47,909 bases of DNA, from positions 1 to 47,909 of the IMG/VR virus record IMGVR_UViG_3300042507_005008; one strand, 5' to 3'. Source of the stretch: a virus. Both the position numbers and the translations under genes were made by a program. Positions within the stretch are counted from its first letter, which is position 1, and each line of letters begins with the position of its first letter. This document shows, piece after piece, positions 1-47,909 of this stretch. Under the pieces are notes generated by a model. It had not been told where the DNA came from. It saw only the letters and a list, made by a program, of their open reading frames with translations, and searched no databases.

Positions 1-90
1 GAGAGTGGAACAATGACACTAAGTGCTGTAAATGCTTGTGGAGAAGGATCTCAATCAAACGGCGTTATTGTACCAGCATCGCCTTATTAA
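1..90 (+). CDS. 3' end of a rightward FnIII/Ig-like protein (partial)
   Basis: Frame 1 is open from the left edge to a TAA at 88-90 and encodes 29 residues ending in NGVIVPASPY. The segment around LSAVNACGEGSQSN resembles the last strands of a fibronectin type III or Ig-like domain, in which aromatic-rich or AVN-type strands precede a Gly-rich turn. The stop codon overlaps the stop of the leftward gene ending at 87, so the two genes converge tail to tail with no spacer. Because the upstream part lies outside the window, its size and role cannot be judged. It is probably another virion surface protein, since FnIII-like modules are used by the neighbouring fibre genes. Confidence 0.55.
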   Translation, partial: ESGTMTLSAVNACGEGSQSNGVIVPASPY

Positions 91-1481
91 TCTTCAATAT
101 AAGATACTTGTAAAATGCCTGGTGAACCTGGTAATAAGCAGTTTCCACAATCGAGTATTGTGTCTCTAGCAGATGTTGGGATGTTGAAACTACCCCTATA
201 AAACGGTGATTTAGATACTATAATTTCATCTAGTCCGCCACTAAATCCTTCTGTGGTTAATCCCCATCCATCAGATGATGAAAAATCATAGCCGTCAGTA
301 CGTGGATATGCCCCTATAATTAGATAGTCTGAATTTAATACTAGACTAGCGTTATGATATTGTTCGTCTTTTTCTATACCATTAATAAAACAACTAATAT
401 AATTGTTTGATCTTGACACTGCTATATGAGTAAAGGAAGATGTTGATACAGACAAACCGGTAGCGATTACTATATCAAATAAATTCCCTTTATTACCAGT
501 AGCAAATGCTATCTTATTAGCATGATGATATATTTTCCAGCTATGGTTGTTGCCGGATTCTGAAGAACAAGACAAAAGTGTCTGTGGAGATGTTGGTGAT
601 CCGCTGTTGGGCTTAAACCATAACGACAGCGTAAAATTACCATTTAACGACCAAGATGATGATTCTTTTTGAACCACATGCATGTGAGGAAACGTTGTGA
701 ATCCTATATGTGGATTGTTTGTTAATGTAGTGAGAGTGCCTGGGAATTGCCAATAATTAGAAAAAGCTCCGCTTCCTAGAACTCCGGTAGCAACATAATC
801 AGTAGCATAAATAGTGTCTATTCCATAACAACCAGTAATAAGAATAAAATTTCTATCAGTACTATCCAAATTAGTATACATAATTAAGTCGCAATCATTG
901 TCCACTCCACCAGAAGGAATAATAGAATTGCTTAGAGTAAATTCTCCTGTACCTATATTATTAACAGCAGCTACTTGAAAATGATAGGTATTATTATTAG
1001 TTAGAGGTACTGTTCCTGAGATTGCAGATCCCACCCCATCAGAATATGTAATCCAAGAAATATCTCCTGTCTGTTTATATTGAATGATATAATCAGTAAT
1101 TGTTGATTTACCATTATCTGGTTCTGTCCAAGATAAAACCCCTAGTGAATCTTTGTCTCTAGCAAAAACACTACTGATAGTTTTGGGCTCGCTTGGTGGA
1201 AGTTCATAACACAAAACATCACACGTCAGATAAGATAATGGAGAAGTCCTATTGGGTTCTAAATTATAACATAATATATCATTTACTAAATAAGAATGAT
1301 ATACTTTCTCTGATAGCACAGAATTATAGGTTAAAATATCAGCATTAAGATAGCTAACTATAGTTTTAAGAGTTGGATCTGTATATGTTAAAATATCTGC
1401 TGATAAATAATCATGAATGACATGGTAGATGTATTTTTCCGCATATTTTGTTGAGAAACCATAAAAAGGAGGTAGAATCAT
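87..1481 (-). CDS. FnIII plus laminin-G-like virion surface protein with four 20-residue repeats
   Basis: A 464-residue protein, last gene of the leftward late operon. Residues about 24-103 are four consecutive 20-residue repeats of the type YLxADILTYN; the last two change ILTY to ILCY or VLCY. Residues about 105-190 look like one fibronectin III domain (SWTEPDNGKSTITDYIIQYK). Residues about 195-440 resemble a laminin-G/concanavalin-like lectin domain (FTLSLWFKPNSG, then IAVSRSNNYISCFINGIEKD and a final GGLDEIIVS), a fold that often binds sugars. The C-terminus has DCGNC. The ATG lies two bases after the stop of the collagen-like gene, so translation is probably coupled. The likely role is a fibre tip or decoration protein that binds surface glycan; this is inferred from domains only. 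No signal peptide or membrane segment is visible. Confidence 0.8.
   Translation of the reverse strand: MILPPFYGFSTKYAEKYIYHVIHDYLSADILTYTDPTLKTIVSYLNADILTYNSVLSEKVYHSYLVNDILCYNLEPNRTSPLSYLTCDVLCYELPPSEPKTISSVFARDKDSLGVLSWTEPDNGKSTITDYIIQYKQTGDISWITYSDGVGSAISGTVPLTNNNTYHFQVAAVNNIGTGEFTLSNSIIPSGGVDNDCDLIMYTNLDSTDRNFILITGCYGIDTIYATDYVATGVLGSGAFSNYWQFPGTLTTLTNNPHIGFTTFPHMHVVQKESSSWSLNGNFTLSLWFKPNSGSPTSPQTLLSCSSESGNNHSWKIYHHANKIAFATGNKGNLFDIVIATGLSVSTSSFTHIAVSRSNNYISCFINGIEKDEQYHNASLVLNSDYLIIGAYPRTDGYDFSSSDGWGLTTEGFSGGLDEIIVSKSPFYRGSFNIPTSARDTILDCGNCLLPGSPGILQVSYIED
1173..1412 (-). repeat. Four tandem 60-bp coding repeats
   Basis: Codons for residues about 24-103 of the preceding protein form four in-frame units of exactly 60 bases. 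Each encodes a Y-L-x-x-D-[IV]-L-[TC]-Y core followed by a variable ten-residue linker. DNA divergence between units is clear, so the repeats are old or under protein-level rather than DNA-level selection. Confidence 0.7.
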
Positions 1482-1483
1482 GA

Positions 1484-2653
1484 CTATGGTCCGCTATTAG
1501 ATGCTGTTGTATCTCCAGACAGTATAATAACATTATTAGCGACCTTCAGAAGTGTACCTATAGAATATTGGCCTACTAAATTTTTATGACTATATCTATT
1601 AGCTATTGTGCCAGAAAATCTTACTTGTCCGGAATTCAATTGAACAACTAAACAATTAAAGCCTGTAGTAATTTCGTTTGAAAAACTTACATTAATAAAA
1701 GATGAATTGTAGTCTAATACCACAATTCGACCATTATCTGATTGTGTAATCGTATAATTATTTGTGTTTTGTATATTTAATGCGGCGGAAAATCTACTAA
1801 GAGAACCATCTCCCAAATACTGATTTCCATTTAAAAAATTATCTCCAGAAATTCTTGCAAAATCACCGGTACTATATGTAGAAATGGTGCCTAAGCCTAA
1901 AAATGTTCTTTGTAATGCTGTGGTTTCCTGAGACAATAGATTTTTACTGGCGTTGCTGATATTAATCGTACTAAATAAACCAGAAGAAGTGCCATAAAGC
2001 AAGGTGCCTGATATAATATTAGCTCTAGAAATACTATCCAAAATAGGGCTATAGGCCTGGGTATACTGTCCTATATTTAATCCGGTAACACCGATAGTCA
2101 ATCTATTAAAATCGGGATCCTCGTAATTAAGCTGTATATAAGAACCAGCATCAAGTAATGCGTCTACTCGATCATCTATAGTTTCTGATAAATTGGTAAT
2201 ATCCGAAGGAATATGATTATGAGATATTGGTGCATAAACACCGCTTGTGGTTGGGGATGCTATTGTAATTAATTGATTAATAGCATCTATATTAATAGTT
2301 GTACCGCCGCTACCAGTAATAGCTATAGTATGGTCATAGCCGCTTAAGCTAAATTGATTAGTAAAATCTGTAAGCCTTAAAATAGAAATTCCTGATCCCG
2401 GAGGACCAGGTAAGCCACTAGGACCAATAGGTCCAATTCCACCGCTCGGTCCAACGGGTCCAACTAAACCAATTCCCGGAGGGCCTTGTGGTCCAGTAAA
2501 ACCCTGTAAACCTCTTTCTATAGTAATTATCGAAATAGTATTAATAAAATTATCATTAATATTAACAGTAGACAAATTAACTTCTGTATCATCAGTAGAT
2601 TGTCTGATAATTAGTTGATTGTTAATAGGTTGTGCTATATTGAGTATTGCCAT
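1484..2653 (-). CDS. Collagen-like tail fibre protein
   Basis: A 389-residue protein. Its first 45 residues form an attachment-type module resembling the N-terminus of the giant gene upstream: short beta-rich segment, then ITIERG leading into collagen. Residues about 47-90 are Gly-X-Y triplets (GPQGPPG, GPVGPSG, GPIGPSG), which would fold as a collagen-like triple helix and thus imply a trimer. The rest is beta-rich and includes SHNHIPSDITNLSETIDDRV, a pattern frequent in phage tail fibres, and an end domain of unknown fold. The ATG is two bases beyond the stop of the giant gene, so they are co-translated. The likely role is a trimeric fibre. Collagen-like repeats are well known in phage fibres; the receptor is unknown. 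Confidence 0.8.
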   Translation of the reverse strand: MAILNIAQPINNQLIIRQSTDDTEVNLSTVNINDNFINTISIITIERGLQGFTGPQGPPGIGLVGPVGPSGGIGPIGPSGLPGPPGSGISILRLTDFTNQFSLSGYDHTIAITGSGGTTINIDAINQLITIASPTTSGVYAPISHNHIPSDITNLSETIDDRVDALLDAGSYIQLNYEDPDFNRLTIGVTGLNIGQYTQAYSPILDSISRANIISGTLLYGTSSGLFSTINISNASKNLLSQETTALQRTFLGLGTISTYSTGDFARISGDNFLNGNQYLGDGSLSRFSAALNIQNTNNYTITQSDNGRIVVLDYNSSFINVSFSNEITTGFNCLVVQLNSGQVRFSGTIANRYSHKNLVGQYSIGTLLKVANNVIILSGDTTASNSGP

Positions 2654-2655
2654 AA

Positions 2656-5600
2656 TTATGCTTGTCTATTAATAGTAATAGTATCACTACCAGAATCATC
2701 ATATACTAAAATATCAAATGAACTGATAATACCAGGACCCCAATTTGCTCCATTACTAGAGGACAATGTAATTGTAGTTAATCCGGTTGTAGAATTATAT
2801 GTGTCTTTATTTGTATTGGGCTGGAACCTATTAAATCCACAGTATGTCCAATTGCCTAATCCTGTTCTATCTATTTTAACCTTCATGCGTTGTGATAGAG
2901 CCGGATAAACGCCTCCATCTATATTTAATGTTACAGTCCAGGAATTTGATGATTGTCCCCAAGATACTGTGCTACTAACTATTGATAGTGGTTTACCAAC
3001 ATTCATAATACAATCTTTATAGAAAGCTTTTGGTCTCCAGCCAAGAACAAAAATAGGAGCCAATGGATTTTCTCTTGTTATTACACGATAATTATATTGA
3101 CCATACAAAATATTAGGTCTACCAGATATCAAAAAGTCAAAATTGCCTTCTGTATTACTATCTATATTAGCTGGCATGATCTTAATATTATCTTCTATAG
3201 TGGAATGAATTTTAATAGAATCATTAGTAGAGAATCCTCTGTATATACCGGATGGGGTTGAACCGCCACCAGCTATAAGCACTAAACCTGTATTAGAAAT
3301 AGAGTTAACCGATAAAATAGTAGCTTTATCTTCCATAGTATAGAATACGCTACTAAATCTATCACTATATTGTGATGTAATTTTATCTAGAATAATATTT
3401 GTTGTGGCCTCGGTCATAGATAAATTATTATGTCTAATATAAATTAGGTTACCACTTAGATCTATGTTGGTGATTCTTGTTACTGGTTTAAGATCAATAT
3501 CTAGATTAAGACTTTGACTACCATAATTTTTGCTAAATACTATTGGACGAGTACCCATATTAGGAACAGACAGTCCGCCAAGATCAAAATTACCACTAGT
3601 TAGACCAGTAATAAAAACATCTAGTATTTGTGTTGGCTGGAATGGCGGAGTGTATGTTACAGTAACTTCTACTAAGTTATTTACATCGAATACTTCATAT
3701 ATATCTGTTTGACCTGGAGAGCTATTTATACTTGCTATCCAGTCATTGCGAACAACTAATGAGGTTGGAGCAGAATAGTATCCTGCTGTTTTTGTAAAAT
3801 CTGGGATATTGCCGCTGTTGTTGAATTTACGAGACACGACACTATTAAGTATAATTCCAGAAATACTAGGCAAATACGAACTCGAAGACCATATGCTACC
3901 ATTATTACCAGAAATTGATAATAAATATGGATAATTAGTATATCCGTCTGGACATAACCCTCCTATACAAATATCTGTTGGTATATACCCGCCAAGGGCT
4001 AGTCCACGAATTCCATACTGTCCATTCAGGCTATTGTAGTTTATAAGTTCTCCACTATAAATATTAAACGTATCTGGATAGGATATTGTTACAGCTGGGA
4101 ACGAGTTTTCCGTTGGTATATCTCCTAATAATCCAGCTTTATGTACCCAAGAATATATGCTAGGCGTGGCTGTTGGATTAGTGTTTGGATCGAATGTTGG
4201 AAATGCACCACCGGCACAACTATAATCTATTCTAAATGTAGCTCCTTTATTATTTGCGCTTTGTGCCAATGTGCTTGATGTTAGTCTGATGGGAGCACTA
4301 TTCTGGATAGCCACAGAAACTGATCCGCTTTGAATAGTACTATTACTGACTAAATTGGTAACAGTATAATAGGCAGTGCCAGCCCTTTCGTTTTGCGGCT
4401 TGTTTCTTTCAATAATAGAATCTCCATAAGCTAATCTAGAATTTAAAGAAAATGTTGTTCCGTCGTCTCCATATGAACGATTAGCTAGTGGTGGAGGGTC
4501 CGTGATTTCTATATAAATTGGGGGTAATGATACCCCACTAAATCTTACAAAACCTGTCTCTGGACATGTTGTATATTTAATTTCTGCTAGTCTAGATGTA
4601 TCATCAACAACATTATATCTCAGGCCCGTTCCAAAAGTATCAGATGATGCAAAATATCCCCCAGTAGGTATATAGCCACTAAAACTTGGAGAAACAAAAC
4701 CATATATACCATATCTACCTTGAAGATCAGCAGCAACCCTGCCATTACCTAAAACACAACCCTCTGTACTAAGAGTAACATCACCAACATTAAATACTGT
4801 TGCTAAATCAGCTATTGCTTTAACAACAGGAGTTGAGATAACAATCTCTGCTATTCCTGTGTGTGGGGAAGAAATACTTTCGTTGCTCTTAATATAAAAT
4901 GAATTTAATGGAACATGATTAGGTAAGCCGGTCAGGGATGTAGCTTTTTTAACATAATAATTACCATCATTATTATTCAACTCTAGCATGTTGAAATAAA
5001 TAAAAGAATTATTTTGTATATTAGTATATTGAGCACTATGGCTGGCCACTGGATGTAATACAAGAAAGTCTGTTGAGGTACTGTCTGCGCCACTATACAT
5101 AACAGGAAATTTTGCACAGTGCGGGCTGAATGGTATGGTTGAATAACATGTCATTTCTAAAACTGAAGCTTCTGGTTGTTTAACCGTTATACCACCCATA
5201 GTAATCTTGTCATTACCAGTAGATGGTGTGAATATAGGATCGGCATTTTCAAAATATAAAGTCATATATATATTAGGCGCCATTGGTGTAACAGAGGTGC
5301 CGAATATAATTTCTTGTGTCTTTTTCTTGCCTCTCGCGTCGATAATTGTGAGATAGAATTTATCAGGATACTCAGAAGAACCACTTGGTGGATAATATGA
5401 TACAGACCCTTGTATGGTCAGTACTCCGCTATTCACATTGTCGTAGTGTGGAGCATTGAATAAGTTGCCTTCTGGTCCAGAATATTGTATTGAATATGTT
5501 AAACCAGTTGGTAAAGATCCGCTAGTAATTATACCGCTTAAACCAGTTGGTATTGGGCATACAGATCTATTAGCTGGTCCAAATTTATAGACATTGAAAT

Positions 5601-8600
5601 AAGAATCGCATCCTGGTTTAATAGCTGTTTTAATATTAAACTCTGGTGCCGACCCTTGAACAATATTCGGAACGGGATGGTCCTGTGTGGTCGGGATATA
5701 AGTAAATACAGACTGAATACTATCAGATGGTTCTATGTAAATAGGATTATTTGCTAAATTAGTATCTATAGCAATGATAGAGAAGTCTAACTCTCCAGAG
5801 AGTAGACAGGATGGGTCTCCACTAAAGCTAAAATTCCAAGATTTGTCTGCTGTATTAAATAATGGCTGTGTTGCTATGCATTTATGTAGCTGTGAATTTG
5901 GAGGCAAGTCTGTATTGTATAATGGATCTAGTCTTGGATCATAACCACTACACACAGTTGGTGTTCCAGAAAGAAAAATAGAGGGCGGGTTTTGTGGGGA
6001 TTGAAGTCCAAAAATTGTTTTGAAATTAAGCTGCCATTTTTCTCCTTGTTGAACAATTAAACCTGATTCTGGTGTGAATGGAGTATTTTGATTTCCATTA
6101 TTTATTCCAGTGATTTTAATCGGTAAACCTTCTACAATATCTAAGTTGTTATTTTGTAATTCAAGTAGATTTACTTTAGCTACGGCTGTAATTTTATCAT
6201 CGGCTATTCCTTTGCATTGTAGAGTTAAGGATGGGTATTGAGAATTAGTATCTACAATCAATCTGGCATCCCATTTATCAATTAGTTTATTACCAGTAGC
6301 ATAGAATTCCCATATATTTAAATTACTATCAAATTGCATAGAAGCTTGATTCGGAGATATAAATAAGCTATTGTTGCCAGCAAAAGTAATTTGATTCGAC
6401 GCCTTGTTGCCAGAAGCCTTGTCAACTATATCTGCGTTTATAAAAAATTCATTATTTGGAGTAGTATATATATTTGATTGAATATAATTAATAGACTTAG
6501 TATGTTTATAAGTTATATTAAATGAACCAGTAATAGAACTAGCAATCTGATCGTCGGCTGTAAATTTAATATTATATGTTCCCGTATTAGCAGCATATCT
6601 GCCATAAATATCGGGCTTGCCTTCTAATAATACAATCCAATAGTTTCCATTTTCATTATATCTGTATCTAACTTTATAGGATAAATCTATATTAGAATTA
6701 TCTCCGATAGATGGAGTATTATATAATTTAACTCTGGGTGGCTTATCTGGTCTGTGTTTTATTACGCCTTCTTGTAGTGCAAATTCATAGGTCCAGGGTT
6801 GATCAAGACTAAATATACCTGAACTACTAGAATTGTAGTAATAGCTAACCATCATAGGTCTATAAAAAGTTAAATTAAAGTTATAAGTGCTTGAGCTATA
6901 ATTTACAGTCGATGGTGATCCATCGACGTATAGATACTGATTAACATTATAAGAGAATTGACCACCCGCAATATATTTTGTCTCAGATAAATATGAGCTA
7001 TCTCCAGTATTTTTAGGAATTACTGTAGCAATATATCTGTTTGTATCTCCGTCCCAACTAATGCTAGTTGTGGTATTAATACCAGGAGCAGAAAAGAATG
7101 TGCTGGGATTAGCGACTTGTTCATATACAGGAATATAAAAAGATATATTTTGTAGCTGGCTAATATCTACATAATAATCAGTTTTTACTTTATTAAGCGT
7201 TGGAACAAACGGGGGTCTATCATTTAAACTGCTCAAAATCTTTATCGTTCCGGTGCCGACAGCAATAGTTTCGCTAGTATAGAAATCAGCAAATCTAATA
7301 ACAGGATTCCAAATGCCAGTGCTGAATGGTATTGTGCTGCCTCCACCACCTGCTAATCGATATCCTTGAACACTAATAGTAGATGCGTCTCTAATATCAA
7401 TATCGTAACTAAAGTCATTTGGTGTTCCAAAAAGAGTTATACCTTGATTACCAGGAAAGTCATTAAGCAGATCCAGTCCTGTGGTATCGAAATTTAAAAA
7501 CCATTCGGTGTCTGACGTTGTGAAGTATCCAGTAGGATATGTTGTATTAACAGATTTTTTATCTTTAATAATCATATTAACTGTTTTATAGCTATCTCCA
7601 GTTTCATCTCTAGCTATAATTGTTAAAGGATATACTCCTGTTTTATTCATTGGTATAATTTCTACTCCGATATCCCAGCCAGAACCAGCTCTATAACCAT
7701 ATAGCAATGGAGAGGCATTTGTGAGTGTTCTGTAGGACGCCAATCCAGATATATAAATTTTTGGTATATTGACTGAAGCTGGAGTAACAAGCATTGGCGA
7801 ACCACCGCTGGTGCTAATTCGAATTGTCTCTCCTAAAGAATCGGAATAGATTGTAAAATTTTCTCCAATATTATCGAATAACATGCCTGTATTGTTGTAT
7901 ATAGACAGATTAGTAATTCCTATTTTGTCTTTATTGTTATAAATAATATTGGTAGTATCATTATTAAATTGTAAAGCATAGCCAGAATAGATTGGTATAT
8001 TTTTCACTAAATGGAATAAATGAGTCCATTTTTTAGTACTTGAATCAAAGTAATTAATACTATTTTGCACCAATTGGGTATTTAGACCTACTGCTAAAGA
8101 CTGAGTAATAAAAGTATTATCAATATTAGGATACAGATGGGTTTTAATATTATATTTGCTAGGAATAATATATACTAAACCAGATGAGCCAACTAAAGAA
8201 CTATTATAGTTGGGACTAATAGATATTTTATTGCTATTAATAAAATCTGTAATTCTATAAGTTGTACTAATAGACGATGCAACTGAATCAAAATCAAAAT
8301 AATAAGAATCATTAGAATTTAAAGAAGCAAACGATGATCCCAAGTATGGAGTGATAGTGACACATAATTTATTAGAATTACAAATTTTTTCGTCCGCAAA
8401 TACCGCATAAACACCGGTTAGTGGGCTATTTGAAATGACAGCATCCACATCTTGTGGCCATCTGGCAGTATACCCTCCATAAGACTGTAAGTAGATATTA
8501 TTGTAGTTAATTAAATCAAATGTACCAGAGTAGTGAGGTATAAATGAAATCGTACCAATGTTTGGTAAAAATCCAGTTCCAGTGCCGAATGGTAACAGAT

Positions 8601-11600
8601 GACGAACCGTATTTTCTCTTAAGCTTGCATATTGGTAGTCATATATACTGCTGGGGATACTTAATGATCCATCCAAAGATATACCAGTAATAGAATATAA
8701 TTGATTTACTGGATTAATTTTTTGTATAAATCTTGCATAACCAGATGAAACAGGCATTCGATTTAGATCTTTAATACGCAGCTGTTCATTTTCCAAGCAG
8801 TAGCTTTTCACAGAACTAAGATTATCTATAACTATTAAATTACCATTATAATAAATTGTATTGTTTTTATTATATGGTTTATTAGTATTACAATACTTTG
8901 TACTAGTAGATATAGATGGTAATATATAAAATGAATTAGATAATGGTTGATTATTACGAGGATAATATAGCTTATCAGTAAATATTGGTATTGCAGAATC
9001 GAGCAGTAGGCCTGGAGTATTAACTGTGTTTTCTACGTAAGTATTTAATTGTAGATAGTTAAAATTACTTGTGGTATTGCCATTTAATTCTATTGTAATT
9101 GTATCAAATCTTGTAACAGGAATAGTGATATCAAGGTTTCCAGATAAGCCGTTAGTTCCTGTTGTGAATATTGGAGTAACACCAGAGACAACTCCAAGAT
9201 CCGCAAGCTTATCAATAAGAGTTTGTTGGGAGTATGTGATTTTTGTAATACTGAATCCGGAATCTTCCGACGATGTTTGTATACCTCCAAAAATTTTAAT
9301 AGTATTGGTATTGTGTCCTAAGTACAAAAATTGTAACATTTTATTAGAACCACTAGTACTAATAATATCTGTAATATACCATCTTTCTGGTGAGCCAACG
9401 CCTTTCATGTTAAGATATGGTATATTATTTATGTGATTAGTAAAACCAGTAGAATAAATATGATAAAAATCGACATATCCAATATCGGTTGGTTCCGCTC
9501 TTCTTACTGTTCTAATACCACTACTCCACTGTTGATTACCACTATTAAAAATAGAAGCATAGCCTATTCTAGTATCGTTAAGTGTTCCCGTAGTAGATAT
9601 GATCTTATGATATCTGGGAATAATACCAGTAAAAGAGTAGCCGGAATTATAGTCTAAATATTGATGTCCTGTAGTCTTAGACAAATTGTCATTATAGTTC
9701 AAAATAAATCCACGATCTAGTCTATTGGTCAGATTAACATCCAAATAACAGGTACCAGAAGAGGATGCAGCAAATATATCTGTTATAAAACTTAGTCGCT
9801 CTTTATTTTCTGGTTGTAGAACAGCTGCTGATCTTTCGAGTAATACAAAATCTTTATCTGGAACATCGTCGATATTTCTAATTGATAAATTTTCTTTAAA
9901 TACTTTGAAGCCAGTGTTATATGTAGCATTATGATCCCAAATCATAGAAGGCGATAGTGGCTGAAAATTACTAAGACGAATATTATCAAAAATAGACACA
10001 ATTCCAGTTGGTAAATTCAAAGATAGAATTTTTGTATCTTTACGATATTCGAACGTAATATTGGTATATGTTGAAGAAAATTCTTTATCCAATTTTCTAA
10101 CATCATAAATAATTTCGTGATCATGGAACAATGAACCAAAAAACTTAAAACCATTAGTCATATATGTACCAGAAACAATACTATCTAAATATTCATCACT
10201 TTTTAATAGATACCTAGCATTGTCTGATGAGACAACTTTTTGACCGCTAACACCAATAATATCAAACAAATAATTTTTGGGTAATCTTGCACTATTAGTA
10301 TTGTATACAGAATTAAATTTAATTGGTAATCTATTTACATAGTCGGGACTCTTGATAATTTGTTCATGGTTTCTGTCTAGATTTAAGCGTATAGAACCAG
10401 TATGAGTAACAACCCTGTTAGACGGATAAAGGAATAAATTTCTAACCTTTATTGTGTTAGATGTTGAGGAAAGTACGTCTGTGTATGTATCGGTGCGTGG
10501 AAATAAAGCGTTTGCTTGATTAGACAATGCTTCGTATAGATATACATAGTCATTAATTCTTAAATCTTTATTGAAATCTTTATTTGAAGTAATAGTGATA
10601 TCATTGGCCGCAAATGATGTATAAAATGTTGCTACTCCAGTAACATACTGAGAACCAACAAGATCATCGTGTACAACCATTCCATTAATAATAGAATTTG
10701 GTATATTGACAGGGCAATCTCCAGATGATAAACCCACACTATTGTACAGTGATTCCTCTGGAAAATAGTTATCATCTGCTGGAGCAATACCAGTGTACAC
10801 AAGAAGACCAGAAGTAGAAGCCCGGTCATAAATATTGCTTAAACGTATAGCATATTCGTTTGTATATGCGTAATATGGCACCAGTTTACCCCAGCTGTAG
10901 TAGAAGTCTGGTTCCGTAAAACTTAATCCTGTAGGTCTATTTTCTAAATTGTCTTCATAGTATCCTAATGAACCATTATTGACTTCTGTTGCTGTATACG
11001 AGTATACTGTTGGATATTTTAATACTATTTGATTGATAGTACCAGGAAATAAAATATAGGCCGATCCACTGTGTGCTAGAATAGCATAGTCATGAACCAA
11101 TCTATCGTTGTTTTCGCAAAGCAGTTCTTCTTCTAATAGTTCAGCAAATATTTTGCCATTATTTGGATATATTTTTGTTGTGTCTAATAATTCATATCTA
11201 TTAGACAATTCTATCCTAGAACCATTTAACTTTTCTGTTTCTGGTATTAATCCAAAATTATCTTCTGTAGATAAGATAGCATATTCGAATGGGCTACTAT
11301 TATAAAAATATCCAGTATAATTTCTATCATCAGTAATAAGTTGAGTTGTATCATTAGATCCAATTCCGTTTACATATAAAATAGGATTATTGATATGTTC
11401 TAAAAATGTCCAACTATCATAAGCATGTAATAAATCAGATCGTGCATAGTCTATATTAGAAACAAATAATCCTTCATTATCATCATCTGTCGGAGGATTA
11501 ACAACTCTTAGTGGGTTGTAAACAATTCCTGTCGGGAGTAGTTCGATATTTTCTCTAAGATTGCGACGAATCCTAAAGGGATATGTGCTAAACCAAACTC

Positions 11601-14600
11601 TTTCATCAACAATGATGCCATTTATTTTTTCTTTATTTTCTGTTACGATTGAATAATTATTTTCAGTGGTAAAAAAAACATCTATTAATGTGACTGGATG
11701 TGTTATATATTCAAAATTGCTTTCATTGTCCCCGATAAGCGTATCGACTTCAGAAGATAGTGTATTTTCTAATTTTTCATCGAACAGCTTAGAATAGGAT
11801 ATCTTCTTAGACCATGCCACAGACTTTTGTGTATTATCTTTATATGCCAAGTAAGATAAATCATCTTCTATTTTTAGATCATCGATTGTTCCTTCTTGTT
11901 CAACCTTAAAAGAAAGTTGGGGAATTGAATATTCATGGTCTAATGCGTCATTATTTTCTGTTAAAACAAGACCCTTTGCTTCCTGTATAAGTCCTCTGCC
12001 CAAAATAATACTAAAATCACTAATTTCTTTTGCTCTAAGATTGGTTCCAAAACACTCGCTTAAGTTTTGCTCTCCTAAATATTGTCCAGTAAATACTGCA
12101 AAATCTCTATATGGTATATAGATATTATCAAAAATAAATAAATTACCACTAATTGGAGTTCCGCTTAATACTGTTGGACGATATGTTTTAGTGACTTTGG
12201 TGTTGCCAGATAATCCTATGCTAGGATCTGAAATAGGCAAAGATCGAGCAAAAACATTTGTGCCGATACCAAATAACTGGGGAGCACCGCTAAGTGTAAC
12301 AATATTACTGAAAGTCTTAGTCGTTGGTTGAGCATGACGGAATAGGTCGCTGCCTTTCATAAAAATTCCAGACACGGAATTAGACGCAGAACCAAAGAAA
12401 ATATAAGGATTATAACCACCATTAACTAATAATTCTCCAACTAATGTGTCCTTACTATTTTCTAGTACGGTATTTTTAGCAAGTTGAATAGAGTTGATCT
12501 TTAGTATTTCACTAATTCCAGAAGCTAAAACATTGGATGTTATAACTGGATTGCCAGAAACTTCTATAATAAGATTATTGAATGCATACAAACCAGAAGC
12601 GTCCGTGGCTTTAATATCTATTGAATACGATCCAATGTCGCATTGATCAGGGGTGCCGCTTAATACAAGATTAATAGCATCAAAAGATAACCATCTAGGT
12701 AGTGGGTGTCCACCCTTAATATTTGCTGAATATTGCAATACTCCGCTGTCTGGTTCCACAAACATATTACCTGGTAAACTATATACAAAAACATTATCGA
12801 TAGGAATTCCAGTAGGTTCTAATACAATATTAACTTTTGGTATCTCATTGAGATTTTGTACATAAACATATAGAACTTGTTCGTAAAAAGAAGAAAAGTT
12901 TATATTTTGAGGTGTGCATCTTACTCTAATCGGGATAATATTATTATTCTCATAGTCTAAAGCTTCATTAGTATATAAAAAGTATCTATTTTTATCTCTA
13001 GTAATTCTAAATTTATTATTAAATTCAGAAAACGATCCATTAACTAACTCATAATTCATAGGAGCAGAGATAAAATCTAGTGGTTGATAATTTGTATCAA
13101 AAAGTCTTATACTTTGATAATTATCAATATTATATCTAACATAAACGCCGGTATGAACATTAATATCTGATAGAACTGAGCTATAATTACATGCTAAGTC
13201 TGTTCTGGCATATATGTCTACATTGCCACTATTATTAGTAAACAAAGGAGCAATTTCAATAGACTGACCATCTATGAGACGATCTATTCTTGTGGCGGTG
13301 GTGATAGAAAACGACGAATCACCATAAGCGTCTGGTTCATATACAAATCCAGAATTCTGTAATCCTATAAGAGATGCAGCCAATGGATTATTAATGTCTC
13401 CAGCTCCTCCGTCATTAACAAATACAATATTTTCTCCTGTATTAAATATTGGAGATGTCCTGGTTTGAGCACCAAGAATATTTAGTGCCTCTCCATCAAC
13501 CCAAAGCTTATTGCAGCTTTTAAATAAATGAGCAGAAAAATCATCTATGGTAATAGATACTGGTCCAGATATTATCGTTGGATTAATGTCTATCGTTTTT
13601 ATTGGAGCATTGATATTTATAGTGCTAGAGGTTATGCTAGTAATCACCCTACGGTAATTATAAATATTATTAGAGAAATCCTTATATTGAATTTTGATTG
13701 TCATATTTGGTTTAATAAAAGTATGCAAAGCATAGCCATACTGATTAACTAAATAAGCAGAATTATATTGTATAGATGTTCCTTGAATAGCTGCTGGAAT
13801 ATTAGTGTTAAAGAACTTATCATATCCACTCGGAGCATTAACTACCAACTTAGCGCCAGAAGGTAAACCATATTTTACAGCCATCCATTTTGGTGCAGTA
13901 ACAGCGACGGAATTAGAATTAGGTGCTCCTTGAACAATATATCTACCAGATGGCGGCAAATACATTGATGCAGAGGAAAACTGACACTCTAGCATCGCTC
14001 CGGCTACGGCCTGATGAGGTTTTTGTGTTTGAATAACAAAAGTATTATTTAAAGGATGTTGTGTAAAAGATTCATAATATCTTGGTCTATGAATGTCTAA
14101 TACTAAAGATCCGTCATGACTTTTTTCGAATACGCCAGTAATAGCAACGTTTTCTGGAGTATAAAAATAATAGGGATATAGATATCTTAAATCAACGCTT
14201 AGATTTTGTGCTGGCGGAGATTTAGCCCATACATATTGTGTTTTTGTAGCTTCTTTACCAGATGACATATCCTGATAAGTCCACTTATGCACATGTCTGC
14301 GTAATTGAGAATTATTATAAGCTTCTGTTTTATAACCAATATTCGGTACTGTGGTAGTATTAATAATATTTGAAATATTGTTGGGATCACGATAAGTAGC
14401 ATTATTAATAATACCACTAGTAAAAGAAAAATGAGCCACCCCAGAACTTAAGCCTTTATTCATTAATAATTCGATATTATATGCAATAGTTTTTTCTTTT
14501 GGTAGTTGTATGACTGGAGATAAAGAAATCCAGCTTCCGTGTGTTTCTATGCCTTTCAGGTATGCTGCTACAGTTGAATATTGACCATGTTCTAAAACAG

Positions 14601-16797
14601 TAGTACCTGTTGTTGTGCGGAATGCACCAAAAGCAATCTGGTTCTCTAGTTCTGCTAAACCATATGATCCAAGAGCGATAGAGTTTTTGCCTTTGGCTAT
14701 AGAACCATAATTGAGCGCAACAGAATTGATACCACTTGCCGTATTGTAGGATCCAATTGCCGCAGATTCTGTTCCATAAACTTTATTGTGATCTCCTATA
14801 GCAATAGAATTTTCTGACTCAATAATATTAAAAGTACCAGCAGTTAGTGAGGATAAGCTACTGCTGCCAATAGTATTATCCTCTCCAATAACTAAATTGA
14901 CATCATTAGTTATTTCTATGTCTCCGTCAACTCTCTGTTTAATGTTCGATGAAGTAATTTTTCTAGCTGGTGAAACACTATCTGTAAATTTAGGAATATA
15001 ATTATTTGTTCCTTCTATATGATCGAATGTTACATTGTTATAAGAAAAACTACCAGTAATATTACTAGCATTTCTGTAATAAGCGCCGTCTCTATCGTCT
15101 AAAAGATCTGCATTAAGATTGTTGACTTTTATACTATTCCCAGCTAAATCAAAAGGAGGAGAAGACGGCGGGGCTCCATTAGATAAAAATCTGATTTGAC
15201 CAACAACATCAATTCCTTGTAGAAATTTCTTTAGTGCATTGATTGTTTGTTCTTGATTAGTATTGATATAAATCTGATCAGCGATTTCTCTAAATAATAC
15301 TGTTAACTTATCTCCTTCTAAATTTTGAGTAATATAAATAGTGCTAGCAGACCCGCCATTGATATCGTCTTGAAAACTATTTCCATTGCCGTCAACATCG
15401 CCAACAGCACCAGAACCATAAATATTGGTTATAAGTCTTAATTGATTTTCTGTTGGGTAATATGCTAAAATACCAGTTTTGTTAGCAACTGTAGCACCAT
15501 ATTGAAACGTAAATCCTCGTGGTTCAGACGGTAGTATATTAGGACTATTTAAACCAAATAATGGAAGATTGTCATATAGACTTGTTTCTCCACCAGATAC
15601 AGCTAATCCACCAGCAACTGTTAAAAATCCATCCATCCTATCGCTTTCACTAGCTTTTAATGGTCTAAATCCTAGAGAATCTACGATATCGTTATAAGAA
15701 GCATAATAAACGCCATCTATAAGACCTTTAGCGTTTATACGAAATTTGGTTCCGTATTGATCACCAGAAGCGTGTAGGTTTGGTAGTCTGTCTAAAGAAA
15801 GAACACCGGTTAAGTTGGTAGAATCTCTATAGAAACTACCTTGTAAACCATCTAACAAATCTGCATCTAAGCCAGACCCAGATCCATCGTTGCCGGGATG
15901 CCATGGAGTATATCCTAAAATTGATAAAATATCTAATGCCGTTAATGATAATCCACTAACTACTCTGCCTTTAGAATCAGTAATAACTTTCGTGTATGTT
16001 CCAGCAACGCCTGTTTCCGATAGTGATATAGAATTTTCTTCAACTAAAATATCAGCAGATGCACCTATTTGTAATAGAACAGATCCATTTGGAATAGATA
16101 ATTGTCCACCACCAACTAAACCAGAGCCAGCCTCAATGGTGATACTAGATCCACTAACTACGATAGTACCGGTATTAAGAGGTAATGATGTTAGTTTTGT
16201 CCCATTATAATATATAAGTTGGTTTAAATTAAATATGTCATTATTAGTTCCACCTTTGCTAATTGGCACCATACCAGAAATAGCACCAAGACTCAGTTCA
16301 GCAGTTCTAGCTATGGTATTATCTACTACGATTTTATTACTAGAAACCGTTAAGCCTTCTCCAATTTTAATATCCAAAATAGCAGTATTATTATTTACTT
16401 GTGTTTTCTGAAGACCAGTACCAGGAATGATACCTGTAATAGCATTGCTGTTAGCAGAAGCTAGATCTACAATATCTTGGATAGTATAAGACGAACTAGC
16501 TAATTTGTTTCCGTCATATGATATCAAATATCCACTATTAAAACTAGTATTATTAGTGCCTCCGCTAGATACAGGTAAAATACTAAATGTCAAACCATCT
16601 TTACCAGCGGGGCCTGCTGGGCCAACTAATCCTCTTTCTCCTTGCGGTCCTTTTTCGATAGTTACCAAGTCTATGGAACTAGTAGTCAGATCAGATACAA
16701 TAATATTTGTTGTTGTTATCGTACCTTCTTCGGTTCGCAAACTTACTAATAAGTAGCGATTTGGTTGAAATTGTTCAGATACTGATACTATGCTCAT
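2656..16797 (-). CDS. Giant modular virion/fibre protein (about 4,713 residues)
   Basis: One uninterrupted frame of 14.1 kb, nearly a third of the window. The ATG at 16797 is chosen because it forms an ATGA overlap with the upstream stop. Modules in order: attachment-like N-terminus (1-48); Gly-X-Y collagen stretch (about 50-68); two GGTNN fibre repeats (about 75-200); two phage-fibre ADLLD units (about 305 and 565); YadA-like left-handed roll repeats such as NSIAIG and NSIALG (about 655-720); then thousands of residues of beta-rich sequence with Ig/cadherin-like units, for example WLSFDAINLVLSGTP near 1370 and later PTGL/SGTP units. The C-terminal kilobase is again Ig-like. It has few cysteines and no recognisable enzyme domain or transmembrane segment. 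It is probably a very long fibre or tail-surface protein; a tape-measure role is unlikely because the sequence is beta-rich rather than helical. Confidence 0.85.
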   Translation of the reverse strand: MSIVSVSEQFQPNRYLLVSLRTEEGTITTTNIIVSDLTTSSIDLVTIEKGPQGERGLVGPAGPAGKDGLTFSILPVSSGGTNNTSFNSGYLISYDGNKLASSSYTIQDIVDLASANSNAITGIIPGTGLQKTQVNNNTAILDIKIGEGLTVSSNKIVVDNTIARTAELSLGAISGMVPISKGGTNNDIFNLNQLIYYNGTKLTSLPLNTGTIVVSGSSITIEAGSGLVGGGQLSIPNGSVLLQIGASADILVEENSISLSETGVAGTYTKVITDSKGRVVSGLSLTALDILSILGYTPWHPGNDGSGSGLDADLLDGLQGSFYRDSTNLTGVLSLDRLPNLHASGDQYGTKFRINAKGLIDGVYYASYNDIVDSLGFRPLKASESDRMDGFLTVAGGLAVSGGETSLYDNLPLFGLNSPNILPSEPRGFTFQYGATVANKTGILAYYPTENQLRLITNIYGSGAVGDVDGNGNSFQDDINGGSASTIYITQNLEGDKLTVLFREIADQIYINTNQEQTINALKKFLQGIDVVGQIRFLSNGAPPSSPPFDLAGNSIKVNNLNADLLDDRDGAYYRNASNITGSFSYNNVTFDHIEGTNNYIPKFTDSVSPARKITSSNIKQRVDGDIEITNDVNLVIGEDNTIGSSSLSSLTAGTFNIIESENSIAIGDHNKVYGTESAAIGSYNTASGINSVALNYGSIAKGKNSIALGSYGLAELENQIAFGAFRTTTGTTVLEHGQYSTVAAYLKGIETHGSWISLSPVIQLPKEKTIAYNIELLMNKGLSSGVAHFSFTSGIINNATYRDPNNISNIINTTTVPNIGYKTEAYNNSQLRRHVHKWTYQDMSSGKEATKTQYVWAKSPPAQNLSVDLRYLYPYYFYTPENVAITGVFEKSHDGSLVLDIHRPRYYESFTQHPLNNTFVIQTQKPHQAVAGAMLECQFSSASMYLPPSGRYIVQGAPNSNSVAVTAPKWMAVKYGLPSGAKLVVNAPSGYDKFFNTNIPAAIQGTSIQYNSAYLVNQYGYALHTFIKPNMTIKIQYKDFSNNIYNYRRVITSITSSTININAPIKTIDINPTIISGPVSITIDDFSAHLFKSCNKLWVDGEALNILGAQTRTSPIFNTGENIVFVNDGGAGDINNPLAASLIGLQNSGFVYEPDAYGDSSFSITTATRIDRLIDGQSIEIAPLFTNNSGNVDIYARTDLACNYSSVLSDINVHTGVYVRYNIDNYQSIRLFDTNYQPLDFISAPMNYELVNGSFSEFNNKFRITRDKNRYFLYTNEALDYENNNIIPIRVRCTPQNINFSSFYEQVLYVYVQNLNEIPKVNIVLEPTGIPIDNVFVYSLPGNMFVEPDSGVLQYSANIKGGHPLPRWLSFDAINLVLSGTPDQCDIGSYSIDIKATDASGLYAFNNLIIEVSGNPVITSNVLASGISEILKINSIQLAKNTVLENSKDTLVGELLVNGGYNPYIFFGSASNSVSGIFMKGSDLFRHAQPTTKTFSNIVTLSGAPQLFGIGTNVFARSLPISDPSIGLSGNTKVTKTYRPTVLSGTPISGNLFIFDNIYIPYRDFAVFTGQYLGEQNLSECFGTNLRAKEISDFSIILGRGLIQEAKGLVLTENNDALDHEYSIPQLSFKVEQEGTIDDLKIEDDLSYLAYKDNTQKSVAWSKKISYSKLFDEKLENTLSSEVDTLIGDNESNFEYITHPVTLIDVFFTTENNYSIVTENKEKINGIIVDERVWFSTYPFRIRRNLRENIELLPTGIVYNPLRVVNPPTDDDNEGLFVSNIDYARSDLLHAYDSWTFLEHINNPILYVNGIGSNDTTQLITDDRNYTGYFYNSSPFEYAILSTEDNFGLIPETEKLNGSRIELSNRYELLDTTKIYPNNGKIFAELLEEELLCENNDRLVHDYAILAHSGSAYILFPGTINQIVLKYPTVYSYTATEVNNGSLGYYEDNLENRPTGLSFTEPDFYYSWGKLVPYYAYTNEYAIRLSNIYDRASTSGLLVYTGIAPADDNYFPEESLYNSVGLSSGDCPVNIPNSIINGMVVHDDLVGSQYVTGVATFYTSFAANDITITSNKDFNKDLRINDYVYLYEALSNQANALFPRTDTYTDVLSSTSNTIKVRNLFLYPSNRVVTHTGSIRLNLDRNHEQIIKSPDYVNRLPIKFNSVYNTNSARLPKNYLFDIIGVSGQKVVSSDNARYLLKSDEYLDSIVSGTYMTNGFKFFGSLFHDHEIIYDVRKLDKEFSSTYTNITFEYRKDTKILSLNLPTGIVSIFDNIRLSNFQPLSPSMIWDHNATYNTGFKVFKENLSIRNIDDVPDKDFVLLERSAAVLQPENKERLSFITDIFAASSSGTCYLDVNLTNRLDRGFILNYNDNLSKTTGHQYLDYNSGYSFTGIIPRYHKIISTTGTLNDTRIGYASIFNSGNQQWSSGIRTVRRAEPTDIGYVDFYHIYSTGFTNHINNIPYLNMKGVGSPERWYITDIISTSGSNKMLQFLYLGHNTNTIKIFGGIQTSSEDSGFSITKITYSQQTLIDKLADLGVVSGVTPIFTTGTNGLSGNLDITIPVTRFDTITIELNGNTTSNFNYLQLNTYVENTVNTPGLLLDSAIPIFTDKLYYPRNNQPLSNSFYILPSISTSTKYCNTNKPYNKNNTIYYNGNLIVIDNLSSVKSYCLENEQLRIKDLNRMPVSSGYARFIQKINPVNQLYSITGISLDGSLSIPSSIYDYQYASLRENTVRHLLPFGTGTGFLPNIGTISFIPHYSGTFDLINYNNIYLQSYGGYTARWPQDVDAVISNSPLTGVYAVFADEKICNSNKLCVTITPYLGSSFASLNSNDSYYFDFDSVASSISTTYRITDFINSNKISISPNYNSSLVGSSGLVYIIPSKYNIKTHLYPNIDNTFITQSLAVGLNTQLVQNSINYFDSSTKKWTHLFHLVKNIPIYSGYALQFNNDTTNIIYNNKDKIGITNLSIYNNTGMLFDNIGENFTIYSDSLGETIRISTSGGSPMLVTPASVNIPKIYISGLASYRTLTNASPLLYGYRAGSGWDIGVEIIPMNKTGVYPLTIIARDETGDSYKTVNMIIKDKKSVNTTYPTGYFTTSDTEWFLNFDTTGLDLLNDFPGNQGITLFGTPNDFSYDIDIRDASTISVQGYRLAGGGGSTIPFSTGIWNPVIRFADFYTSETIAVGTGTIKILSSLNDRPPFVPTLNKVKTDYYVDISQLQNISFYIPVYEQVANPSTFFSAPGINTTTSISWDGDTNRYIATVIPKNTGDSSYLSETKYIAGGQFSYNVNQYLYVDGSPSTVNYSSSTYNFNLTFYRPMMVSYYYNSSSSGIFSLDQPWTYEFALQEGVIKHRPDKPPRVKLYNTPSIGDNSNIDLSYKVRYRYNENGNYWIVLLEGKPDIYGRYAANTGTYNIKFTADDQIASSITGSFNITYKHTKSINYIQSNIYTTPNNEFFINADIVDKASGNKASNQITFAGNNSLFISPNQASMQFDSNLNIWEFYATGNKLIDKWDARLIVDTNSQYPSLTLQCKGIADDKITAVAKVNLLELQNNNLDIVEGLPIKITGINNGNQNTPFTPESGLIVQQGEKWQLNFKTIFGLQSPQNPPSIFLSGTPTVCSGYDPRLDPLYNTDLPPNSQLHKCIATQPLFNTADKSWNFSFSGDPSCLLSGELDFSIIAIDTNLANNPIYIEPSDSIQSVFTYIPTTQDHPVPNIVQGSAPEFNIKTAIKPGCDSYFNVYKFGPANRSVCPIPTGLSGIITSGSLPTGLTYSIQYSGPEGNLFNAPHYDNVNSGVLTIQGSVSYYPPSGSSEYPDKFYLTIIDARGKKKTQEIIFGTSVTPMAPNIYMTLYFENADPIFTPSTGNDKITMGGITVKQPEASVLEMTCYSTIPFSPHCAKFPVMYSGADSTSTDFLVLHPVASHSAQYTNIQNNSFIYFNMLELNNNDGNYYVKKATSLTGLPNHVPLNSFYIKSNESISSPHTGIAEIVISTPVVKAIADLATVFNVGDVTLSTEGCVLGNGRVAADLQGRYGIYGFVSPSFSGYIPTGGYFASSDTFGTGLRYNVVDDTSRLAEIKYTTCPETGFVRFSGVSLPPIYIEITDPPPLANRSYGDDGTTFSLNSRLAYGDSIIERNKPQNERAGTAYYTVTNLVSNSTIQSGSVSVAIQNSAPIRLTSSTLAQSANNKGATFRIDYSCAGGAFPTFDPNTNPTATPSIYSWVHKAGLLGDIPTENSFPAVTISYPDTFNIYSGELINYNSLNGQYGIRGLALGGYIPTDICIGGLCPDGYTNYPYLLSISGNNGSIWSSSSYLPSISGIILNSVVSRKFNNSGNIPDFTKTAGYYSAPTSLVVRNDWIASINSSPGQTDIYEVFDVNNLVEVTVTYTPPFQPTQILDVFITGLTSGNFDLGGLSVPNMGTRPIVFSKNYGSQSLNLDIDLKPVTRITNIDLSGNLIYIRHNNLSMTEATTNIILDKITSQYSDRFSSVFYTMEDKATILSVNSISNTGLVLIAGGGSTPSGIYRGFSTNDSIKIHSTIEDNIKIMPANIDSNTEGNFDFLISGRPNILYGQYNYRVITRENPLAPIFVLGWRPKAFYKDCIMNVGKPLSIVSSTVSWGQSSNSWTVTLNIDGGVYPALSQRMKVKIDRTGLGNWTYCGFNRFQPNTNKDTYNSTTGLTTITLSSSNGANWGPGIISSFDILVYDDSGSDTITINRQA

Positions 16798-17234
16798 GTT
16801 ACACAGTTTCCACAATCATCTTGTAAATCCGTATCGCATTGAAATGCGTCTGTGTCAGGTACATTACGTGGTACTAGACCTATTCCACCTTGTAAAATTC
16901 TAAATACTTTTCTGCCGCCACCAGAATATAAGTCATTGGGTTCTTGTAATTCTAGATCATATCTTGCAGAGCCGAACGTATAGTTTAAGGTTTCGGAAGC
17001 AGGGATTTTTAGAACAATTTTACCTAATAATGGATCTATAGTAAATTCATATTGAGAATTTCTTGTATTAGTGACAAATGTTCGAACGGTTGGAGAAGTC
17101 TGGTCCTCTATCCATCTTAATCTAGCACACCAATTCGTTAAATTAATTGGAAGTTGATTATCGTCTTTATATTCGAAAGCAATAACAAAAGCGGTTCCCT
17201 TTTCTATAGAAAAATTGTACTCTGCTGCTGGCAT
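16794..17234 (-). CDS. Small BppU-like virion protein, paralogue A
   Basis: A 146-residue protein beginning MPAAEYNFSIEKG. It is clearly paralogous to the 133-residue protein encoded at 34195-34596: both share the MPAAEYNFSIE start, a YKDD-x-x-x-PIN segment, WCARL, YDLELQ and a final FRI/IRI strand. The N-terminal beta-sandwich pattern (sequence describing a 'quasi-energy' strand followed by PINLT and an ARL/AR strand) is common in phage baseplate-upper or fibre-linked proteins. The C-terminus has a short Cys-rich tail (CDTDLQDDCGNC). Its stop overlaps the ATG of the giant gene (ATGA), so the two are co-translated and possibly partner: a plausible job is to attach the giant fibre to the virion. 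That partnership is inference. Confidence 0.65.
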   Translation of the reverse strand: MPAAEYNFSIEKGTAFVIAFEYKDDNQLPINLTNWCARLRWIEDQTSPTVRTFVTNTRNSQYEFTIDPLLGKIVLKIPASETLNYTFGSARYDLELQEPNDLYSGGGRKVFRILQGGIGLVPRNVPDTDAFQCDTDLQDDCGNCVT

Positions 17235-17259
17235 AATATAATCCTCATTTTATAAATCT

Positions 17260-17778
17260 CTATGAATAAAAATATCGTGATCTATCACTATATGTTTGCA
17301 AATATCTTGCATCAAATTTATTGCCAACAAATGGGCTAAGTACAGCGCGAATAGCTGTTGCTTCTTTAACATCCCAATGGGAAGTTAATTCGTCGTATGC
17401 TGCGCATGGTCCTTGTTCTATAATAAGTTTTAAACCAGCAAGGCTTCCTCCAACACTTAAACTGGCTGGTCCTAGAGCTGCTCTAATGCCTTCAAGTGCA
17501 GCCTTTGTGCGCAAACTACTTTGATCAAATAAACAAGCGGACTTCAGCGATACTAGGCTAATAAAAATATCGTCATTATTTGATGTTGGATCAGGAGTGA
17601 TGGATGGTGTTGTGACATCTATGGTATACTTGGTGTCTAAATTAATATCAAATTGAACATATTTTGCCGCTACGGCTATTGCTTGAAGCATTCTTTCATC
17701 AGAATAAGTCTGATTTGCTTCATCAACATCGTTGATAAGGGTTCGTACTATGATAGGAAGCTCTATTTGCCATGACAT
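17260..17778 (-). CDS. Head-tail connector-like protein
   Basis: A 172-residue, mostly helical protein beginning MSWQIELPIIVRTLINDVDE. The pattern of an N-terminal IVRTLIND helix, a YSDERMLQAI...AAKYV helix, a DDIFISLVSLKSACLFDQ helix and a C-terminal GPCAAYDEL segment followed by LSPF matches proteins I recall from aquatic phages placed near head-completion or neck genes, but this is from memory and was not searched. The start has a good ribosome binding site (AGGGG eight bases upstream). It is the first gene of the left late operon and is preceded by a TATTATAGTA promoter-like box. No enzymatic motif is visible. Confidence 0.55.
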   Translation of the reverse strand: MSWQIELPIIVRTLINDVDEANQTYSDERMLQAIAVAAKYVQFDINLDTKYTIDVTTPSITPDPTSNNDDIFISLVSLKSACLFDQSSLRTKAALEGIRAALGPASLSVGGSLAGLKLIIEQGPCAAYDELTSHWDVKEATAIRAVLSPFVGNKFDARYLQTYSDRSRYFYS

Positions 17779-17809
17779 ATTTTGACCCCTAATAAATAGT
17801 GATATTATT

Positions 17810-17819
17810 TACTATAATA
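17810..17819 (-). promoter_or_regulatory. Candidate leftward promoter box TATTATAGTA
   Basis: The bottom strand reads TATTATAGTA about 32 bases upstream of the connector-like gene. Near-copies occur upstream of three other leftward transcription units (18427-18436, 32059-32068 and, with one change, 45356-45365). No convincing -35 hexamer lies upstream here, which would fit recognition by a phage late sigma factor, although that is inference. Confidence 0.4.
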
Positions 17820-17844
17820 TACACCCAATAGGGGAATAGATTTA

Positions 17845-18408
17845 TTATTTGAGGGCTAAAACCCTTTTAGATTGTCTTATTGCCCTTTTAATAACCAAAA
17901 TAGCTACTGATTCTATAAATGGAATTTTCCTTTTAGAGCTTTCTTCTTTGAGCCAGCCAACAATGGTAGAGATGTTTTGCTCGCACCAATCTATGCCTCT
18001 ATCATTCATTTCTAGGGCGTGTCTTTTGCAAGAGCATGTTGGGCTGCTTTTTATCCCTAAAGAAGCTATCATTTTCGATAAAATAGTTCCTGGTCCATTT
18101 GGGTTTTCCTCAAGAGTTTTTGGGAATAGAGACCGGAGTGTAGATCCTATATCCGATCCAAGTTTTTCTCTTAATTTATTTTCTATCTGTTGCTGAGTAT
18201 AGTCTCCGATAATATCATACTCATCTTTATCAATTAATAATAATCTTCCAGGAATATGTTGAATTTGAGCGTATACTGTTTTAGATGATGGATTATCAAT
18301 ATAGAATATGTTCAAACTTTTGAGCCTAATAAGATCAGGCTGAACAATTTTATTGTTTGAATCTGTAAATGGTGGGGGCTGTATTACTATATCTTGATCT
18401 AGTTGCAT
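17845..18408 (-). CDS. Conserved-looking small protein with a C-x-C...WC motif
   Basis: A 187-residue protein, starting at ATG 18408 because GGAGA sits seven bases upstream; the longer upstream extension would read through the promoter region. The first 110 residues contain beta-rich segments (FYIDNPSSKTVYAQIQ, GRLLLIDKDEYDIIG). The last 65 residues hold C125-x-C127 KRHALEMNDRG and a WC pair at 141-142, then NISTIVGWLKEESSKRKIPF and a basic C-terminal helix. The Cys-Cys...Cys pattern suggests a metal site or disulfide. I recall this C-K-R...N..G..WC block from other phage hypothetical proteins but cannot name a function. It is separated by 63 bases from the divergent HAD gene. Confidence 0.75.
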   Translation of the reverse strand: MQLDQDIVIQPPPFTDSNNKIVQPDLIRLKSLNIFYIDNPSSKTVYAQIQHIPGRLLLIDKDEYDIIGDYTQQQIENKLREKLGSDIGSTLRSLFPKTLEENPNGPGTILSKMIASLGIKSSPTCSCKRHALEMNDRGIDWCEQNISTIVGWLKEESSKRKIPFIESVAILVIKRAIRQSKRVLALK

Positions 18409-18435
18409 TGCTGTCTCCTGTGTATAGACTATAAT
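18408..18435 (+). promoter_or_regulatory. Candidate rightward promoter of the HAD/sulfotransferase island
   Basis: TTGCTG at 18408-18413, a 16-base spacer and TATAAT at 18430-18435 lie 37 bases before the HAD-like start codon. The 16-base spacing equals that of the repeated right-end promoters. The same bases read on the bottom strand contain TATTATAGTC at 18427-18436, so this 60-base gap may hold divergent promoters. Confidence 0.5.
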
Positions 18436-18471
18436 ATATAGTAATACAAAATAAAAGACGAGCAACTTTAT

Positions 18472-20073
18472 ATGATCAGATCCTGGGACTGTTTTGATAC
18501 ATTAATTAGTAGATATTATCACTATCCTTTATCAATCTTTCGTTTAATTCAAGAACAAACAAAAGATGATAATTTTATCACAAAAAGAATAAATGCAGAA
18601 AAAATATCTGAGAAAAAAACTCTAGAAGATATATATAAAAACTTACCAGAACACGATATGGATTTGGAATTAGAATTAGAAAAACAATATAGTTATCCAA
18701 TTTTAGAAAATTTTAATAAGATACAAGATGGTGATATAGTTGTTTCCGACATGTATCTTTCTAGCGAACAAATTCTAAATATTTTACGTTATCATGGTTT
18801 AAGTAAAGATATCACGGTCTATTCAACATACGGTAAAAAGGCTAACGGGTCCATATGGCACGACTTAAAACAAAAACATAATATAGCATATCATACTGGA
18901 GATAATTTACATTCAGATATAAAACAAGCCAGAGTTAATAATCTCAATAGTATGTATTATGGCGGATCATTTTTAACAAATCAAGAAAAGCTAATTGAAA
19001 GATATAGTCCTTATTTAGCATATTGGATAAAGTATATCAGATTAAATAACCCGTACTTTGTACCATACCAAAAGATTTTATTTGATAACGGATCAATTTC
19101 TTATTATTATGGTTTATTTTGGATTAAAGAACACAAAGGCGAAGTTTCTATCTTAGAACAAATTAATCAAAATAATAAGCACATTGTTTTAAGAAATAAA
19201 TTTAATAATGAGACTATAATTCTATATAAAGATATTGATCAAATAACTATACTCGATGAGTCTACTAATAGTAGTAAGGATTTAGTGTCAGCCTGGCAAG
19301 AACAGCCTGTTAACACAAATAGATTTGATGAAAATATATTATGGACAGAACAATGTTCGTATAATATTCCATTATTAATTAATAGTAGTTATTTGTTGCC
19401 TAAAAAAATAGTATTCTCTTATAGAGATTGTTATTATTGGAAAAAAATATATGATAGCATATTTGACACTAATGTAGATATTTTGGAGTCTTGTAGAAAT
19501 TCTTACTATTATCCATATAGTCAAGAATATATAAACTATGTTCTACAAATCACCAAAGAAAAAACGATTGTAGATCTACATGGTACAGGATACAGTTCGG
19601 GACATTTTTTCTCGAATCAAAAAAGAGAGCAAAACATACTATTTATATCAGAACACAGCGATAATGTAAATAAAAATATATCAATCAAAAATTTAACTAT
19701 GTGTTTTGACAGAATTTTTAATGAAGATCCTGCCTCAACAAGATTTAATCATACTAGAACGGCATCCAAAAATGGTTTGAGGTGTTGTAGTGGAACGGTG
19801 TTAGAAAAATTCAATATCCCACCAAAATTGGGACAAATGGTTGGTTGGGACGATAAATGTATTAGGAAAAAATCAGAACATAATCAAGACATATGTAATA
19901 TTTTTGACAATGCAGTAGCGTGTGCTGTTAACAAATCCAAGGCGTATAATTTATATATAAATGGTATAGAGGATTTAACAGAAGTTTTGCTTAAGAGGAT
20001 GAATGGGGATAATTACACAAATACTGTTATTCATTCGTTATGGGATCCAATTAAAAATATAAAACTAAAATGA
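18472..20073 (+). CDS. HAD-superfamily hydrolase-like protein
   Basis: A 533-residue protein on the strand opposite to its neighbours. The N-terminal 160 residues carry the HAD signature: WDCFDT at 5-10 with nucleophile D6 and D9, VVSDMYLS at 90-97 (motif II), a basic GKKANG at 121-126, and TGDNLHSD at 142-149 with D144 and D149 (motif IV). This supports a phosphohydrolase or phosphotransferase. The remaining 370 residues are not recognised; one landmark is VDLHGTGYSSG near 367-377, resembling segments in HAD/glycosyltransferase-type surface polysaccharide proteins. Its stop overlaps the sulfotransferase start as ATGA. A role in modifying a sugar or nucleotide-sugar for surface decoration is inference from the partner gene. 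The coding sequence is strongly AT-rich. Confidence 0.75.
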   Translation: MIRSWDCFDTLISRYYHYPLSIFRLIQEQTKDDNFITKRINAEKISEKKTLEDIYKNLPEHDMDLELELEKQYSYPILENFNKIQDGDIVVSDMYLSSEQILNILRYHGLSKDITVYSTYGKKANGSIWHDLKQKHNIAYHTGDNLHSDIKQARVNNLNSMYYGGSFLTNQEKLIERYSPYLAYWIKYIRLNNPYFVPYQKILFDNGSISYYYGLFWIKEHKGEVSILEQINQNNKHIVLRNKFNNETIILYKDIDQITILDESTNSSKDLVSAWQEQPVNTNRFDENILWTEQCSYNIPLLINSSYLLPKKIVFSYRDCYYWKKIYDSIFDTNVDILESCRNSYYYPYSQEYINYVLQITKEKTIVDLHGTGYSSGHFFSNQKREQNILFISEHSDNVNKNISIKNLTMCFDRIFNEDPASTRFNHTRTASKNGLRCCSGTVLEKFNIPPKLGQMVGWDDKCIRKKSEHNQDICNIFDNAVACAVNKSKAYNLYINGIEDLTEVLLKRMNGDNYTNTVIHSLWDPIKNIKLK

Positions 20074-20651
20074 TATTATTATACGATAAAGAAACGGCTA
20101 TTATTACATTACCAAAAACTGGTAGCACCTCTTTATTTGAAACATTGTGTCGCATTCCGTATAGTGGTGTTTTTTGCATCGGGCCTAGTGGGGATGACCC
20201 CAACTACTATGATCATCATTCCGTAATATTACCACAAGCACCTTTTGAATGGAGAGTTTTGATAGTAGTTAGGAATCCTCTTCAAAGGTTTGTGAGCTTA
20301 TGGGGACACCTGGCCAAAGAAATGGTGTTAAATATGGAAAGTCCGCCAACCGTCGGAGAATTTGTGGATATTATTAGTAATAATGATCATGATTTTTATT
20401 TTTATCAATGGAATCAGACTAAAATTTTAGAAAAAGCTAATTATAAATATTCTATAATAAAAAGTGAACATATGGAAGAAGAGTTGTTAGAAAAAGAAAT
20501 TTTACATAATAAAGGAGACCTTCTTAATCTAAATGTTTTTAATATTACTCAAAAGAGTAAACCATATGATCAGATACTCGATAAAAAAATGATAGAAAAA
20601 TTAAGATGGTGGTGGGAGCCTGATGCTATTAAATTTGAGTATGAGATCTAA
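20070..20651 (+). CDS. Sulfotransferase family protein
   Basis: A 193-residue protein with both PAPS-binding signatures: the 5'-phosphosulfate loop PKTGSTS at residues 15-21 and the 3'-phosphate motif VVRNPLQRFVS at 66-76. These are established hallmarks of sulfotransferases, which move sulfate from PAPS onto hydroxyl or amino groups of glycans or small molecules. At 193 residues it is shorter than many family members (usually 250-300), so a reduced acceptor-binding region is likely. Its ATG overlaps the HAD stop (ATGA), so translation is coupled. It ends one base before the convergent leftward stop at 20652. The acceptor is unknown; a virion or host surface glycan is possible. Confidence 0.85.
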   Translation: MILLYDKETAIITLPKTGSTSLFETLCRIPYSGVFCIGPSGDDPNYYDHHSVILPQAPFEWRVLIVVRNPLQRFVSLWGHLAKEMVLNMESPPTVGEFVDIISNNDHDFYFYQWNQTKILEKANYKYSIIKSEHMEEELLEKEILHNKGDLLNLNVFNITQKSKPYDQILDKKMIEKLRWWWEPDAIKFEYEI

Positions 20652-21869
20652 CTAGCTAAAAACTAGCTGATCCCCATTTCCAGGAACAAATTCAAAAGTT
20701 TTATCGTCATAGACATATATCCATCCAAATACAGCAGTAGGACAGTTAAAAGCACCGGCCGCAATAGGATCTGTAATAGAACTAGGGACACCACCAAAGA
20801 CTACGCTAACAGATATGCTTTTTCCAGAAAGAGACGCTTCATACCAGTGTGCACCAATTCCTATAGTAAGATATTTCCGTCCATCAGCAGCTGTTAATCC
20901 ATAGCCATCACATAAGGCTTTACCCGCTTGGACAATAGCTTGGTTATTATTAATTTTGGTGATGTAATTGGTATTGGAGGGTGGACAAAAACCATTCCCT
21001 AGATAATTACCAACAGCGGCTATAGACCAACCCAGATTTAAGCCAAAACTAGGCTCTGTGGCTGTGTTGCCTAAATTATCAATATTGATGGTTAAAATTG
21101 AATCACATAGTGGCGTAGTGTCTTGTTCTGACTCGATTACTATACAGCTTTGTACTGTTGGTTTCTCGATTGTTGTGATAACGGCTGTATTTATTAATGA
21201 TCCAGCTATTGGTTTAGTTTTACACCAATTACATTGTTGTATATCATCAACACATGGCGCATTGCTGCATTTACTAACTAAGGTGTCTTTAAGATTTTTA
21301 TACAAAATAATTTTTTCTAAATATGTTTTAAAGACTATTATTAAATCAGCGTATGATAATGTATATATATTACCATTCTTATCGTTAAATAAAGGCATGG
21401 GGGCATCATTGTCATCATCGTACAACGCCTGAGCGTACGATAGAATACTCTTATATGACATTTGATCAGCTATAGATGACCCTAATATTGCATTTTGATT
21501 ATTAATATTAACTAGTATACCATCTTCTATGGTGGCATTGTATGATGCATTAATTAAATTGATTTGCGCATCTTTAAAAGTTTGCAGCGGCGGGTCACTA
21601 ATGGTTCCACTAGCAATATATCGATAAATTAAATAACACTCCCATTCGGTAGTATCTTCATTGTCATCATTAATATTACAAGTAGGGACGGGATTGTTAG
21701 ACAATTCATTAATAATCTTAGTTTGTCCTGTAGTTTTATCTGTGCGAAGTACAGAAGCATTTTCTGATTTGTTGGTAATAATACTCGTCCCGCTCTGTAT
21801 TACATCAATAAATGCATAAGAGTATTTATTAGAACAAAAATCATTAATATTAGTATAATTACATATCAT
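20652..21869 (-). CDS. Adhesin-like paralogue 3 (DUF4376-like core, distinct C-terminus)
   Basis: A 405-residue protein, third of three coupled paralogues. ATG 21869 is chosen because it starts the shared MIC-x-Y-x-N-I segment and follows the upstream stop by one base. The shared core runs to about residue 220: SYAFID, a VLRTDKTTGQ strand, WECYLIY, DGILVNINN, SYAQALYDDDNDAPMPLFND, and a helical LKDTLVSK end. It resembles the DUF4376 type domain found in phage tail proteins. Unlike its two partners it lacks the EGF-like Cys-rich segment and ends with a beta-rich domain of about 150 residues (GLNLGWSIAAVGNYLG, IGIGAHWYEASL, FGWIYVYDDKTFEFVPG). The role is probably a receptor-binding or tail-associated protein; this is inference. 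Confidence 0.7.
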   Translation of the reverse strand: MICNYTNINDFCSNKYSYAFIDVIQSGTSIITNKSENASVLRTDKTTGQTKIINELSNNPVPTCNINDDNEDTTEWECYLIYRYIASGTISDPPLQTFKDAQINLINASYNATIEDGILVNINNQNAILGSSIADQMSYKSILSYAQALYDDDNDAPMPLFNDKNGNIYTLSYADLIIVFKTYLEKIILYKNLKDTLVSKCSNAPCVDDIQQCNWCKTKPIAGSLINTAVITTIEKPTVQSCIVIESEQDTTPLCDSILTINIDNLGNTATEPSFGLNLGWSIAAVGNYLGNGFCPPSNTNYITKINNNQAIVQAGKALCDGYGLTAADGRKYLTIGIGAHWYEASLSGKSISVSVVFGGVPSSITDPIAAGAFNCPTAVFGWIYVYDDKTFEFVPGNGDQLVFS

Positions 21870-21870
21870 A

Positions 21871-22944
21871 TTATATATACTCACATTGTCCATCAATACA
21901 AGTACCATTTTGTGTGGATGGTCCTGACCAATTAGAAAATGGAGGATATCCTAAATAAGACTCGCAATCTGTAATATTTCCAGGTACTACATATGCTTTA
22001 AAGCAGCCATATGAACCTTCGGACCCACCACAAGAATATCCAGGCGGACAATTACAGTCATCACAAGATACTACACTACAAGTGCCACTATCAACACATA
22101 TTGTACGTTGACACTGAGCTACGCAAACTCCATCATCACAGCATTCGCCACTATCACACAAACTAACACATTGTCCATCAACACAAGTTTCACAACTATT
22201 AGAGTCACAAGGCGGATCACAGACCCCTGTGGTAACATCTGAAATTTCTTGATATGTAGAATAATCTATTACAATATTAGACTGAATAATATTTTGGCTA
22301 GTTTTATTATTACAATAATATTTATTTGAAATATCATCTGATGTTTTGATGGTCTGTAACTGATTTAATAGATCGTCTTTAACTACTTTTTGTTTAGATA
22401 CCGTTTCAAAATATTTTGTTAATACTAATTTTAGAGTACTATAATTTAAATAATAAGCAGTATTATTAATATCTAAAATATATGGCATAGCACTGTTAGT
22501 ATTTTCGTTATATAGGATATTTGCTAAACAAATAATATTACCTAAATGTATTTGATTTTCGATTGTTCCGTCTAATATAATAGTGTTGTAGCTGTCAATG
22601 CTGATAGAAACGCCATCTTGTAAAGAATTGTCATAGTTTTTGAGCACAGAATCCGTTTGCAGAGTGTTCGTTACTAAAAGATCAGGACTATTGACAACAT
22701 TACCATTATTAACATATATTACATAACAGTCCCAATAACTAATAACTTCTACTAAATCGTTATTATCACATGGTTCAATAAATAAATTGGTATCAGAAGA
22801 TATTGTAATTTTTTGTCCAGTATCTTTATCTGTACGAATAACACTGGTAACTAAATCCCCAGAAGCTGATGTGGGGGTGGTAGTGTACTGGTATGAGAAT
22901 TTATTAAGACAATAGTCGTAAATATTTTGGTAGTTACATATCAT
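21871..22944 (-). CDS. Adhesin-like paralogue 2 with Cys-rich C-terminus
   Basis: A 357-residue protein. The ATG at 22944 overlaps the upstream stop (ATGA) and begins MICNYQNIYDYC, matching the other two copies. Residues 1-225 are the shared core. Residues about 240-320 are Cys-rich: repeated CDPPC, SCETCVDG, SLCDSGECCDDG, AQC and CDDCNCPPGYSC units, like disulfide-bonded EGF or knottin-type modules. The tail (YLGYPPFSNWSGPSTQNG) has another Cys pair. Such Cys-dense domains are unusual in cytoplasmically assembled phage proteins, because disulfides would form only after lysis. The spacing pattern suggests a host-binding or stability role, but no family is certain. Confidence 0.7.
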   Translation of the reverse strand: MICNYQNIYDYCLNKFSYQYTTTPTSASGDLVTSVIRTDKDTGQKITISSDTNLFIEPCDNNDLVEVISYWDCYVIYVNNGNVVNSPDLLVTNTLQTDSVLKNYDNSLQDGVSISIDSYNTIILDGTIENQIHLGNIICLANILYNENTNSAMPYILDINNTAYYLNYSTLKLVLTKYFETVSKQKVVKDDLLNQLQTIKTSDDISNKYYCNNKTSQNIIQSNIVIDYSTYQEISDVTTGVCDPPCDSNSCETCVDGQCVSLCDSGECCDDGVCVAQCQRTICVDSGTCSVVSCDDCNCPPGYSCGGSEGSYGCFKAYVVPGNITDCESYLGYPPFSNWSGPSTQNGTCIDGQCEYI

Positions 22945-24074
22945 GGAGAACAACCTCCAGGACCTCTCCATGCTTCACATTCTAAACAACAGTCATATTC
23001 ACTGGTATATAGATTACCATTAGGATACTCTCCAAAATCATTAGGAATATTTCCAGTACAAGTATAATATACTATATTAGTGCTTGGGGATGTATATGGT
23101 AAGTTAATTTGATCACATATATCGTCTTCGCCGCACACCCAGCATCCACAATCTCCGCAAATCCCATCATTACAACATTCTCCTTCATCGCACAGATCTA
23201 CGCAACTACCATCAATACATTCTTGACAAGAATTTGGATCACATGGCGGATCACACAAATTATTAAGTTCTTCACAGCTTAAAGTACTAAATTTAATAAT
23301 AATATCATTACTGCCTGATATATTGGTCAATTTATTATATGTGGTAGTGGGTAGACTAGTAAAAAATATTTGTTTTTGTATATCGTCTATGCTAGATGCA
23401 TTATTAATTTGAATTATTATATTATCTAATATTAGTTTATAGTTTTTTAATTTATTGAAATAATTAGAAAGTATATTAGTTAAATTGTAGTAATTTAAAA
23501 AATGAGCATTGTTATAATAATCAACTAAAGATGGTAGTGGATCCTTACTATCATTAATATTCATAAGAGTAGCTAAAGATAATATGTTACTAAAATTAAT
23601 AATATCATCATTTAAAGCTGGTAGAAGAATAGTATAGTTAGTGGTTTCGGAAACAACAGTATTAGAATACGCACCATTTTCAGCTATTGTAATATCTGTA
23701 GCAAAATTATCTATTGTAATTAAAATTCCATTAGTTAAAGTTGTATTATAAGTGGTTGTGACATTTTTTATTTGCTCTTCTTTATATTTTGATAATGATG
23801 GATTATTTATTATTCCATTATTATTTTTATACCATAAATAGCATTCCCAGGCTGTAAGGGATGCGTTTTCATCATTAGTATCGCAACTATAAATTTGCAG
23901 AGAAGAGCTTGGCTCTAATAATACTTTTTCTTGAGTATTTTTATCAATTCTATATACTGATCCATCGTAACCAGTATTGGGTATAACATAACCATCTTTG
24001 AGAATAAAACTAGCATATTCATAGACGTATTTGCTAGAACATAAATCATAAATATTGGAATATCCACATATCAT
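22941..24074 (-). CDS. Adhesin-like paralogue 1 with Cys-rich C-terminus
   Basis: A 377-residue protein, first of the three tandem paralogues and directly downstream of the 1,279-residue fibre gene with a ten-base gap. It begins MICGYSNIYDLC and carries the shared core with a TAWECYLWY motif. Residues about 275-320 form the Cys-rich segment (CDPPCDPNSCQECIDG, DLCDEGECCNDG, CGDCGCWVCGEDDIC), close to that of paralogue 2. The C-terminal 50 residues (YTCTGNIPNDFGEYPNGNLY, CCLECEAW) again hold paired cysteines. An insertion near residues 125-150 with YSNTVVSETTNY distinguishes it from the other copies. Its stop overlaps the next start. Confidence 0.7.
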   Translation of the reverse strand: MICGYSNIYDLCSSKYVYEYASFILKDGYVIPNTGYDGSVYRIDKNTQEKVLLEPSSSLQIYSCDTNDENASLTAWECYLWYKNNNGIINNPSLSKYKEEQIKNVTTTYNTTLTNGILITIDNFATDITIAENGAYSNTVVSETTNYTILLPALNDDIINFSNILSLATLMNINDSKDPLPSLVDYYNNAHFLNYYNLTNILSNYFNKLKNYKLILDNIIIQINNASSIDDIQKQIFFTSLPTTTYNKLTNISGSNDIIIKFSTLSCEELNNLCDPPCDPNSCQECIDGSCVDLCDEGECCNDGICGDCGCWVCGEDDICDQINLPYTSPSTNIVYYTCTGNIPNDFGEYPNGNLYTSEYDCCLECEAWRGPGGCSP

Positions 24075-24084
24075 AAATGATATC

Positions 24085-27000
24085 CTATGTAAACTTAAAT
24101 TCTGATATATCTATACAGACAATATTACCTGATTTTAATCTAATATATCTATAATTCCAATTACCATTTATAACTCTTGAAGATGTTGCTGAAGTGAAAC
24201 TCGAACTGTTGAATGCTTCTATGAGTGTCCAGTTGACATTATCAGTACTGCCTTCCACACTGGCATGATTAATATAGGTTGGACCATAAAAATAATGAGC
24301 AGTAACTGTTATAGATTTAACATTTCGTATCGAACCAAAATCGGCAATTATAAAAGCAGCACCAGTACTACCAGCACAACTGCTAAAAGTACTACCAGCT
24401 GCATTCACATTATCTTTAAGATCATTTATATTAGGATAAAATAGATTACCAATTGTAGTACTCTTTGCTCCACAACAAGGAGCACTACTAGTAAATGTCC
24501 AAGAAGATATTGGTCCATATGACGGCGATGTTGTGGTGACAAATAGGACAACAGGATTACTACTAAAATAACTTGTATTTTTTGTAGATAAAGACAAACC
24601 ATATGTTCCTGGTCCGGGTACTGTTAGTGTAGCACTTGTTGCGGTATAATATGTACTAGTTTTATTTGATGGAGTTGTTATATTCCAATATTGTAAATAA
24701 TAACTAATATTACCTGGAATATCATAGCCACTAGCTGCTGGTCCAGATGGAGCAACCCATGTCAAATTAATACCGGTTGCAGAGCTTGCTGTTGCGGTAA
24801 AATTGGTCGGAGAAGATGGTGATGAAAGTCCCTTGGATATACATTCATGATTAAGCCATGATGAAACACCGCTAGGATTATAGGCTCTAACGCGAGCACA
24901 GAATGATACACTATTATGATTAACGCATTGAGCATTAAGATTAACATTGCCTGGGATGCTGTAAGTAGTTAATTGAGTACTAAAATTGCTATCAGCAGCA
25001 TATTGTACTTCATATCCTGTTATTGCTAATCCTCCATTATTAGAGGGTGTTTGCCATTTAAAAACAGGAATGTGAGAACCAACAACAGTATTGCCATAAG
25101 TAAATCCGGTACAAGTAATATTAGAACCAATAATATAATAAGAAGTATTCCATGATCCCCAAGAACTAGAAGTAATTCCATTCTTAGAGATACCACTATA
25201 ATATGTCAAACCATTCATTAAATATACATATACAATACCAGTTTGAGATGATGTTAATGCTCCGGCCTGAATGGCAGCAGTGCGTATGTCGCTATCATGT
25301 GTATAAGGATTTCTTCCCCATATTGGACCCCCACTATAAGGAGTAGTTACTCTAACTCCATAAATAGTATCTAATTGACTATAGTTTGTCATATTTATCG
25401 CATTATTAATAGTCATATTGAATGAGCCATTCTGCGGAACTGCTGTAAATGACAATGTACTATTTAATGGTGGAGATGGAGCAGAGTAAGGCGGCACCGG
25501 AGTAGCTTGGCCAATATTAGAGAATGATCCTGTGCCTATGGTATTAAGAGCCCTAACTCTAAAATAATAATTAGTATTATTAGTCAGCGACGATATTGAT
25601 GTTTGTAAACCAGTTACGGTTGTATTATTTACATTAGTAGCAAAAGTAGAGCTAGTGCTATATTGTAAATTATATCCAGTAATTGCAGATCCTTTGGATA
25701 CTGGCTTATACCAGCTAGCAAGCACAGTAGTATTTCCTGGATTTAAATTATATAGCAATGGACTATCCGGAACTTGCTTACTGAGAAATGTTGATGAACT
25801 GTTGGCACTAGATCCAACACTGTTATTAGCTTTTCCTCTAAAATAAAAAGTACTATAATTACCAGTTATTGGAACATCAAAACTAATAGAACTTATATTG
25901 TTTTGTGTTGTTAGTGTTAATAGATTACTAGTAAAGCCAGACCCAGAAGAAACATATATAGTATAATTAATAATTGGAGAACCACCATTGTCTGCTGGTG
26001 GATTCCATCCTAGGTTTATAGTATCATCATCTATCCAATTAGCAATAAATCCAGATGGAGCATTAGGAATTGTCAGGGGCTTATTGGGTACAGCTAGCAC
26101 ACCTGAAGAATATGGTCCGTAACCTAATTGGTTATAACCTCTCATTCTAAAATAATACGTGGTATTATTTGTCAAACCAGTAACAGTGATAGGCGTATAG
26201 TTAGCAGTATGCGAAGAGGAAGTTACGCTAGAAAAAGCACTATTGGTACTACGTTCTAAACCAAAGAAAGAAATAACATTTCCTCCATTGCCGGTTGATG
26301 GTAAATAAGATATGGTTATAGAACCATCTCCAACCGATGTCGATAAGTTGATAGGTGCGCTTGGTACTGTTTTAGCCAATGTGAAAGAAGAATGAGTTCC
26401 TGTGCCAGCAAGATTAATAGGAATAATTCTAAAATAATAATTACCGGTCGATGTTAATTCACTGCTAAATTTAGCTATCTTAAACTCTATTTTGTTATTT
26501 TTATAGTATAGGGATAAACCTTGAGAATTTGTTGTGGGTGATGTTGTAGTTGGAACACCAACATAAAAAGTCGAATTGTAATTTGGTGAAGTATCCACAT
26601 CAGGAAAATTAGCATACATTGATCTATCGATACGATAACCAGTAATTGTGGATCCTCCGTTATTAGATGGAGCATTCCAGCTTACATATGTTTCATCAAA
26701 TCCCCAAACGCCGCTCAATGAGCTAACACCAGACGGAACATTATACAATGGCGCGACCTCAAATATATTTGATTCTACTGATTGTCCATAAGAATTACTA
26801 CTATAAAGCTTGATATAATATGAGCTAGAATCAGACAACCCGGTAATACTACCAGAAGAATCTGTAAATGGCTGTGTATTTACTATTTCGTTTGGTGAAG
26901 TGCCGTATAGTGCTGTATATGATATTGTAGAATCACTGTTGGTTGGTGGGTTCCAATCCATATCAATTTTTCCACTGCCTCTTATTATTGAAGCAAAATC

Positions 27001-27924
27001 TATTTTTCCTGGTTCTTTACCATATGGAATTTCATCGTCAATAAAAAATTCTATACTAAGTTCTGAATATAAATTTTTAGCATTAGCTATAACATTTAGA
27101 TATGCATCGTTACTAATAGTAGCAGTAAAATTTTCGATTAGACTATTGTTATTTTTAGCAACTGTTATTTTTGCATTATTTGATCTGGGTAAAACAGGTA
27201 ATGGGGTACTAACTCCAAATTTTTTAGCGCTATTACCAGCACCAGTGCCAGCCTTGAGGGTTGTTTCTACTTTTTGATAAAATCTTTTGCATTTATTGAG
27301 TTCTTCATTGTAGATTAAAGGCTTAAAGTTAGTAACTACTGAACCAATCTCTAGTTTAGCTCGACCTATATCAATAATTGAGGAATTACTTAAAGCGCCA
27401 GACGGAGATATTTCAACCATAAGTGTTGAAGCATTATCTGGAACAATAAAAGAGTTACTATACAAAGTCCAAGCGTCTGTTGCTAATGAACCACTAAAAG
27501 CAGCATCGCTAATTTCTATTTTACCGTTCGCCAACGAATTAAAATCTGTGCTATAGTAAACTCTACCATATACTAAACCAGTCCAGTTACTATCGGCTGG
27601 TTTTTTGGCATAAAAACTAAAGGTTGTTGTTTTCCCTCTTAGCCCTGCTGATATATCGCTATCTATAGCTTGAGATAAAACTGGATAAGAACCGGAAGAC
27701 AGTGTTTGTAGTCTAATAATATTAGTAGCATTATCTAGTCCAACATTGCCAGCGATTCTAGAAGCTTTATTTGAACCGTTAGAAATCATATACCAACGAT
27801 CTGCTGTAAAACCACCAGCATAAAATGGTGTTCCTCTTTGCCATATATCAAAATTACCATTAATTAAAAGATTATCATTACTACTTCTAGTAATATTTTT
27901 AGCATAATTTAATATCTTGACCAT
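24085..27924 (-). CDS. Multi-FnIII fibre protein with C-terminal discoidin-like domain
   Basis: A 1,279-residue protein. Residues about 17-205 form a beta-rich domain starting LLINGNFDIWQRG, a pattern typical of phage structural proteins with a carbohydrate-binding-like fold. About seven fibronectin III domains follow (roughly 310-1130), each with a W-x-P or S-W-x-x-P strand, NNGG/NGGS turns and a YYFRVRA-type strand. Residues about 1140-1278 resemble an F5/8 type C (discoidin) domain: ADFGSIRNVKSITVTA, VEGSTDNVNW, YRYIRLKSG and a final ISEFKF. Discoidin domains often bind glycans or lipids. The gene sits between a 55-residue ORF and the adhesin triplet, so it is likely the stalk-and-tip protein of a fibre. 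No enzymatic motif is visible. Confidence 0.8.
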   Translation of the reverse strand: MVKILNYAKNITRSSNDNLLINGNFDIWQRGTPFYAGGFTADRWYMISNGSNKASRIAGNVGLDNATNIIRLQTLSSGSYPVLSQAIDSDISAGLRGKTTTFSFYAKKPADSNWTGLVYGRVYYSTDFNSLANGKIEISDAAFSGSLATDAWTLYSNSFIVPDNASTLMVEISPSGALSNSSIIDIGRAKLEIGSVVTNFKPLIYNEELNKCKRFYQKVETTLKAGTGAGNSAKKFGVSTPLPVLPRSNNAKITVAKNNNSLIENFTATISNDAYLNVIANAKNLYSELSIEFFIDDEIPYGKEPGKIDFASIIRGSGKIDMDWNPPTNSDSTISYTALYGTSPNEIVNTQPFTDSSGSITGLSDSSSYYIKLYSSNSYGQSVESNIFEVAPLYNVPSGVSSLSGVWGFDETYVSWNAPSNNGGSTITGYRIDRSMYANFPDVDTSPNYNSTFYVGVPTTTSPTTNSQGLSLYYKNNKIEFKIAKFSSELTSTGNYYFRIIPINLAGTGTHSSFTLAKTVPSAPINLSTSVGDGSITISYLPSTGNGGNVISFFGLERSTNSAFSSVTSSSHTANYTPITVTGLTNNTTYYFRMRGYNQLGYGPYSSGVLAVPNKPLTIPNAPSGFIANWIDDDTINLGWNPPADNGGSPIINYTIYVSSGSGFTSNLLTLTTQNNISSISFDVPITGNYSTFYFRGKANNSVGSSANSSSTFLSKQVPDSPLLYNLNPGNTTVLASWYKPVSKGSAITGYNLQYSTSSTFATNVNNTTVTGLQTSISSLTNNTNYYFRVRALNTIGTGSFSNIGQATPVPPYSAPSPPLNSTLSFTAVPQNGSFNMTINNAINMTNYSQLDTIYGVRVTTPYSGGPIWGRNPYTHDSDIRTAAIQAGALTSSQTGIVYVYLMNGLTYYSGISKNGITSSSWGSWNTSYYIIGSNITCTGFTYGNTVVGSHIPVFKWQTPSNNGGLAITGYEVQYAADSNFSTQLTTYSIPGNVNLNAQCVNHNSVSFCARVRAYNPSGVSSWLNHECISKGLSSPSSPTNFTATASSATGINLTWVAPSGPAASGYDIPGNISYYLQYWNITTPSNKTSTYYTATSATLTVPGPGTYGLSLSTKNTSYFSSNPVVLFVTTTSPSYGPISSWTFTSSAPCCGAKSTTIGNLFYPNINDLKDNVNAAGSTFSSCAGSTGAAFIIADFGSIRNVKSITVTAHYFYGPTYINHASVEGSTDNVNWTLIEAFNSSSFTSATSSRVINGNWNYRYIRLKSGNIVCIDISEFKFT

Positions 27925-27926
27925 AA

Positions 27927-28094
27927 TTACCCTATATCAGGTTTATCTTTTTCGGATAAAGTTTTATTTATAGCATTTAGCTTTTCGTACAATTGACCAA
28001 TAGCAACAAGATCACTAGCCTTAAAAACACCTCGTTGAGTAGCCAAATCAATAACTACCATTAGATTTTGAATATCACCAGCATTTAATTCCAT
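27927..28094 (-). CDS. 55-residue helical ORF between fibre genes
   Basis: A short gene with a strong Shine-Dalgarno (AGGAGA) six bases before ATG 28094. It encodes 55 residues starting MELNAGDIQNLMVVIDLA and continuing QRGVFKASDLVAIGQLYEKL, then NAINKTL and a charged tail. Two amphipathic helices are predicted by eye. Similar short QRGAF-type proteins occur in aquatic phages in my recollection, with no known function. It lies two bases before the 1,279-residue gene and 14 bases after the 107-residue gene, so it is part of one translational string. It is easily missed by ORF callers with a 60-residue cut-off. Confidence 0.75.
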   Translation of the reverse strand: MELNAGDIQNLMVVIDLATQRGVFKASDLVAIGQLYEKLNAINKTLSEKDKPDIG

Positions 28095-28108
28095 GATTTT
28101 CTCCTAAA

Positions 28109-28432
28109 TTAAACTCCAGAAGGTGGAGGAGCAACAAGCCCCTGTTCTATTCCGGCCTTCCTTATATATAATAGTAATGATTGTACTATATTTGCAAGGT
28201 CGTTATCTTCAGCACTCTTACTTAAAATATTATCAATAATGATATTAGTTCCAAGATCATTTGGCATAAATTCTGCTACTCCATCAAATACTCCAAACTT
28301 TCTTAGCAAAATATTAGCATTAGCATCTCCATTAACATTAGGTGCGCTAATATTTACATTGGATACCCAGTATTTATCATATGTTTTTGCTGGTATCGTG
28401 CTTGGTTCAATTGGTTCTATAGTTGGTAACAT
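28109..28432 (-). CDS. Small virion-associated hypothetical protein
   Basis: A 107-residue protein. ATG 28432 is preferred over the upstream in-frame start because AAAGGAGAA lies just ahead of it. The N-terminus is Pro-rich (MLPTIEPIEPSTIPAKTY), the middle has DKYWVSNVNISAPNVNGDANANILLRKF, and a C-terminal helix (NDLANIVQSLLLYIRKAGIEQG) ends in APPPSG. It is located between two large fibre genes. The pattern suggests a small beta-rich structural or attachment protein, but I do not recognise a family. Confidence 0.6.
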   Translation of the reverse strand: MLPTIEPIEPSTIPAKTYDKYWVSNVNISAPNVNGDANANILLRKFGVFDGVAEFMPNDLGTNIIIDNILSKSAEDNDLANIVQSLLLYIRKAGIEQGLVAPPPSGV

Positions 28433-28449
28433 TTTATTCTCCTTTATTT

Positions 28450-31400
28450 TTAGCCGCACATGAGCGTACAAGCAACAAGATATGAATCATCTGAATATTC
28501 TGTTATTTTATTTACTGAAGAAACTTTGCCTATGGTACTAGATCGTACAATATCATCATTTTGGGCTATTGCTGTACCATCTCCAGCACTTTCTAAAAGA
28601 TCACCGGATTGCACAATACCTTTTACTCTAACGTAATATGCTCCCAAACCAGCAACATACATATCTCCAGTACTAGCATAATTTTCATCCCAACCTAAAA
28701 ATACTCCGTAAACTCTTTTGCTTTTTGGAATATCGCTTATTTTAACACGTACTAATCTATCACTTTTACCATCAATCCATTCGCATGTTTCATCTAAAGT
28801 TTCTAAAACTGTACCACGTAAAATTTCTGGTTTACTATTATCTATTAATTGCGACCAGTGAGATCCACAGAAAGCATTATAACTAACAGTATTTCCAGCT
28901 ATACTAATAGATCCCTCAAGAACAGCATCTTGATATAATGCAACTATGGTTCCGTCAGCAGCTTTTAGATTTAATCGTAAACATTCAAAGGATGAGCGGC
29001 TGACGCTGATGTAGTCGGTGGCGATTGCCACGCCGTTGGTGTTTGCACCTGCTGGGTCTGTGGTTGTAAATTGTCCAACTAATACATTTCCGTTAGCATC
29101 TACCCTAAATCGTTCTGCTCCACCAGCCGTGCTAATGCAAAATATATCGGCCCCAGCACTACCAAGAAATGGTCCATTACCAGTTGAACCATTATTTAAT
29201 TGAACACCGTATTTTTCAGTAGCAGCAAAAAACTGAGTACGTCCATTGCCTCCAACTCGTACTCTTTCTACTCCAACAGTATCAAAAGTTATATTATTTC
29301 CAACACTTCCCATATCTGGCGCATATGTTACAGCAGTATCTTGAAAAGCTAATCTGCTTCTGGTTCCTCCGGTATTGTTTAGATATGTTGTGATATTATT
29401 GGTTGCACTAGCACTACCAACAACGTGTAAACGATAAGATACCGTAGCTGTTCCTATTCCAACATTTCCACCTTGTCTATTTAAGATTAATGCTTGATGA
29501 CCAGTTTCAGCATTATTAGTAGATTGAATCTCAGCATATTGACCAACACCGAACTCATAATAACAACTCATTTTTAATCTTTGATCAAGATTATCAATAA
29601 GAATACTAGTTCGTCCACCGTTATTATCTTGCATTACTGATAATACTTCGGGTGGGCTTGTTGATGCTGCTCCTATTCCAACATTTCCAGCACTAGTTAT
29701 TCTCATTCTTTCAGTATTATTAGTCCCAAAAACTAATGCCTTATTAGGCTCAACTCTTATTAAACCATCTTCTGTACCCATTAATCCTATTAATAAGCCA
29801 CTAGCGGTAGTAGTATCCGTATTCGATATTCGTAAATAAACATCGTCAGCGGATGATCCGTGGATCTGGAGACGTTGTGTGGGAGAAGATGTTCCTATTC
29901 CAAGATTACTTCCGTCAAAAGTTAAATTACTTTCAGCATTAATTCCAACACTACTTCCAGTACTAGTAAGTATTCTATTATCACCACTATTAGCTATTGT
30001 GGGTAATAATCCAGTAACTCCACTACCAAAATTAGTAATGTCAGATATGGTATGAGTATGATTTAGTTGAGCATATTGTGCGGGACCTCCTAAACCAGCC
30101 CACTCTACAACATCTCCAGAAGCTCCTGGAGAACTTAATAAGAAAGATGTTCCATTTGTAGCAGTATAGTCTTCACCATCCAGTAATTTAAATCCATTGT
30201 AATATACTTGTAGATTACCAACTAAATAATTTGGAGTAACAGTAAAAGTATCTTTAGCTGTTGTTAATATCTCATATCCAGTAATGGCAACCGCATATAA
30301 ATTTATTGTTAAGTTTCCATCATTATCATTATAAGAAACACTAAGTCCTGTTCCGGCAACTATTCCTGTGCCTATTATATCCATAACATCTTCTGCTGAT
30401 ACTGCTCCGCCAGATGATGTGCTATTTATTGTATAATTTCCATTATTAGAAAATATGCTAATTCCTGTTCCAGCAATTATATCTTTAACTGGTAATAGTC
30501 CGCTTACACCACTATTAAAATCGGTAATTTGACTACTAGAATGAGTGTGACCACTCAAGCTAACTCCGGTACCATTCACCAAAAGATTTTGACTAAAGTT
30601 ACCAGTACCAACAACATCTAGTTTATATGATGGTGAGCTAGTACCTATGCCAACCCTATCTGTGCTGGCGTCAGTAAATAAAAGATTAGTATCTGTGTCG
30701 CCCTCTACTCTAAGATCTAAATTAGCCCCCTGTTCATTAACTGTAAACTCGCTGTTGTTCATCCTAATATAGTAACCAAGATATGAGGTGCTATATCCAG
30801 TTAAAGGAATGGAGCCTTGTCTTATAAGTCCAAGGTTTATAGTAGATCCTTTAAACTGACTAATCCCACTATCGTATATGAGGGTATATTCATCTACTAA
30901 TAAGGGATAACTAAAATCGCTGATTACATTATTGAGATCTTGTATATTTTGTGAGGAGATGTTGGTTAAATATCCCTGTAAGGCGTGATTGCCCCATCCA
31001 TGAGCAGCATTCCAATTGGTTGAATCACCGCTAGTGGCTGTAATAACACCACTAACATCCAGCTTAGAAGAAGGTGAAGATGTGCCTATACCAATATTTG
31101 TTCCATTGTCATAAATTATACTATTATTTAAACTATTAGTTCCAGTCCATTTTGTAATAGAATTGGCTGAACCAGTTCCTGTTGGAACCGCTGTGCCACT
31201 AACTTGTAATGTAGTAAAATTTCCACTAGAGCTAGGAACCCACAATCCACTAACACTATTATACTGTAAAAATTGTCCATTAGTCGCACCGGTTACAGCA
31301 ACATTATGAAGCTCTTCCAACTCATAACCATTTTGAACTCTAACCTCAATAACTCCTTCGTTTTGATGAGTTCGTACAATAGTTCCCATAGCCACAATAT

Positions 31401-32031
31401 GATAAGGAGCATATGGTTTAGTTGTTGTTAACGCTCCTGATACTGTAGGACTCAAATATAAAACTGATCCATTAACATCTCCTATTGGCGCAGTTGGATT
31501 AAACTGATCAGTATTTAATCCTGTTAATGCGCCGAGCACAATAACTCTACCACTGCTCATATTATCTATAGCTTCGTAGGTTATTCCATAAGTACCAGCG
31601 CTACTAATATCAGCAGTAGCAAGAGCTTTTTGTATAGTAGGAAGATCACCCTGACCACCATTTATATAAACAGCAGTCATTTTGGGAATACTAGCCCCTG
31701 TTTTATTAAATACTGTTGTAACAACCGAAGATGATGTTTCAACAGATGTCATAGTATTGCTAATGGTATAAATACCACTAATGCTAGAAACCGATATATC
31801 TGATCCTGCAACTATGTTTTTGACTGGAAGAAGCCCGCTTACAGCATTATTAAAATAGGTTCCGCTAAGATTAACAGGATTTAATCCTGACCATTGAGTA
31901 AATCCATCTCCAATTTTTAAAATATTATTTGTAAGATCATAGCCGGGTTCACCACTAGCTAAAACAGGATTAGTCGATGCCCACTCAGACGATAATCCTT
32001 TGCGAAGTTGTATAGTGTTATTAACTGGCAT
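28450..32031 (-). CDS. Large tail fibre with VGIGT repeats and C-terminal autoprocessing-like domain
   Basis: A 1,193-residue protein. Residues 5-55 are the common fibre-start domain (IQLRKGLSSEW...NPVLASGEPGYD...LKIGDG). Several copies of a G-x-GTSSP-x-x-x-LDV/LQI unit occur at about 313, 460, 710, 783 and 860, a repeat seen in many phage fibres. HTHSSSQITDFNSGVSGLLP units link them. The final 145 residues (AFCGSHWSQLIDNSKPEI, then RGTVLET, ADSVYGVFLGW-like VYGVFLGWDE, GDLLESAGDG, IGKVSSV) match a C-terminal fold found in aquatic phage fibres; it may be an intramolecular chaperone or autocleaving domain, but that is not proven here. Preceded by a TTGACA-N16-TATTAT promoter. Receptor recognition is the likely role. 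Confidence 0.8.
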   Translation of the reverse strand: MPVNNTIQLRKGLSSEWASTNPVLASGEPGYDLTNNILKIGDGFTQWSGLNPVNLSGTYFNNAVSGLLPVKNIVAGSDISVSSISGIYTISNTMTSVETSSSVVTTVFNKTGASIPKMTAVYINGGQGDLPTIQKALATADISSAGTYGITYEAIDNMSSGRVIVLGALTGLNTDQFNPTAPIGDVNGSVLYLSPTVSGALTTTKPYAPYHIVAMGTIVRTHQNEGVIEVRVQNGYELEELHNVAVTGATNGQFLQYNSVSGLWVPSSSGNFTTLQVSGTAVPTGTGSANSITKWTGTNSLNNSIIYDNGTNIGIGTSSPSSKLDVSGVITATSGDSTNWNAAHGWGNHALQGYLTNISSQNIQDLNNVISDFSYPLLVDEYTLIYDSGISQFKGSTINLGLIRQGSIPLTGYSTSYLGYYIRMNNSEFTVNEQGANLDLRVEGDTDTNLLFTDASTDRVGIGTSSPSYKLDVVGTGNFSQNLLVNGTGVSLSGHTHSSSQITDFNSGVSGLLPVKDIIAGTGISIFSNNGNYTINSTSSGGAVSAEDVMDIIGTGIVAGTGLSVSYNDNDGNLTINLYAVAITGYEILTTAKDTFTVTPNYLVGNLQVYYNGFKLLDGEDYTATNGTSFLLSSPGASGDVVEWAGLGGPAQYAQLNHTHTISDITNFGSGVTGLLPTIANSGDNRILTSTGSSVGINAESNLTFDGSNLGIGTSSPTQRLQIHGSSADDVYLRISNTDTTTASGLLIGLMGTEDGLIRVEPNKALVFGTNNTERMRITSAGNVGIGAASTSPPEVLSVMQDNNGGRTSILIDNLDQRLKMSCYYEFGVGQYAEIQSTNNAETGHQALILNRQGGNVGIGTATVSYRLHVVGSASATNNITTYLNNTGGTRSRLAFQDTAVTYAPDMGSVGNNITFDTVGVERVRVGGNGRTQFFAATEKYGVQLNNGSTGNGPFLGSAGADIFCISTAGGAERFRVDANGNVLVGQFTTTDPAGANTNGVAIATDYISVSRSSFECLRLNLKAADGTIVALYQDAVLEGSISIAGNTVSYNAFCGSHWSQLIDNSKPEILRGTVLETLDETCEWIDGKSDRLVRVKISDIPKSKRVYGVFLGWDENYASTGDMYVAGLGAYYVRVKGIVQSGDLLESAGDGTAIAQNDDIVRSSTIGKVSSVNKITEYSDDSYLVACTLMCG

Positions 32032-32058
32032 AATAGTCCTATAATCTTACTAGAAATG

Positions 32059-32102
32059 TACTATAATCTACAATATAATAACCAATATAACAATTATGTC
32101 AA
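32059..32102 (-). promoter_or_regulatory. Leftward promoter TTGACA-N16-TATTAT upstream of large fibre gene
   Basis: On the bottom strand, TTGACA occupies 32102-32097, a 16-base spacer follows, and TATTAT lies at 32080-32075. A GATTATAGTA box, similar to three other leftward upstream regions, lies at 32068-32059. The fibre start codon is 28 bases further on. The same TTGACA-N16-TATTAT arrangement recurs at 45387-45360, so it is not a chance single match. Confidence 0.6.
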
Positions 32103-33926
32103 TCAGGGTGAACCACCGTCGATTACAGCGTAGTAGATATAAGTTGGACTACCAGCACTAACGCCACTGATTCTAGTTAAGCCGTCTATTACCGTACTAG
32201 TTTGTCCTAGATTTACTACTGTACTGCCTAATGTTATGCCGCTACTAGCTAATTTAGTGACCGAAATTGCAGCAGTTGCATTAATATCTGCATTTACAAT
32301 AGTTCCATCTACAATTTTAGCACTAGTAACAGTATTATCTGCTAATGTGACACTAATATTAAGAGTACCATTTTGTAGATCCGTTAATGTAACAGATCCT
32401 GTACCAGTAACATCACCAGAAAGAACACCGGTAATAATCGGATCTGGTTTATTTAATACTTTTGACCAGTCAATATTGGCATCTATTTCGCCAACAGCAC
32501 CACTGAATACTTCACTAGTATTTGTAGCATCGGGAATAAATGTGAATTTGCCAGTATTATCGTCAAAACCAAAGAAACCTACTTTAGCTGCGCTGCCATT
32601 ATGATATAAGAATTCAATACCCCTGTCTTTATTATCATCAAAAGTTGGACTATCGCCGCTGCCAATAGTGATAATTGGATCTCTAAGTTTGGTTACTGTG
32701 CTTTCAATAGTAGTGGTTGTACCCGCTACACTAAGATTACCATTAATTGTAACATTACCAGTTGTTGATAAATTATTTGTTACATAAACAGTGCCTAGTG
32801 TAACATCTCCAGTTGCGGACAAATTTCTTAAACTACTAAGATCTTTATTAGAATCAACTACTAAAGCTCTACTAGCCGCTACGGTACCAGCTGTAACACC
32901 AGATAAATATGCTAATTCAGCTAGCGTGGCTCTTGTTGAAGCATCTGTAATATTTGCCCATAGGTGGGTGTGAGAAGATAATGCATATCCGCTAGTATCA
33001 ATTGTCAGTGTTCCGGCGCCATCATTATAAGATAGTTGCACACCAGTACCAGCAACCACCATACCACCAACGACATCTTGTACAGCTTCATTAAAGTCTG
33101 TGATGTCCGTTGACGGATGTTGATGAGCGGCAGCTGTAAATCCGGTCGGTTTACTGGTAATGTTGCCCCAGTGAACCTGACCGCCAGCGCCGCTGGTGTT
33201 TAATTCTGTTTCGGTATAGTATCTATCATCATGTGTGTGACCGCTAAAACTAACACCAGTAACATTAATATTAATTAATTGAGTGCCATTGTCGTCGTAT
33301 TCTATATAAATTCCCGTACCGCCATTTAGTCCAGTAGCAACAACATCTCTAATTTCTTCTGGGCTAATACTAGCGGCTGTTACTCTAGCATCAACGGCAG
33401 AATTAAAATCCGTCATCTGAGTCGATAAAATGCCAGTCACAGAAAATGTTATAGTATTATTATTATCATCAACAGAAATACCAACACCACTATTACCAAT
33501 TAAAATACCTCCAATAAGATCTCTAACATGTTCATTGTCTAAATTAATTTGATAATCATCACCAGCTTGTACAACACCTATTCCAGTTCCAGCTGATACT
33601 GTGGTTGGAGAAGATCCGGCGATTACAATATCGTTACCACTTAATGTTAAACTAATATTTGAACCAGCTCTAATAGCATTAAAAATAGAAATACCAGTAA
33701 CAATATTATTACTATCTCTAGAATATGATAATCCAATTCCGGTACCACTAGACAACGGAATGCCAGGATAGTAAGGCAAGCTTGTCCATGTGGTGAGACC
33801 ATCACCAACTTTAAATAGCTGGCTATTAGTATTAAGACCAACCTCACCATTGCTGAGAGTCGGATTAACGGTATTCCAACCTGAGTTACTGCCTCTTCTT
33901 AGTTGTAGTGTTGTATTAACTGGCAT
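32103..33926 (-). CDS. Tail fibre protein
   Basis: A 607-residue protein. Residues 5-50 carry the LQLRRGSNSGWN...NGEVGLN...KVGDG fibre-start domain, paralogous to the start of the 1,193-residue protein. Around residues 230-245 is SGHTHDDRYYTETEL, a fibre-shaft signature. At about 385-430 NLSVAGTTTTIESTVTKL RDPIIT-type sequence is present, as in many phage fibres. The C-terminus (TRISGVSAGSPTYIYYAVIDGG) is Gly/Ser-rich. Alanine- and glycine-rich beta repeats predominate and no enzyme motif is seen. It likely forms a trimeric fibre shaft; it lies directly upstream of the leftward promoter for the larger fibre. Confidence 0.8.
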   Translation of the reverse strand: MPVNTTLQLRRGSNSGWNTVNPTLSNGEVGLNTNSQLFKVGDGLTTWTSLPYYPGIPLSSGTGIGLSYSRDSNNIVTGISIFNAIRAGSNISLTLSGNDIVIAGSSPTTVSAGTGIGVVQAGDDYQINLDNEHVRDLIGGILIGNSGVGISVDDNNNTITFSVTGILSTQMTDFNSAVDARVTAASISPEEIRDVVATGLNGGTGIYIEYDDNGTQLININVTGVSFSGHTHDDRYYTETELNTSGAGGQVHWGNITSKPTGFTAAAHQHPSTDITDFNEAVQDVVGGMVVAGTGVQLSYNDGAGTLTIDTSGYALSSHTHLWANITDASTRATLAELAYLSGVTAGTVAASRALVVDSNKDLSSLRNLSATGDVTLGTVYVTNNLSTTGNVTINGNLSVAGTTTTIESTVTKLRDPIITIGSGDSPTFDDNKDRGIEFLYHNGSAAKVGFFGFDDNTGKFTFIPDATNTSEVFSGAVGEIDANIDWSKVLNKPDPIITGVLSGDVTGTGSVTLTDLQNGTLNISVTLADNTVTSAKIVDGTIVNADINATAAISVTKLASSGITLGSTVVNLGQTSTVIDGLTRISGVSAGSPTYIYYAVIDGGSP

Positions 33927-33952
33927 TTTAATTCTCCGAAATTAGGATGGTT

Positions 33953-34195
33953 TTATGGTGTTCCGCAGTCTATCTCATAGTTATCGATAAAATTACTTAA
34001 ATAAACATCTAAATCAGTAATTTGAGATGTTGTTATGGTTCCAGTAAATGATACTGGTGGTAGGTCTGATACTAAAATTTTTTCAGTATTAACAACTTCC
34101 AAATAAATATTAGGAATATCTGCTATAGAGCCGCTTTCGATCTCTATAGATGTCAATGGTTCACTTTCAATTTCTACAACATAGATATAGCTCAT
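33953..34195 (-). CDS. Small fibre-linked protein
   Basis: An 80-residue protein. ATG 34195 is chosen because its first base is the last base of the upstream TAA (TAATG), indicating coupled translation; a TTG nine bases earlier is the alternative. It begins MSYIYVVEIESEPLTSIEIE and has an IVSDLPP-like segment and SQITDLDVYLSNFIDN, the latter resembling the SQITDF/DLD linker of phage fibres. The early part resembles the N-terminal modules of the giant and collagen-like proteins, so it may be a stand-alone attachment module. Ends DCGTP. Confidence 0.6.
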   Translation of the reverse strand: MSYIYVVEIESEPLTSIEIESGSIADIPNIYLEVVNTEKILVSDLPPVSFTGTITTSQITDLDVYLSNFIDNYEIDCGTP

Positions 34196-34596
34196 TATGT
34201 ACAATCCAATAAAGTGTCAGTTTTACTTTTACGCTTCAAAATAGTTACAGTACCATATATAATTCTAATAACGTATTTTCCACCTTCACTATAAAAGTTA
34301 TCGTCTGACTGCAATTCTAAGTCATATTTAGCATTAGTAAATGAAAATCCATTGGTGGTGTTAGCTGGAAATAATAAAGTTAATTTTCCATTAGCACCAT
34401 CAATAGTAAATTTATATACACTATAATCAATGTTCTCTGTTGTAAAAACCTGTGTTACATTAGCATTAGTCTTCCATATTAGCCGAGCACACCATCCTGT
34501 GATATTGATAGGACTACCGCTATCGTCTTTATATACTAATGCCAATTTAAAAGAGCTACCTTGTTCTATACTAAAGTTATATTCTGCTGCTGGCAT
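34195..34596 (-). CDS. Small BppU-like virion protein, paralogue B
   Basis: A 133-residue protein paralogous to the one at 16794-17234: MPAAEYNFSIEQG, YKDDSGSPINIT, GWCARLIW, AKYDLELQ and YVIRI align by eye. The divergence is substantial, so the duplication is old. It is the first gene after the terminator at 34652-34683 and opens the fibre operon; the next gene overlaps its stop by one base. In both copies the next gene encodes a fibre-related protein, suggesting a common adaptor role. Confidence 0.65.
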   Translation of the reverse strand: MPAAEYNFSIEQGSSFKLALVYKDDSGSPINITGWCARLIWKTNANVTQVFTTENIDYSVYKFTIDGANGKLTLLFPANTTNGFSFTNAKYDLELQSDDNFYSEGGKYVIRIIYGTVTILKRKSKTDTLLDCT

Positions 34597-34625
34597 TAAA
34601 TGACTCCTGAAAAAGAGTGCTTATC

Positions 34626-34631
34626 ATTATA
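34626..34631 (-). promoter_or_regulatory. Candidate -10 element of the fibre operon
   Basis: TATAAT on the bottom strand, 30 bases upstream of the 133-residue gene and just past the head-gene terminator. No good -35 hexamer is visible, only ATTATT-type sequence, so confidence is low. The nearby GGGTGTATTA resembles GGGTGTATAT ahead of the connector-like gene. Confidence 0.35.
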
Positions 34632-34651
34632 TTAATACACCCATCACAATA

Positions 34652-34683
34652 ATAAAAAAAGCCGCCCGAATGAGCGGCTTTTC
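34652..34683 (-). terminator. Rho-independent terminator after the major capsid gene
   Basis: AGCCGC at 34660-34665 pairs with GCGGCT at 34674-34679 across an eight-base loop, and the leftward transcript would end in seven U residues. The right side also has a T run, so the element could act in both directions. It lies 26 bases past the capsid stop and separates head genes from fibre genes. Confidence 0.8.
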
Positions 34684-34709
34684 TTATTCATTGCAAAATC
34701 AACGAACTA

Positions 34710-35720
34710 TTATAGAGAGCCAAGAAGAACTCTACGATTATCAAGAACAGCAAAGCCTTGCTCTGCCCAACCGTAGAAACCAGCTCTTTTCTGACGATGT
34801 AGGGTATCGTCTTCGAAGATCTGAACCTCTTCACGAATTGGCATTATGAAACTATCTCTCTTACGGAGATCAAGGCCAACAACTAGCTCGTTGTCACCAC
34901 CTGGGAGACTGGCGCTTAGTGTGTTGTTGTAGAAGAGTTGATATTCTTGACCTTCACCAAGTTCGTCTAGGTCGTGAAGATTAACACCAAAGACTCTGTT
35001 AACAGAACCATCAGCAGCGGTATAGATTTCACGACGAGTGACTTCATCAACCTGATCAACGCCCCAATTACGGATATCTTCCATAGCTTCGGGAGAAACG
35101 TATAGATCTGTTAAAAGACCACGATTATTTGAAGCAGAGTTACCGCCACCGTTACGACGCATAACGGTCTTCATCAAACTAACGAGACGCTTTGTGAACT
35201 GACCAGCAGCAGCATCACTATCATAAACTACGATGTTGCGATCAACACCAGCAGCCAGAAGTGTATGCCAGCCATCATCATTCATCTTCTTAACAAATGA
35301 AGCCTCTAGAACTTCCATAGCACGACCAACAACATCCCAGCGAGCATCTCTAGCATACTTTAGGAGATAGTCGATACTGGCGCCAATATCGAAGGTTGGG
35401 ACCATAACATAGTCACCCTCAACATGGCGTTCTGGAATATAGCCGTGATTTGGAACAGTATAGGCAACAAAGTCCTTTTCTGTTCCTGGAGCTAGAAAAT
35501 CAAGGGGAAATTCTGGAGTAGCACTTTGAGCCAAACGAATTGGTTCGAAGATGCCGTTCAGAATATCGCCATTTAATACACCCTGACGAAGTGGCTGCTC
35601 TAGAGCTTTTGCAAACTCTGCATTAGCAGCTAACGATGTTTCTCTGTGTGCAGAGCCAGAACGAACAAGAAGATCTGTTAATTCTGGTGTTGGTTGAAAA
35701 ACTTTACTATTTGCTGACAT
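34710..35720 (-). CDS. Major capsid protein (HK97-type, inferred)
   Basis: A 336-residue protein. Assignment rests on position (portal, protease-scaffold, decoration, then this gene) and on its character: N-terminal helical region (SAHRETSLAANAEFAKALEQPLRQG), a middle with HGYIPERHVEGDYVMVPTF, and a C-terminal beta segment FIMPIREEVQIFEDDTLHRQKRAGFYGWAE, which resembles the end of HK97-fold capsids. Only one Ser-Ala-rich start and a strong ribosome site (GGGAGAAC) precede the ATG. Codons are more GC-rich than in the fibre genes, as expected for a highly expressed gene. It is followed by a strong terminator. The family itself cannot be confirmed without comparison. Confidence 0.75.
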   Translation of the reverse strand: MSANSKVFQPTPELTDLLVRSGSAHRETSLAANAEFAKALEQPLRQGVLNGDILNGIFEPIRLAQSATPEFPLDFLAPGTEKDFVAYTVPNHGYIPERHVEGDYVMVPTFDIGASIDYLLKYARDARWDVVGRAMEVLEASFVKKMNDDGWHTLLAAGVDRNIVVYDSDAAAGQFTKRLVSLMKTVMRRNGGGNSASNNRGLLTDLYVSPEAMEDIRNWGVDQVDEVTRREIYTAADGSVNRVFGVNLHDLDELGEGQEYQLFYNNTLSASLPGGDNELVVGLDLRKRDSFIMPIREEVQIFEDDTLHRQKRAGFYGWAEQGFAVLDNRRVLLGSL

Positions 35721-35744
35721 GTTTATGTTCTCCCTTTTGTTTGA

Positions 35745-36215
35745 TTAGGCAATGTTTACTGCTACTTTGACATAACCATCTGCGTCTTTTGAACTCAAAA
35801 AACGACCAACTTTATAAACTGCATCTTCTGTTGTGCCGTCCGCAGGAGCAGAAGCGGAGAAATAACCGCTTGCACCAACATAAGCAGCAGCACCAGCAGA
35901 TGGTGTACCGGTTACAAGATTAGTTGTAACTTGACCAACTTGTAGCAAAGTAACTTTGCCACCGACTTGAACTTCGTCTTTGTGCCAATTGATGTGTTGT
36001 CTTGTAAGATCAAGATTAACAACATCATTTAGAAGAACACCAACAGGCTTGCATCCGCTAGTTGTTGCGGCGTAACTAACAACAGCGTTGCTGTCGTCCA
36101 TTGCCACGCCAGAACCACCGGTAGATACTGAAGCAACGCCACCTCTGGTAGCTGTTGTGTTCATGAAAAATGAAACGTCTGTTTGTAATTCGATACGATC
36201 AGGTTTTAGAGCCAT
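35745..36215 (-). CDS. Capsid decoration/head protein-like
   Basis: A 156-residue protein placed immediately upstream of the capsid gene. It is beta-rich and Gly/Ala/Ser-rich, with VSYAATTSGCKPVGVLLNDV, WHKDEVQVGGKVTLLQVG and a final RFLSSKDADGYVKVAVNI. This profile resembles small head-decoration or cement proteins that are encoded next to the capsid gene. The ATG has GGGAGAAG seven bases upstream, nearly identical to the site before the capsid gene, suggesting high and matched expression. No enzyme motif is visible. Confidence 0.65.
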   Translation of the reverse strand: MALKPDRIELQTDVSFFMNTTATRGGVASVSTGGSGVAMDDSNAVVSYAATTSGCKPVGVLLNDVVNLDLTRQHINWHKDEVQVGGKVTLLQVGQVTTNLVTGTPSAGAAAYVGASGYFSASAPADGTTEDAVYKVGRFLSSKDADGYVKVAVNIA

Positions 36216-36231
36216 GTTTACTTCTCCCTTA

Positions 36232-36981
36232 TTATGAGTTTTTACCGAGTCTAGCGCTTACGAATTCTAAAAGTTCTGCACGAACTGTTTCTGTTTTTGT
36301 TTCTGTCTCATCACTGCCAACACTAAGATCAACAGTTTCTTCGACTTCAACTTCTTCTAGGGCAGAAACACTTTCGTCTTCTGATGCCATGGGCTTCTTC
36401 TTTGGTGGCATAACGGCAGCTTCTTCTTTCTTGGTCTTGTCTTTCTTGATTTTTTCTAACCAAGGAGGCATTTTACCAGCAAATAGTGAAGTCATGCTAT
36501 CAAAAGCTTCGTCTTCGATGGATTCGAATTTATCCACAACACTCGCTGCGACCTCAGTGTCTACGCCTTGTTCAATTAGAGAGGCCATTCTTTTCATTTT
36601 CTTTTCTTTCTTAGCCATCTCTTCTTCTTTCATTTTCATAGCGGCTAAAGCTTCGTTAGCGACATCTAGTTCGCTCTTAGTTTTCTTAGCCTCTTCGTCC
36701 ATAACTGCCTTTTCACTATCGTACTTTTTGGCTAATGTCTCAAGTTCTACATCAAAAGCAGCTTTCATCTTCTTCATTTCTTCTTCCATATCTTCTTTTG
36801 CTGCTTTCATTTTCTTCATCTCTTCGTCTTTTTCTTTCATAGCAGCTTCAAGAGTTTGGTTAGTATCTTTGAGTTGAGAAGCTAATGAATATGCTTCTTT
36901 GACAGTATCAGCGCAGTTAGCTGAAACGTTATCAATTTTTGCGCCTAGTTCTGCCACTTGTTTTTCTAGATTTTCAGTCAT
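36232..36981 (-). CDS. Internal in-frame scaffold start (nested product, 249 residues)
   Basis: Residue 274 of the protease-scaffold ORF is ATG at 36981-36979, preceded by GGAGA at 36994-36990, eight bases upstream: a better ribosome site than expected by chance inside a coding region. The resulting protein would start MTENLEKQVAELG and contain the coiled coil and acidic tail but not the protease domain. Phage lambda C/Nu3 is a known example of a scaffold made from an internal start in a protease gene. Here the inference is from the sequence only. Confidence 0.6.
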   Translation of the reverse strand: MTENLEKQVAELGAKIDNVSANCADTVKEAYSLASQLKDTNQTLEAAMKEKDEEMKKMKAAKEDMEEEMKKMKAAFDVELETLAKKYDSEKAVMDEEAKKTKSELDVANEALAAMKMKEEEMAKKEKKMKRMASLIEQGVDTEVAASVVDKFESIEDEAFDSMTSLFAGKMPPWLEKIKKDKTKKEEAAVMPPKKKPMASEDESVSALEEVEVEETVDLSVGSDETETKTETVRAELLEFVSARLGKNS

Positions 36982-37800
36982 AGTTATATTCTCCACATTT
37001 GAGGTAGACTTATTTAGTATTACACCTGAATTAGATAAATCTTCATTTTTTTTCGTCAATATATCAGTCATTTGCTTTTTAGTAAAAATAATACTATCAG
37101 GATTAGCTGGTTTATCGACAAAACCTTTACCACTAAAAGTGATATTTCTTAGTACTCGACCTATCTTATAGTCTTGGTGTTCGCCTTTTCCACCATAGGC
37201 TCTAAGATGTTTTGTTAAATATGCAGTATCATTATTTCTTGCTAAAATTTTATATTCTGAAGTGGCTTTATTAATTAATCCATAATCAAAATTTCTAAAA
37301 TAACATTCCATACTAACATATTTTGTTCCATTTTCAATTTCAGCAATTAATTTTTCAGCTCTTTCTTTAAGATCTGTACTGCTAAAAGCCCTATAAATAA
37401 CTGAACCAGTTAAAATATGAAATTTATCTGGTAATAAACCAGGATCAATATTATCATCAATTGGAGTACCGTCTTCATCAATAGGCCAATTAGATGTGAT
37501 ATGTCCTATAATAAGATTTTCATCATGTTCCAGATTAGTGGGTTTATCTTCAGGTGTTTTACGAGCAGCCCAAACTTCAGCTTTATCAAAAATATCATCG
37601 TTTTTATTCCAAGAAGAGCTTACTAAAATTGATTGAACATAATATAGATCAGCATCGCTGAATGATCCGGAACTTTTTGCTGCTATACTTTTTAGCTTAG
37701 ATAATTCTACTGGTTCCAGAATAGAAGCATATGCTATAGAAGCAGAACTAGATATCTGTTCTGCTAATCCATCATCTGTCTCTTGAGGATAAATAATCAT
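36232..37800 (-). CDS. Prohead protease fused to scaffold (522 residues)
   Basis: Residues 1-240 have the features of a prohead serine protease: H92 and H100 (LEHDENLIIGH), and S163 in KYVSMECYFRN, then SGKGFVDKPANPDS, a pattern matching herpes/T4 gp21-type proteases. Residues about 276-410 are a long charged heptad-rich coiled coil (repeated EEMKKMKAA), typical of scaffolds. The C-terminus (VSALEEVEVEETVDLS, FVSARLGKN) is acidic. The fusion of protease and scaffold is known in other phages. An in-frame internal start at 36981 would yield the scaffold part alone. The catalytic assignment is inferred from motif placement and not proven. Confidence 0.75.
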   Translation of the reverse strand: MIIYPQETDDGLAEQISSSASIAYASILEPVELSKLKSIAAKSSGSFSDADLYYVQSILVSSSWNKNDDIFDKAEVWAARKTPEDKPTNLEHDENLIIGHITSNWPIDEDGTPIDDNIDPGLLPDKFHILTGSVIYRAFSSTDLKERAEKLIAEIENGTKYVSMECYFRNFDYGLINKATSEYKILARNNDTAYLTKHLRAYGGKGEHQDYKIGRVLRNITFSGKGFVDKPANPDSIIFTKKQMTDILTKKNEDLSNSGVILNKSTSNVENITMTENLEKQVAELGAKIDNVSANCADTVKEAYSLASQLKDTNQTLEAAMKEKDEEMKKMKAAKEDMEEEMKKMKAAFDVELETLAKKYDSEKAVMDEEAKKTKSELDVANEALAAMKMKEEEMAKKEKKMKRMASLIEQGVDTEVAASVVDKFESIEDEAFDSMTSLFAGKMPPWLEKIKKDKTKKEEAAVMPPKKKPMASEDESVSALEEVEVEETVDLSVGSDETETKTETVRAELLEFVSARLGKNS

Positions 37801-37821
37801 ATGATGAAACCTTCAAAATTA

Positions 37822-39990
37822 TTATTGTTGATTAATAAAAGCATAGTATGTGGCTTTAGCCTGTTTTTGTTCATCTGATGACAATTCTCTGCCCAACTCA
37901 GATACTACGCCTTTTATCCATACACTATAACCTTCTAAAGATTGATGATTTATATTAGATATTTTTTCTGAAATATATTCAGAATTAATTGTGCAGAAGG
38001 GCTTTAGTCCAAAAAGTATTTCTGCTTTAAGGTTTTCTAGCTCTTTAACCTCTGTGCTTGATAGTGATCGCAAATTTTTTTTCTGATAAAATTCTAGCAT
38101 AATGGGATTGATAATACTAGCTATATTTTCTTGTGCTTGTGACGCCCAAAGAATTAGACTGGCTCCGGTTTGCGGTCGAAATTCTTTTTGTTTGCGCTTT
38201 TCGGAATCTCTGGATAATTTTGGCCTGCCTTGCTGCGGCTCCCCTGGCAAAGATTCTGGCGAATCTTTGGCCAACTGTGTTGGTTTAAAAGCTTGCCTTA
38301 GTTCTAATGAGCTTTTTTCTCCATTTTTTCTAGCATCTAATTGTAGACCAACTTCGCTAGGAGATGCTACGCCACTTTGTAACGCAATTTTCTTGAGTCC
38401 GTTTTCTGGTTGTGGATCGTGCCAAGGCCCGGATTTTTTAACCATTCTTTCACTCTTTCTATCTCTAGCTTCTCTATTAAGTCTACTCTTTTCCATGTCC
38501 GGATCAATGCCAAATCTATGTTGTAATAATTCATCGCTAATAAGACTTCTATCAGCTAGTTGTATTAATAGAGCCTTTTCGGCATCTTCGTTACTGAGAT
38601 CCATTTTATCAAATTCTACACGAGCAGGGTATCTAAATCCCATGGCTTTTTGTACTAAAGCTATCTCTCTGTCCCAAAATTCTGTTAATGCATCTCTTCC
38701 GTATTGAAGTCTCTGTGTGAGAGTTTTTAAGCTGATAAAGTTATTTGTTGTTCCAGCTGCTCCATACGTTCCAGTTAGTGTTGGAGGAATACCTAAGCCA
38801 GCATAAACACTATTAAGGTGTGGCGTATATTTAGCTTCTCCTAAAAATTGATGAACATTAGTTTTACTCTCAATTAGTTCTATATCTGGACCCCAAACAA
38901 GATCCATAGTGCCGCCACCAACATTATTACCAAGAATCTGAGCCAGCTTTGCTGCCGCAGCTTTTGTTGGAGAAATTTTATGTTCAAGGCTACCGAGTTT
39001 AAAAATGCGAATATTACTAATTGCGCCGTCTAAAGCCGCCATATCTGCTAATTTTAATTTTTCTATAACTGTAATATCGTCCATAATACTATAGATCATA
39101 GGATAAGCCCAGCTTTGCCAATCATCTTTCTTGTAATGAAAAACTAAAACCTTATCCGGGTCTAGAGGAAAAGGCTTCTTGGTTTTAGCTGCTTCAACAA
39201 TTTGAATTGGTAAATTAGTTACTATGGCTTGTTCTTGTGGTGTTTTGGGAGAATTAATAACTCTTCTTAAGGCTGCTGGTAATACTAGTTCGTAGGTTTT
39301 GCTTGGAGAAAAAGAGGATAAAGCTCCAGCAGATACCTCAACATAAAATGGATCAATGAAAGTATATTTCCATGGAATTTCTCTTTTTTCTAATTTGATA
39401 GTTTCTGTTTCGTTTATTTGTAAATCAGCATTACCAACGGCTTTATATAGTTCATCAGATACTTTAAGACTAAGTTTTCCAGTTTGTCTATTAATAACAA
39501 CATTGCCTGTTTTGTATAGATTATTAAGAAATCGTTCGCTGCGTTCTTTGCCTTTGATTTTTTTAAACCATGTTCTGTAAAATCTTTCAATTCTTTTGTT
39601 TTTATGAACTAGACGAATACCTTGGGATCCAAAATCGCCCATAAGATCGACAACATTTTTTACTAAACCTATTCGTTGGTAAATATCTTCTGCTTTTTTA
39701 ATAATACCTTTTATTCTTTTAGGAACTGCTTCGTCTGGTCTAAAGAAGTCATAATCACTACGCGTTAGGCCAGGACGACCATCAGTATTAGAATCTAAGC
39801 CAGAATAGTCTAATCCATAGCGTCTCATAGCAGAAGAATGTTCTACTAAAGTATATTCCGACATAGCTTCTGAGGATGTTTTAAGAGCTTCTTTTTTACT
39901 GCCTAGATCGTCTCCCCATGTAACATAGGCTTCTTCACCAATTATGGAAGCATCATTAATAGCGCTACTTTTTGGATATTTTTTGCTCAT
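37822..39990 (-). CDS. Portal protein
   Basis: A 722-residue protein between the terminase large subunit and the protease-scaffold. Features consistent with portals: an N-terminal region with QRIGLVKNVVDLMGDFGSQG, IPWKYTFIDPFYVEVSAG, PDKVLVFHYKKDDWQSWAYP and SIMDDITVIEKLKLADMAALDG, then NNVGGGTMDLVWGPDIELIES and the YTPHLNSVYAGLGIPPTLTG loop, followed by a helical wing. The C-terminal 170 residues are polar and Lys/Gln-rich. No transmembrane segment. The order terminase-portal-protease-capsid is standard. Portals form a dodecameric ring at the capsid vertex through which DNA passes. Confidence 0.8.
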   Translation of the reverse strand: MSKKYPKSSAINDASIIGEEAYVTWGDDLGSKKEALKTSSEAMSEYTLVEHSSAMRRYGLDYSGLDSNTDGRPGLTRSDYDFFRPDEAVPKRIKGIIKKAEDIYQRIGLVKNVVDLMGDFGSQGIRLVHKNKRIERFYRTWFKKIKGKERSERFLNNLYKTGNVVINRQTGKLSLKVSDELYKAVGNADLQINETETIKLEKREIPWKYTFIDPFYVEVSAGALSSFSPSKTYELVLPAALRRVINSPKTPQEQAIVTNLPIQIVEAAKTKKPFPLDPDKVLVFHYKKDDWQSWAYPMIYSIMDDITVIEKLKLADMAALDGAISNIRIFKLGSLEHKISPTKAAAAKLAQILGNNVGGGTMDLVWGPDIELIESKTNVHQFLGEAKYTPHLNSVYAGLGIPPTLTGTYGAAGTTNNFISLKTLTQRLQYGRDALTEFWDREIALVQKAMGFRYPARVEFDKMDLSNEDAEKALLIQLADRSLISDELLQHRFGIDPDMEKSRLNREARDRKSERMVKKSGPWHDPQPENGLKKIALQSGVASPSEVGLQLDARKNGEKSSLELRQAFKPTQLAKDSPESLPGEPQQGRPKLSRDSEKRKQKEFRPQTGASLILWASQAQENIASIINPIMLEFYQKKNLRSLSSTEVKELENLKAEILFGLKPFCTINSEYISEKISNINHQSLEGYSVWIKGVVSELGRELSSDEQKQAKATYYAFINQQ

Positions 39991-40047
39991 ATATTTTTAA
40001 TACCATTGTATTGGGATTGTAATGCGATTGTATCTTTAATACACTAA

Positions 40048-42084
40048 TTATCTATAAATTCCGCCGTAAATATCGTCGTTGGCCCCGGCTACAAACCAAT
40101 CTGGTCCTTTATACATCTGTCCTTCATGTTTTACTATTTGATCTCTGTTACCTCCAATAACCTCATAGTTATTTTGAGGAACTAAAGCTATTCTTTGTTG
40201 TCTAGCTATCATATTAGCTATTACTAAAGCACTATATCGGTCTTTTCTTAGTCTTCCTTTTTTACCGTTTTGTAGTTTAACTTCTGGAGTATCCCATCGA
40301 TCTCTTCCTCCGGACCCTGTACTGGTTTGTGTCATTACTATAGTAGTAAGCTCATTTTTTAGTTCTTCTATTTCTAAAATGCATTCACTGAGGCTGTCAT
40401 ATAGTGGAGATAAATCTGTGTTCATAATATCTTTACCTTCTTTATCTAAAGCTAATCCAAGTGTTAATTGATCAAAGCGAGGAAATAGCAAAGCCTTATC
40501 CTCTAAGTCTTTTCTTAGTCCATGATTAGCCTGGCCAGTCCAATCTGCTCTAACAAATTGAATTAGTTCAAGAATATGTTGTCCTGGTTGATCATCAGTG
40601 TCTTTAGATTTATCATAATCAATAACAGGCCATATTAAAGATTCTCCTTCTTGAAGACGATTAGGGTCGTGTAAAGCTTCTTCAATAGATACTCCACCAC
40701 CTTGAGCATCAAGCCCGATGCGTAAAGGAGGAAAGCTTTTCATTAAATCTCGTATCTTTCTAGCACAATAGCTATAAAAATCATGGTCTTTAATCAGCCC
40801 TGTTTTTTGTCTTTCTTTAAAATTATTACGATTAGTAGTCCAACAATAAACTACTCTACAATGGTCTTTATGAACTTCTAATATAACAATACTAAAGTTG
40901 TCTCTTTCAGAAGCAGGGTCTATACCATATACATAGTGATGATTAGCGTTTCCAGTTACAGTTGCATCAAATAGAATAGGTTTACTATCTAGTAATATGG
41001 GTTTGGTATCACTAACAACACAACTCTCTATAAGGCTTCGTTTAAAAAATCCGTCACTATCAGCAGTAAAGCAAGCAGCGTATTCCATATTATATATGCC
41101 AGTATGAATAGTTGCTTTGGCTCGTGCCACTTGTTTATCATCCATAAAACCTTTGGGTATTAATTCATACGGTATGCGAATAATACTATAGTCTTGCCAA
41201 TTAAAATTATCTGGAACTTCTCCATTAAATATTTCTCCTAGCTTTCTATTGTCTCCGCCGCTTTCTATAATTGCTTTATATCGTCTCCAATAGGATGCAA
41301 AGTGTTTAAAGGCATAATCAGCAGTTCCACTAATAATAGCTTGGTTGCCCATTTTATAACTTAAAATTTCTAAATCATTATTCCAAACACCAGCATCTTT
41401 CATAGCTTGTTTACGGGCTTCTTCTTTAACGTTCTGAATAGGACTAGCAGATACAGCAGCGAATCCAGCTACTACTGTTTCATAAATGTCCGGAGATATT
41501 GATGCGAACTCGTCTGCGATGATAATGTGTGCTCTTAATCCTCTAATTTTGCTACCATCGCCCATTGGTACAGCAATTGTCCAGCTGTCTCCTAACCTTA
41601 TTGTACATCTATCAACATCTCGACGCGGACCATCATCAGATCCTGTAAATATACTGCGTAAGATTGGACTAGTACGCCACATATTTTCCATATATTCAAA
41701 GATAATTTTACTTTGACGAAATGCAGCACCAACAATAACTATTTTAGTTCCCGGATGAAAAATACATCGTAAAACAGAATACAAAGCTAATAAAAAGCTT
41801 TTACCCCAACCACGACTAGCAATATACATAGGGAATGGACGATTCCAAAATTCCTGTAAAATTACTACTTGCATAGGATGAAGTTCAATATTAAAAAGTA
41901 ATTTGCAAGTGGCACCAAAATATTTTGGATCACGTAATAATCGTATAAGATGTAAGTCTGGATTCTCTATCTCTTTTTCGGTTCGTCGAATCATAGGATT
42001 ATTCGGTATGTTTAAAACCGACAAATCACCAAGACCCAACCAAGCATTATCAAATATTTTTTTCTGGTTGTCCGTAAAGCTCAT
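40048..42084 (-). CDS. terL: Terminase large subunit
   Basis: A 678-residue packaging motor. The ATPase half has Walker A SRGWGKS at about 90-96, an unusual but functional-looking version, and Walker B HIIIADE with D191 and E192. The nuclease half has YGIDPASERDN near 385, where D is the first metal ligand, and GLDAQGGG near 456 for the second. It packages DNA into the prohead and cuts the concatemer. It overlaps the upstream ERCC4-like gene by 35 bases, so their translation is probably coupled. Confidence 0.9.
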   Translation of the reverse strand: MSFTDNQKKIFDNAWLGLGDLSVLNIPNNPMIRRTEKEIENPDLHLIRLLRDPKYFGATCKLLFNIELHPMQVVILQEFWNRPFPMYIASRGWGKSFLLALYSVLRCIFHPGTKIVIVGAAFRQSKIIFEYMENMWRTSPILRSIFTGSDDGPRRDVDRCTIRLGDSWTIAVPMGDGSKIRGLRAHIIIADEFASISPDIYETVVAGFAAVSASPIQNVKEEARKQAMKDAGVWNNDLEILSYKMGNQAIISGTADYAFKHFASYWRRYKAIIESGGDNRKLGEIFNGEVPDNFNWQDYSIIRIPYELIPKGFMDDKQVARAKATIHTGIYNMEYAACFTADSDGFFKRSLIESCVVSDTKPILLDSKPILFDATVTGNANHHYVYGIDPASERDNFSIVILEVHKDHCRVVYCWTTNRNNFKERQKTGLIKDHDFYSYCARKIRDLMKSFPPLRIGLDAQGGGVSIEEALHDPNRLQEGESLIWPVIDYDKSKDTDDQPGQHILELIQFVRADWTGQANHGLRKDLEDKALLFPRFDQLTLGLALDKEGKDIMNTDLSPLYDSLSECILEIEELKNELTTIVMTQTSTGSGGRDRWDTPEVKLQNGKKGRLRKDRYSALVIANMIARQQRIALVPQNNYEVIGGNRDQIVKHEGQMYKGPDWFVAGANDDIYGGIYR

Positions 42085-42529
42085 AGATTTTTCTCATAAT
42101 TGTTATGGCCATTTTTTCTGCATTAGACGCATCGCCACAGAATACTACTTTAATATTATGTAATATTTGTAGTTCAATAATATGTTTAAGAATAAATTTT
42201 GGACCTATTTTTAATTTATCCCACATTCTTTTGGGAACATTCGAACCCACAGGATATATTAAAATGTCTTCAAGATCAAATTCTAATAGTAAAAAAGCAT
42301 AAGGAATGCGTCTCATGCGATCAATAACATCCTTGAATCTTTTTTCCGTAATATTATTAGCGAATTCGCTAACGCTTCCTTTTCTTTCTATACAAAATAG
42401 GGTCTCTAGTCCTTGTAGCGAATAGTCTCCAGTATCTAATTTAGATACGCTTTTAGTCATGTGTTCAAAAACCCATGGATGTTGTTCTCTTGTATCAACA
42501 ATAATATGAAAGTTACTGAAGTCTATCAT
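42050..42529 (-). CDS. ERCC4/XPF-type nuclease domain protein
   Basis: A 159-residue protein with the ERCC4 nuclease signature in order: VDTREQHP at 11-18, TGDYSL at 33-38 and CIERKGSVSEF at 46-56 (family pattern GDY...ERKxxxD). This is a metal-dependent nuclease core known from XPF, Mus81 and phage or archaeal homologues that cut branched or flapped DNA. No partner helix-hairpin-helix domain is visible. It overlaps the terminase start by 35 bases and the HNH gene stop by 17 bases. A likely job is resolving replicated DNA before packaging; this is inference from the gene order. Confidence 0.8.
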   Translation of the reverse strand: MIDFSNFHIIVDTREQHPWVFEHMTKSVSKLDTGDYSLQGLETLFCIERKGSVSEFANNITEKRFKDVIDRMRRIPYAFLLLEFDLEDILIYPVGSNVPKRMWDKLKIGPKFILKHIIELQILHNIKVVFCGDASNAEKMAITIMRKIYELYGQPEKNI

Positions 42530-42782
42530 TGGCTAATATTCTTAAAAAGGTTTCTGCATAAATTTCTTCCATGCCTTTAATTAAATCATGATGATATTTG
42601 CAAAGAGTAATACCGTTATTAATATCAAATCTTAATCCAGGATAGTTTGCCCAAGTTTTGATATGATGAGCATTAATTTTTCGTTTTAGAGTACAATTTG
42701 GCCATCTGCACTTATACTGGTCTCTTTCGTAAACGCTTTTGCGCCACTGTTTATATTGAGAATCTCCAAAATTTCTAAACAT
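42513..42782 (-). CDS. HNH endonuclease
   Basis: An 89-residue protein starting at ATG 42782, which lies inside the last codons of the dehydratase gene (GATCATGTTTAG, out of frame). HNH features: C25 and C30, H39-H40, N56, then C61 and H64-H65 (CKYHHD). The two Cys pairs could bind zinc. HNH proteins next to terminase genes are known to help terminase cutting in HK97-type phages, so a packaging role is more likely than a homing role, though no intron is present nearby to test it. Confidence 0.8.
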   Translation of the reverse strand: MFRNFGDSQYKQWRKSVYERDQYKCRWPNCTLKRKINAHHIKTWANYPGLRFDINNGITLCKYHHDLIKGMEEIYAETFLRILANDRLQ

Positions 42783-43764
42783 GATCGTATACTCTAAGAT
42801 CACTTTCAACCATTTCGTTAACTAGGTCTTCGAATGAATAGTCGCTATGCCACCCAAGACTCTTTTGGGCCTTGGTTGGAATACCTCGTAAATATTCTAC
42901 TTCTGCTGGTCGATATAAATTTTCGTCAATAGATAGGTGATCTTTGTAATTTAATCCGGCTTTACCAAAAGCAATTTTAACAAAATCATAAACACTATAT
43001 GTACTGCCCGTTGCAACAACATAATCGTCCGCAATATCATTTTGTAACATTAGCCACATAGCTTTAACATAATCTTTAGCGTGGCCCCAGTCTCTTTTGG
43101 CACTTAAATTTCCTAGCTGTAAAACTTTATTAGTGCGATTATTAACAAGGTCGCCGATATATTTGGTTATTTTTCGCGTCACAAAGTTTTCGCCTCGTCG
43201 TGGACTTTCATGATTAAATAATATGCCGCAACATCCGAATAGCCCATAAGCCTCACGATAAATTCCTACTAATCGATGACTAGCTAATTTGGCTACTCCG
43301 TATGGACTTTGAGGAATAAACATGGTATCTTCGTCCTGGTATGGTTCATCATATTTAATAGTATCATAGTTTTTACCATACATTTCGCTGGTGCTAGCTT
43401 GATAAAAGCGTGTTGCAGGAGAGTGCGCTCTAATGGCCTCTAGTATGTTGACTACTCCTAGAGTGTCAATTTCTATGGTTGTGGACGGATTTTTAAAGGA
43501 TGATCCTACGTGGCTTTGTGCTGCTAAGTTATAAAATTCATCGGGCTGATATTTATTTATTAAATTAGATATGCCTGCTGGATCCGTCAGATCGCATTCT
43601 TCTAAAACTAAATAGGGGGATTTTATTAGGTGATGGATTCTATCAAAATTATTAATACTACTTCGTCGATGCATTCCAATGACTTTATAGTTCTTGTCTA
43701 GTAGTAGTTCTGCTAAATAGCTACCATCTTGTCCAGTAATGCCTGTTATGATTGCGGTTTTCAT
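42775..43764 (-). CDS. gmd: GDP-mannose 4,6-dehydratase
   Basis: A 329-residue short-chain dehydrogenase/reductase. The NADP-binding GITGQDG lies at residues 8-14, the family R35-S-S segment (MHRRSSINNFDRI) follows, and the catalytic set T125, E127, Y155 and K159 (STSE and YGVAK) is present. This enzyme turns GDP-mannose into GDP-4-keto-6-deoxymannose, precursor of GDP-fucose, rhamnose or perosamine. The chain is close to the usual 340 residues and apparently intact. It lies between the probable terminase small subunit and the HNH gene, so it is an accessory metabolic gene within the packaging block; its product may feed surface-sugar synthesis in the host. Confidence 0.9.
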   Translation of the reverse strand: MKTAIITGITGQDGSYLAELLLDKNYKVIGMHRRSSINNFDRIHHLIKSPYLVLEECDLTDPAGISNLINKYQPDEFYNLAAQSHVGSSFKNPSTTIEIDTLGVVNILEAIRAHSPATRFYQASTSEMYGKNYDTIKYDEPYQDEDTMFIPQSPYGVAKLASHRLVGIYREAYGLFGCCGILFNHESPRRGENFVTRKITKYIGDLVNNRTNKVLQLGNLSAKRDWGHAKDYVKAMWLMLQNDIADDYVVATGSTYSVYDFVKIAFGKAGLNYKDHLSIDENLYRPAEVEYLRGIPTKAQKSLGWHSDYSFEDLVNEMVESDLRVYDHV

Positions 43765-44594
43765 GAATTTTCCTCTCGTGCTAAAACAATCTCTGGGGTA
43801 AGAAGCGGACTATCCAGAGTATTATCAGCATAAGAGTGATATTCGGATAGTTTATTTTTATAGTTATCGGCTGCTATTTCCATAATAGCCATTTCTTTGC
43901 CTTCTTTTTCTCTTGTTTCTTCGTCTTCAAGCATTCGTATTAATCCGACCCAGGAGCTTTTACCATCCTCTATTCTTTTGATTCGTTGTTCACGAGTAGC
44001 TTTAAGGTCTTTGCTAATCTTTTGCTGTTCATTAAGCAGTTTGGTATACTCATTAGTATAATTAGCGATACTGTTGCGGGCAAATGATAGTTGTGTTTCG
44101 AGATTGGCCAGTTTTGGAATATCTCGTTGATCTTCACTTTTGGCATATTCTTTATCCACTTCATTTTGAAGTTTTTCGGTATCACTAATGTGGCGTTTGC
44201 GTTCTTTCATGCTGCGGTTAATAAGAATATCAATAGTGATAAATTGTTTGATTTGAAGTTCTTCTGCGGGCAAAACATCTTCTCGAAACTGTTTAATTAA
44301 TCCTACCCAAGTATTTTCAAAGTAAGATAATTCTCCACTATCTTTATCAAACTGTTTTTCAATCTCAGACCAAAAGGTTTTTAGATATAACTTTTGTTTA
44401 AGTATTTGATCATCTGATGATGTTGATGATAGTTGAGTTTGTTGAACATACTTTTCAATAGGGGCGGTACTACGATTAAGATTAGCTGCAATTTGTTCAA
44501 TAGTTAAAGCGCTAATATTATCTCTTATATACTTTTCTTCGTCTAATCCTAGTTGTCCTCTTTTTTTGGGACCTTTATGATTTTGATTTTCCAT
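43761..44594 (-). CDS. Probable terminase small subunit
   Basis: A 277-residue protein. Residues about 17-52 (LDEEKYIRDNISALTIEQIAANL followed by RSTAPIEKYVQQ) look like a helix-turn-helix DNA-binding domain. Residues 65-250 are nearly all helical and charged, with possible coiled coils (SDTEKLQNEVDKEYAKSEDQ, LNEQQKISKDLKATREQR) that could form a ring. A DNA-binding helix-turn-helix followed by helical oligomerisation regions, encoded just upstream of the terminase block, is typical of terminase small subunits, but no direct family motif was seen. Its stop overlaps the dehydratase start. Confidence 0.55.
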   Translation of the reverse strand: MENQNHKGPKKRGQLGLDEEKYIRDNISALTIEQIAANLNRSTAPIEKYVQQTQLSSTSSDDQILKQKLYLKTFWSEIEKQFDKDSGELSYFENTWVGLIKQFREDVLPAEELQIKQFITIDILINRSMKERKRHISDTEKLQNEVDKEYAKSEDQRDIPKLANLETQLSFARNSIANYTNEYTKLLNEQQKISKDLKATREQRIKRIEDGKSSWVGLIRMLEDEETREKEGKEMAIMEIAADNYKNKLSEYHSYADNTLDSPLLTPEIVLAREENS

Positions 44595-45213
44595 GAGTAT
44601 CTAGTATCTCTTTAATAATAGGTAAAATCTTTTGTAGATCAGACTTATAAATTTTATCTCCGTGTTTTAGTTTAAGATAGGTTTCTCTATGTGGTGCAGG
44701 AATGTGCTTGTCTAGTAGGTCGAAAATTTGTTTATTATTAACATAATCGGCTACTGATTCTAATGAGTGTAAATTAAGAGAATTATCTCCAACATCTTCA
44801 ATAGCAACGGGCTTCATGATATTCTTCTTATTCATATTGCGAGTATACCAAGCATCATATTCTTCGCAATCATTTTTATTTTTAAATTCTGTGCATTGAT
44901 TTTGTGAATTGGCACAGTGTTTGTCATAAAAGCGACAACTTAGACAGGGTTTATCGGGCCTTTGGTAGTTGTCTCGTTTGTAATTAAATAACCGATTACG
45001 AACATGGGTCCATAAAAAGTTTTCTAGTGGGCGAGAGTTATCGTACTTTTTTAAACCTTCAAGAGCAAATATAGCTGCCTGTTGTTTCATGTCTTCAATA
45101 CTATGATATCCAAAATTAAATTTGTAGGCTAATCTTTTGCTAATGTTTTCTAAAACTGTAAGAAACTCTTCTTCATTCACGTTGTTCGGTAGTGGGTTTT
45201 TCTTTTTGCTCAT
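44575..45213 (-). CDS. Sigma-like transcription factor with Cys cluster
   Basis: A 212-residue protein. Residues about 13-80 resemble sigma70 region 2: helical ISKRLAYKF, MKQQAAIFALEGLKKYDNSR and the LENFLWTHVRNRLFNYKRD segment, equivalent to the core-binding and -10-recognition helices. A cysteine cluster follows (C90, C93, C100, C107, C116) that could bind zinc. No obvious region 4 is present, as in T4 gp55-type late sigma factors. It is the second leftward ORF from the divergent promoter, so it would be made first in the late operon and could direct transcription of the packaging, head and fibre genes. The family assignment is from motif reading only. Confidence 0.65.
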   Translation of the reverse strand: MSKKKNPLPNNVNEEEFLTVLENISKRLAYKFNFGYHSIEDMKQQAAIFALEGLKKYDNSRPLENFLWTHVRNRLFNYKRDNYQRPDKPCLSCRFYDKHCANSQNQCTEFKNKNDCEEYDAWYTRNMNKKNIMKPVAIEDVGDNSLNLHSLESVADYVNNKQIFDLLDKHIPAPHRETYLKLKHGDKIYKSDLQKILPIIKEILDTHGKSKS

Positions 45214-45322
45214 ATAATAATTCTGCTATGCTTTTTCCTTCGGGCATATTAAGATCGTTAGTAATATCTACGGTTCCTGATGCTTTAATGTCTAAAGTTG
45301 AATTTGCTAATGAAAAATTCAT
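45173..45322 (-). CDS. 49-residue ORF heading the leftward transcript
   Basis: A short gene with ribosome site AAGAGG seven bases before ATG 45322. It encodes 49 residues: MNFSLANSTLDIKASGTVDI, a short DLNMPEGKSIAELLYEQK helix and a charged end. It overlaps the sigma-like gene start by 41 bases, and since that gene has a poor ribosome site, translation of the latter is probably coupled. It directly follows the TTGACA-N16-TATTAT promoter. I do not recognise the family. It may be a regulator or cofactor of the sigma-like protein, which is speculation from position. Confidence 0.7.
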   Translation of the reverse strand: MNFSLANSTLDIKASGTVDITNDLNMPEGKSIAELLYEQKEKPTTEQRE

Positions 45323-45333
45323 AATTGAACCTC

Positions 45334-45364
45334 TTGCGTTAAAATGATCAAGTATTAGTATAAT
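45334..45364 (+). promoter_or_regulatory. Weak rightward promoter for the Myb-like gene
   Basis: TATAAT at 45359-45364 with TTGCGT at 45334-45339 and a 19-base spacer. The spacing is poor, so activity may rely on an activator or be low. The RBS AAGGAA lies before ATG 45407. Confidence 0.35.
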
Positions 45365-45367
45365 ACT
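45351..45367. promoter_or_regulatory. 17-bp palindromic operator AGTATTAGTATAATACT
   Basis: Perfect inverted repeat with seven-base arms (AGTATTA / TAATACT) around GTA. It covers the -10 element of the leftward promoter (TATTAT at 45365-45360) and the rightward TATAAT at 45359-45364. This is the usual arrangement for a repressor site that controls both directions. The divergent small helix-turn-helix gene at 45407 is an obvious candidate binder. Confidence 0.6.
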
Positions 45368-45387
45368 GTTGTTACACTATTTGTCAA
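45360..45387 (-). promoter_or_regulatory. Leftward promoter TTGACA-N16-TATTAT of the late region
   Basis: TTGACA on the bottom strand at 45387-45382, 16-base spacer, TATTAT at 45365-45360, then the 49-residue gene start 38 bases on. The -35 hexamer is the sigma70 consensus. It is the first promoter of the leftward block and overlaps the palindrome. Confidence 0.7.
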
Positions 45388-45406
45388 CTTAAATAAGGAA
45401 AAAATT

Positions 45407-45625
45407 ATGGCTAACTACAAAAAGTGGTCAAACGAAGAGATGGAATTTATAAAGAATAATCACGGGGTTGTGCGAGATGAGGAACTTGCTGTTAAGCTTA
45501 GTCAAATGACCGGGCAAAATGTTACAACGGCCATGATCAGACGACAAAGGCGAAAGCTAAGTCTCAAAAAGAGTCGAGGCAGACCAAAGAAGCAAGGCAT
45601 CTTAGCATCAAATAATCAAAACTGA
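45407..45625 (+). CDS. Small DNA-binding protein (Myb/HTH-like with AT-hook)
   Basis: A 72-residue basic protein. Residues about 7-52 (WSNEEMEFIKNNHG, DEELAVKLSQMTG, VTTAMIRRQRRKL) resemble a SANT/Myb or helix-turn-helix fold, with the conserved Trp near the start. Residues 54-62 carry KKSRGRPKK, whose RGRP core is the AT-hook motif that binds the minor groove of AT-rich DNA. It is the first rightward gene after the strand switch, with a good ribosome site and an upstream palindrome. A regulator or nucleoid-type role, possibly auto-regulation, is inferred. Confidence 0.7.
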   Translation: MANYKKWSNEEMEFIKNNHGVVRDEELAVKLSQMTGQNVTTAMIRRQRRKLSLKKSRGRPKKQGILASNNQN

Positions 45626-45702
45626 TAGATTATAAAGACTATTCAGGGGCCATCTGTGAGGTTTAGGTGATACATTTATGGTATGTGTCGCTTACTGTTT
45701 AT

Positions 45703-45721
45703 GCCCTCCGGGCGGCTTTTT
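45703..45721 (+). terminator. Candidate rightward terminator
   Basis: GCCC-TCC-GGGC hairpin at 45703-45713 followed by GGC and five T residues, 80 bases beyond the Myb-like stop. Stem is only four pairs, so strength is uncertain. Confidence 0.5.
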
Positions 45722-45751
45722 GAGATTTATTCTCAATAACGGCACAAAACG

Positions 45752-45776
45752 AAAAAACCCCCCATAGGTGGGGGAT
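45752..45776 (-). terminator. GC hairpin with A/T tail, possible leftward terminator
   Basis: CCCCC and GGGGG pair around CATAGGT, next to an A6 tract on the left; on the bottom strand this reads hairpin then T6, a normal terminator. It would stop antisense transcription entering from the right. The inner 14 bases CCCCATAGGTGGGG occur again in inverted orientation at 47153-47166. Confidence 0.5.
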
Positions 45777-45829
45777 AGCCGCAGCAAATAGTATGCCACA
45801 AAAAATCTTTTTTTCTCTAATTTTTTTTC

Positions 45830-45857
45830 TTGCAATTGCCGATACTATTTGTAGAAT
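45830..45857 (+). promoter_or_regulatory. Repeated promoter P1
   Basis: TTGCAA (45830-45835), 16-base spacer, TAGAAT (45852-45857). A T-rich tract precedes it and GCAAATAGTATGCCA lies upstream. Drives the 73-residue gene. Confidence 0.7.
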
Positions 45858-45885
45858 GATGGAAACGAAAGAGAAGGGTAGAAAA

Positions 45886-46107
45886 ATGTTGACGATTGCA
45901 AAGATTCAAAATTGTGTTCAAAAGATTTTTGGCGACGAGTCGCATAACGTGCGAATCGTACACGCCGGAAACATGTTCAAAATCGAGATTCGGAATAGGA
46001 TCCATGACGGGGTGTGGATTCGTTCCGAAAATATGATGGAAGAAAAAATCAACGATATTTTCTACGATTATTGTATCGAAAATGCCGATTGGATGGGGAT
46101 TTCATAA
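45886..46107 (+). CDS. Small early-type protein, 73 residues
   Basis: Start ATG 45886 is chosen because the longer in-frame ORF would begin upstream of the promoter; AGAGAAGGG lies before it. Sequence MLTIAKIQNCVQKIFGDESH, then RIVHAGNMFKIEIRNR, WIRSENMMEEKINDIFYDYC and a final ENADWMGIS. It has a beta hairpin and a C-terminal helix by eye. No family was recognised. Being under an early-type repeated promoter, it may be a host-takeover protein. Confidence 0.65.
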   Translation: MLTIAKIQNCVQKIFGDESHNVRIVHAGNMFKIEIRNRIHDGVWIRSENMMEEKINDIFYDYCIENADWMGIS

Positions 46108-46191
46108 TAGGTAAGATGGGCGGATTAGCTAATCTGCTCGGGCAGCAAATATTGTGCCACAAAAAACAAAAAGATTTTCTATTTTTTTTTC

Positions 46192-46219
46192 TTGCGTTGG
46201 CCGATAAGTAATGTAGAAT
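46192..46219 (+). promoter_or_regulatory. Repeated promoter P2
   Basis: TTGCGT (46192-46197), 16-base spacer, TAGAAT (46214-46219), with GCAAATATTGTGCCAC and a nine-T tract upstream. Drives the 113-residue gene. The -35 deviates most from the consensus of the five copies. Confidence 0.65.
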
Positions 46220-46261
46220 GATTGAAACGGAACGATAAGACTAGAAAAAAGGAAAAGTAAA

Positions 46262-46603
46262 ATGGCTATCTTTACTCGCCCCCGTGCTAATGGTGGAGTT
46301 GACGTTGTGGGAACCCGGATTGTCTGCAACTATCAGGGGTCGAAGGATCCCGCCCCTCTTCGAATTGAGGGTATCGTCAAGAGTCAACGAAAAATCGAGG
46401 GTAAGGGTAATTTGCTCGTGGTCGAGACTGCGGACGGGTTCCGGTCGATCTACTTCGAGAAGGCTACCGATGTCACGTTCACCATGGTCGAGGGTGACCC
46501 CCGCCGTCGGGTGGTTCGCAACACCGACGATGGATATGATGCGTGGAAGGATAATAACCTTGTGAAGTATGGATACGTCCCCCGATATAGGGGGCGTTGG
46601 TAG
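46262..46603 (+). CDS. Small early-type protein, SH3-like, 113 residues
   Basis: A basic 113-residue protein with GC-rich codons unlike the late genes. The central part (GIVKSQRKIEGKGNLLVVET and GFRSIYFEKATDVTF) looks like a small beta-barrel, SH3-like fold. A similar GYRSIYLDK-x-ITF block occurs in the 59-residue protein at 47672-47851, so the two are probably paralogues. The C-terminus (DAWKDNNLVKYGYVPRYRGRW) is aromatic and basic. AAAAGGAAAAG precedes the ATG. Function unknown; compact SH3-like phage proteins often bind host proteins or nucleic acid. Confidence 0.65.
   Translation: MAIFTRPRANGGVDVVGTRIVCNYQGSKDPAPLRIEGIVKSQRKIEGKGNLLVVETADGFRSIYFEKATDVTFTMVEGDPRRRVVRNTDDGYDAWKDNNLVKYGYVPRYRGRW
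46579..46596. other. CCCCC-GATATA-GGGGG stem at a gene end
   Basis: Inverted repeat of at least five GC pairs around GATATA, inside the last codons of the 113-residue gene. It could be an RNA stability or processing structure; no U tract follows. Confidence 0.5.
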
Positions 46604-46628
46604 TCGAAAAGATTTGCTGTTTTCTTTT

Positions 46629-46656
46629 CTTGCAATTGCCGATACCTAATGTAGAA
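46629..46656 (+). promoter_or_regulatory. Repeated promoter P3
   Basis: TTGCAA (46629-46634), 16-base spacer, TAGAAT (46651-46656), with TTTTCTTTTC directly upstream. Drives the 70-residue gene. Confidence 0.7.
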
Positions 46657-46682
46657 TGAGTGAAAAGAAAGAGAGAAGGAAA

Positions 46683-46895
46683 ATGAGAAAGCCCCCTAAG
46701 ATTGAAACGATAAAGGGTAAAATTAATGCCTATGCTTATAAGTGTGGGTTTACCTATCATCCCCAAGAGGATGGTACGTTCGCATTATTCGATATCCATA
46801 TGGGGTATTACGTTTGCCGTGGTTCTCATGATAGGATTGTTCAGTTTGTTGTAGATGAGTTGTGGGCTAAGTATTATAGGCTTTGCCATTCTTGA
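46683..46895 (+). CDS. Small early-type protein, 70 residues
   Basis: Start ATG 46683 follows GAGAGAAGGAAA; the earlier in-frame GTG or ATG lies in the promoter. Sequence MRKPPKIETIKGKINAYAYK, then GFTYHPQEDGTFALFDIHMG and YYVCRGSHDRIVQFVVDELW, ending AKYYRLCHS. The mixture of beta strands and a final helix suggests a compact single domain. I do not recognise the family. The next gene starts 13 bases after its stop. Confidence 0.65.
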   Translation: MRKPPKIETIKGKINAYAYKCGFTYHPQEDGTFALFDIHMGYYVCRGSHDRIVQFVVDELWAKYYRLCHS

Positions 46896-46908
46896 AAAAG
46901 GAAATACA

Positions 46909-47109
46909 ATGAACATTTCAGAAATGATCGTACGGCTTGAAGAATCGGGATGCACTGTGCAACGTGTTCCGGGAGACAACCGTACACTACACGTTGACGG
47001 TTATCACCACCCCCAAAGTAAGGGGTTGCCCGATTGGTTGTGGGACTGCCCCGGATGGGGGATATCGTCGTGCGGATGGGGTAGAGCGTTTTTGTTCAAG
47101 GCATGGTAA
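46909..47109 (+). CDS. Small early-type protein, 66 residues
   Basis: ATG 46909 has AAAGGAAA seven bases upstream. The protein begins MNISEMIVRLEESGCTVQRV, continues with VDGYHHPQSKGLPDWLWDCP and ends GWGRAFLFKAW; it is Gly/Trp-rich and unlikely to be a membrane protein. It shares the transcript of P3 with the 70-residue gene, since no promoter copy lies between them. No family recognised. Confidence 0.6.
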   Translation: MNISEMIVRLEESGCTVQRVPGDNRTLHVDGYHHPQSKGLPDWLWDCPGWGISSCGWGRAFLFKAW

Positions 47110-47270
47110 CCCCCCAATAGGGGTGTGTTACCTAATCCGGCCGGTCAGCGCACCCCACCTATGGGGTATCGACGTAAACCCTTACGGCTTAAGGACTTAC
47201 GACGAAAACGCGCCCGCAATTTTGACGTAAGTGCTTATATATCAACGACTTACGACGCATAGCAAATATC
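47110..47270. other. Non-coding spacer with short repeats and GC stems
   Basis: No convincing gene. Contains a CCCCAATAGGGG stem near 47111-47123, the inverted copy of CCCCATAGGTGGGG at 47153-47166, and two exact copies of GACTTACGACG at 47194-47204 and 47247-47257, with an inverted CGTAAGT between them at about 47226. It may be a regulatory or replication-related element; none is identified. Confidence 0.5.
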
Positions 47271-47308
47271 ATGCCAAAAAATAATTTTCTTTTTCTAATT
47301 TTTTTTTC

Positions 47309-47336
47309 TTGCAAGTACGATAATGATATGTAGAAT
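47309..47336 (+). promoter_or_regulatory. Repeated promoter P4
   Basis: TTGCAA (47309-47314), 16-base spacer, TAGAAT (47331-47336), with a nine-T tract and GCAAATATCATGCCA upstream. Drives the 76-residue gene. Confidence 0.7.
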
Positions 47337-47365
47337 AAGTGAAAAGAAAGAAAGAGAGATTGAAA

Positions 47366-47596
47366 ATGGCAAACCTGATTGTTCTGAATACTAAGGCTGA
47401 GTTGGTTGACCTTATCAACAATACGGAAATGACGACGTTTGTAAATCGTGTGGCCTTTGCCATGGATTTGCTTGACCATGTTCGTGCTAATGGTAATGAG
47501 ATTGCCATTGACGATGAGTTAGGATTTATGGATGATGGTGGATACATTCAGATTGACGATATGGGCTATGTTGTGGCCGATTTTGCAATCTGCTGA
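47366..47596 (+). CDS. Small early-type acidic protein, 76 residues
   Basis: ATG 47366 is preferred over the in-frame GTG nearer the -10. The protein is acidic: MANLIVLNTKAELVDLINNT, then TTFVNRVAFAMDLLDHVRAN, then IAIDDELGFMDDGGYIQIDD and a final GYVVADFAIC. Short helices and a final beta hairpin are likely. Highly acidic small phage proteins often mimic DNA to inhibit host enzymes, but that is only a suggestion here. Confidence 0.65.
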   Translation: MANLIVLNTKAELVDLINNTEMTTFVNRVAFAMDLLDHVRANGNEIAIDDELGFMDDGGYIQIDDMGYVVADFAIC

Positions 47597-47606
47597 TTTT
47601 CTTTTC

Positions 47607-47634
47607 TTGACAACTAAAGTTTCGAATGTAGAAT
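47607..47634 (+). promoter_or_regulatory. Repeated promoter P5
   Basis: TTGACA (47607-47612), 16-base spacer, TAGAAT (47629-47634). The -35 is the sigma70 consensus, the strongest of the five. Drives the 59-residue gene. Confidence 0.7.
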
Positions 47635-47671
47635 GTCGATATAAAGAGTAAGAAAGAAAGAGAGAAAGAAA

Positions 47672-47851
47672 ATGAACGTTGGTGATTTTATTTTCGCCGA
47701 ATATGATAACGGCGAAATTGTGAACGGTGAAGTGGTCACGGTTAGAACGTTTGGGGATCGTATGCTCTTGACGGTCAAGGCCGAACAAGGGTATCGGTCG
47801 ATCTATCTTGACAAGTGTATCACGTTTGATATGCTGGAAGCCTCTAACTGA
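47672..47851 (+). CDS. Small early-type SH3-like protein, 59 residues
   Basis: A 59-residue ORF with purine-rich AAAGAGAGAAAGAAA before ATG 47672. Sequence MNVGDFIFAEYDNGEIVNGE, then VRTFGDRMLLTVKAEQGYRS and IYLDKCITFDMLEASN. The GYRSIYLDK-x-ITF block matches GFRSIYFEK...VTF in the 113-residue protein, so they share a fold, probably a small beta-barrel. Below 60 residues, so easily missed by ORF callers. Confidence 0.65.
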   Translation: MNVGDFIFAEYDNGEIVNGEVVTVRTFGDRMLLTVKAEQGYRSIYLDKCITFDMLEASN

Positions 47852-47860
47852 AAGTGTAAT

Positions 47861-47909
47861 ATGTTGACTGTCAAGCCCGAACATTATCGTAAGACTTTCG
47901 AAGATATGA
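47861..47909 (+). CDS. Possible start of a further rightward ORF (partial)
   Basis: ATG at 47861 opens a frame that runs to the window edge (MLTVKPEHYRKTFEDM). The start LTVK-x-E echoes the LTVKAEQ segment of the preceding protein. No clear ribosome site, so a true gene is uncertain. Confidence 0.35.
   Translation, partial: MLTVKPEHYRKTFEDM

Follow-up and report, generated by a model that had tools for sequence, protein, structure and literature searches.

A 4,713-residue phage protein that is probably a long, ring-anchored virion fibre and not a tape measure

The 47.9-kb window, the whole stretch of DNA analysed here and probably a fragment of a virus genome, carries on its minus strand a single uninterrupted frame (2656-16815 in our ORF analysis of the window) that makes up a 14-kb gene. 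Phage proteins as long as its product are usually tape measures. Read from the ATG at 16797, which overlaps the end of a 146-aa gene, the product has 4,713 residues; homologues begin at the aligned position and, on this alignment, the ATG is likely to be the true start. The first-pass annotation, made from the letters of the window, had described a single 14-kb gene of about 4,713 residues, and we obtained the same length and add the strand, which had not been stated. A 128-kb contig (G001) encodes the identical protein with zero differences, and an identical ORF was found in one further contig as far as that contig reaches.

Full-length collinear homologues of about 4,440-4,690 aa, 33-46% identical to the window protein, are present in five further distinct phages, G002 (a record of 177.9 kb), G016, G050 (223 kb), G051 and G052 (230.7 kb); G049 has the same giant gene as G050. 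Identical copies together with open full-length homologues at this level of identity have no explanation other than conserved protein coding. Its length alone might suggest an assembly or frame artefact that fused separate genes, but six distinct phages, recovered from different samples, agree in length and order, which refutes this, and we give the idea practically no weight. Pairwise identity among the six giants is 33-59%. Conservation is strongest in residues 1-600 and persists to the C-terminal end, interrupted by variable segments around 1000-1150, 1600-1800 and 4350-4480, and 15 cysteines, all past residue 2000 (2028-4653), are kept in at least five of the six. As the conservation is collinear from end to end, the giant evolves as a single unit and not as a shuffled mosaic. 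We found no match to it among 50,697 annotated phages, nor in a pattern-based scan of GTDB genomes.

The phages that carry the gene belong to a family of large aquatic bacterial viruses that has not been cultivated. Terminase matches extend to at least 131 IMG/VR contigs of up to 232 kb, with 75-100% identity among the 80 matches listed. No close cultured relative was found, the terminase being about 24% identical to that of Microcystis phage MaeS and the capsid protein 21% to that of Bacillus phage G, whose major head protein it matches by tblastn at 5e-7. We considered the 'Moraphages' (PMC12619734) as a described lineage but do not claim that name for these phages. Near the terminase, at 42775-43764, lies a sugar-nucleotide gene that by eye resembles a GDP-mannose dehydratase and is present in most relatives.

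A separate tape measure of 5,741 aa was identified in G001 (C1:107902-125127), the contig that bears the identical giant gene, and we conclude from this that the giant is not the tape measure. The first 1,500 residues of the 5,741-aa protein match the PHROG tape-measure profile at 5e-25 and Pfam PhageMin_Tail at 1.1e-24, and the gene order in G001 runs from the giant's cassette through tail genes to this gene. All relatives whose contig extends this far have a counterpart, of 1,958-6,196 aa where complete, a range seen even among relatives with 85-95% identical capsid proteins (G001, L124 and L125). The tape measure of G001 and its homologues bear a repeated TDTVPAMLTPGEFVVN-type motif. Size is what speaks for the giant as a tape measure or other internal tail protein. 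Against this stand the separate protein, the low proportion of helix-favouring 15-mers (16% in the giant, 65% in the tape measure) and the absence of the giant from 18 of 25 relatives; we count this alternative as already refuted and its probability as very close to nil. Sheer size in a virion protein has precedent, since PHROGs holds other very long virion structural proteins, such as that of phrog_701, with 6,136 positions. The view that the protein is no tape measure despite its size was borne out.

What, then, is the giant made of? Domain searches returned fibre- and adhesin-type matches and no match to tape-measure profiles, and the N-terminal mosaic of collagen-like, GGTN, ADLLD and YadA-like segments proposed earlier was found in full (Table 1). 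The anchor at the extreme N terminus aligns with the N terminus of the downstream 389-aa collagen protein (hhalign 97.9% with the collagen included, 82.6% and 69.9% without it), with none of 200 column shuffles equally good. In the adjoining collagen-like run the Pfam Collagen model remains under its cut-off (11.1 vs 27.2 bits). GGTN motifs follow at residues ~79-83 and 182-186, the region of the first ADLLD repeat matches the tail fiber protein profile PHROG 8443 (1.7e-5), and a profile search for internal repeats detected no array besides the two ADLLD units. The YadA-like region matches trimeric adhesins in the PDB at E values of 0.002-0.5. Collagen and YadA-head repeats, both within residues 1-~730, are characteristic of a trimeric fibre or adhesin stalk; the C-terminal YadA membrane anchor (PF03895) is absent from the window, and the protein does not classify as a trimeric autotransporter adhesin. 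Names such as 'DNA polymerase' (phrog_22681) among the PHROG matches were disregarded, as that match falls on the collagen-type stretch.

Table 1. Features of the giant gene and its surroundings (window positions unless a contig is named)
Feature	Position	Strand	Remark
Giant gene, candidate fibre, 4,713 aa	2656..16797	-	Homologues and identical copies; frame open to TTG at 16815
N-terminal anchor, residues 1-49	16651..16797	-	Resembles N terminus of downstream 389-aa collagen protein
Collagen-like run, residues 50-70	16588..16650	-	Seven Gly-X-Y triplets, seen directly
GGTN-type fibre repeats, residues 76-240	16078..16572	-	Invariant SGGTNNT and SKGGTNN
ADLLD-type fibre repeat 1, residues 302-361	15715..15894	-	Matches repeat 2 at 96.9%
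ADLLD-type fibre repeat 2, residues 553-615	14953..15141	-	Related to repeat 1
YadA-like trimeric head repeats, residues ~635-723	14629..14895	-	Pfam YadA_head 5.5e-6, above cut-off
Cadherin-like and He_PIG Ig-like tandem, residues 1245-1415	12553..13065	-	Pfam He_PIG 3e-12
Strand-rich part, residues 1416-4713	2659..12552	-	Shared by six phages; no match to a known fold
146-aa LtfC-like protein, candidate collar-ring subunit	16794..17234	-	PHROG 3304, 4.1e-5
133-aa paralogue of the LtfC-like protein	34195..34596	-	Directly after capsid gene
LtfC-like/P-domain fusions	L100:13036-13953; L089:15525-16910; L111:7904-8932; L114:4904-5908		
172-aa conserved protein, upstream slot boundary marker	17260..17778	-	Candidate head-tail connector
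389-aa collagen-type fibre protein	1484..2653	-	Cassette gene; LtfB-like position
464-aa protein, FN3 and LamG/ConA-like lectin domains	87..1481	-	Cassette gene
HK97-type major capsid protein, lineage marker	34710..35720	-	NCBIfam 6.4e-5, under its cut-off

The remainder of the protein had been described as Ig/cadherin-like. This stands for the one tandem pair, which also matches dystroglycan (3.3e-4) and, by Foldseek, cadherins and SraP (about 1e-7); the remaining ~3,300 residues are strand-rich and gave no Ig match or match to any known fold. Structure prediction, suggested earlier as a check, was carried out on two pieces of roughly 1,200 residues, 1151-2350 and 3520-4713, and the AlphaFold models were poor (mean pLDDT 38 and 34). 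The cadherin/He_PIG pair was their only credible fold hit, and a fold search with the poor model of the C-terminal 1,194 residues returned no match, a result to which we give no weight. By residue propensity, 84% of the giant's 15-mers lean towards strand and away from helix, compared to 35% in the tape measure, in agreement with the description of a beta-rich protein that is not coiled.

The gene directly upstream, which overlaps the giant in the window and in L148/G050 is separated from it by a short gap, encodes a protein matching PHROG 3304, 'L-shaped tail fiber protein assembly'. After its family profile was enlarged with cultured homologues, it aligned with the T5-type LtfC family at 96.8% in hhalign (E 2.2e-10, 106 columns), and none of 200 column-shuffled controls did as well. 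On these profiles we take the 146-aa protein to be distantly homologous to LtfC over its full length. The relationship is visible by family profiles only: the single LtfC sequence of phage DT57C gave no relation, and the Pfam LtfC model hit two of the homologues under its cut-off (E 0.003 and 0.011). The family also matches a structural protein in the PDB (26dk, 5.8e-12). Homology to BppU was considered and set aside in favour of LtfC, there being no Pfam or PDB sequence match; the BppU N-terminal domain, the mark of a neck passage structure, was not found in the family. The protein is 65-77% identical to that of the window in the other carriers of the giant and 36-49% identical in non-carriers. 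Four of the non-carriers instead have the LtfC-like domain in one protein with a proprotein-convertase P-domain. The window holds a second, paralogous LtfC-like gene, and the pair suggests two rings or one mixed ring.

The order of the 146-aa gene, the giant and the gene for the 389-aa collagen protein is that of ltfC-ltfA-ltfB in T5-type phages, and the giant heads an accessory fibre cassette of 23-26 kb. We measured the slot that it occupies from the 172-aa gene, whose product is possibly a head-tail connector, to a 318-aa gene in the neck region; we call these small proteins 'neck gene' and 'connector' products from their place in the gene order, not from family matches. Among the 25 testable records, which include near-duplicates, seven hold 23.4-25.7 kb with the giant (six of them distinct) and 18 hold 1.2-4.2 kb without it. 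Occupied slots contain, in order, the giant, a collagen protein of ~385 aa, a LamG/FN3 protein, a second LamG-type protein and an Mtd_N/FN3/YHYH protein. Both the capsid tree (support 74/78) and the neck-gene tree (84/89) place the carriers in one group; the terminase tree requires two changes, because G002 falls elsewhere. This suggests a single gain or a few exchanges of the cassette, with resolution that is not strong.

At its N terminus the 464-aa cassette protein repeats an SYLxxDILxYN motif. A 1,279-aa fibre protein (24085-27924) contains an FN3 array, an LCCL domain and a weak F5/8 type C domain, which are animal-like and unusual in a phage. Three tandem, paralogous-looking genes (20652-24074; 418, 366 and 377 aa), two with cysteine-rich stretches, have no PHROG match. 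Two plus-strand genes at 18472-20651, conserved in G002, lie amid the minus-strand structural genes and by eye are HAD-like (533 aa) and sulfotransferase-like (193 aa).

Since the giant is not the tape measure, is strand-rich and uncoiled and has trimeric stalk motifs at its N terminus, it reads as a long fibre. We consider it probable that the protein is a trimeric, LtfC-anchored and extremely long virion fibre used for attachment, and not an internal tail ruler. This reading rests on the coding, the conservation, the stalk motifs, the one cadherin/Ig pair and the LtfC homology, and also on the gene order and overlap, the separate tape measure and the accessory slot. The stalk of collagen, GGTN/ADLLD and YadA-like segments would probably hold three chains together as a trimer, with the N-terminal ~48 residues of each inserting strands into a ring of the LtfC-like protein. 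The distal ~4,000 residues would form a string of beta domains stretching far from the particle, to a length that we infer to be of the order of 150-250 nm, and may bind host or matrix glycans. The 389-aa protein, with its similar anchor, and the LamG, FN3 and YHYH proteins could be companion fibres or tips. For the ring itself the neck or collar has about an even chance, the tail tip is less likely and the head somewhat less likely again. We picture the ring as a platform with exchangeable decorations, of which the giant is the most extreme found here. More tentatively, a neck- or head-mounted collar may carry a chain of ~0.5 MDa in trimeric form, with a largely unknown fold over the distal ~3,300 residues, as a very long, optional 'grappling' fibre system, a 23-26 kb cassette added to or lost from a conserved particle. 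The first-pass annotation had offered an extremely long fibre or a surface sheath; the fibre gains support from the strand-richness, the stalk and the separate tape measure, and for the sheath we found no positive evidence. Beyond that reading, the present analysis adds an LtfC-like partner in the collar, an accessory cassette and the comparison of occupied with empty slots.

Instead of a fixed ring set, the giant could form many whiskers along the tail or sheath, as in the hairy phage CBB, whose hairs of ~119 nm (PMC5259590) are comparable to the estimated length. The LtfC-like ring gene and the gene order favour ring-anchored fibres, and no gene has been assigned to the CBB hairs with which the giant could be compared; we regard whiskers as unlikely. 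Slightly less likely still is a monomeric capsid-surface fibre like T4 Hoc. The position downstream of the capsid gene and the Ig/cadherin domains would suit it, and Hoc reaches 1,174 aa, among the largest given (PMC10385173), but the collagen and YadA-type stalk indicates a trimer, and Hoc attaches through its C-terminal domain, whereas the shared anchor here is N-terminal. An accessory adhesin on the infected cell, outside the virion, would fit an accessory gene with adhesin-like domains; it is improbable given that the gene lies within the structural module beside an LtfC homologue and that, with a highest 19-residue hydropathy mean of 1.52, the protein has no clear membrane segment.

A ring-anchored giant fibre takes LtfC-type anchoring beyond the T5-like phages, into actinophages as well as a large uncultivated aquatic lineage, and means that a phage can spend a cassette of 23-26 kb on an optional attachment apparatus. 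Occupied and empty slots in otherwise very similar particles make its cost and benefit testable, and structural work has a clear target in the ~3,300 residues that keep their order in six divergent phages and have no recognised fold.

Among known systems, CBB resembles this one in its long extra appendages. T4 Hoc is likewise an optional virion fibre with Ig-like domains, but monomeric and anchored to the capsid by its C terminus. The lactococcal 936/TP901-1 neck passage structure is an accessory collar with a ring-forming, BppU-like beta-sandwich, trimeric fibres and carbohydrate-binding tips (PMC6669499); that structure unites ring and fibre in a single protein of ~500-900 aa. Closer are Streptomyces phages such as Belfort (gp31-gp32; Stanwilliamsviridae), in which the same small beta-sandwich-type protein overlaps, by four bases, a collagen and lectin-like fibre (the lectin by eye) between the capsid and head-to-tail adaptor genes, although that fibre has only 499 aa and its function is putative too. 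In T5-type DT57C, LtfC forms a dodecameric ring around N-terminal strands of the fibre protein LtfA, in which a trimerisation helix begins at residue 40 (PMC10713586), and the genes run ltfC-ltfA-ltfB with a one-base ltfC/ltfA overlap. Here too an LtfC homologue overlaps a long trimeric-type fibre gene followed by a second fibre gene, and the ~48-residue anchor of the giant precedes its collagen run. The differences are the length (4,713 against 1,076 aa in LtfA), the position before the neck genes where the Ltf module follows the tail-tip genes, the extra lectin/YHYH genes and an unrelated phage lineage. As its anchor lacks similarity to LtfA (no sequence match, hhalign 0.1%), the giant is LtfA-like in position and not a member of that family; it is an oversized new version of an already known fibre type.

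What the first reader, a model, noticed from the sequence alone, without database searches (positions are those of the whole stretch)
20652..24074. Three coupled paralogues with swapped C-terminal domains
The three genes share an N-terminal 220-residue core, and start/stop spacing (ATGA or one base) couples them. Two end in EGF/knottin-like Cys-rich domains and one in a different beta-rich domain. This looks like amplified receptor-binding proteins with interchangeable tips, unusual because of dense cysteines in a phage.
Basis: partly seen in the sequence, partly recalled or inferred. Interest (0 to 1): 0.75.

Follow-up and report, generated by a model that had tools for sequence, protein, structure and literature searches.

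The report
Shuffled tips on three phage proteins
A phage from an environmental sample carries three sister genes side by side whose front parts stay constant while their often cysteine-rich ends are swapped as ready-made cassettes, in related phages even from one sister gene to another, which looks like a way of changing what the virus can hold on to.

Summary
Three adjacent genes (A 24074-22941, B 22944-21871, C 21869-20652, minus strand) share a ~220-residue core. All 8 related viral records (6 distinct phages) carry exactly three copies in the same order. The A, B and C cores form separate clades; the C-termini do not follow them: in 10 of 12 same-slot pairs with cores at least 90% identical, tips are under 60% identical. 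One phage (L002) is a visible mosaic: nearly identical to the window's phage on both sides of a ~500-bp block that instead matches another phage. The same tip type also sits in different slots. Exact matches between sister genes (up to 51 bp, two phages) lie in the linker before the tip and at the next gene's start, so the tip looks like a recombination cassette with two arms; one phage has lost tip A. The predicted core has a DUF4376-like fold (tail-fibre chaperone/cap type), though Pfam's sequence model does not match. EGF or knottin membership is not supported, and receptor binding is inferred. Best reading: fibre-tip caps with exchangeable adhesin tips, a new variant of modular phage adhesins.

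The parts
22941..24074 (-). Gene A (377 aa): core plus Cys-rich tip
   Evidence: one of exactly three family members in each related record
23256..24074 (-). Core of A (273 aa)
   Evidence: 97% identical to L002 A while the tips are 43%
22941..23255 (-). Linker (CDPPCDP...) and tip A, 18 Cys of 104; same tip type in slot A of L004 and L008
21871..22944 (-). Gene B (357 aa from the shared start)
22222..22944 (-). Core of B (241 aa)
   Evidence: AlphaFold model m647a60a66472
21871..22221 (-). Linker and tip B, 20 Cys of 116; same tip type in slot B of L002 and L008 and in slot A of L006
20652..21869 (-). Gene C (405 aa from the shared start)
21120..21869 (-). Core of C (250 aa)
   Evidence: AlphaFold model m88cdd6acacb3: blocks 2-21 mostly pLDDT 78-93; Foldseek matches to DUF4376 proteins
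21207..21590 (-). Part of core C (residues 94-221) covered by most structure matches: helix, hairpin, helix, hairpin, long helix
20652..21119 (-). Tip C, Cys-poor (4 of 155), unlike the slot-C tips of the five other phages; keeps only the 'PLCD' of the linker
22920..22944 (-). Start of B, proposed 3' homology arm for tip A
   Evidence: Inferred; in L006 the starts of B and C share 25 exact bases, in L004 20
21845..21869 (-). Start of C, proposed 3' homology arm for tip B
   Evidence: Inferred, as above
24085..27924 (-). Tail-fibre gene directly upstream (1279 aa; fn3 repeats, LCCL, F5/8 type C)
   Evidence: conserved upstream of the triplet in the relatives
20070..20651 (+). Convergent sulfotransferase-like gene that ends against gene C
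   Evidence: Pfam Sulfotransfer_2, E 1.3e-4; present in the relatives

Best explanation
The triplet encodes three tail-fibre-tip proteins. Each has a constant chaperone/cap-like core that probably docks on a trimeric tail fibre (most likely the 1279-aa fibre just upstream) and a C-terminal tip that probably contacts the host surface. The tip is a recombination cassette. Its 5' arm is the conserved linker or the end of the core; its 3' arm is the start of the next gene or, for gene C, the end of the convergent sulfotransferase-like gene. Homologous recombination between phages, and between sister genes, replaces whole tips while the docking core is kept. Shown here: three conserved slots, vertical descent of the cores, exchange of tips between phages and between slots, shared arms in two phages, and a DUF4376-like fold in the predicted core. 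Inferred: virion location, docking on the fibre, receptor binding, disulfide bonding of the tips, and homologous recombination as the means.
For: All 8 related records carry exactly 3 copies, between the same fibre gene and the same convergent gene pair. Core tree: A, B and C each one side of a branch with support 100/100, 100/100 and 99/99, and L001+L002 and L004+L006+L008 grouped in each. 10 of 12 same-slot pairs with cores of at least 90% identity have tips under 60%. L002 versus L001 DNA identity: fibre 98.9%, core A 98.0%, tip A 54.1%, core C 93.2%, tip C 45.3%. L002 C against L003 C: core 74.8%, tip 92.7%, Fisher p 5e-14; in 60-base steps the switch is at about 660-720 and the switch back at about 1140-1200. 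Slot changes: tip type B of L001/L002 is in slot A of L006 (59-65% identity, E 1e-40; cores 35%), and a tip type is shared by L006 B and L008 C (E 1e-14). Arms: 51 exact bases between L006 A and B and 32 between L004 B and C, both in the linker; 25 and 20 at the starts; codon-shuffled controls at most 16 in 360 trials. L003 A ends inside the linker and runs straight into B's start. Foldseek: 35 BFVD matches at E of 0.001 or less for C; 19 of the 50 rows listed are named DUF4376 and no other domain name appears; same for B, 19 of 50.
Against: The Pfam DUF4376 model finds nothing in 6 of 6 records at E up to 10, and no Pfam family matches. PDB searches give no clear match: best E 0.23, and Z 6.1 to prefoldin. 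Tips could not be modelled. In the window's own genome, L002, L003 and L008 no sister-gene match of 16 bases or more exists, so the arm evidence comes from L004 and L006 only. The 3' part of the fibre gene also varies in L004 against L006 and L008, so exchange is not limited to the triplet. Only 6 distinct phages are known; host and virion content are unknown.
Confidence: 0.68

Rival explanations
1. A, B and C are transient assembly chaperones of three different fibres. They leave the fibre after folding, and their tips recognise the fibre, not the host.
For: The core resembles DUF4376 chaperones, of which V22 gp27 is reported not to stay on the fibre (passages read). Several fibre genes lie nearby, and one upstream fibre has different C-termini in relatives.
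Against: Tips A and C differ between L001 and L002 although the adjacent fibre is 98.9% identical, so the tips do not track that fibre. Known chaperones of this type end at or near the DUF4376 part, while these add 99-155 residues (one tipless case excepted).
Confidence: 0.15
2. The cysteine-rich ends bind metals or act in redox chemistry and have no recognition role.
For: 12-20% Cys in the Cys-rich tips; one tip-bearing member scores weakly on an iron-sulfur protein family (narH), probably by its Cys spacing.
Against: Slot C accepts Cys-poor tips (4-5 Cys in 122-155 residues: L001, L002, L003) as well as Cys-rich ones (L004, L006, L008). Cysteine is therefore not what the slot requires.
Confidence: 0.1
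3. Tips diverged in place by fast mutation under selection, or by a diversity-generating retroelement, without exchange of cassettes.
For: Tips are the most variable part; a neighbouring fibre has an Mtd_N-like domain, a domain known from a retroelement-diversified protein (recalled).
Against: The L002 mosaic, tips more alike than their cores, and the same tip type in different slots need exchange. Reverse transcriptase (PF00078) found in 0 of 9 records; the control search found it in 4 of 14 named genomes.
Confidence: 0.03

Closest known systems
DUF4376 tail-fibre chaperones: Alteromonas phage V22 gp27 and A5 gp9 (PMC7289586, PMC10579305)
   Same: Encoded directly downstream of a tail fibre; similar predicted fold of the core to DUF4376 proteins; proposed as fibre caps (abstract and passages read).
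   Different: V22 gp27 has 195 residues with DUF4376 at 92-184, A5 gp9 239 with 138-231 (table passage), with no extra tip. Here three sister genes each carry an added, exchangeable C-terminal tip. The Pfam sequence model does not match.
gp38 adhesins of T2/S16-type phages (Trojet 2011; recalled, seen only as citation and passing mention)
   Same: Small protein encoded after the fibre gene, bound to the fibre tip, with modular and variable distal part; this is what the triplet most likely works like.
   Different: No sequence link found (PHROGs). Here there are three paralogues, Cys-rich tips, a DUF4376-like core, and tips moving between paralogues.
Diversity-generating retroelements (Mtd of phage BPP-1; recalled)
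   Same: Fixed scaffold with varying recognition end.
   Different: Whole unrelated tips are exchanged; no reverse transcriptase in 9 records.
Invertible tail-fibre ends of phage Mu (recalled)
   Same: Alternative C-termini on a constant front part.
   Different: All three tips are intact and in the same orientation; no silent copies of the tip-B type were found in 8 records.

Membership tests
DUF4376 / Tfa-type tail-fibre chaperone | Match to the Pfam DUF4376 model | tested here: not met
   0 of 6 records at E up to 10; no Pfam hit for 18 family members beyond two stray hits at E 0.29 and 0.49
DUF4376 / Tfa-type tail-fibre chaperone | Same fold | tested here: met
   Predicted cores only: Foldseek E 4e-6, probability 1.00, target-normalised TM up to 0.66; E 1.7e-5 to a named DUF4376 protein for B
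DUF4376 / Tfa-type tail-fibre chaperone | Gene directly downstream of a tail-fibre gene | tested here: met
DUF4376 / Tfa-type tail-fibre chaperone | Protein ends at or near the DUF4376 domain | tested here: not met
   17 of 18 members have a further tip of 99-155 residues; comparison lengths
DUF4376 / Tfa-type tail-fibre chaperone | Needed for folding of the fibre | not testable with these tools
   Needs co-expression
gp38-type fibre-tip adhesin | Modular, exchangeable distal part on a conserved docking part | tested here: met
   that the core docks is inferred
gp38-type fibre-tip adhesin | Sequence kinship to gp38 | tested here: inconclusive
   No PHROG named as adhesin matched; which PHROG holds gp38 was not checked
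gp38-type fibre-tip adhesin | Binds the host receptor at the fibre tip | not testable with these tools
   Needs binding assay
EGF-like or knottin domain | Match to a curated domain model | tested here: not met
   No EGF or knottin family among Pfam hits at E up to 1 for all 18 members
EGF-like or knottin domain | Defining disulfide connectivity | not testable with these tools
   Tips modelled with low confidence
Diversity-generating retroelement | Reverse transcriptase nearby | tested here: not met
   0 of 9 records; records may be incomplete

The most novel reading that the evidence does not exclude
A, B and C are the three different subunits of one heteromeric cap on a trimeric fibre. Each virion would then show three different tips at one fibre end, and shuffling of tip cassettes among three fixed slots would generate combinations of host specificities. 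The conserved count of three, the slot-specific cores and the close gene spacing are consistent with this but do not show it.
Probability: 0.22. Interest if true: 0.82.

Novelty: new variant of a known kind. Interest (0 to 1): 0.6.

Why it matters
Phage host range is known to evolve by exchange of fibre parts, but here the unit of exchange can be read off the sequence: a complete tip with two likely arms, moving between phages and between three sister slots. If the tips bind receptors, it is a natural plug-in system for small, often cysteine-rich binding domains on a cap-type scaffold. It would also give a sequence rule (core, linker, tip, next start) for finding host-range cassettes in uncultured phages.

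Tried and rejected
Relatives outside viral contigs: gene A had no match in 50,697 phage records and the tip-B sequence none; no relative in genome contigs for the family or for the HAD-like neighbour. The sample ids of six contigs were not found in the paper library. A neighbour-gene search added five distant contigs (L043-L047); those parts of their ORF list that I could see (output was cut) showed no triplet, and they are in no count. Retroelement: rejected. Silent tip reservoir: a search of 8 records with the tip-B alignment gave only places inside the three genes. Recombinase: Erf in 0 of 5 records, a RecA-like gene in 1 of 5; this neither supports nor excludes a phage-borne recombinase in the others. 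PDB fold searches gave nothing clear; absence there proves nothing. Tandem repeats and known RNA families: nothing relevant. Profile hits to narH (E 4.4e-5, one member), AgaS and SopA were set aside as chance or composition. Paper searches showed no description of a DUF4376-like core with Cys-rich tips in their listings; that is not proof that none is in print. Counts use one of each duplicate pair: L005 (as L004) and L007 (as L006) were left out of the 18-member set, and L001, which is base-for-base the window over 17,254 positions, stands for the window. L003 A (20 residues after the core, tipless) was left out of the BLAST of tips.

Full report
What is there. On the minus strand the window has three genes in a row: A (24074-22941, 377 aa), B (22944-21871, 357 aa) and C (21869-20652, 405 aa), if each is started at the shared MIC-Y-N motif. 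A overlaps B by four bases, and one base separates B and C. BLASTP between the three gives 31-32% identity with E from 5e-51 to 1e-29, far beyond chance. After the common part, A and B have a linker beginning CDPPCD and a Cys-rich tip (18 of 104 and 20 of 116 residues); C has a Cys-poor tip (4 of 155). Twelve other ORFs of the window have 0.65% Cys together.

Surroundings. Directly upstream is a 1279-aa gene with fibronectin III repeats, an LCCL domain and an F5/8 type C-like domain, matching tail-fibre PHROGs. Further genes are a terminase, a portal-like protein and further fibres, one with an Mtd_N start domain. Downstream and convergent are a sulfotransferase-like gene (Pfam E 1.3e-4) and a 533-aa gene with a distant HAD-like match in one phage record (31% over 36% of the gene). 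The order fibre, A, B, C, sulfotransferase-like, 533-aa gene recurs in the five relatives listed (L008 reaches only into the last gene).

Relatives. Four scans of the viral contigs, with the three window genes aligned or with one slot each, returned the same 8 contigs. Two pairs are duplicates, leaving six distinct phages: L001 (identical to the window over all 17,254 positions compared), L002, L003, L004, L006 and L008. Every one of the 8 records has exactly three copies. No match was found in isolated phages for gene A, and no family member in genome contigs.

Core against tip. A tree of 18 cores puts A, B and C each on one side of a branch (support 100/100, 100/100, 99/99) and groups L001 with L002, and L004, L006 and L008 together, in every slot. 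The triplication is therefore older than these phages, and cores descend with the phage. Tips do not. Of 12 same-slot pairs with cores at least 90% identical, 10 have tips below 60%; the exceptions are A of L004/L008 (89%) and B of L001/L002 (92%). In these percentages the linker counts as tip and raises the tip values. In sliding DNA comparisons of three phage pairs, identity falls from about 90-100% to roughly 20-60% over most tips and returns at the next gene.

Exchange caught between phages. L002 and L001 agree at 97-100% in most of gene C's core and after gene C, but between about bases 660 and 1200, counted from the start of C in L002, L002 agrees with L003 at 80-100% and with L001 at 40-87%. 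Elsewhere L002 agrees with L003 at 62-87%. Core against tip identity for L002/L003 C is 74.8% against 92.7% DNA (Fisher p 5e-14). The tract starts in the last ~100 bases of the core and runs to about the end of the convergent gene.

Exchange between slots. Tips grouped by BLASTP without the linker: type 1 in slot A of L001, L004 and L008; type 2 in slot B of L001, L002 and L008 and in slot A of L006; type 3 in slot C of L002 and L003; type 4 in slot B of L006 and slot C of L008, with weaker similarity to slot A of L002 (E 6e-9 and 1e-8). The cores of the slots concerned are only about 35% identical. The tip was thus placed in different sister genes at some time; the direction is unknown.

Arms. 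Searching each genome for exact matches of 16 bases or more between its own sister genes gave 6 matches, in L004 and L006 only: 51 bases (L006 A/B), 32 and 16 (L004 B/C) and 17 (L004 A/B) in the linker, and 25 (L006 B/C) and 20 (L004 B/C) at the start codon. Codon-shuffled controls had a longest match of median 11 and at most 16 in 360 trials. Conserved peptide sequence contributes to these matches, so they show likely arms, not proven crossovers. In L003, gene A stops within the linker, and its last codons overlap B's start by 11 bases, as expected if a tip is lost between the two arms. The window's own three genes have no such match; any exchange there is older.

Structure. Two AlphaFold jobs were run on shallow alignments (18 and 12 sequences). 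For C the core is well modelled (most blocks 78-93) and the tip is not (under 50); for B the mean is 62.7. Foldseek against viral models gives DUF4376 proteins: 35 matches at E of 0.001 or less for C and 10 for B. Of the 50 rows shown in each listing, 19 are named DUF4376, the others being unnamed or uncharacterised. Sequence models disagree: Pfam DUF4376 finds nothing at E up to 10 in 6 records, though one PHROG of unknown function matches 4 of 18 members (best 7e-5). I therefore call the core DUF4376-like in fold and do not file it in the family. Solved structures give no clear match.

What is known of such proteins. In the passages I read, DUF4376 proteins downstream of fibres are tail-fibre chaperones: V22 gp27 is essential for an active fibre and does not stay on it (PMC7289586, passages). 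A5 gp9 and V22 gp27 resemble intramolecular chaperones and may act as transient caps (PMC10579305, abstract and passages). A Campylobacter prophage fibre needs its downstream DUF4376 protein, which is compared with the Mu protein that stays bound (PMC7882524, passages). The gp38 adhesins of T2-like phages are small proteins attached to the fibre tip; I know their modular variation from recall and from mentions only.

Mechanism. The most economical reading is a cap that kept its docking part and carries an exchangeable end facing the host. That tips change while the adjacent fibre stays 98.9% identical (L001/L002) speaks against tips that fit that fibre. That slot C takes Cys-poor as well as Cys-rich tips speaks against a function that needs cysteine as such. 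Cysteine-dense ends may simply be stable scaffolds once oxidised after lysis; this is inference. Why there are always three is open. A mixed trimer with three different tips is the boldest reading and is untested.

Verdict. The function is inferred, the EGF/knottin label is unsupported, and the whole is a new variant of modular phage adhesins, notable for cassettes shared among three conserved sister slots.

Noticed in passing
L063:2455-7840: A related phage contig (connector 45%, HTH gene 70%, sigma-like gene 56% identity to window genes) has three tandem proteins with 40, 40 and 28 Cys before the connector gene and a fourth with 34 Cys after it, all ending in LSLD or FSLD followed by x-(I/V)-P or similar, and without Pfam match.
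   Followed up: partly
L062:5572-7524 and L071:371-1309: Cys-dense proteins (65 Cys in 650 aa, from a start chosen by the ORF finder; 39 Cys in 312 aa) in two other viral contigs, with linker-like similarity to the triplet.
   Followed up: no
window 28450-32031 and the fibre genes upstream of the 1279-aa gene in L003, L004, L006, L008: The fibre before the 1279-aa fibre has different C-termini in relatives: an S74-like chaperone end in L003 (E 3e-4), a similar end by eye in L004 and L006, others in L008 and the window.
   Followed up: partly
L004:6239-6800 (3' part of the 1279-aa fibre gene): Second variable block, identity 0.5-0.8 against L006 and L008, in the region of the F5/8 C-like domain.
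   Followed up: no
window 18472-20651 (+): Conserved convergent pair: HAD-like 533-aa gene and sulfotransferase-like gene, in a phage that also carries a GDP-mannose 4,6-dehydratase (42775-43764).
   Followed up: no
window 2656-16815 (-): A 4719-residue single ORF among the tail genes, Cys-poor (29 Cys).
   Followed up: no

Follow-up and report, generated by a model that had tools for sequence, protein, structure and literature searches.

Overlapping divergent promoters at a likely early/late hub in a large, uncultivated tailed phage

Late transcription in phage T4 depends on gp55, together with gp33 and gp45, and starts from a simple late promoter whose late box is TATAAATA. Temperate phages have divergent repressor/early promoter switches, of which lambda PRM/PR is the type. 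GcrA of Caulobacter is a sigma-70-binding cell-cycle activator that has a further part beyond its DNA-binding domain. Among jumbo-phage sigma factors, a published account describes a group 2 made up of minimal single-HTH-domain or RpoD-like versions (PMC7824862).

Here we describe a locus that resembles each of these systems in part. It lies in a 47,909-nt stretch of viral DNA (the window), which aligns along its entire length to a 128,328-base viral contig (the 128-kb contig), a single mismatch being reported. Two gene arms of that contig part at this site. One, of ~50 kb, consists mostly of small genes on one strand; the other, of ~57 kb, lies mostly on the opposite strand and carries the terminase and portal together with large structural genes. 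The preliminary description of this DNA had taken the leftward side to be the late region, and the leftward strand is indeed that of the structural (late) arm.

As in T4, the putative sigma factor is small and largely confined to region 2, a single box stands before structural genes, and the host polymerase would be reused. The box differs, being RGTGTAW here and TATAAATA in T4, and the sigma-like protein of this locus, unlike gp55, has a four-cysteine segment after region 2. The likeness to the lambda type lies in two opposed promoters within ~100 bp, with the gene of a small DNA-binding protein on one side. Here, however, the overlap involves the -10 elements themselves, the upstream regions compared revealed no conserved dyad operators, and the other side holds a sigma-like gene and packaging genes rather than early genes. 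The group 2 jumbo-phage factors redirect the host polymerase by a minimal sigma factor (PMC7824862), as the protein here would; this protein differs in joining a helix bundle of region-2 type to a cysteine segment.

The locus is likely an early/late hub and, as such, a variant of the phage sigma-factor switch, which is a known kind. We give a little less than even credence to the fuller account, in which this hub of an uncultivated large tailed phage would work by a sigma hand-over through RGTGTAW, with modulation by the HTH protein encoded on the other side. For a phage group whose HTH and sigma proteins are without deposited matches, the hub would point to a likely master regulator and to a late box that can be tested.

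The leftward operon and its sigma-70 region-2-like protein

The first gene of the leftward operon (45173-45322, minus strand) encodes 49 residues with the family motif GKSIAELL. A simple, crude pattern detected a similar ORF at 18 of the 34 loci examined, and its place before the sigma gene suggests that the product is a regulatory partner. The second gene (44575-45213, minus) encodes a sigma-70 region-2-like protein of 212 residues, in which four cysteines (C90, C93, C107 and C116) are invariant.

This protein is a member of the sigma-70 region 2 family. Its alignment (A2) comprises 40 rows, from 39 of the 68 sigma loci plus the window, with near-duplicates thinned by eye; 38 of these 40 members match PF04542 (sigma-70 region 2) at E<=0.01, and the window's own member scores 23.9 bits, just below the cut-off of 24. 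The protein also matches a PHROG sigma family, and no Pfam match to region 4 was found in it. The top structural matches of its predicted model (pLDDT 74, pTM 0.41) are sigma factors, among them the N-terminal domain of SigE (Z 8.9, 2.4 Å over 74 residues) and the T4 gp55 complex 7d7c_F (Z 7.8, 7.4 Å over 108). The C-terminal helices of the model have a pLDDT of ~80, and whole-chain alignments mostly give an rmsd above 20 Å. Sequence comparison with gp55 by hhalign returned a probability of 1.9% and an E of 0.025 over 40 columns.

Neither the sigma-like protein nor the HTH protein had a match among 50,697 deposited phage records, and PDB sequence searches with HTH and sigma profiles gave nothing useful. 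Further along the operon lie a 277-residue protein with a weak N-terminal HTH match (43761-44594, minus), the terminase large subunit (40048-42084, minus), for which the phage collection holds distant matches only (best ~25% identity), and a portal-like protein (37822-39990, minus).

Two other features of this arm are recorded as side observations. Between the HTH-like gene and the terminase, the late operon includes a gene of the GDP-mannose 4,6-dehydratase type (42775-43764, minus), and the late arm contains an open frame of 4719 codons (2656-16815, minus).

The late box RGTGTAW and two promoter classes

Promoter classes were counted in same-strand gaps longer than 35 nt, taken from the late arms of four contigs; the early gaps were drawn solely from three contigs, in four pieces of 20 kb. 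RGTGTAW occurs in sense orientation in 16 of 36 late gaps, with none antisense and 1.4 in shuffles, and in 1 of 41 early gaps. When the motif was fixed beforehand and applied to five further contigs, 16 of 36 gaps again carried it in sense and 0 in antisense, against ~1 by shuffling. The 32 boxes align to a consensus of GGTGTAT followed by A or T, no second conserved block is evident among them, and 29 of the 32 stand 34-56 nt before an ORF start. TTGAC[AT], in turn, is found in 17 of 41 early gaps versus 2 of 36 late gaps.

Within the window, late boxes are located upstream of the portal-like gene (40039-40045, minus), directly after a terminator (34635-34641, minus) and in a late-arm gap (17819-17825, minus). 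The order of terminator and then box also recurs in apparently matching gaps of the other three contigs, the gaps having been matched by eye.

The T4-like box TATAAATA was considered and rejected: it is not enriched in the 128-kb contig (33 occurrences vs 27.2 expected); the box enriched in late gaps is RGTGTAW. Its presence in 4 of 45 gaps in sense orientation, with 0 antisense, counts against that rejection. RGTGTAW may be read by the sigma-like protein or by another phage factor. In the open-licence literature, where absence is weak evidence, we found no published description of an RGTGTAW-type late box, no papers on phage late promoters with GTGTA and none on divergent overlapping phage promoters.

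In early-arm promoters of the 128-kb contig (L104-L106), the -35/-10 spacer contains a conserved box, CGAT/CCGATA. The pattern TTGAC-N4-6-CGAT-N6-10-TA[TG][AC][AC]T has 14 matches in the early arm of this contig vs 0.05 expected, and CCGATA occurs in sense in 9 of 41 early gaps and in 0 of 36 late gaps. A degenerate copy of this early-promoter box is seen near 45830-45857 of the window. Two further motifs, TTGACAAG (15 vs 4.2 expected in the 128-kb contig) and GTTGACWA (17 vs 8.6 expected), were evaluated as a regulon of the HTH protein. Because many TTGACAAG sites are the -35 of early-type promoters, this candidate was dropped and no HTH regulon is claimed.

Overlapping divergent promoters and the inverted repeat

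The two gene arms part at TAGTATAATA (45356-45365), which consists of overlapping, opposed -10 elements and has the family consensus TANTATARTA. The overlap is conserved in the family: the core is exact in 32 of 44 upstream regions, which are distinct by sequence but not independent, and a similar late-strand pattern would be expected in 0.2 of 44.

The leftward promoter, which serves the sigma operon, has its -35 TTGACA at 45382-45387 (minus) and its -10 TATTAT at 45360-45365 (minus), 16 nt from TTGACA; in the promoter scan it is strong, with 11 of 12 consensus letters. The putative rightward promoter, that of the HTH gene, has TATAAT at 45359-45364 (plus) as its -10. Its putative -35, TTGCGT (45334-45339, plus), is weak, lies 19 nt from TATAAT and 16 nt from TAGTAT, and shares bases with the complement of AAGAGG (45330-45335, minus), the ribosome-binding site of the leftward gene. 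This rightward promoter is weak overall and absent from the promoter-scan list.

Two additional elements lie on the leftward strand. AGTGTAA (45372-45378, minus), a copy of the late box RGTGTAW, is situated within the -35/-10 spacer, 55 nt from the first start codon of the operon. TTGATCA (45345-45351, minus; TTGRYMA in the family) lies in the initially transcribed region and is a candidate HTH site; it roughly repeats the -35 copy in direct orientation, at a spacing of 36-38 bp counted by eye.

Across the 44 upstream regions, whose loci are related and not independent, TTGAC is present on the late strand in 31, where 3.3 would be expected, and GTGTA in 23, where the expectation is 3.7; in 6 of these 23 it lies upstream of TTGAC. 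The TTGRYMA leader element follows the core in 23 regions with a wider search window and in 21 by a narrower rule. GTGTA is found in 9 of the 13 regions that lack TTGAC and downstream of TTGAC in 8 of the 31 that have it (Fisher p 0.015). In seven of these eight the offset from TTGAC to GTGTA is exactly 10, the eighth having 19, and by reading, the 10-nt offset was also seen in the L093-L096, L101 group of HTH-less relatives. An exact search for the hybrid pattern in six further contigs found it in one, the contig of L094. Many close relatives (e.g. L052, L045, L042) have TTGAC with no GTGTA in the spacer, so self-activation by the phage sigma factor is not general. The hybrid of host-type promoter and phage box is thus one of several states among the relatives.

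These counts bear on a rather unlikely alternative, in which the leftward promoter would be a plain host-type early promoter, the AGTGTAA in its spacer a coincidence, and RGTGTAW the target of another phage activator or of the host polymerase. The 11/12 score of TTGACA-16-TATTAT is what such a promoter would show, GTGTA is missing from this place in many close relatives, and the pairing of sigma factor and box is itself our reading. Coincidence, however, would have to account for the excess of GTGTA in these regions, even with the six copies upstream of TTGAC, for the 10-nt phase in seven of eight cases and in HTH-less relatives too, and for the frequency of GTGTA where TTGAC is lacking.

We keep to the sigma hand-over as the preferred reading. 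A promoter of host type whose spacer contains a phage box would be a compact design for a phage sigma factor that replaces the host sigma at its own gene. An extension of this reading to a widespread group of uncultivated phages with a late transcription system of a new kind, in which a minimal four-cysteine sigma would read the single box RGTGTAW and, with that box nested at a fixed 10-nt phase, the promoter would pass from host to phage sigma, is possible but somewhat doubtful.

The preliminary description placed control of this region elsewhere, in a perfect 17-bp inverted repeat. The repeat does exist, as AGTATTA-GTA-TAATACT at 45351-45367, and it overlaps both -10 elements as reported; the 17 bp are its total length, however, with 7 bp in each arm and 3 bp between them, and it is at chance level. 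The window contains 4 repeats of the 7+3+7 type vs 5.65 expected, and 49 with 7-bp arms and a spacer of <=8 vs 50.2 expected; among Markov shuffles of the 84-bp region, 9.7% contain a repeat of the latter kind. A repeat finder with a minimum length of 12 reported nothing over 45200-45600. Further copies, which the preliminary description had proposed to look for, did not appear: a search of the 128-kb contig with the 17-mer returned only the site itself, and the two matches of the 7-bp-arm pattern are both strands of one site. In the upstream regions of relatives the 7-bp arms were not found, except in three identical copies. Since TATAAT and TATTAT overlap as opposed -10 elements, a partial palindrome arises automatically.

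Flank dyads in the relatives were also considered. When the 32 regions with an exact core were thinned at 80% identity, 20 non-redundant regions were left, and their flank complementarity was 2.85 of 8 vs 2.27 in cross-paired controls; this register was the best of 7, the p of 0.02 carries no correction for that choice, and the candidate was rejected.

According to the preliminary description, a dimer of the 72-residue HTH protein would sit on the palindrome, cover both -10 elements and repress both genes. The HTH gene does adjoin a repeat that overlaps both -10 elements, and other imperfect dyads occur at the same place in some relatives, such as L052, where one register pairs 7 of the 8 flank positions. 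Nevertheless, the chance-level counts and the lack of arm conservation speak against the palindrome as an operator, and the model of the protein shows a single trihelical domain with no dimerisation part visible. We regard this dimer model as very improbable; control through the palindrome is not supported, and the palindrome itself is of no importance.

Of the auto-regulated early/late switch that had been proposed, the divergence of two arms, the late strand, the conserved -10 elements and the HTH partner stand, and the palindrome as its operator is not supported. A better basis for a switch lies in what the preliminary description had missed, the sigma-like gene and the division of promoters into early and late classes.

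The HTH protein, the proposed order of events and host leads

The divergent gene (45407-45625, plus) encodes a 72-residue trihelical HTH protein with a basic RGRPKK tail. It is probably a single-gene unit, because a terminator-like hairpin follows at 45702-45714 (plus). The model has a mean pLDDT of 83.6, with helices at residues 9-18, 24-35 and 41-50 and a low-confidence basic tail. Its best structural match is the DNA-binding domain of GcrA (5yiu, Z 7.2, 2.2 Å over 48; 5yiv_A, Z 6.8, 1.2 Å over 44), at ~20% identity; a small terminase matches equally well, and Myb folds come close (Myb R2R3 6kks_A, Z 5.3). The 72-residue protein has no room for the further part that GcrA has. Pfam gave no Myb or GcrA match for it. 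The AT-hook PF02178 reaches E 0.44 and 11 bits on the window's protein, against a cut-off of 17.4, and 19 of 37 family members at E<=1, the best being 0.002; alignment A1 of this family holds 37 of 44 planned rows.

The gene beside the switch, which the preliminary description called a Myb/AT-hook gene, encodes a trihelical protein of probable Myb/GcrA-like fold, and a related gene is the divergent partner at 56 of the 68 sigma loci. Among the other 12, contig ends truncate L044, L080, L082 and L103, and perhaps L098. No HTH gene was found beside the sigma gene in L072, L093-L096, L100 and L101, so the HTH gene is dispensable.

A single trihelical domain would be expected to prefer an asymmetric site, and direct repeats of the TTGAC type fit this expectation better than the palindrome does. 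The TTGRYMA element is present in 23 of 30 regions where the protein has an RRQRRKL helix vs 0 of 14 others, an association that is confounded by phylogeny; the element could also be conserved for transcription-start or leader reasons.

The reading of each box by a given factor, the sequence of events and the part played by the HTH protein are inferred as follows. Host sigma-70-type polymerase, to judge by the consensus, would first use TTGACA-16-TATTAT leftward and transcribe the 49-residue gene, the sigma-like gene, the terminase, the portal and the structural arm. The phage sigma-like protein would then direct the host polymerase to the RGTGTAW late promoters, recognition of this statistically defined box being presumed. 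With AGTGTAA in the spacer of its operon's promoter, the phage sigma would keep its own gene expressed once it had replaced the host sigma. Polymerase on one promoter would be excluded from the other, because the two -10 elements overlap, and the HTH protein may tip the balance between the directions and limit its own expression. It would do so probably as a monomer on TTGAC/TTGRYMA-type sites, not as a dimer on the palindrome.

Such competition might by itself suffice, the overlapping -10 elements making the promoters mutually exclusive while the HTH protein acts elsewhere. The strong conservation of the overlapping core agrees with this simpler account, but it leaves unexplained both the TTGRYMA element in the leader and the persistence of the HTH neighbour. 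We consider it unlikely, and continue to favour competition modulated by the HTH protein.

As to the host, a DUF1559 protein with a prepilin-type N-terminus is encoded in the 128-kb contig (L104:11190-12146, minus), and the family is present in 1 of 5 contigs vs 0 of 14 control genomes. According to one report, the DUF1559 family seems confined to the PVC superphylum (PMC4807772), and the gene may be a lead toward a host in that group. Two matches of the sigma search in metagenome-assembled genomes (MAGs), labelled Flavobacteriales and Alphaproteobacteria, are at odds with this lead. These relatives, L122 and L123, are short contigs binned into the MAGs and are possibly misbinned phage contigs. 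The early arm also carries genes for the UV-endonuclease UvdE and an ATP-dependent DNA ligase (L104:15364-16269 and L104:1975-3342).
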